IMG/VR virus record: IMGVR_UViG_3300050134_000025 | Coordinates: 1 to 23,552 of that record | DNA: 23,552 nt | Origin: a virus | Direction: 5' to 3' (one strand) | Part shown: in pieces, positions 1 to 23,552 of the stretch | Layout of the letters: each line of letters opens with the position of its first letter | Position numbering within the stretch: position 1 is the stretch's first letter | The notes under the pieces: generated by a model | Databases searched by the model: none | What the model was told of the DNA's origin: nothing | Seen by the model: the letters and a program-made list of their open reading frames with translations, nothing else | Made by a program: the position numbers and the translations under genes

Positions 1-1
1 C

Positions 2-2062
2 CTTGGGTTCACAGGAACGGAAACGGCCAATGCCCTTGGCACGCTCACCGTATCGACTGGCAGCGTCACGAAGGCCGAGAGTGAGATGGCCCTCGCGGCG
101 GATCTCGCGCGCTACAAGCACATCTCACTCGCACAGGCGTCAGAAACGCTCGCCAAGGTAAACGCCGGCTCTACACGCGCACTTACACAACTCGGTATCC
201 AGTTGGATATCGGGTCAATGAAGCTCACTGCCGCGACCAAAGCGTCTGAAGCGTTGGAAAAGGCAAAGAAGAACCTGAAGATCGCTGAAGAAGGATTGGC
301 TGCCGCCGAGAAGAAGGGCGCCGAAGAACACGCCGCCGCTGTAGCTAAGGTGGAATCCGCCGAGTCTGCGTTGAAGGACGCGCAGACAACGCTCAAGAGC
401 GGCTCTGAAAGCCTCACAGGTGCCCAAGAACAACTGAAGACTGCGCAACGCGGTGTAACTGAAGCCGCAGAAAAACAGAAGCAGGCGATCAAGGAAGCCG
501 CCGCCGCTGTGAAATCTGCGGAAGAAGCTGCCCGGGAAGCGGCGGAGCAAGGCGCCAAGGGCATCGAAACCGCCAAGAATAACCTCAGCTCTCTCGAAAA
601 GGAACGAGCCGCTGAATCGAATGCCGCGACTATTAAGGAAATAGAAGCCAAAGAAAAGTCTCTTGAGGCTACACAGACGACAACGTCCGCAGCCGAACTA
701 GCAGCGCTCCAAGGAGAGAAGGCCCAACTCGAAGCAGTCGATAAGGGCATGGAAGCCCAAAAGAAGGAAGCCCAGCTACAGGAAGCACACAAGGGCATCA
801 TCGAAGCAGAAGCAACTGCCCACAAGAACAATAAAACGGCTATTGATGCCGTTCGTACAGCACAAGAAAAACTGGCGAAGGCACACAAGGAAGCGCTCGC
901 TAACAGTAAGGAAAACGTTACGGCCGCTAACGCTGTAACTACTGCGCAACGAGGTGTCGCCTCCGCGGAGGATCAGCTTAGTAAAGACCAACAAGCCGCA
1001 TCACAGGCGTCCGCGAACCTAGCGACTGCGCAGGCTGGTCTGTCTAAATCGTCAGCAGGTGTGGTTGCTGCCGAGCTCAAGCTGAAGGAGGCCCATGAAA
1101 AGGTCTCCGAATCAGAAAAAACACTACAAAAGGACCACGTAGCGACAGGTCAGGTTCTTGATGCGCTGAAGCAGAAGATCGGCGGCGCAGCCGAAGCGTT
1201 CGGGACTACGCTTCCCGGGCAGACAGATATTGCCAAGGCTAAGCTAGACGAAATTGCCGTCGTAATCGGTCAGCGACTTGACCCCGCCTTGCTGGCGCTG
1301 CTGGAGGCAAGTAAAGCCGTTGCTAGCGGGCTTGCTCCTGTGTGGCACGCATTCGTTCAGGGCGTCGAATGGGTAGGTCGCGCCGCTGCAAACCTGTACA
1401 TCGCGTGGGAGCAGAACTGGCACGGCATACGAACCGTTACCGAGACGGTACTTCACGTAATCAGCGACGCCATCAAAATCGCCTTGCAGTTGATTTACTT
1501 TGTGTGGGTTGGTCAATGGAAAGACTTGGCCTCGCTTGTCGTGAAAGTGTGGAGCGACATCGAAAGCACCGTCTCGAAGGGCGTCAACGCGGTCGTCAAG
1601 TTTGTCGAAGCACTCCCCGGGAAAGTATTGGGTGTACTCAAAGGCTTGGTCAGCGCATTCAAGAACCTCGGCTCGGAAATGATTCACGGGCTCGTTAGCG
1701 GAATCACAAGCGCGCCTGGAGCCATCGTCAAAGCCGTGGAAGGTTTGATCCCTGGAGGCTCGGCGATAGGCAAAGTAGCCGGCGCACTTGGGCTCGCGAC
1801 CGGCGGGATCGTCACGCAGCCCACGCTTGCCGTCATCGGGGAGAAGGAACCGGAGGCAGTGATCCCGCTGGGCAAGATCTCATCGCTTGGCCGTGAAGGT
1901 GTCTCATCTCTCCCGTCGACTACACCTTCAAGTGCTCCGAGTTCGGGTAACACTGCGCCGCTAATCGGGACGGTGAACATGATCTCACAGGCCAGCCCGC
2001 AGACGCTCGCCAAAGAACTGTACCTGCTGGCTCGACCGCTCCTACAAGGTGCGGGTACCTGA
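2..2062 (+). CDS. Tape measure protein, C-terminal part (cut by left edge)
   Basis: This is the C-terminal 686 residues of a tail tape measure protein, which sets tail length and lies inside the tail tube. The frame is open from base 2 with no stop, so the first in-frame ATG at 86 is internal and the true start is off the window. The N-terminal visible part carries a conserved tape-measure stretch (AGSTRALTQLGI). It is followed by about 300 residues of Ala/Lys/Glu-rich coiled coil, then long hydrophobic amphipathic helices (roughly bases 1250-1800). Near the end comes the hallmark GGIVTQPTLAVIGEKEPEAV followed by IPL. Position directly before distal-tail and hub genes fits the family. The large antisense frames over the coiled coil are codon-bias shadows. 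I am confident of the call; only the start is unknown. Confidence 0.93.
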   Translation, partial: LGFTGTETANALGTLTVSTGSVTKAESEMALAADLARYKHISLAQASETLAKVNAGSTRALTQLGIQLDIGSMKLTAATKASEALEKAKKNLKIAEEGLAAAEKKGAEEHAAAVAKVESAESALKDAQTTLKSGSESLTGAQEQLKTAQRGVTEAAEKQKQAIKEAAAAVKSAEEAAREAAEQGAKGIETAKNNLSSLEKERAAESNAATIKEIEAKEKSLEATQTTTSAAELAALQGEKAQLEAVDKGMEAQKKEAQLQEAHKGIIEAEATAHKNNKTAIDAVRTAQEKLAKAHKEALANSKENVTAANAVTTAQRGVASAEDQLSKDQQAASQASANLATAQAGLSKSSAGVVAAELKLKEAHEKVSESEKTLQKDHVATGQVLDALKQKIGGAAEAFGTTLPGQTDIAKAKLDEIAVVIGQRLDPALLALLEASKAVASGLAPVWHAFVQGVEWVGRAAANLYIAWEQNWHGIRTVTETVLHVISDAIKIALQLIYFVWVGQWKDLASLVVKVWSDIESTVSKGVNAVVKFVEALPGKVLGVLKGLVSAFKNLGSEMIHGLVSGITSAPGAIVKAVEGLIPGGSAIGKVAGALGLATGGIVTQPTLAVIGEKEPEAVIPLGKISSLGREGVSSLPSTTPSSAPSSGNTAPLIGTVNMISQASPQTLAKELYLLARPLLQGAGT

Positions 2063-2063
2063 C

Positions 2064-3125
2064 ATGTTCCCGCCGCCTTCAATCACACCTCCCGAACTGA
2101 ACGACTGGGAATTCTTTTACAATGGCCTGCGCTTCGGCGACGAAACACCGCTCGGTATTCTCAACATCGAGGGCTTGGATCTCGCGAACATTCGACACAG
2201 CAACGTCAATTGGCCGCGCGACCACGGCCAATCAAAAGGACTGGACCTGTACGCAGATAGAGCCATCCTCTTTGACCTGTGGATGAAAACGGACGGTACA
2301 TCGCTAGGCCACGAGCAGCTCGCCGTTGCCGCCGCAACGGTTGTGCTGCCTAACGAAGAACCTCCCCTGTGGTTCAAGCTTCCAGACTTCCCTGTGCTGT
2401 GTGTACTGTGCCGGCCGCTTAAGCGGCTAATGAAGTATGAAAGCGATTACGCAGCCGCAAGAATCGGTAAGCCTGAATTGAGCTTTTCTGCCGCCGACCC
2501 GCGGATTTACGGTGCAGGTGTCGAAACCCTGCTGTCACCGAACTACCCGGCGACGACGGTCACGATCGACAACGAAGGTAACACAGAGATGCGGCCGATC
2601 GCGGTGTTCACAGGGCCGCTCGCGCGACCGAAGATCGGCAACGACACGATCGCTGGCATGCCGTTCCTCGAATTCATAGATCCGCAGGCCGAAGAAGAAG
2701 AAGAAGAATTCCGCAAGAAATGGGAAGCGGAAGTTACCAAACTCACGGAAGAAATAGAAAAAGAATCGACAGGTAAAGTTGAAAAAGAACTCAAAGAAAA
2801 AGAACGTAAAGAAATCAAAGAAAAAGGTGAAAAAGAATCCAAAGAAAAACTAGAAAAACGTGAAAAAGAAGAACGCGAAGGCGAACGCCCAACCGTCAAA
2901 GCCGGCGATCAGATCCTTGTAGATCTAGGCACGCCTCACCTCGCGTTCTATTACCCCGGCGGGATCGCCAAAGACGAACCTGAAAACATCATGCAGTGGG
3001 TAACGTCAAGCTCTCGGTGGTGGGACGTGATCCCGGGTGAAAACGCCATCAAGTTCTCCTCGTTTGACACGAAAGCGACTGCAGGTACCGCTGAGTTGCA
3101 GTGGGCGTCGGCATACCAGCTATGA
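2064..3125 (+). CDS. Distal tail-like (Dit-like) minor tail protein with charged helical insert
   Basis: This minor tail protein of about 353 residues lies directly after the tape measure, the usual place of the distal tail protein joining tube to tip. Recognisable family features are an N-terminal beta-rich part (DWEFFYNGLRFGD, a central NWPRDHGQSKG loop) and a C-terminal strand pattern ending WWDVIPGENAIKF and then ELQWASAY, which resembles the usual C-terminal end of siphovirus distal tail proteins. Residues about 210-275 are an almost pure Glu/Lys/Arg helix dropped into the C-terminal beta domain between EFIDPQ and the next strand (GDQILVDL). I chose ATG 2064; an in-frame GTG at 2049 would overlap the tape measure by 14 bases, and the only SD-like AAGGTG lies at 2046-2051. 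The next gene overlaps by ATGA. The assignment rests on order and sequence style, not on a search. Confidence 0.75.
   Translation: MFPPPSITPPELNDWEFFYNGLRFGDETPLGILNIEGLDLANIRHSNVNWPRDHGQSKGLDLYADRAILFDLWMKTDGTSLGHEQLAVAAATVVLPNEEPPLWFKLPDFPVLCVLCRPLKRLMKYESDYAAARIGKPELSFSAADPRIYGAGVETLLSPNYPATTVTIDNEGNTEMRPIAVFTGPLARPKIGNDTIAGMPFLEFIDPQAEEEEEEFRKKWEAEVTKLTEEIEKESTGKVEKELKEKERKEIKEKGEKESKEKLEKREKEEREGERPTVKAGDQILVDLGTPHLAFYYPGGIAKDEPENIMQWVTSSSRWWDVIPGENAIKFSSFDTKATAGTAELQWASAYQL
2691..2888 (+). other. Glu/Lys-rich helical insert inside the Dit-like protein
   Basis: These 66 codons encode almost only Glu, Lys and Arg with a few Leu, Ile, Ser and Thr, and are predicted to be a long charged alpha helix or coiled coil. 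The DNA is nearly all purine on this strand (runs of GAA and AAA), unlike the mixed codon use on either side. It interrupts a beta-rich domain, so it most likely forms an extended hairpin or spike projecting from the tail tip. Slippage in the purine tract is a plausible origin. Confidence 0.7.
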
Positions 3126-4798
3126 CGATCGTCACCGTCCCCCCTGGCCTCGACCATCAGGTTACGTATAAATTCACTGACCTGTTCAAGTTCCGGACGA
3201 TCGCCGAGTTGCCCGCGAACAAGATGCAGTTCGCGAAAGTCCTCAACGGTGTCGGGCCGCACACGTGCTCGATCAACGTCGAGGACAAAGGGATACGTAA
3301 CGCCGACTGGGCTCGAGCAACCGCAGAAAATCGCTCGGCCCTGTGGATCGATGTCGACGGCGTTTTGGTGTACGGCGGCCGTAACATAGGTCGCACACAC
3401 TCGCTGAGCACCGGCATTCTTACGGTCACCGGTAGCGACGCTTGCGGGTACCTTGCACAACGCCTGCAGGCACAGGACTACACGGCGTACACGGATCCCG
3501 AAGGGCATCATTGGGCTACGATTCCCGGTGCGCCCGGCGTGCGGATCGCATACTACCTCCTCACACAGGCGCTGGCGAAGGAATTCTCAATACCGATCAA
3601 CGTAACGGCATCAGGGATTACACCTGAAGAATTCTGGATTACGCTCTCAATTCCGGAAGAGCAGGAGCAGACACTCGCATCGCTTCTGTCGCAGATACAG
3701 GGCATGGGCTATGACACAGGCATTGACTACGCCAACGACGTGTCGTACGTGAACGGACGGCCCACGACAACGATCACACTGTCCTACCCGCGCCGTGGTG
3801 TAGCAGGCTCGCGCAAATCGCTCGTCGTGGAGGCGTCGCAGATCCTTGATTGGGAATGGGACGGCGACGGCTCCGGGCAGGGCAACCGGATCGTGGAGCT
3901 CGCTGGCGCCACTGCATTCCGCACATACGCAGTCGTGTGGAAAAAAGCATGGGAAGAAGGCTACCCACTGCTCGAGCTGGTGCAGTCCCACTCAGCGCTC
4001 GCCCCTTCAGGCGTCGACTCGAAGGTGCTTGAAGCGTACGCGGCCGGCGACCTGTCGATGCTCGCATACCCGCTGACCGCCCCTGTGATCACGCTCCCGA
4101 TGTTCGGCACGCCATCTATTACAGAACTGAGCGTTGGCGAAGAGATTGAGCTACGCGTGCCTGTGGGTGCTGGTGATCTGCCGTCCAACAATCCTCTGTT
4201 CCCTGACGGACTTCAGTATTACTTTCGCATGGCGCGCATCGAAGGTGAAATCACTGACGAGGGCATACCGTTGATGAAACTCGCGCTGAACACGCCACCC
4301 GGCAGGTTCCCTGTGCCCCCGCCCGAACCAAGCAGCGGTAAACCTGTAGGTGGTGGAGGCAAATGGGAAGAAAAAGAAAAAGAACGCGAAGAAGAAGAAC
4401 ACGAAGAAGAAGAAGAAAAATTGTTGGGTACAGGTTCGTTTAGTTTCGTGTTTACTCGCCTCGAAGCTCCCGCTCCCGTGTTTTACAACGTGAATCTAAT
4501 CGGAGCCGAAGAAGGCGAAGAAGGTATCTTGATGGTTGAAGGCAGCATTAAAACTGAAGTGGAAGCGCCTCCTGAACGTGAAGGTGGTCAAGGTAAGTAC
4601 ACCGCACATTTGGCGACGCTTACACCGCTTCCGGAAGGCACCAAACGCCTCAAATTTACCATAACTTCAGGCCCGACGTCCGTAACCTTCGTCTATGACC
4701 CAGAAACTAATACCTTGAAAATGCCCGGTACAGGCGCGAAACCGTCAAAAGAATTGATCCCCTGCACCATTTCCGGTACCTACGAAGCGTTTGGCTGA
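3122..4798 (+). CDS. Baseplate hub-like minor tail protein with extra C-terminal domain
   Basis: This 558-residue tail-tip protein resembles the hub or tail-associated proteins that follow the distal tail gene in actinophages. The N-terminal 370 residues show the typical order: FTDLFKFRTIAELP, KVLNGVGPHTCSINVED, a DGVLVYGGRN strand, then a SLLSQIQGMGYDTGIDY helix-strand unit. Residues 414-433 are a short Glu/Lys tract following a Gly-rich hinge (VGGGGK). A separate C-terminal domain of about 120 residues, starting GTGSFSFVFTRLEAPAP, is beta-rich and unrecognised; it may bind a surface sugar or trimerise. ATG 3122 overlaps the previous stop as ATGA, which decides against the upstream GTG at 3101. 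The last base is shared with the next start (TGATG). Confidence 0.75.
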   Translation: MTIVTVPPGLDHQVTYKFTDLFKFRTIAELPANKMQFAKVLNGVGPHTCSINVEDKGIRNADWARATAENRSALWIDVDGVLVYGGRNIGRTHSLSTGILTVTGSDACGYLAQRLQAQDYTAYTDPEGHHWATIPGAPGVRIAYYLLTQALAKEFSIPINVTASGITPEEFWITLSIPEEQEQTLASLLSQIQGMGYDTGIDYANDVSYVNGRPTTTITLSYPRRGVAGSRKSLVVEASQILDWEWDGDGSGQGNRIVELAGATAFRTYAVVWKKAWEEGYPLLELVQSHSALAPSGVDSKVLEAYAAGDLSMLAYPLTAPVITLPMFGTPSITELSVGEEIELRVPVGAGDLPSNNPLFPDGLQYYFRMARIEGEITDEGIPLMKLALNTPPGRFPVPPPEPSSGKPVGGGGKWEEKEKEREEEEHEEEEEKLLGTGSFSFVFTRLEAPAPVFYNVNLIGAEEGEEGILMVEGSIKTEVEAPPEREGGQGKYTAHLATLTPLPEGTKRLKFTITSGPTSVTFVYDPETNTLKMPGTGAKPSKELIPCTISGTYEAFG

Positions 4799-5757
4799 TG
4801 CCTCCTTCTATACACCCACCCGCCATCCGAGACCTTGACAGGCTCGTCGGCAATACACGTAACGCGCTGACGCAGCTTACCGGCCGACAAGGCCTGGAAT
4901 CCGGCTCGGAAGGCAAAGAAGGAAAAGAAGGCCCCGAAGGTAAACCCGGCAAAGAAGGACCCGAAGGAGAAACAGGCGAACGTGGGGAACGGGGAGAACG
5001 CGGCGAAAAAGGAGAAAAAGGAGAAAAAGGGGAAAAAGGTGTCGAAGGAAAAGAAGGCCCCCCCGGTCCTGAAGGTAAATCATCCAGCCTGAGCATCACA
5101 TGGGCAGCGGCGACTGAAGTTACCCTCAGCGAAGAACACGAACCATCAAGCACAGACGCAACTGAGGTGGTAGTCACTGCTGTTGGGGGCGCATCTCCAG
5201 CGTTGCTGGAGATCCTTGCAGAAGGCAAAGTCATCGCGAAACTATCGGTTGGGCTCGTTGAAGACAGTACCGAGCCCGTCTCCTTCATTCTCAGCGCGAA
5301 AAAGAAGTGGGAAGCGAAAGTAGTTGAAGGGACTGGAGTCAAAGTCTTCGCGGCCTACGGAACGATTACAGGTGGGGGTGGCGGTGGGGGCGGCGAACTG
5401 GAATGGTTCGACGTCGAAGAACTAAACTCGGCGATCAAGCCCGTCGGGTATCGCCTGCCAGCATACTCCAACAAACTTCAGTATGCGATCGGCAGCGATG
5501 GGCTAGTGTATTTCGCTGGCGTATGTGAAATACACGAAGGTAGCGTGGGAGAACTAACAAAAGTATGGAAAATACCTTTGTCAGCGGCCCCTAAAAAGCA
5601 ACGTGTGATTTTGGGGATTGCCATCGAATCAGGCGGCGTCGTCAACTTCTACCTAGAAGTCCTGCCCAGCGGTGTAGTACAGACAGGCATCATTCCCCTG
5701 AGCGAAGGCAAATTCGTGACGTTCGATAACAGCTACTTCCCGAGAAACGCGGAATGA
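4798..5757 (+). CDS. Collagen-like tail fibre protein
   Basis: This 319-residue protein is probably a trimeric fibre at the tail tip. Residues 1-32 form a short helical N-terminus (RDLDRLVGNTRNALTQL) that may anchor to the hub. Residues 36-95 are an uninterrupted Gly-X-Y collagen run of about 20 triplets, mostly GEK, GER, GKE and GPE. X and Y are largely charged rather than proline, so the triple helix would be stabilised by salt bridges. A beta domain follows to about residue 185, then an eight-glycine hinge, then a C-terminal domain beginning ELEWFDVEEL and containing YAIGSDGLVYFAGVCEI, probably the receptor-binding or trimerisation head. It starts at the TGATG junction with the hub gene. 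Collagen-like fibres are common in phages of Gram-positives; the heads are unrecognised. Confidence 0.82.
   Translation: MPPSIHPPAIRDLDRLVGNTRNALTQLTGRQGLESGSEGKEGKEGPEGKPGKEGPEGETGERGERGERGEKGEKGEKGEKGVEGKEGPPGPEGKSSSLSITWAAATEVTLSEEHEPSSTDATEVVVTAVGGASPALLEILAEGKVIAKLSVGLVEDSTEPVSFILSAKKKWEAKVVEGTGVKVFAAYGTITGGGGGGGGELEWFDVEELNSAIKPVGYRLPAYSNKLQYAIGSDGLVYFAGVCEIHEGSVGELTKVWKIPLSAAPKKQRVILGIAIESGGVVNFYLEVLPSGVVQTGIIPLSEGKFVTFDNSYFPRNAE
4903..5082 (+). repeat. Collagen-type Gly-X-Y repeat tract
   Basis: The 60 codons have Gly at every third residue without a break. The most repetitive stretch, around 4975-5040, consists of tandem 9-base units coding GER and GEK. The strand is strongly purine-rich, like the charged tracts in the two preceding genes. 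Confidence 0.9.
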
Positions 5758-5764
5758 GGGGCAC

Positions 5765-6454
5765 ATGAACTTTGTCGGTCCGCAAACACCTAAACAACCT
5801 CTGCGCGCGTACGCAGGTGCAACCTTCAGCGTACTCGCGCGCTTGTGGCTAGACGAAGAGCACACCGAACCGTTCTCACTTGTCGGTTGGACGGTAAAGT
5901 TCCCGATCGAAGGTCTGCGGACCCTGGTCGAAGGTATGGGCTTGAATATCTCAGCGGTGGAGGGTGAAATACGAGTCACCCTAAGCGATGCAGAAACGCT
6001 CGACGCAGCGAACCGCAGCAACCGATCCTTCCCGTACCTGCTGTCCATCGAAAAAGAAGGCGAGACCTTCTACCTGCTGTCCGGGCCGTTTGTGTTTGCT
6101 CAAACCAACAGTGCACAAGGCACGGCTGTCGGCGAAGTGGATATCGCCGTCATCGACCCGGCAGCGATCAACCTCGTGATCGAGGAGGGCGCGCCGGGCA
6201 AAGAAGGTCCTCCGGGCCCCGAAGGACCGCCTGGTAAAGAAGGCCCTGCCGGGTCGGGGGATCTTCATTACACATTCACACAAGGCTCACCGTCAGCGCT
6301 GTGGACGATCAAACACGGTCTCGGCAAGAACCCGTCTGTGACTGTGTTGGACACGGCGGGGGATGAAGTAGAGGGTATTACCGAATACCTAGGTCTTGAC
6401 GAACTGACGATCACCTTTAGCGCGCCGTTCAGCGGCGAGGCATATCTCAACTAG
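5765..6454 (+). CDS. Tail fibre with baseplate-type N-terminus and short collagen stretch
   Basis: This 229-residue protein has three modules. Residues 1-135 look like the upper-baseplate/fibre N-terminal domain of phages of Gram-positives (GATFSVLARLWLDEEHTEPF, then VTLSDAETLDA and a PYLLSIEKEGETFYLLSGPF strand pair). Residues 142-163 are a short perfect Gly-X-Y stretch, richer in proline than that of the preceding fibre. Residues 166-229 form a small C-terminal domain found on many tail fibres, with WTIKHGLGKNPSVTVLD and a final FSAPFSGEAYLN. The following two genes end in a similar His-x-Leu module. The SD-like GAGGGG sits just before the ATG. It probably acts in adsorption; the exact ligand is not visible. 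Confidence 0.72.
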   Translation: MNFVGPQTPKQPLRAYAGATFSVLARLWLDEEHTEPFSLVGWTVKFPIEGLRTLVEGMGLNISAVEGEIRVTLSDAETLDAANRSNRSFPYLLSIEKEGETFYLLSGPFVFAQTNSAQGTAVGEVDIAVIDPAAINLVIEEGAPGKEGPPGPEGPPGKEGPAGSGDLHYTFTQGSPSALWTIKHGLGKNPSVTVLDTAGDEVEGITEYLGLDELTITFSAPFSGEAYLN

Positions 6455-6468
6455 AACGGAGCGATAAA

Positions 6469-7590
6469 ATGGCCGCTGGTATCCGCAAGTTTGGGTCAAA
6501 GATCGACCTGACCAAGAATGAACTGCTGAACGCAGTTATACAAAACCTAGCGTCGGCGCCGAGCTCGCCCAAAGAAGGGCAGATTTACTTCGATACGACG
6601 AAACACCAATTCGGTTACTACAACGGCACCGAATTTATCTACGGCTCCGCCTACACGCTTCCCGAAGCCACTGAAACGGTACTCGGCGGCGTCAAGCTGG
6701 CCGGTGATCTGAAAGGCGGAACGGGCGCAGCTCCGCAAGTTACCAACCTGCACCTTGAAGGCAACACGGCGATCAACCACAAGCTCACGTCTGTAAGCCT
6801 ACCGACCGAAGCCAAAGACGCCGCCAACAAGGAATACGTCGACAGCAAGGTCAATGGGCTCTCGTGGAAGAACCCCGTCCTTGCAGCAACGACAGCGAAC
6901 CTCTCAGTCACTGCGGCCGGCGAAGAACTCGAATCCACAGCCAACGAAGAACTTGAAATTGACGGCCAAAAACCCGGTGTTGGCAAGCGCGTGTTGGTGT
7001 GGAAACAAACGGAATCCAAGAACAACGGCATCTACGAAGTCGTAGCTACGGGTTCGGGCGCCGCGAAGTACAAACTCAAACGAACCGCGGACGCCAACAC
7101 TACTGTAGAGCTACAAGATGCCGCCGTCTTCGCTGAAAAAGGTACCGCGAACGAAGGTCTTGAGTTCGTACAAACCGCAACTGTGACCACCGTTGGCACG
7201 ACTGCACAGACGTGGGTGAACTTCCAGAGCGGTTTGTCGGTCACTGGAGAATCTCCATACACCGAACGCACTGGAAGCAAAATCAAAATCGTACCTGTGA
7301 CTGCGACGCAGCCCGTGGTACCAGCAGAAGGTGCGACCTCAGCAGCGATCACAGGTGTCGCACGTGTCAAGAACTACGCGATTCAGCTCAAAGCCGGCGT
7401 GACAGAACTAGAAATCGAACACAGCCTGGAAAATTACATGGTTCGTGTTCAGGCGTATGAAAGCAGCGCAGAAAAACCTGCGGCGCCGATCGAACTTGCA
7501 TGGGAACCTAACGGCGCTAACAAAGTCAAGATCACTTGGCCTGAAGCTCCCGCGGCGAAAACCATTTACTTCATCGCGATTGTAGGCTGA
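6469..7590 (+). CDS. Modular tail fibre protein
   Basis: This 373-residue protein has the layout of a common phage tail fibre family. The N-terminus holds PKEGQIYFDTTKHQFGYYNG, the short strand unit seen in many fibre proteins. A segment around residues 120-260 matches the family pattern DAANKEYVDSKVNGLSWK, PGVGKRVLVWKQTESKNNGI, a tract of TADANTTVELQDAAVFAEKG and an ending AQTWVNFQSG. This block occurs widely in phage and prophage fibres and probably forms a repeated beta structure. The last 65 residues (LEIEHSLENYMVRVQAYE to FIAIVG) are another copy of the small C-terminal module that also ends the genes before and after. The ATG follows an SD-like GGAGCG. It lies in the adsorption cluster and is likely a virion component. 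Confidence 0.78.
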   Translation: MAAGIRKFGSKIDLTKNELLNAVIQNLASAPSSPKEGQIYFDTTKHQFGYYNGTEFIYGSAYTLPEATETVLGGVKLAGDLKGGTGAAPQVTNLHLEGNTAINHKLTSVSLPTEAKDAANKEYVDSKVNGLSWKNPVLAATTANLSVTAAGEELESTANEELEIDGQKPGVGKRVLVWKQTESKNNGIYEVVATGSGAAKYKLKRTADANTTVELQDAAVFAEKGTANEGLEFVQTATVTTVGTTAQTWVNFQSGLSVTGESPYTERTGSKIKIVPVTATQPVVPAEGATSAAITGVARVKNYAIQLKAGVTELEIEHSLENYMVRVQAYESSAEKPAAPIELAWEPNGANKVKITWPEAPAAKTIYFIAIVG

Positions 7591-7594
7591 CACC

Positions 7595-8392
7595 GTGGCC
7601 GTACAAACACGTACAGTTGAGTATAAGCCAAAGTTTGCTGCAGGGCTGCAGATACCCAGTGGTGCCAGTACATCCAAGGTGCTCGTCTCGGACGGGGAAG
7701 GTAACGGTACCTGGGCCGAAGTCACCGAAGCGCGAATCGCCAACGAAGCGATCTCCACAAGCAAGCTCAAAGAAAATGCCGTCACCGAAGGAAAGCTCGC
7801 AGCGGCATCGGTTGGCACGGCGGTGCTCAAGAAAGAAGCGGTCTCTCCGGAAAAGATCGAAAAAGAAGCGGTCACCGCAGAAAAGATTGCTGCGTCGGCA
7901 GTAACCGAAACCAAGCTGGCTACAAGTGCAGTAACCGAAGCCAAGATCAAAAGCGGTGCCGTATCCACGGAAAAGATTGCCACCGAAGCAGTTAATGCAG
8001 AAAAGATCAAAAACGGAACTATTACAGGAGAAAAGCTCGCAGTGGGCGCAGTCCTCGCCGAAAAGATCAAAAATGAAGCGGTCACGGCAGAAAAGGTCAA
8101 ACCTGCTACCGCACCCGCCGCACCAACCAAAGAAAACGAAGTCACTCTCGGAACAGCGGGTGTTGCCCGCAAGTTCGTTGCGGCGATCGAGGGCAACGCT
8201 GTCGAAACCAAATTCAAAATCAAACATGGCCTTGAAACGAAATTCTTGGTATCCACGATCGTGACAGCGACTTTTGAAGAGCCCGTCACGATGCTCGCTA
8301 CGGTTACAGCGATTAGCGCTTCGGAAGTAGAAGTTGTGTTCACGGTTGCGCCGGGTAAAGGAACCATCAACTATGTCGTCCTAGTCGGCTAG
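7595..8392 (+). CDS. Decapeptide-repeat tail fibre protein
   Basis: This 265-residue protein starts at GTG 7595, four bases after the previous stop; no good SD is visible. Residues 1-41 are an N-terminal cap (VEYKPKFAAGLQIPSGA, a DGEGNGTW turn). Residues 42-171 are thirteen exact-length ten-residue repeats of consensus A-V-T-x-x-K-I-x-x-x, such as AVTAEKIAAS and AVSTEKIATE. A linker follows (PATAPAAPTKENEVTLG), then the C-terminal module FKIKHGLETKFLVSTIV to YVVLVG, related in layout to the C-termini of the two upstream fibres. The regular repeat suggests a rod made by a repetitive trimeric fold. A 320-codon antisense frame over this gene is a shadow caused by the repeated codons. Confidence 0.75.
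   Translation: MAVQTRTVEYKPKFAAGLQIPSGASTSKVLVSDGEGNGTWAEVTEARIANEAISTSKLKENAVTEGKLAAASVGTAVLKKEAVSPEKIEKEAVTAEKIAASAVTETKLATSAVTEAKIKSGAVSTEKIATEAVNAEKIKNGTITGEKLAVGAVLAEKIKNEAVTAEKVKPATAPAAPTKENEVTLGTAGVARKFVAAIEGNAVETKFKIKHGLETKFLVSTIVTATFEEPVTMLATVTAISASEVEVVFTVAPGKGTINYVVLVG
7718..8107 (+). repeat. Thirteen tandem 30-bp units encoding decapeptides
   Basis: The units keep a 30-base period with no insertion or deletion. Protein identity is highest at the Ala-Val-Thr and Lys-Ile positions. DNA identity is partial, so the array has diverged after duplication, and repeat length rather than base sequence is what is conserved. Confidence 0.85.
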
Positions 8393-8404
8393 AAAGGAAG
8401 CAGC

Positions 8405-9817
8405 ATGACAAGATTCGGGTGGTTGGTGGTGGTGTTGTTGCTGTGTCCGGCGACAGCATCCGGAGCGACAGTTGTAGGGTGGGGGCGAAACACACAAGGC
8501 GCGTTGGGCGCGGGCTTCCGCGGGACGGCATCGACCCCTGTGCCTACAAAGATTGGGACGGTCAAGCAGATTGCGCTTGGGAGTGCCGGCTACGCGTTGC
8601 TGGAAAATGGCACGGTGGACGCTTGGGGCGATAACACCTTCGGCGAGCTCGGCAACGGCACACACACGAACACATCACTGCCAGCCCCCGTGCCTGGTGT
8701 CTCGGGTGTAATTGCGATAGCTGCCAGCGCCGCACATGCAATGGCGTTGCTCACCAACGGTACGGTGGTGACTTGGGGCGGCAACTCCTACGGGCAGCTC
8801 GGCAACGGCACGGGAGGTGGTGGGCGCGAAGTCGGGCAGGACACTCCCATACACGTCCCCGGCTTGAATGGTGTAGCGGCTGTTGCGGCTGGAGGTGCGG
8901 ACGATGCAGCCCTGCTGAGCAACGGCACGGTCGAGGCGTGGGGCGAAAACAAAGCCGGCCAGCTCGGCGACGGCACGACGAGCGAAAAAAGCGTGCCCAC
9001 GCCCGTCAAGGGCCTGACCGGCGTGAAGGCAATTGCTCTCGGCGGAGACCCGTCCATCGGTGGGAGGCTGTTCGCGATCCTCGAGAACGGAACGCTGATG
9101 GCCGTCGGCGGCAACGGTGCGGGGCAGCTCGGCAGCGACAGCACAGCGAAGATCTCGACTACACCTGTGCAAGTGCGGGGCCTTGAACACGTAATCTCTG
9201 TGTCCACGGACATCTCGCATAGCATGGCGTTGCTCGAAAACGGTACAGTGTACACGTGGGGCGATAACGCCTACGGACAGCTAGGTGTGCCGACGTCGGA
9301 AAAGTGCGGGGCCGATCCCTGCAGCCGCACCCCACTACCGACCGGGCTTACTGACGTCACATCGATCTCTGCGGGCTTTCACTTCAGTACGGCAGTCAGC
9401 GACGGTGAGGCCTTCACGTGGGGAGCCGGACAGTTCGGTGAGCTCGGGGATGAAAGCACGCTCAACCGCACGCTGCCCGGACCCGTCGTCGGGCTAAGTG
9501 AAGTACAAAGCATCACAGCCGGCGAATCGCACGCCCTCGCAATCATTGACGGCCCGCCTCCTCCGCCTGTGATCTCTGTGACTCCAGGTATCGACTCTCT
9601 GGCGGTGCACTGGACGCTTATGGAAGAACCGTCCAAGACGTGGAGCATTCAGTGGCGCCCCAAAGGCATACATAACAAATTCAGCAAGACGATACTCTTG
9701 CCGTCTGCCGCGCGCAGCTACACGATCACCGGATTGACGGAACAGCCGTACGAAGTGCTCGTGCGGAACGCATCCAACTTCGGCACACGTATCGTTGTTG
9801 GTACTCCCGCCCACTGA
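8405..9817 (+). CDS. Secreted RCC1 seven-blade propeller protein with FN3-like C-terminus
   Basis: This 470-residue protein has an N-terminal signal peptide (basic MTR, hydrophobic LVVVLLL, then ATASGA as a likely cleavage site). The mature part holds seven RCC1 repeats, recognised by WG-N-x-x-GQLG units: VVGWGRNTQGALG, AWGDNTFGELG, TWGGNSYGQLG, AWGENKAGQLG, AVGGNGAGQLG, TWGDNAYGQLG and TWGAGQFGELG. Seven repeats fit one closed beta-propeller. After a proline hinge (PPPPPVISV), the last 85 residues resemble a fibronectin type III domain (AVHWTLMEEPSKTWSIQW, ending YTITGLTEQPYEVLVRNA). The SD AAAGGAAG precedes the ATG. It sits between fibre and lysis genes. A signal peptide is unexpected for a virion protein, so it may be exported to the host surface; an adhesin role is the alternative. 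Confidence 0.85.
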   Translation: MTRFGWLVVVLLLCPATASGATVVGWGRNTQGALGAGFRGTASTPVPTKIGTVKQIALGSAGYALLENGTVDAWGDNTFGELGNGTHTNTSLPAPVPGVSGVIAIAASAAHAMALLTNGTVVTWGGNSYGQLGNGTGGGGREVGQDTPIHVPGLNGVAAVAAGGADDAALLSNGTVEAWGENKAGQLGDGTTSEKSVPTPVKGLTGVKAIALGGDPSIGGRLFAILENGTLMAVGGNGAGQLGSDSTAKISTTPVQVRGLEHVISVSTDISHSMALLENGTVYTWGDNAYGQLGVPTSEKCGADPCSRTPLPTGLTDVTSISAGFHFSTAVSDGEAFTWGAGQFGELGDESTLNRTLPGPVVGLSEVQSITAGESHALAIIDGPPPPPVISVTPGIDSLAVHWTLMEEPSKTWSIQWRPKGIHNKFSKTILLPSAARSYTITGLTEQPYEVLVRNASNFGTRIVVGTPAH

Positions 9818-9832
9818 CGGAGGTGACGAGAT

Positions 9833-10285
9833 ATGCCTGGCAGCGATGAGATGGGTCGTACACAGCCTGAGTTTTCACTTGGAGAACGTCTTGCGCGTGT
9901 TGAAGCCGAGCAGAACTGCCAAGCGGATCTAGGAGAAAACCTCCAGGGCCAGCTTGACAGACGCCTAACAGAAATAGAGAAGTTGTTTATGGAGAAGCTT
10001 GCAGGTTTGCGCGCAGAGCACCAAGCGGCGCTTGCCGCACAAAAAGAGGCGATCGGGAAGGTGGAGACAGTTACAGACCGGCGATTCGAGAATGCGTCCA
10101 GCCAAGCGGAGAAGCGTGAGGGCCTGATGGGGCAACGTGTAGATGCGTTGGACGGGCGTGTACAGGCAGTCGAGCGTGGAGAATCCGGCTCGCGCGCTGT
10201 AGGTGATTGGTGGGTACGTTCGGCAGCCATCATCGGCGGTCTGGCAGCCTTGGGTTACCTCATCTACTTGATAGCACAACATTAG
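9833..10285 (+). CDS. Coiled-coil protein with C-terminal membrane segment
   Basis: This 150-residue protein has a long coiled coil (residues about 18-118, e.g. LGERLARVEAEQNC and KEAIGKVETVTDRRF) and one C-terminal transmembrane helix (SAAIIGGLAALGYLIYLI) that ends three residues before the C-terminus. The layout is seen in many phage proteins encoded beside holins. It has a strong SD (GGAGGTGA) and is followed eight bases later by the holin-like gene. By position it is probably a lysis-associated membrane protein, perhaps a holin partner; nothing in the sequence proves that. No signal peptide is present, so the coiled coil should be cytoplasmic unless the protein inserts the other way round. 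Confidence 0.65.
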   Translation: MPGSDEMGRTQPEFSLGERLARVEAEQNCQADLGENLQGQLDRRLTEIEKLFMEKLAGLRAEHQAALAAQKEAIGKVETVTDRRFENASSQAEKREGLMGQRVDALDGRVQAVERGESGSRAVGDWWVRSAAIIGGLAALGYLIYLIAQH

Positions 10286-10293
10286 GAGGCAAT

Positions 10294-10674
10294 ATGAAAA
10301 GCGCGTTTTCCATCAATCGAGTTGTAGCGGTACTTACACCTCTTGTCTTCACGCCCGCTGCGATCGTGGCGTCAGCGTGGCTGGCAAAGCATGGGATACA
10401 AGGCGTTGACAAGGAAGAGATCTTGACGGCAGAGATCGCTGGCGCCACTGCAGCAATTGGCGCTGCGGGCATGTGGCTACACGGCCACCATAAATACGAA
10501 GCACAGGTCGCAATGACTACACGTCGAGCACTAGAAGTGCCGGTTGTGCTCGAAGATGAACCCCCGCCGTTGGCATCTCCCGCGCTGCAGCCCGTCCAAG
10601 AGACCGCCGCGGACATCGTCGCTCGAGCACGACGGGAGCTGGACGCGTTGGCGCCAGCCGAGACGACATCATGA
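10294..10674 (+). CDS. Putative holin
   Basis: This 126-residue protein has two predicted membrane helices, VVAVLTPLVFTPAAIVASAW and a second around EIAGATAAIGAAGMWLHG, followed by a charged, proline-rich cytoplasmic tail. Holins form the membrane lesions that let the endolysin reach the wall. I chose ATG 10294 because a perfect AGGAGG lies four bases upstream; the open frame extends further back but only into the preceding gene. The stop overlaps the lysozyme start as ATGA, so the two are translationally coupled. The call rests on topology, size and the adjacent lysozyme gene, since holins share little sequence. Confidence 0.7.
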   Translation: MKSAFSINRVVAVLTPLVFTPAAIVASAWLAKHGIQGVDKEEILTAEIAGATAAIGAAGMWLHGHHKYEAQVAMTTRRALEVPVVLEDEPPPLASPALQPVQETAADIVARARRELDALAPAETTS

Positions 10675-11339
10675 AGTACGAAGTAGATGCTGCCGGCGTC
10701 GAGCTCATCGCGAGCTTTGAGGGCTACGTCAACGGCGTGTACAACGACAGCAGAGGATTCTGCACGGGGGGCTTTGGGCACCTCTTCCACGAGTCGCCAG
10801 CAACGGAGGAGGATCACAGGCTCTACGACGGCAAGGGCAAGACGTTCTGGCTCAAGATGCTCCACAACGACATCTACCGTGACGCGATCGAGCCCATGAA
10901 CGCCACGCTACACGTCCAGCTCGACCAAAACGAGATCAACCCCGTGGCCTCCGCGTGCTACAACTGCGGCCCCGGCTTCGTGGAGGGCACAGTTGGACGC
11001 CTCATCAACGCTCGGAAGTGGAACGCGGCCGCGAACGCGTTCATGCTGTGGGATCACCCGAGCGTGCTTATTCCGCGCCGCGAGCAGGAGCGGGCGTTGT
11101 TCCTCCAGGGTGTACGCGAAGGGGGTCCTCCGTTTCCGTGGCTCGAGCCGTGGGAGCGTTCAGCCGTGCTTGAGGACGACATCTTGGTGCGCACGAATCG
11201 CGACCAGCTCAGGCGCAAGCAGTTGCGTGCGGAGATGACCGTGTACCGCAAGAGGGTGTGGCACGCGGCGCAGGGTGCGGGCGGCTGGGAGATCCGCTTC
11301 AGGAGACAGCGCTACCGCACGCTGTGGGCGCGCACATGA
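10671..11339 (+). CDS. Endolysin, T4-type lysozyme (GH24)
   Basis: This 222-residue muramidase would cleave the MurNAc-GlcNAc bond of the host wall. The catalytic triad of the T4 lysozyme family is visible with exact spacing: Glu17 in ASFEG, Asp26 in VYNDSRG and Thr32 in FCTGGFGH (T4: Glu11, Asp20, Thr26). The C-terminal part of the fold shows YNCGPGFVEGTVGRLIN and the conserved VLIPRREQERALFLQG (RR-x-x-E). There is no signal peptide, consistent with release through a holin. After the catalytic domain (to about residue 165) is a basic tail of about 55 residues rich in Arg and Trp, perhaps a wall- or membrane-binding element; it is not a known binding repeat. It overlaps the holin gene by four bases and ends just before a terminator. 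Confidence 0.88.
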   Translation: MKYEVDAAGVELIASFEGYVNGVYNDSRGFCTGGFGHLFHESPATEEDHRLYDGKGKTFWLKMLHNDIYRDAIEPMNATLHVQLDQNEINPVASACYNCGPGFVEGTVGRLINARKWNAAANAFMLWDHPSVLIPRREQERALFLQGVREGGPPFPWLEPWERSAVLEDDILVRTNRDQLRRKQLRAEMTVYRKRVWHAAQGAGGWEIRFRRQRYRTLWART

Positions 11340-11343
11340 CTTC

Positions 11344-11373
11344 GAGCTAGGTTCGCCTCCTGCCTACTAGCTC
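11344..11373 (+). other. Inverted repeat after the lysozyme stop
   Basis: A perfect 7-bp inverted repeat (GAGCTAG ... CTAGCTC) encloses 16 bases. It has no T-run after it, so it is unlikely to terminate alone. It may protect the 3' end of the late transcript or act with the hairpin that follows. Confidence 0.4.
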
Positions 11374-11384
11374 TGAGGGCCCAG

Positions 11385-11420
11385 CGGGCGTCTCTGCGAT
11401 CGGCAGGGGCGCCCGTTTGT
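11385..11420 (+). terminator. Intrinsic terminator of the late operon
   Basis: A 13-bp stem (CGGGCG then TCTCTGC pairing with GCAGGGG then CGCCCG, with two G-T pairs) closes a five-base loop GATCG and is followed by TTTGT. It lies 46 bases after the lysozyme stop, before the next promoter, and should end late transcription. The T-tract is short, so termination may be partial. Confidence 0.75.
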
Positions 11421-11424
11421 GCGC

Positions 11425-11440
11425 GTAGAACAAATGTCCA
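11425..11440 (+). promoter_or_regulatory. LexA-like box / shared upstream element, copy 1
   Basis: The core GAACAAATGTCC (11428-11439) differs by one base from the actinobacterial damage-box pattern GAAC-N4-GTTC. A 16-base block around it is 14/16 identical to one at 22287-22302. It starts 19 bases before the -35 of the promoter that follows, a good place for an operator. Confidence 0.5.
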
Positions 11441-11446
11441 TAGGCC

Positions 11447-11475
11447 TTGATTTTCAAGTCGATTTGGTCGATACT
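11447..11475 (+). promoter_or_regulatory. Promoter with leaderless geometry, copy 1
   Basis: TTGATT (-35) and GATACT (-10) each match the consensus at four of six positions and are separated by 17 bases. The -10 ends six bases before ATG 11482, so transcription would begin at or beside the start codon. An overlapping CTTGA-TTT-TCAAG inverted repeat (11446-11458) could be a further protein site. Confidence 0.55.
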
Positions 11476-11481
11476 ATGTAC

Positions 11482-11748
11482 ATGAGCAAGCAGGCAAACA
11501 CCAAGGAGCAGACCACGACAAGCAAGCTTATGTACTTTGCAAGTGAACTCCGCTACATAGGTAGGGGCACTGTCGAGAAAGCCGAGCCTGATGGAAACTT
11601 GATCGTCAACATTCCAGGCGTGGGCCGCGGGCGTGTCGCCGCAGATATGGTTTTCAAGACCAAGCGTGAAGCCTTGAACTTCGCTCAGGTCCCGCAGAGC
11701 GGCGGTTGGAGCGATGTTGCAAAGCTAAACTTGGTCGGTCGTCGGTGA
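11482..11748 (+). CDS. Small early protein of unknown function
   Basis: This 88-residue protein is not recognised. The N-terminus is polar (SKQANTKEQTTTSK). The rest looks like a small beta barrel: YIGRGTVEKAEPDGNLIVNI, then VGRGRVAADMVFKTK, and an amphipathic C-terminal end. I chose ATG 11482 over the upstream GTG at 11419 and ATGs at 11437 and 11476 because the promoter -10 at 11470-11475 places the transcript start there and no SD exists. It overlaps the next gene by GTGA. Placement right behind a regulated-looking promoter suggests an early or damage-induced role. Confidence 0.6.
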   Translation: MSKQANTKEQTTTSKLMYFASELRYIGRGTVEKAEPDGNLIVNIPGVGRGRVAADMVFKTKREALNFAQVPQSGGWSDVAKLNLVGRR

Positions 11749-11981
11749 TCGGCTATTACACATCGGTACAGGATGGTAGACGAGCAGGCTTCTTGTTGGG
11801 CCCGTTTCCTACGCACGACGAAGCGCTAGACCTCGTAGAGTTTACACTAGACTTGGCCGCCGACGCCGATCCATTTTCTCACTTCTACGCCTTTGGCACG
11901 TGTAGGGTCGAGGCAGACGAAGATGCTCTTCCTGTAGGTCGTCTGAATGGTTATATCAGTAAGTCACGGCGCGTTACTTGA
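11745..11981 (+). CDS. Small conserved-type phage protein, unknown function
   Basis: This 78-residue protein starts at GTG 11745, overlapping the previous stop as GTGA. Its pattern (GYYTSVQDGRRAGFLLGPF, THDEAL, then ADPFSHFYAFGTCRVE) resembles a type of small phage protein I associate with early regions of actinophages, but I cannot name a function. The fold looks like two strands, a helix and a further strand. It ends convergent with the replication operon, overlapping the mIHF-like gene by eight bases; no terminator is visible at that junction. Confidence 0.65.
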   Translation: MIGYYTSVQDGRRAGFLLGPFPTHDEALDLVEFTLDLAADADPFSHFYAFGTCRVEADEDALPVGRLNGYISKSRRVT

Positions 11982-12261
11982 CCCGTGCGGGTAGCTGACG
12001 CTCGATCGCCCGCCGCTGCTGAGTCGACAGCTCGCACATGAGCAGGTGCGGCCACACGTCTGCACGCTCGAACACCTGACGAGCGCCCTCACGTCCAAGT
12101 CCCCGTGCGGAGATGCAGACGTCGTACACCTCGGCCTCATGTAGGCACAGTGGAAGCTGCGAGCCGATGAGAATCTCGCGTAGCGAAACGACGCCTGCCG
12201 CGAGGCTTAGGAACAGGTTCGCACGCTCAGTGCGGACTCTACGCGCGTACTCGATGCTCAC
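11974..12261 (-). CDS. mIHF / H2TH-like small DNA-binding protein
   Basis: This 95-residue protein is basic at the N-terminus (YARRVRTERANLF), followed by VVSLREILIG and a helix-two-turn-helix-like block: VYDVCISARGLGREGARQVF, then WPHLLMCELSTQQRRAIERQ. The order (basic helix, SLREIL, G-x-G-R-x-x-A-R-x-x-x-E, terminal Q-R-x-x-I) resembles mycobacterial integration host factor and its phage relatives, which bend DNA. It is the last gene of the minus-strand operon. The start is GTG 12261 with AAGG upstream, overlapping the nuclease gene by 23 bases. The alternative is a conserved hypothetical protein with an S13-like fold. Confidence 0.55.
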   Translation of the reverse strand: MSIEYARRVRTERANLFLSLAAGVVSLREILIGSQLPLCLHEAEVYDVCISARGLGREGARQVFERADVWPHLLMCELSTQQRRAIERQLPARVK

Positions 12262-12619
12262 AGCGTAGCCTTGCTTGTACCGCTAGACGTTCGACGGTTT
12301 GTGTGGTCCTGAGCGTACCGAAGCCCCAGCGTGACGCCTGGTCGATGCAGTCGAGCACGTGCTCGAGCTGCCGTACGCTCGTGAGCATCAACGCCACTGC
12401 GCCGGCCTTGCGGAGATCCTCGAGCGTTTGTGCCTGCAGTGCGGTGAGTGTGCGCTCCTTGCTCGGTAGCTTGACCTCGATCGCGAGCATGACGCCGCGG
12501 TAGACCCCTACGTTGTCGGGCCAGCCGGCTCCGTAGGGGCCTCCCGCGACCTTGCGCATCCAGCCGCCTCGTTCGCGTACACGCTTAGCCATCTTGGCGG
12601 ATAGTGCGCCCTCTTTCAT
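12239..12619 (-). CDS. VRR-NUC type nuclease
   Basis: This 126-residue protein fits the stand-alone VRR-NUC domain, a PD-(D/E)XK nuclease found in phages and thought to act on branched DNA. Visible motifs are an N-terminal helix then GGWMRKVAGG, the catalytic Asp35 in GWPDNVGVYRG, Glu48 and Lys50 in AIEVKLPS, and the helix TALQAQTLEDLRKAGA, whose Gln is conserved in the family. The C-terminal 35 residues are basic and perhaps bind DNA. The start is ATG 12619, five bases after the ssDNA-binding candidate, in a recombination operon, which supports a resolvase-like role. Confidence 0.82.
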   Translation of the reverse strand: MKEGALSAKMAKRVRERGGWMRKVAGGPYGAGWPDNVGVYRGVMLAIEVKLPSKERTLTALQAQTLEDLRKAGAVALMLTSVRQLEHVLDCIDQASRWGFGTLRTTQTVERLAVQARLRCEHRVRA

Positions 12620-12624
12620 GGCGC

Positions 12625-13269
12625 CTACTCGAAGTCGCCTAGGTCGATGTCGTCGTCCTCATCGTCCTCGTCATCGTCTGAGCGTTTGCGTTTGGACGAT
12701 GATTTACGGGCAGAGGATTTTTTACGTCGTTTGGCTGGTGGCTCGTCTTCCTCATCGTCCTCGTCATCGTCTGTGTCGTCCTCCTCTTCGTCGTCGGCGT
12801 CGAGCTCGTCATCCCCGTCATCCTCGTCGTCATCGTCGTCATCGTCTTCAACGTCCTCCAGCGAGAGGAATCCACCTTGGAACTTGACGACGCTCTTTGT
12901 GTCGTACTGGCCACTGTCATCCTCGTCATCTACGAGGTTGACGGCAATTTCCTCACCTGACACTGCCTGACCGATCCTACGGATATCCGCCTGACCAGAC
13001 GGTACTTTCTTGCCGCACGCTTCGAGCAGTTCACGGAAGCGGTGATAGCACTTGGGAGACATCCACAACCGCTCGGTCATTTTCTTCTTCTTGTCTCGCG
13101 GGCCAAGCAGCGTCAAAGGCACAGCCAGGCCGATGCTGCCCTTCTGCTGCGAACGTACAGGCTTGCATTTACCTATGCGTGCCTTACGTACGCCGGGTTT
13201 GACGCGCAGCCCGCCTTCGGGCTTTTCTTCCTTGCGGAAGTCCAACAGAAAGTCGGTGCTAGTTGCCAT
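12625..13269 (-). CDS. ssDNA-binding protein candidate with long acidic tail
   Basis: This 214-residue protein has an N-terminal domain (residues 1-135) like phage DUF669-type proteins, proposed ssDNA binders that accompany Sak4 ATPases. It shows GGLRVKPGVRKARIGKCKPV, a SIGLAVPLTLLG strand, CYHRFRELLEACGKKVP and GEEIAVNLVDDED. Residues 141-176 are almost all Asp and Glu. Then comes a Lys/Arg/Ser island (178-197, e.g. AKRRKKSSARKS), and a second acidic end finishing DIDLGDFE, reminiscent of the acidic aromatic tip that ssDNA-binding proteins use to recruit partners. I took ATG 13269, which has GGAG upstream; the open frame continues further back without support. It overlaps the ATPase gene by 11 bases. 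Confidence 0.6.
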   Translation of the reverse strand: MATSTDFLLDFRKEEKPEGGLRVKPGVRKARIGKCKPVRSQQKGSIGLAVPLTLLGPRDKKKKMTERLWMSPKCYHRFRELLEACGKKVPSGQADIRRIGQAVSGEEIAVNLVDDEDDSGQYDTKSVVKFQGGFLSLEDVEDDDDDDDEDDGDDELDADDEEEDDTDDDEDDEEDEPPAKRRKKSSARKSSSKRKRSDDDEDDEDDDIDLGDFE

Positions 13270-14017
13270 CTGTAAGTCTCCTGTTCCACGCCCTAATAAT
13301 GTAGGGCATCGTTGGGTTACGTGTAATTGGTTTGAGCTCGTTGGTGCACTCGTCCGTTTTATACAACCTGCTGTCTCCTGTGAACAACTCATCTACCCAC
13401 TTACCGTTCACCTTACGGCGACGAGCATTGCCGGTAATGCCTACGATGTCGCACAGAGCGGCACGGCATCCCTCAGGCAGGTCAGCGGTGATTTCCGTAA
13501 CGCTGCCGTCATCGTCCTTCACGCGACGCTCCTGTGCCAAGAATACAACGTGCATCGGTAGGTTACGAAACGCGAAGCACATTGCCTCAACGAGCTTGCC
13601 GGCACGGCCGTAGATAGGCTGTGAAGGCTGCTTCTTCTCGCGTGCAGGATCACGATCCTCTGCCTCTTCCATCACCTTGTCCATCGCGGCGGCGTGCAGC
13701 ATGGTCACCGTGTCGATGGCAACTGTCTTGTACGGATGGTCACCTGACTTCAGGTACCAGTACGCCAAGTTGATCTCGTCAAATGTGGATACCTCGCGCT
13801 TATGGGCTCGGCTGCCCACGGTTGAGCGTGTGCCCTTCTCGCGTACGTCGATGATGAGCACCTTAGGCGCCGACGCAGCGAAACGTGTCTTGCCTGTGCC
13901 GTTATCACCATAAACGAGGATCTTCACCCACGGATCAAGCTTGTCCACTGACTGGATGCCTTGGGCGAAGCGCTCGATCGCCTCGGATGACGGTTGTGTG
14001 CGTGACCTAGTTGTCAA
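13259..14017 (-). CDS. Sak4-like RecA-fold ATPase (AAA_24 type)
   Basis: This RecA-like ATPase of about 252 residues belongs to the phage nucleotide-binding type linked to Sak4 single-strand annealing/recombinase proteins. The Walker A is GDNGTGKT (residues 37-44), followed by FAASAPKVLIIDVREKGT. A Walker B-like strand is TVAIDTVTMLHA. Late motifs include MHVVFLAQERRVKDD and DLPEGCRAALCDIVGITG, both typical. I prefer the TTG at 14017: AAGGGG lies nine bases before it, and the frame further upstream (TTG 14071, ATG 14062) lies inside a separate 58-residue gene. Neighbours, a Cas4-type nuclease upstream and an ssDNA-binding candidate downstream, form the usual recombination set. Confidence 0.78.
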   Translation of the reverse strand: MTTRSRTQPSSEAIERFAQGIQSVDKLDPWVKILVYGDNGTGKTRFAASAPKVLIIDVREKGTRSTVGSRAHKREVSTFDEINLAYWYLKSGDHPYKTVAIDTVTMLHAAAMDKVMEEAEDRDPAREKKQPSQPIYGRAGKLVEAMCFAFRNLPMHVVFLAQERRVKDDDGSVTEITADLPEGCRAALCDIVGITGNARRRKVNGKWVDELFTGDSRLYKTDECTNELKPITRNPTMPYIIRAWNRRLTDGN

Positions 14018-14183
14018 AATACTCAGCCCCTTGCACTTGTGCTCCGGTATGACCGAGAACATCTTGCGCAAGCTGCAGCGTGGCAGAGCCCGGTGTCATG
14101 CCCTGTGCGATGTATTCTCTCAGTTTCTCTACGTCTTCGGCGCTCAGCTCGTAGTCAACTTCAATCTCAAGTCGCTTGCTCAC
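14007..14183 (-). CDS. 58-residue protein of unknown function
   Basis: This short gene runs from GTG 14183 to TAG 14007 and encodes an acidic protein beginning MSKRLEIEVDYELSAEDVEK and ending QGAEYFDN. It looks like one strand followed by two helices. Its GTG overlaps the stop of the nuclease gene as GTGA, and its end overlaps the start of the ATPase by 11 bases. This coupling on both sides, and the lack of any other frame filling the gap, argue that it is real. I do not recognise the family; its place suggests an accessory factor of the nuclease or the ATPase. Confidence 0.65.
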   Translation of the reverse strand: MSKRLEIEVDYELSAEDVEKLREYIAQGMTPGSATLQLAQDVLGHTGAQVQGAEYFDN

Positions 14184-15190
14184 GCCTTGCCTCCAGTCAG
14201 GATCTGCATGTGTGTGTCCTCCAAGTCTTTCTCTCGGCTGACGGTTGTAAATTGCAGTCGTGTGATCTCGTCAACCTTGCCGCCTTGCATCTCGACAATG
14301 CAGGGGTGAACGTACTCGCAGTCCCATTCACACTTCTTGTCGACCGTACGAGGGAAATAGTTACGCTCTGTTGCGTCCTTGATTTCTTGGGACGTCATCA
14401 TCATCTCTCGCATCGTCTGCTGCACCGTTGGCTTGTCACGCGGCATGCGTGTACGACGGAACCAGCGTTCGGTCTGGTGGTTCAAGTGGCGTAGCATTAC
14501 GCCGTAGTCGCGTGGGTTGAGGCCGTGCCGGCGAATCTCACGGTAGTAAGTGTGAACGTCACAGCGGATGTCTTTGCGTTGCTCCAAGCCCCCGCTCTGC
14601 AACACCTTCGGCAGTGTGGGCGTTGCTGTGCAGATCTCATCGAACATGACACCACGGATCTTCTTGTAACCAATTTGAGCTGCCGCCCACACGTACTTGG
14701 CTAGCTGTGAGTCGAGCAGCATGAAGTTCTCGCTCATCAGGTTGGTGACGCTCTTGTAATCAACCAACCATATTCCGCCGTCGTCCTCTTCAGTGACCTT
14801 GTCGATGATGAAGTTGAACTGGTCGCCGTTGGGCAGGTCGACCGTCTCGTCAAGCTCAGTGTCAAGTGTGCGCCAATGCGTGTCCTCGTCTTTGTAGTGT
14901 GCGAGGTAGTTTTTCATCAGTCGTGCGCACTCTGTCGGCAGATCGCCGTATTCCTCGCGCTCCTCGAAAAGCAGGTTGTTGAATTCCAGTGTGAGGTCAC
15001 GATGACGTTGGCGCCAGTCGTGTTCTCCATCGTAGTGAACCATCAGCAGCTCGTGCAGCCAAGAGCCCTTCTTGAGTTGGATCGCTACACGCTTCTTCCT
15101 CAGTTTTTCAACGTAGCGGAAGGCATAACGACGCGGGCAGCGACGGTAACACGCACACTTAGAATTCGACAGGCGAAGTGAATCAGGCAT
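14180..15190 (-). CDS. Cas4/RecB-type PD-(D/E)XK nuclease
   Basis: This 336-residue nuclease has the ordered motifs of the Cas4/AddB-like family (PDDEXK_1): RLSNSKCACYRRCPRRYAFR at the N-terminus, His46 in GSWLHELL, a Glu around 112, Asp130 in FNFIIDKV, Asp144 and Lys146 in LVDYKSV, and Gln162 with Tyr166 in SQLAKYVWAA. Three cysteines near the C-terminus (287, 291 and 297, CEWDCEYVHPC) plus one of the N-terminal cysteines would hold an iron-sulphur cluster. Such phage proteins are 5'-3' exonucleases that make single strands for the annealing/recombinase protein. ATG 15190 overlaps the upstream gene by eight bases; its stop overlaps the 58-residue gene by GTGA. Confidence 0.83.
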   Translation of the reverse strand: MPDSLRLSNSKCACYRRCPRRYAFRYVEKLRKKRVAIQLKKGSWLHELLMVHYDGEHDWRQRHRDLTLEFNNLLFEEREEYGDLPTECARLMKNYLAHYKDEDTHWRTLDTELDETVDLPNGDQFNFIIDKVTEEDDGGIWLVDYKSVTNLMSENFMLLDSQLAKYVWAAAQIGYKKIRGVMFDEICTATPTLPKVLQSGGLEQRKDIRCDVHTYYREIRRHGLNPRDYGVMLRHLNHQTERWFRRTRMPRDKPTVQQTMREMMMTSQEIKDATERNYFPRTVDKKCEWDCEYVHPCIVEMQGGKVDEITRLQFTTVSREKDLEDTHMQILTGGKA

Positions 15191-15506
15191 GACGGTTGTC
15201 TCCGTGATACGTTGACGCCGGCACTACACGGCCATTTCGTCGCATACGACATACGATTGTGTGTATAGAGGCTGGAGTACTATTAAGGGCTGTAGCAATC
15301 TCAGTGTTTAGCAAGCCTTGTGCGCGCAGGGCTAGGATGGCATTTTCACGGCTCTCCTTAGCCGAAGTAGTTGTTATCGACGCGCACTCAGCGCAGCACT
15401 TTGCCCGTCGTACCTTCTCTTTGCCGCACTTACAACGACTTTCTTTTTCCCACGCGCGCTTCGCTGCGCGTCGTTGCTTGTTATCCTGCCTATAGTTACG
15501 GCTCAT
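15183..15506 (-). CDS. Zinc-ribbon plus HTH DNA-binding protein
   Basis: This 107-residue protein starts with a basic stretch (YRQDNKQRRAAKRAWEKES). A cysteine cluster follows (Cys25, 27, 37, 38 and 41; CKCG then CCAEC), probably one zinc site. Residues 56-90 form a helix-turn-helix (ILALRAQGLLNTEIATALNS, then TPASIHTIVCRMRRNG), similar to the resolvase or sigma-like type. It may be a regulator or a small DNA-binding partner of the replication proteins. ATG 15506 overlaps the upstream stop as ATGA. There is no nuclease motif, though HNH and recombinase families often carry similar HTH ends. Confidence 0.72.
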   Translation of the reverse strand: MSRNYRQDNKQRRAAKRAWEKESRCKCGKEKVRRAKCCAECASITTTSAKESRENAILALRAQGLLNTEIATALNSTPASIHTIVCRMRRNGRVVPASTYHGDNRHA

Positions 15507-15733
15507 TTCAACTCCTCCATGCGTCGAGCGATGCGCCTAGCCACCTGTGCCGCACGCAGCCCAAGTTCCTCTGCACGGAGCAGCAGCGCCTTCTCGCGAT
15601 TAGTTGTGACGGTTGAGTTACGCTCGGCCTTCAAGACAGATGTGCCCGTCTCGATGCTTTGCGCAGCGCTATACAAGTTATAGCTACCGACGGTCTTGCG
15701 CTGTTCAACCATTTCCTTACGGGTCCGTTTCAT
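15503..15733 (-). CDS. Small basic helical protein, unknown function
   Basis: This 76-residue protein is unrecognised. It begins MKRTRKEMVEQRKTVGSYNL and ends in an Arg-rich amphipathic helix (ALLLRAEELGLRAAQVARRI, then ARRMEELK). It is probably all-helical and basic, so nucleic-acid or polymerase binding is possible. ATG 15733 overlaps the polymerase stop as ATGA, which decides it over the in-frame GTG at 15739; its own stop overlaps the next ATG in the same way. Confidence 0.62.
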   Translation of the reverse strand: MKRTRKEMVEQRKTVGSYNLYSAAQSIETGTSVLKAERNSTVTTNREKALLLRAEELGLRAAQVARRIARRMEELK

Positions 15734-18195
15734 TTCCACTCTTTCCCTTCACCGAAGTGACTTCCCACCTCGATGTCAACTGTTACGGGCACGCTGATTT
15801 CACACTTGAACTGCCGCTCGACGCGCTCCGTGTCCTCCATTACCTGTCTAATCACAGGGCACCACTTCTTGACATAGCTATCTCTCACCTCAAACAAGAT
15901 CGAATCGTGTATCGTGGCAACTATACGGGCCTCGTCGGACGGAAGAATTCTGTGCAGCCCGATCAGCGAGAGCAGCATGATGTCCGAGGCCATGACCTGC
16001 ACGGGCGAGTTGATTGCTTGGCGCTCTGCCCCGCCGCGGACCTTCTCGTCGTTGGAGAGGATGTCACGCAGGTGCCGCACGCGGCCCATAGGTGACGAGA
16101 CTTGGTGGTAGCGCTGTGCGAGACGTCGTTGGCGCCTGTGCCAAGGCATGAACGCGGGGTAATCAGAAAAGAATTGGGCGCGCACCTGTTCAGCTTCGGC
16201 CACTGTGTACACCGTTTCGTCGTACTCCTCAAAAGCGTAATTCACGAAGTTCTTGGCGCCCATTCCGTACAAGAACCCAAATGACACGGGCTTGGCACGC
16301 GAGCGCTCCTCTTTGGTTACATCCTGCGGTCGCTTGCCTGTGATGCGCGCAGCACGCAGCAGGTGCACATCTTCGTTGTTGGCGAACTGCCTCAGCATGT
16401 TCTGCTCGTTCGCGATCAGAGCAGCAATGCGGAGCTCAATCTGCGAGTAGTCAGCGGCTACCAATTTCCACCCGTCTGCAGCACAGATCAACGAGCGGAT
16501 GAACGGGGCTCGAGGGATCTGCTGTATTCCACCTTGACCACTCAGACGGCCGGTCACGGTGCCTGCGACCTTGTACGAGCTGCGAATACGCCTGTCGCGG
16601 TCACAGTGCTGGAACAGCCACGGCAGCAGGTACGTTGACAGGTACTTGTACCACTTGCGATACAGCAGCAGGGCCTTTACGATCGGCTCGTCACGCTGGA
16701 GCCGTACAAGAACCGTCTCAGCCGTGCTGGGCGCTTTGGTCTTCTTGGAACGCGCGAGCACAGGAAGGCCAAGGTGCTCGTACAGCAGGCGGGCGACCTG
16801 CGCCGGCGAGCGTAGGTTGATAGGACACAGCTCGTCAGGAATGCGTCGTTCGATGTAGCGTTGCAGCTTTTCCACGTTCTCCTGTGCCGTGTCGTGACGC
16901 TCTTGCCAGCGATCCCAGTCGATTCCTACCCCTGCGGCCTCGATCTCGGTCAGGGCACGGCTAGCGGGCATCAGGAGGCGGGTAAACAGGCGCGCTGATC
17001 GCTCATCCCTGACCAGATCGCGGCGGAAATGTTTGGCGAGCCGCAAGGTGTAGTCGGCGTCCTTGCCGTTGTACACTGCAAGGCGTTTGAGCGGTATCTT
17101 GTGCGCTTCCTGCAGTTCCTCGCCGACGTCGTAACCGTCTGCACCAAGTACGTTGCGTGCAAGGCTCTTGAGCTTCTTCTCGCGGTTCTCGTCAAGGATG
17201 TGTGAAGCAAGCATCGTGTCAAAGCTCTGCGGGATGCTCACGCCGAACGCGTGCATCCATGACGCATCAAATTTACCGTTGTGTGCGACGTATACGCAAT
17301 CGGTACGCTCGAGTGCAGGCTTGAGGAATCGCAGCAAGGTTTGTGAGGTGTACTCGTACTTGGTTAGTCGCTCATCGTGCCACAAAGGTATAACTGCTGT
17401 TACACCTTCCTTCCAAGCAAACGCGATCGAGACGATGTGCGACGAGTTCCTGTGCCAATACTGAAAGTTTGTATGCACGTAAGGCTCAATCGCCGGCTCG
17501 GTATACGTCTCAATATCCCAACTGATCACCTTTGCTTGCATTAGTTGTGCACGCAACCACTTGAGTTGCTGCGGTGTACGAATGATTTTCACACGTGTCT
17601 TAGGTGTTTTCCGTTCACCTCGTATGAGCTGACCGAACCGTACAAGGTCAAGCGCGAAGTCCTCGCCCCACTTTGGATTACGCAGCACTGCGGCGGGGTG
17701 AATCGTAGGCATAACCTGTACCGTATGCCCGTCGAAATCTAGCTTTGTAGGTGTGCCGTGGTGCTTCATTATTCCTGATTTGCCGAGCACTCCAAGTAGA
17801 GCACTGTTACCCATGAGCAGCATAAACTTCGGCCGGACCTGCGCAATCTCTCGGTCAAGGTAATTCTCGACACACACCTTGATCTCCTTGCGCGAAGGTG
17901 TGCGATTGTCAGGTGGTCGGCATTTGGCTACGTTAGTTACATACACGTCGCTACGGTCGATCTGCGCGAAACGCTTCAACGCCTGGTCGAGCAGTTGTCC
18001 TGCCTGCCCGATAAATGGCTCCCCGCCTTCGTCCTCGTTCGCGCCTGGGGCCTCGCCGACGAGCAGGATCGGTGCGCGCTTCGGACCGTGCCCGAGCAAG
18101 CAAATGTGTTTGGCGGACTCGTTGAGCGTGCACAGGTCACAGGTGGGATTGCGGATCGCAGACACGTTTACACAAGCTTTGAGATTCGTGCCCAC
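15730..18195 (-). CDS. Uracil-DNA glycosylase / DNA polymerase I fusion
   Basis: This 821-residue protein joins two enzymes. Residues 1-195 are a family 4 uracil-DNA glycosylase: GEAPGANED (47-55), NVAKCRPPDNRTP, IHPAAVLRNP, and four cluster cysteines (19, 22, 92, 108) spaced almost as in the Thermus enzyme. Residues 222-395 are a 3'-5' exonuclease with all acidic residues: Asp227 and Glu229 in SWDIET, Asp310 in AHNGKFD, and Tyr375-x3-Asp379. Residues 400-821 are a family A polymerase: motif A DYSQIELRI (Asp582), O-helix Arg631, Lys635, Phe639 and Tyr643 (FGFLYG), and motif C IHDS, where Ser765 replaces the usual Glu. Start is GTG 18195 (28-base overlap); GTG 18165, just after the upstream stop, is possible. 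It is the replicative polymerase, perhaps with built-in uracil repair. Confidence 0.92.
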   Translation of the reverse strand: MGTNLKACVNVSAIRNPTCDLCTLNESAKHICLLGHGPKRAPILLVGEAPGANEDEGGEPFIGQAGQLLDQALKRFAQIDRSDVYVTNVAKCRPPDNRTPSRKEIKVCVENYLDREIAQVRPKFMLLMGNSALLGVLGKSGIMKHHGTPTKLDFDGHTVQVMPTIHPAAVLRNPKWGEDFALDLVRFGQLIRGERKTPKTRVKIIRTPQQLKWLRAQLMQAKVISWDIETYTEPAIEPYVHTNFQYWHRNSSHIVSIAFAWKEGVTAVIPLWHDERLTKYEYTSQTLLRFLKPALERTDCVYVAHNGKFDASWMHAFGVSIPQSFDTMLASHILDENREKKLKSLARNVLGADGYDVGEELQEAHKIPLKRLAVYNGKDADYTLRLAKHFRRDLVRDERSARLFTRLLMPASRALTEIEAAGVGIDWDRWQERHDTAQENVEKLQRYIERRIPDELCPINLRSPAQVARLLYEHLGLPVLARSKKTKAPSTAETVLVRLQRDEPIVKALLLYRKWYKYLSTYLLPWLFQHCDRDRRIRSSYKVAGTVTGRLSGQGGIQQIPRAPFIRSLICAADGWKLVAADYSQIELRIAALIANEQNMLRQFANNEDVHLLRAARITGKRPQDVTKEERSRAKPVSFGFLYGMGAKNFVNYAFEEYDETVYTVAEAEQVRAQFFSDYPAFMPWHRRQRRLAQRYHQVSSPMGRVRHLRDILSNDEKVRGGAERQAINSPVQVMASDIMLLSLIGLHRILPSDEARIVATIHDSILFEVRDSYVKKWCPVIRQVMEDTERVERQFKCEISVPVTVDIEVGSHFGEGKEWK

Positions 18196-18623
18196 GTCGG
18201 TTGCTCGACGTCGTGTCCGCGGTCCATGTACTGTGGGTCCATTTTCCCCATCATCAGGCGATCACGTGTAGGACTAAACCACCAATTTGTAGTCATGTCC
18301 CACTTGCGGTCAGACCCGATGGGAGCGCGGTAAGCGACTACCATTGGCGTCCACATGCACCAAATCCCAGCTTCGCGCGCTTTGCGGTCGAAGCACCGGG
18401 GGCAAAACGTATGCCCGTGACTTCCTACAAGTTGCATATAGAGAGGGTCAGGCGCGTGCCAGCTAATGTACCGATTAGCGCATTCTTCGCACTCCTCAAC
18501 GTACCGACCGAGGACCAACGTCTGCCAAAGTGCCCATAGAAGGTAGTAACGCTTGCGCAGCCTGCGTCTACAGCGCCAATCACTGCGAGCCAAGGACCAA
18601 CGGCTAGGTCTTTCATGGGTCAT
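18168..18623 (-). CDS. Zinc-binding protein, unknown function
   Basis: This 151-residue protein begins with a very basic, Trp-rich segment (WSLARSDWRCRRRLRKRYYL). It then has two CxxC pairs (Cys45/48 in EECEECANR, Cys74/77 in TFCPRCFDRKA) around the motif SWHAPDPLYMQLVG, a layout I associate with small conserved phage proteins of unknown role. The C-terminus (residues 95-151) is polar with several Trp and Met. ATG 18623 overlaps the helicase stop as ATGA, and its end overlaps the polymerase start. A structural zinc ribbon is likely; the function is not visible. Confidence 0.65.
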   Translation of the reverse strand: MTHERPSRWSLARSDWRCRRRLRKRYYLLWALWQTLVLGRYVEECEECANRYISWHAPDPLYMQLVGSHGHTFCPRCFDRKAREAGIWCMWTPMVVAYRAPIGSDRKWDMTTNWWFSPTRDRLMMGKMDPQYMDRGHDVEQPTWARISKLV

Positions 18624-19984
18624 ACGTGTATCGCTCGCTTTCTGTTCTCAAGTGTTGCGATTTCTTCCACACGCTCGGGATTCGACACGATAAACTCGGC
18701 AACGTCCTTCTTCATTTGCAGTGCGGCGTATGTAACCTCATCGCGTGTACCGTTAGCGATCAGGTAGTCATACATGAGCGTGCGCGTGTCCTTGTATTTC
18801 TCTATGCGTCGTGTGAATTGATCGTGGTCGACGTAGCTCTCTGACAGCGAGTAGAACATCATCACAGACGCGGCGGACAGATCGATTGACTCCTTGCCGG
18901 CCGCAATTTGCGAGATAAACAATGCTGGGCGTTTGGTTCCCTGAAACAACGCAATCCGGCGTGTGCGCTCGTCACCTTTAGGCACAGAGCCGTGGAACAA
19001 GATCGGCAGAAATCCTAGATCTAGTGCGATGCGTGCGATGGCCGCGAGCTCGGGCAGGAAGCGACAGCCGATCACGGCCTTCGCTATGCCCTGCTTCATG
19101 TACTCATTGAGTCGATCACGGCACATGTCGAGCTTGTCCGAGCCGATTTTCGTTACCGTGTCCTCCCAGCGTAGGAAGCCGCCGCAGATTTGTTGCATGC
19201 GCAGGTGTTTGGTTAGCACTAGGGGAGCCGTGGACCGCTTGTGCCCATCCGTCACTGTGCCTTTGACGTGCATGGCGTTGTAATATTCCAAGTTGCGCCC
19301 TGTGAGGTCGAAGGTCAGTAGGTTGGTCACAGGGGCTCGCGGGGGCACGTACTTCTCCATGTACACGAACGGTTTCAGTTGGCGTGTCATCCACCGGAGA
19401 TTACGGTAACGCAACACCTCATAGTCGCCGTAGCCTCCCATCACTGCAACGCGTTTCTTGTACTGTGTAAATGAGCTGCCGAGCGCTGCTCCGTCGTCGT
19501 GGAACTTCGCTTGGCCGAACACGTAAAACGGGTTTCTATGAAACATGGAGCCTGTCATGAACACACGAAAGCGAGCTTTGCGCCCAAGCCTGCGAGCCTC
19601 GACTGACTGCACAGCGGTAGGGTTGCCGATGTGGTGTGACTCATCGACAATGACGAGATCCGCATTCCAGTCGAGCAGGGTTTGGTTTGGTGCGGTGAGC
19701 CACTCGCGCGGATGACGTGGATCTTTCTCTCGGCTGTAGACGTTCTGGAAATTGACGATCTGAAAGGCAAGTTGACCCGTATTGCCGTACGTGCCAGACA
19801 TGTTCCAACCTGCTAGGCCGTATATGGAGGTTACCCAACCCACGGGGCAGTGCTGCGCAATTTGGTTCTCCCACACTCCGAGCCCGGATGTTACGGTGAT
19901 TACGAGAACACGACGAACGTTCTCAAGGTGATACAACGCCGCAGCGAAGTTAATTCCAACCCAACTCTTGCAGATAAGCCCCAA
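18620..19984 (-). CDS. SNF2-like DNA helicase, main part (frame broken at Walker A)
   Basis: This 454-codon frame contains all of a phage SNF2-type superfamily 2 helicase except its beginning. Motif Ia is VLVITVTSGLGVWENQI, motif II is VIVDESHHIGNP (DESH), motif III is RVFMTGSMFHRNP. The second RecA lobe has KAVIGCRFLPELAAIARIAL, LFHGSVPKGDERTRRI, LFISQIAAGKESIDL and motif VI DQFTRRIEKYKDTRTLMYDY. The listed start (TTG 19984, reading LGLICKSWVG) is not a natural start. The preceding residues, including MRWG of the Walker A, lie in another frame (19900-20085). Removing eight bases at 19972-19979 joins both frames and gives MRWGKSWVGINF, an intact ATP-binding loop. Either the gene is inactivated, read through by an unusual mechanism, or the sequence has an error. 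Confidence 0.85.
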   Translation of the reverse strand: MGLICKSWVGINFAAALYHLENVRRVLVITVTSGLGVWENQIAQHCPVGWVTSIYGLAGWNMSGTYGNTGQLAFQIVNFQNVYSREKDPRHPREWLTAPNQTLLDWNADLVIVDESHHIGNPTAVQSVEARRLGRKARFRVFMTGSMFHRNPFYVFGQAKFHDDGAALGSSFTQYKKRVAVMGGYGDYEVLRYRNLRWMTRQLKPFVYMEKYVPPRAPVTNLLTFDLTGRNLEYYNAMHVKGTVTDGHKRSTAPLVLTKHLRMQQICGGFLRWEDTVTKIGSDKLDMCRDRLNEYMKQGIAKAVIGCRFLPELAAIARIALDLGFLPILFHGSVPKGDERTRRIALFQGTKRPALFISQIAAGKESIDLSAASVMMFYSLSESYVDHDQFTRRIEKYKDTRTLMYDYLIANGTRDEVTYAALQMKKDVAEFIVSNPERVEEIATLENRKRAIHV

Positions 19985-20085
19985 CGCATGGGCACCTGAA
20001 GTCCTCCACCACGATTACGCAACAAGAACTTCAGCGCGTCACGTTGGTGGGGATACGGCTTGGTCCGATACGTTAGGGTTGTCAT
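19900..20085 (-). CDS. Helicase N-terminal fragment, out of frame with the main part
   Basis: ATG 20085 has a near-perfect SD (GGAGGAGGTG directly upstream) and overlaps the HNH stop as TGATG, so this is the natural helicase start. The first 38 or so residues are genuine helicase sequence: TLTYRTKPYPHQRDALKFLL (Q motif), then NRGGGLQVPMRWG leading into Walker A. The frame then runs into unrelated residues (LSARVGLELTSLRRC) and stops at 19900. These last residues are the out-of-frame reading of the sequence coding GINFAAAL in the main part. The fragment alone lacks Walker A Lys and would be inactive. Confidence 0.8.
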   Translation of the reverse strand: MTTLTYRTKPYPHQRDALKFLLRNRGGGLQVPMRWGLSARVGLELTSLRRCITLRTFVVFS

Positions 20086-20468
20086 CACCTCCTCCGTTTC
20101 GTGTAGGGACCTCTCGGCCCTGTTGGTCCGCGTCGGTAGTAACACTCCTGGCTGCAATACTTTACGCGGCGGCCCTTCTTTGGATAGATGAACTCCTCAA
20201 GGCACGTTGGGCAGACGGCTGTCTCCGGACGTGTGCGTCGTTTGCTTGAGTGTTTTTTTGTGTGTGCGGCACGGGATTTGTAGAGAACGAGGTTGTCAGG
20301 ATCGTCGTTATTGGCGTTTTCGTCCTTGTGGTGAACTATCTCTGTCGGCTTAAGCGGGCGTCCTAGCTTCTGTTCCATAACGTAACGTGATCTGAGCACG
20401 CGTTTGCCGTTGATCTTGTACTTGACGCGGTGCCCGTAACGGGTTAGTGAACGTTCACCGATCCTCAT
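20085..20468 (-). CDS. HNH endonuclease with C-terminal zinc ribbon
   Basis: This 127-residue protein holds the HNH core found in free-standing phage endonucleases: VLRSRYVMEQKLGRPLKPTE, then IVHHKDENANNDDPDNLVLY (His46, His47, Asn59) and a distal His (His69/His73, AAHTKKH). After a basic linker there is a zinc ribbon (Cys86, 89, 105, 109; VCPTCLEEF and VKYCSQECYY) and a very basic tail. ATG 20468 overlaps the upstream stop as ATGA and excludes the longer frame to 20558. It could be a homing endonuclease or a site-specific nicking enzyme. It sits immediately upstream of the helicase, whose Walker A codons, 106 bases away, are disrupted. Confidence 0.85.
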   Translation of the reverse strand: MRIGERSLTRYGHRVKYKINGKRVLRSRYVMEQKLGRPLKPTEIVHHKDENANNDDPDNLVLYKSRAAHTKKHSSKRRTRPETAVCPTCLEEFIYPKKGRRVKYCSQECYYRRGPTGPRGPYTKRRR

Positions 20469-20923
20469 GTGCGGTGCCTGCGTACACCGTCGACGTAGAG
20501 CCTGCGAGCGGTCGGGTTGTACTTGCGCACGGCTCCATCTCGGTGTGAGATTGAACACATCGGACAGTGGTAGCCTGGTTCAGGAACGTACACGCCGCTC
20601 GTTGTAAATCCTGCTTTGTACACGAACTTGCGTAGGTGTATACAGTACGGGCACCACCACCAACCGCGTCGGTTGTAGTGGTCTAGTGGCTCGACAGTGA
20701 TAAACTCGCCGCGTTTGATCTCCTCGAGATATGACCGTAGCCGTGTGGGAGGTGGAAATCCCCTGTTCTTGGAATGGAGCGTTACATCCCGCCGCCCGTG
20801 TTCTACGAGCTGCGTGTACAGGCGCAACGCCCCGGCTAGGTCATCGTGGAAATCTACGACGTGTATGCGTCGGTTGCGTGTCCAACGTACATCCCAGAGC
20901 GTGATTGGCGTTGCCGCCTCCAT
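20465..20923 (-). CDS. Zinc-ribbon protein, first gene of the replication operon
   Basis: This 152-residue protein is not assigned a function. Two CxxC pairs (Cys91/94 in WWWCPYCIHLRKF, Cys120/123 in YHCPMCSISHRDG) form a probable zinc ribbon, followed by AVRKYNPTARRLYV. The N-terminal half looks like a mixed alpha-beta unit (IHVVDFHDDLAGALRLYTQL), with GEFITVEPLDHYNRR before the ribbon. I associate this ribbon-plus-KYNP layout with phage early regions. The start is ATG 20923; there is little SD, only TGAGG one base before it, so the leader or start may differ. Its stop overlaps the HNH start. Confidence 0.68.
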   Translation of the reverse strand: MEAATPITLWDVRWTRNRRIHVVDFHDDLAGALRLYTQLVEHGRRDVTLHSKNRGFPPPTRLRSYLEEIKRGEFITVEPLDHYNRRGWWWCPYCIHLRKFVYKAGFTTSGVYVPEPGYHCPMCSISHRDGAVRKYNPTARRLYVDGVRRHRT

Positions 20924-20992
20924 GCCTCATAGCACAGCACGGGCGCCGGACGGAACTTCCTGTGACTGAGGATTTAGTGGCCTGTTGCAGGC
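20924..20992 (-). promoter_or_regulatory. Leader region of the replication operon
   Basis: This gap must hold the promoter of the 9-kb minus-strand operon, because a terminator closes the transcript from the right. I find no convincing -35/-10 pair on the minus strand. A TATGAG hexamer lies two bases before the ATG, too close for a normal start. A 9-bp palindrome GGAAcTTCC (20952-20960) could be an operator. Confidence 0.35.
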
Positions 20993-21033
20993 AAAAAGAG
21001 AGGGCGCCGCCTCATTAATAGGACGACGCCCTC
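20993..21033 (-). terminator. Intrinsic terminator behind the acidic SAP/AT-hook gene
   Basis: On the minus strand GAGGGCG pairs with CGCCCTC, with further CG and CC/GG pairs inside one mismatch and an AT-rich loop (TATTAAT). The hairpin is followed by TCTTTTTG. It lies 55 bases after the stop of the gene ending at 21088 and isolates that gene from the replication operon. Confidence 0.8.
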
Positions 21034-21087
21034 AATCCGAAGTTGCGTGCTAGGACCCCTCGGTCAAGCCCTCGTGCACGCTTCCGT

Positions 21088-21759
21088 TTAGGAGCTTATC
21101 ACTCCCAGGCCCTTCAGGAGCACGCGCACCTGACGAGCGTTGAAGCGGTACTGCGCCTTGGGCGATGCCTTCGGGAACGCTGCGGGGTGCTTGCGAGCGA
21201 ACCCGCGCACCTGATGCTCGGGCAAGTTCGCGATCGTCGCCACGTCGTCTGCGCTGAAGGACGGCTCGTCTGAGGCCTCTTTTACACGTGCAGGTTTGCT
21301 GCCGGAGCCTCTTGGACGGCCGCGGGGTTTCTTCGGGGGCTCGGGCTCGTCGTCCTCCTCGTCATCGTCGTCGGGCTGTACGGCTGCGACGATTGCCTCG
21401 CGTATATCGTCGTCGGACATGGACTTTTTCACGGTCACGTCCAACTCTTGCTCTTTGATGTAGGCCTTCAACTCGGAGCGGTCCAGGTCTGCGATCGGCA
21501 AGGTGTCGACGGGCTCATCATCCTCCTCGTCATCGTCCTCCTCGTCGTCCTCATCCGACTCGACTTGCGCCTTGGACGCTTTTCCACGTTTGGCGGCTGG
21601 TTTGGTCTCCTCCTCGTCCTCCTCAAGCTCGTCGTCCGGCTCCTCGAGATCGTTCAGGTCGGTTGCCGCCTCAAGTGCGGCTAGCTCCTCGTCAAGGCCG
21701 GCGAGCTCCTCGTCCTCCGGATCGACAGCCTTTGCCTTTTTCGCGGTCTTTGCGGCCAT
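21088..21759 (-). CDS. Acidic SAP/HeH-like and AT-hook DNA-binding protein
   Basis: This 223-residue protein starts at ATG 21759 (AGGAGG ten bases upstream); the longer frame to 22059 runs through the divergent gene and is not used. The parts in order are: a Lys/Ala-rich N-terminus, an acidic stretch (13-51), a short basic break (KPAAKRGKASK), a second acidic run (67-82), a SAP or HeH-like motif (LDRSELKAYIKEQELDV, then SMSDDDIREAIVAAV), a third acidic run, an AT-hook (KKPRGRPRGSGS, 143-154), and a C-terminal domain (170-220; DVATIANLPEHQVRGFARKH). It probably binds AT-rich DNA in its minor groove, as a nucleoid-type or regulatory protein. The monocistronic unit has its own terminator. Confidence 0.68.
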   Translation of the reverse strand: MAAKTAKKAKAVDPEDEELAGLDEELAALEAATDLNDLEEPDDELEEDEEETKPAAKRGKASKAQVESDEDDEEDDDEEDDEPVDTLPIADLDRSELKAYIKEQELDVTVKKSMSDDDIREAIVAAVQPDDDDEEDDEPEPPKKPRGRPRGSGSKPARVKEASDEPSFSADDVATIANLPEHQVRGFARKHPAAFPKASPKAQYRFNARQVRVLLKGLGVISS

Positions 21760-21782
21760 GTTACGTATGCCTCCTGTAGGTT

Positions 21783-21797
21783 GTAGAGCAAACAAGC
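21783..21797 (+). promoter_or_regulatory. Weak third copy of the upstream element
   Basis: The 15 bases match the element at 22287 at 11 of 15 positions (GTAGA-CAAAC kept, the GTCC half lost). Its core begins 30 bases before the -35 that follows, the same distance as at the 22290 site. It also lies within the leader of the divergent minus-strand gene, so it could act on both. Chance similarity is possible. Confidence 0.3.
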
Positions 21798-21815
21798 TGA
21801 CCCTACCATGCGCGC

Positions 21816-21844
21816 GTGACGGATGGCCTACCGTCGTGTATCCT
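21816..21844 (+). promoter_or_regulatory. Promoter with leaderless geometry, copy 2
   Basis: GTGACG and TATCCT each match four of six consensus bases and are 17 bases apart. The -10 ends six bases before GTG 21851, as at the two other promoters. The 91-base gap 21760-21850 must also hold the divergent promoter of the minus-strand gene, which I could not identify. Confidence 0.5.
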
Positions 21845-21850
21845 GCAGGC

Positions 21851-22096
21851 GTGGAAGTTGTCGACAGTAGCCTTGCCGTGCATGTTCTTGTGGAGCTTGA
21901 CGAGGCTGGCGACGACGGCTGCTTTGCGGCAGCTCTCGGGCATGCCGTAGGCAAGTCAGGGGCACAGGTGGGGGCGTGTCTGCGCGAGCTGCGCTGCCGC
22001 GGGCTGGCCGTCTCTACGCCTGTGTCCCCTGCGAGCACACGTGTGCGCTGGTACATCACGGATGCCGGTCGAGCGTTCTTGGACGAGTCTGCGTAA
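21851..22096 (+). CDS. Small winged-helix regulator, probably leaderless
   Basis: This 81-residue protein starts at GTG 21851. It looks like a minimal winged helix: helix AVHVLVELDEAGDDGCFAAA, recognition region GKSGAQVGACLRELRCRGLA, and a wing STRVRWYITDAGRAFLDES, the layout of MarR or PadR-type domains. The open frame upstream to 21503 is antisense to the acidic repeats and codes poly-Ser, so it is not used. No SD exists, but a promoter -10 lies six bases before the GTG. Divergence from the SAP/AT-hook gene suggests that it regulates one or both; the target is unknown. Confidence 0.65.
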   Translation: MEVVDSSLAVHVLVELDEAGDDGCFAAALGHAVGKSGAQVGACLRELRCRGLAVSTPVSPASTRVRWYITDAGRAFLDESA

Positions 22097-22098
22097 TC

Positions 22099-22290
22099 GT
22101 GTTCAGCGAAGACGACGACCTACGACCGTACACGGACGCGTTCGACGTGTCCTACGAGGGCGACCCGCACTGCGAAGACTGCGGATGCTCAATCATCGAT
22201 CGTTTTGGTGGCCTTCCGACGCAGGTCTGTGAGTCGTGTAGCGCTGATTGGCAACGGTTGGAAGCGGCAGTTAAGATTTATGAGGAGTAG
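22099..22290 (+). CDS. Small zinc-ribbon protein
   Basis: This 63-residue protein from GTG 22099, two bases after the stop of the winged-helix gene, has an acidic start (FSEDDDLRPYTDAF) and a zinc ribbon: Cys25 and Cys28 (PHCEDCGC) with Cys44 and Cys47 (VCESCSADW). It probably co-transcribes with the regulator. Such small CxxC proteins are frequent in phage early regions, and no function can be given. Its stop codon lies within the next upstream element (22287-22302). Confidence 0.62.
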   Translation: MFSEDDDLRPYTDAFDVSYEGDPHCEDCGCSIIDRFGGLPTQVCESCSADWQRLEAAVKIYEE

Positions 22291-22302
22291 AACAAACGTC
22301 CG
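22287..22302 (+). promoter_or_regulatory. LexA-like box / shared upstream element, copy 2
   Basis: The core GAACAAACGTCC (22290-22301) is one base from GAAC-N4-GTTC, and the 16-base block differs from that at 11425-11440 at two positions only. The core begins 30 bases before the -35, exactly 11 bases farther than at the first copy, about one helical turn. Confidence 0.5.
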
Positions 22303-22318
22303 GATCTTGTGGCGCTAG

Positions 22319-22337
22319 CTTGCAAACTAACTTGCAA
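22319..22337 (+). repeat. Two direct CTTGCAA repeats, 12 bases apart
   Basis: CTTGCAA occurs at 22319-22325 and 22331-22337. Its core TTGCAA is its own reverse complement. The first copy is the proposed -35 and the second lies in the spacer, so a protein bound to the pair would control the promoter. Confidence 0.55.
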
Positions 22338-22348
22338 TGTGCGATGAT
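22320..22348 (+). promoter_or_regulatory. Promoter with leaderless geometry, copy 3
   Basis: TTGCAA and GATGAT, 17 bases apart, each match four of six consensus bases. The -10 ends six bases before ATG 22355. This repeats the arrangement at 11447-11475 and 21816-21844. Confidence 0.5.
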
Positions 22349-22354
22349 ACCTGC

Positions 22355-22561
22355 ATGAACATACCAAACGACACACACACGACACCCGCACCCCACACCG
22401 GCGCTCTAGCGCACTACACGCAGATGCTCGAAGAGGCCAAGGCCGCGAACGATGCTCGCCGCCGGCCCTCGGATGAGTGTCGTTTGGAGCTTCTGCGGGA
22501 CCTTGAGGCGGATATCGCGGCCGAGCAGGCGTTCGACGCTACATGCCGCGGGGGGTCATGA
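22355..22561 (+). CDS. Small helical early protein, unknown function
   Basis: This 68-residue protein has a Thr/Pro-rich start (NIPNDTHTTPAPHTGALAHY) and two charged helices (TQMLEEAKAANDARRRPSDE, then LELLRDLEADIAAEQAF). I chose ATG 22355 over ATG 22337, which would put the promoter -10 inside the gene; neither has an SD. It overlaps the next gene by ATGA. It is not recognised; it may be a small protein that binds a host factor. Confidence 0.55.
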   Translation: MNIPNDTHTTPAPHTGALAHYTQMLEEAKAANDARRRPSDECRLELLRDLEADIAAEQAFDATCRGGS

Positions 22562-22758
22562 TGTGGGTACCGGTCGAAGAGCAGGTGGCTCTCGAAGCGC
22601 TGGGCGTGCAGGCGCTCGACGCGCTGATTGAAGTGCATGAACACTTCATGCAGGTGCCGACTGAGAAGTGGGTAATGGATGTGCCGAGGCGTGAGATTCA
22701 GCGCCGGCGCGATGCAGCGCGGGCGGAGTGGGACCGTCGTTTCCCTCGGATCTCGTGA
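22558..22758 (+). CDS. Small protein, unknown function
   Basis: This 66-residue protein starts at ATG 22558 (overlap ATGA; in-frame ATGs at 22543 and 22561 are alternatives) behind a GGGGGG run. It seems all-helical: VPVEEQVALEALGVQALDAL, IEVHEHFMQVPTEKW, and a basic C-terminus (REIQRRRDAARAEWDRRFP). It is coupled to its neighbours on both sides. I do not recognise a family. Confidence 0.58.
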   Translation: MMWVPVEEQVALEALGVQALDALIEVHEHFMQVPTEKWVMDVPRREIQRRRDAARAEWDRRFPRIS

Positions 22759-23063
22759 CAGTGACCCGACAACCACGCACGGCAAGCGCCCATCCGTCGC
22801 TTACGCTTGTGCCTGTGAAGGCAATCGAGGTGTACTCGGAAGGGCTTTTTCACGTGTCTGTGTGTGTGACACAGAGTGCGTCGAACGGCCAGATTGAGGC
22901 CTACGTGCGGAAACACTACGCAGTGCCGCGCACGCCCGGGGCGGCCAGGTGGTGCCTACGCTGGACAGTTATACCGGAGCTCTCGTGGATCGATGGTGAG
23001 CCGCAGGGATGCCCGTGTGATCTCGTCACCGGGCGTAAGCACTACAGGCTGCTGGCCTGCTGA
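22755..23063 (+). CDS. Small protein, unknown function
   Basis: GTG 22755 overlaps the previous stop as GTGA and gives 102 residues; GTG 22815 (VKAIEVYSEG) would give a shorter form lacking a low-complexity start. The core looks like a beta-alpha-beta unit: KAIEVYSEGLFHVSVCVTQS, then GQIEAYVRKHYAVP and CLRWTVIPELSW. The C-terminus has Cys pairs (GCPCDL and a terminal Cys). The function is unknown. The gene ends convergent with the next one, overlapping it by 22 bases. Confidence 0.55.
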   Translation: MTVTRQPRTASAHPSLTLVPVKAIEVYSEGLFHVSVCVTQSASNGQIEAYVRKHYAVPRTPGAARWCLRWTVIPELSWIDGEPQGCPCDLVTGRKHYRLLAC

Positions 23064-23362
23064 CGCTCGTTTAGCATCGTTTTGTAAAACTGGATGCGGC
23101 GCGTTATTAGCATGCGGCGCTCAGATTTCATCGGCACGCGTTCAGCTTGCGATTCTTCGATCTCGATCAAGTCGCAGAGAGCCTCCGCGACCGGGTCATT
23201 ATCGTTGGTCGGCAGCTCACGCCCGTCCTCAGCTACTTGCTGCGCGTACGCCATGCCCGCAGCAAACCCGTGACGGTGCGTCTCGTGCTTGTCAGGAACG
23301 CTGGTCGGCAGCCATGTGTGCCAAGCGTGCTGCTCAGCCTGCGTGGCTGGAAAAATGTTCAT
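23042..23362 (-). CDS. Hypothetical protein, unknown function
   Basis: This 106-residue protein has an aromatic, His-rich start (AEQHAWHTWLPTSVPDKHET, then HRHGFAAGMAYAQQVAED) and a helical end (VAEALCDLIEIEESQAERV, SERRMLITRRIQFYKTML). ATG 23362 has a good SD (AAGGAG, seven bases away) and overlaps the upstream stop as ATGA, which supports it despite the 22-base convergent overlap at its end. It may be a small DNA- or host-factor-binding protein; I do not recognise it. Confidence 0.65.
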   Translation of the reverse strand: MNIFPATQAEQHAWHTWLPTSVPDKHETHRHGFAAGMAYAQQVAEDGRELPTNDNDPVAEALCDLIEIEESQAERVPMKSERRMLITRRIQFYKTMLNERQQASSL

Positions 23363-23552
23363 GTTGGCTCCTTGTCCATCGGCTCGATATCCAACCGGCT
23401 AACGTGCGGGCGGCTATTTTCACGCGCTGCCTGCTCGTCAATTCGACGTCTAGCTTCTTCTCGGTCGTCCGCACCCGCCGCAGCCACGGCTAGCGCGCAC
23501 GCCGTTACGAAGCCGGCTGCGACCACTATCAAGACGATGATCAGTACCCCCT
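23359..23552 (-). CDS. Membrane protein, C-terminal part (cut by right edge)
   Basis: The minus-strand frame is open from the right edge to TGA 23359, giving about 64 residues with no start codon that I trust in the window. It begins with one hydrophobic segment (LIIVLIVVAAGFVTACALAV), then a charged helix (GADDREEARRRIDEQAAREN) and a polar end (RPHVSRLDIEPMDKEPT). The stop overlaps the next ATG as ATGA, so the two genes form an operon coming from the right. It is probably a small single-pass membrane protein with a cytoplasmic tail. The start lies off the window. Confidence 0.65.
   Translation of the reverse strand, partial: GVLIIVLIVVAAGFVTACALAVAAAGADDREEARRRIDEQAARENSRPHVSRLDIEPMDKEPT

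What the first reader, a model, noticed from the sequence alone, without database searches (positions are those of the whole stretch)
8405..9817. Secreted seven-blade RCC1 propeller with FN3-like end in a phage
An RCC1 propeller is mainly a eukaryotic and secreted-bacterial fold. Here seven clear repeats follow a signal peptide in a phage tail-lysis region, with an FN3-like domain at the end. A signal peptide would send it out of the cell, so it may alter the host surface (exclusion of other phages), mimic a host surface protein, or be an acquired adhesin rather than a virion part.
Basis: partly seen in the sequence, partly recalled or inferred. Interest (0 to 1): 0.6.

Follow-up and report, generated by a model that had tools for sequence, protein, structure and literature searches.

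The report
Phage-borne secreted host-like RCC1 propeller
A phage that probably infects soil Actinomycetota of the Solirubrobacterales carries, between its tail-fibre and lysis genes, a protein of a secreted bacterial family (seven-bladed RCC1 propeller plus FN3 domain, still with an apparent export signal), so it probably acts on the outside of the host rather than as one of the RCC1 virion proteins already known from phages.

Summary
ORF 8405-9817 (470 aa) has a signal-peptide-like N-terminus, seven RCC1 repeats forming one closed propeller, and a C-terminal domain with an FN3 fold. It lies between tail-fibre genes and the lysozyme of a genuine tailed-phage contig.

The premise that RCC1 is odd in a phage does not hold. 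RCC1 proteins are common in phages, and several have been found in virions by mass spectrometry. This one belongs elsewhere. Its closest relatives are chromosomal, mostly signal-peptide-bearing Solirubrobacterales proteins (50-54% identity, same RCC1+FN3 order). It falls inside their clade, apart from other phage RCC1 proteins. By one heuristic, 2 of 127 viral RCC1 ORFs but 48 of 70 bacterial ones look signal-peptide-bearing. The mature protein's only two cysteines are invariant in the family. A sister phage has a glycosyltransferase near the same position and no RCC1.

Best reading: a secreted gene from the probable host's lineage, captured in an accessory slot and exported late in infection to bind the host envelope. 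Family placement is well supported, export well predicted, and the surface-masking or exclusion role is inference. A new variant among phage RCC1 genes. Interest moderate.

The parts
8393..8400 (+). probable ribosome binding site AAAGGAAG upstream of the ATG at 8405
   Evidence: direct reading of the sequence
8405..9817 (+). whole ORF, 470 aa: signal peptide - seven-blade RCC1 propeller - FN3 domain
8405..8464 (+). signal-peptide-like N-terminus, MTRFGWLVVVLLLCPATASG (residues 1-20), cleavage near ASG|A or SGA|T
   Evidence: hydropathy 2.89 and shuffles; positive in the heuristic survey; pLDDT below 50 over residues 1-18
8465..9550 (+). RCC1 propeller, residues 21-382, seven blades (PF00415 matches at 8477-8584, 8609-8749, 8756-8896, 8924-9049, 9089-9232, 9239-9397, 9401-9544)
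8756..9088 (+). blades 3-4, the part best conserved with Solirubrobacterales relatives (52-73% identity)
9305..9322 (+). Cys301 and Cys306, the only cysteines of the mature protein, invariant in the seven family members aligned; probable disulfide
   Evidence: the disulfide itself is inferred
9551..9814 (+). C-terminal FN3-fold domain, residues 383-470
4798..8392 (+). four tail-fibre-type genes just upstream (4798-5757 collagen-like, 5765-6454, 6469-7590, 7595-8392)
9833..11339 (+). downstream lysis region: 9833-10285 (coiled coil plus C-terminal hydrophobic segment by eye), 10207-10674 (hydrophobic segments, holin-like by eye), 10671-11339 lysozyme
   Evidence: lysozyme PF00959 5.2e-14, phrog_7 endolysin; the other two read by eye

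Best explanation
The gene comes from a secreted RCC1-FN3 protein family of Solirubrobacterales (Actinomycetota) and sits in an accessory slot between the tail-fibre and lysis genes of a phage that probably infects that lineage. Steps shown: fold and domain order, placement inside the bacterial clade, export-type N-terminus, and a slot that differs in a sister phage. Steps inferred: it is transcribed with the late tail-lysis genes; it is exported through Sec and cleaved; its cysteine pair closes outside the cell; the propeller (chiefly blades 3-4) binds an envelope component such as a wall glycopolymer or surface protein; and by occupying that component on the producing cell and its debris it limits re-adsorption of progeny or superinfection.
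For: Full-length relatives at 50-54% identity over ~455 residues in four Solirubrobacterales loci, plus 44% and 45% in two more. The flanks read are chromosomal (kinases, P450, LysR, oxidoreductases, alcohol dehydrogenase), so these are not prophage genes. The window protein falls inside that clade (7 rows, 100/98; with L124, 96/91) and away from the other phage RCC1 proteins. Signal-peptide-like N-termini: 2 of 127 viral against 48 of 70 bacterial RCC1 ORFs, and 5 of 6 Solirubrobacterales relatives; window positive. Only two mature cysteines, both invariant. GC 62% (GC3 70%) against 53-58% for the neighbouring fibres and 65-73% for the bacterial genes. The sister phage (exonuclease 97%, polymerase 81%) has a glycosyltransferase between its collagen-like fibre and lysis genes and no RCC1 match. 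Host: the minor tail protein matches only Arthrobacter and Streptomyces phages among isolates and a prophage-like region in one Solirubrobacterales genome. Gaps of 12 and 15 bases to its neighbours and no promoter-like site suit co-transcription.
Against: No expression, export or binding data. Signal peptide judged by a home-made rule, not SignalP. Most bacterial relatives have an extra ~100-residue domain between signal and propeller that the phage copy lacks, so its signal is not demonstrably the family's own. The function of the bacterial family is unknown, so the masking or exclusion role rests on analogy. At 50-54% identity the donor is not identified, and direction of transfer is inferred. 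The adjacent tail-fibre genes and the virion-associated RCC1 proteins of other phages leave room for a structural role.
Confidence: 0.42

Rival explanations
1. Virion part: an accessory fibre or decoration protein, as other phage RCC1 proteins seem to be; the hydrophobic N-terminus serves assembly or membrane contact rather than export.
For: Sits directly behind four tail-fibre genes. RCC1 proteins are virion proteins in Escherichia phage W70 (three, phrog_4219) and in GAP32 by mass spectrometry (PMC11370258, PMC5259590). The window protein matches phrog_4219 at 3.7e-33.
Against: It clusters with secreted bacterial proteins, not with the phage RCC1 proteins in the tree. The other phage RCC1 ORFs nearly all lack such an N-terminus. 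It has none of the C-terminal segment that the neighbouring fibres appear to share (by eye).
Confidence: 0.25
2. Secreted, but for a task other than exclusion: adhesion, aggregation, or inhibition of an extracellular enzyme in the manner of BLIP-II; benefit to the infected or lysogenic host.
For: BLIP-II, a seven-blade RCC1-like beta-lactamase inhibitor, is structurally close (Z 32.8, 39% identity over 259 residues). 75 of 232 genomes of the order have RCC1 matches, and the L032 genome has matches on seven contigs, which suggests a diversified binding family.
Against: No binding partner or inhibitor-site test was made; no integrase was recognised in the window, so lysogeny is not shown; no lysogen was found.
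Confidence: 0.22
3. Host DNA joined to a phage contig by mis-assembly, or a recently captured passenger without function.
For: GC higher than the neighbouring fibres; absent from the sister phage.
Against: Ribosome site and start codon are in place, gaps of 12 and 15 bases to neighbours on the same strand, intact ORF at 53% identity with key residues kept, and phage genes on both sides.
Confidence: 0.07

Closest known systems
Secreted RCC1-FN3 proteins of Solirubrobacterales (for example L032 / JAOPZM010000245.1, G167:C242, G165:C177, G006:C241); unnamed family
   Same: Full-length similarity 50-54%, same RCC1 then FN3 order, invariant cysteine pair, export-type N-terminus in most
   Different: Bacterial copies are ~640-660 aa with an extra N-terminal domain, and chromosomal; the phage copy joins the signal directly to the propeller and lies in a phage tail-lysis region
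Phage virion-associated RCC1 proteins (phrog_4219; Escherichia phage W70, GAP32; 11 RCC1-like proteins in phAPEC6)
   Same: RCC1 propeller encoded by a tailed phage; profile match 3.7e-33
   Different: No signal-peptide-like N-terminus in nearly all viral RCC1 ORFs surveyed; those in the tree lie outside the clade of the window protein
BLIP-II, Streptomyces beta-lactamase inhibitory protein II
   Same: Seven-blade RCC1-like propeller of an actinobacterium; Z 32.8, 39% identity over 259 residues; secreted, from general knowledge
   Different: Shorter (273 residues solved), no FN3; inhibitor-site residues were not compared
Human RCC1, HERC2 RLD, UVR8
   Same: Fold (Z 48-54)
   Different: Eukaryotic nuclear, ubiquitin-ligase or photoreceptor proteins; about 25-30% identity; no reason to expect Ran exchange or light sensing here

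Membership tests
RCC1 superfamily | Seven RCC1 repeats over the curated cut-off | tested here: met
   Seven matches of 22.1-44.1 bits against a cut-off of 21.7
RCC1 superfamily | Closed seven-blade propeller | tested here: met
   Model mean pLDDT 87.5, pTM 0.84; Z 53.6, rmsd 1.3 over 348 residues to HERC2 RLD2
Solirubrobacterales secreted RCC1-FN3 family | Full-length similarity through the end domain | tested here: met
   50-54% identity, residues 11-17 to 468, in four loci; alignment
Solirubrobacterales secreted RCC1-FN3 family | Falls inside the family's clade | tested here: met
   Seven-row clade 100/98; with L124 96/91
Solirubrobacterales secreted RCC1-FN3 family | Invariant Cys pair in blade 6 | tested here: met
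   C301 and C306 in all seven
Solirubrobacterales secreted RCC1-FN3 family | Extra ~100-residue N-terminal domain between signal and propeller | tested here: not met
   Absent in the phage protein and in L125; present in the ~640-660 aa relatives. L125 also lacks the FN3, so neither domain is universal and this feature does not define the family
FN3 domain | FN3 beta sandwich | tested here: met
   Domain model pLDDT 80.3; Z 12.4, rmsd 1.9 over 85 residues to fibronectin type III
FN3 domain | Pfam fn3 sequence match | tested here: inconclusive
   None for the window domain at E up to 5; relative L112 0.073, below cut-off
Phage virion-associated RCC1 (phrog_4219 type) | Profile similarity | tested here: met
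   phrog_4219 3.7e-33; expected of any RCC1 protein
Phage virion-associated RCC1 (phrog_4219 type) | Groups with phage RCC1 proteins | tested here: not met
   Groups with Solirubrobacterales proteins; the nine other phage rows in the tree lie elsewhere
Phage virion-associated RCC1 (phrog_4219 type) | Present in the virion | not testable with these tools
   Needs virion proteomics
Secreted protein by the Sec pathway | Cleavable signal peptide | tested here: inconclusive
   Strong by hydropathy and a simple rule; SignalP and cleavage not tested
BLIP-II-type enzyme inhibitor | Inhibitor contact residues | not tested
   Only fold compared
Superinfection exclusion protein | Blocks a second infection when expressed | not testable with these tools
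   Needs a host; no PADLOC defence-model match

The most novel reading that the evidence does not exclude
Phages of Solirubrobacterales carry captured, secreted copies of a diversified host surface-propeller family and use them as decoys or receptor masks, so that the accessory slot between fibres and lysis genes is a place where surface-altering genes (propeller here, glycosyltransferase in the sister) are exchanged.
Probability: 0.2. Interest if true: 0.65.

Novelty: new variant of a known kind. Interest (0 to 1): 0.4.

Why it matters
RCC1 genes in phages are usually annotated as chromosome condensation proteins, and at least some are in virions. This one shows that a phage can also carry a bacterial, export-type RCC1 protein, so the annotation lumps different things together. 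If it masks or mimics the host surface, it would give a handle on phage-host surface interplay in Solirubrobacterales, for whose phages little was found here.

Tried and rejected
Eukaryote-like origin or Ran-exchange function: rejected; the nearest relatives are bacterial and UVR8, HERC and RCC1 only share the fold. Defence protein: no PADLOC match. Named NCBIfam family: none. Prophage origin of the bacterial relatives: flanks of the four loci inspected (L032, L169, L170, L171) look chromosomal. Similarity of the fibre gene 7595-8392 to G161:C131 as a prophage: the match lies in a repetitive, secreted-looking chromosomal protein, not a prophage. Lysozyme search in viral contigs: no relatives found. 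RCC1 in the Solirubrobacterales genome with the related prophage-like region (G129): no match. Other phages with the same RCC1-FN3 protein: the 78 loci from the family-profile scan reach at most 42% identity and nearly all match only the propeller. Own promoter: no sigma-70-like site in 7400-12700, which says little for this lineage. Literature on Solirubrobacter phages: nothing directly useful among the ten papers listed.

Full report
What is there. The window is one virus record of 23,552 bases. Genes 1-11,339 on the + strand run from a tape-measure protein through minor tail proteins and four fibre-type genes to a lysozyme; the replication genes (nuclease, a polymerase with uracil-glycosylase, exonuclease and PolA domains, a helicase) lie on the - strand. 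ORF 8405-9817 has a start codon with AAAGGAAG upstream and gaps of 12 and 15 bases to its neighbours. It holds seven RCC1 repeats, all over the Pfam cut-off.

Structure. AlphaFold2 on an alignment of 28 sequences gives mean pLDDT 87.5 and pTM 0.84, with the blades mostly above 90 and residues 1-18 below 50. The propeller matches HERC2 RLD2 at Z 53.6 and BLIP-II at Z 32.8. The end domain has no Pfam fn3 match, but folded alone from two sequences it is a seven-strand sandwich whose listed Foldseek hits are FN3 domains and their engineered derivatives or proteins solved with them; best Z 12.4 to fibronectin.

Export signal. Residues 1-20 have a short positive start, a core of hydropathy 2.89 and a small-residue end; 32 of 20,000 shuffles of the whole protein reach that hydropathy. 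The same rule applied to other RCC1 ORFs marks 2 of 127 viral ones (one in a 1737-aa ORF with 13 RCC1 repeats and several other domain types, one in a record whose neighbouring genes are of polysaccharide type), 48 of 70 bacterial ones, and 5 of 6 Solirubrobacterales relatives. The rule is crude and start codons are uncertain, so these are comparisons, not calls on single proteins. The mature protein has just two cysteines, C301 and C306, both invariant in the family; that suits a disulfide in an exported protein.

Relatives. A scan of GTDB genomes found the best match in a Solirubrobacterales MAG (48%, residues 17-468). In 232 genomes of that order, 75 have RCC1 matches, and full-length relatives including the FN3 domain lie in four genomes (G167 54%, G165 54%, G006 53% and 50%, G153 44%); a sixth relative, in G156 (45%), lacks the FN3. 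Where the flanks of these genes were read (L032, L169, L170, L171) they are chromosomal genes. Most of these bacterial proteins carry an extra domain of about 100 residues between signal and propeller that the phage protein lacks. In a 64-row tree the window protein lies inside their clade (100/98), with L124 as nearest (96/91), while the nine other phage rows fall elsewhere. Many deep branches of that tree are open and the letter make-up of many rows is uneven, but the clade that matters is firm. Blades 3-4 are best conserved (52-73%), blade 1, blade 7 and the FN3 least.

Slot. The sister contig IMGVR_UViG_3300037242_000110 (exonuclease 97%, polymerase 81%, minor tail protein 71%) starts and ends inside a collagen-like gene, so it is probably a circular genome broken in a repeat. 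Between that gene and its lysis genes it has a group 1 glycosyltransferase, and no RCC1 match was found in the whole contig (no control genome rang in that search, but the same family search found the window's gene). RCC1 thus occupies a variable position.

Host. Among phage isolates the minor tail protein 3101-4795 matches only Arthrobacter and Streptomyces phages. Distant homologues of it, of the gene before it and of a fibre gene lie together in a Solirubrobacterales genome, in a prophage-like stretch with an integrase-like ORF (by eye) further along the contig. With the RCC1 gene's own kinship this points to an actinobacterial, probably Solirubrobacterales, host; it is not proven.

Function. 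The literature places phage RCC1 proteins in virions of some large myoviruses and guesses at DNA packing (PMC11370258, PMC5259590, PMC7247149). The present protein differs from that set in signal and ancestry, so I favour export and binding to the host envelope, with masking against re-adsorption or superinfection as the most likely benefit (0.42 for the whole chain; about 0.85 for family placement, about 0.75 for export). A virion role (0.25) and another extracellular role such as adhesion or enzyme inhibition (0.22) remain.

Verdict. The gene is a new variant among phage RCC1 genes, related to secreted bacterial RCC1 proteins. Interest 0.4.

Noticed in passing
window 15730-18195 (-): Polymerase with an N-terminal uracil-DNA-glycosylase-like domain ahead of the 3'-5' exonuclease and PolA domains.
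   Followed up: no
L012-L017 and L008 (viral contigs): Tandem rows of many RCC1 genes without signal-like N-termini, several starting MAFT.SG...PPPP..YLWSWG; RCC1 gene clusters in uncultivated phages look like an expanded family.
   Followed up: partly
window 12625-13392 and 21088-22059 (-): Two ORFs with very acidic stretches (long runs of D and E) towards their C-terminal halves.
   Followed up: no
window 2049-3125 and 3101-4798 (+): Tail proteins with long K/E-rich charged runs inside them; the sister phage has an even longer run in the second.
   Followed up: no
L031:17783-18991 (-), sister contig IMGVR_UViG_3300037242_000110: Group 1 glycosyltransferase between the collagen-like fibre gene and the lysis genes, near where the window has RCC1; the ORF in the lysozyme's position (L031:16295-16909) has no Pfam match.
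   Followed up: partly
L254 and L255 (G129:C175): Prophage-like stretch in a Solirubrobacterales genome with distant homologues of this phage's tail proteins.
   Followed up: partly
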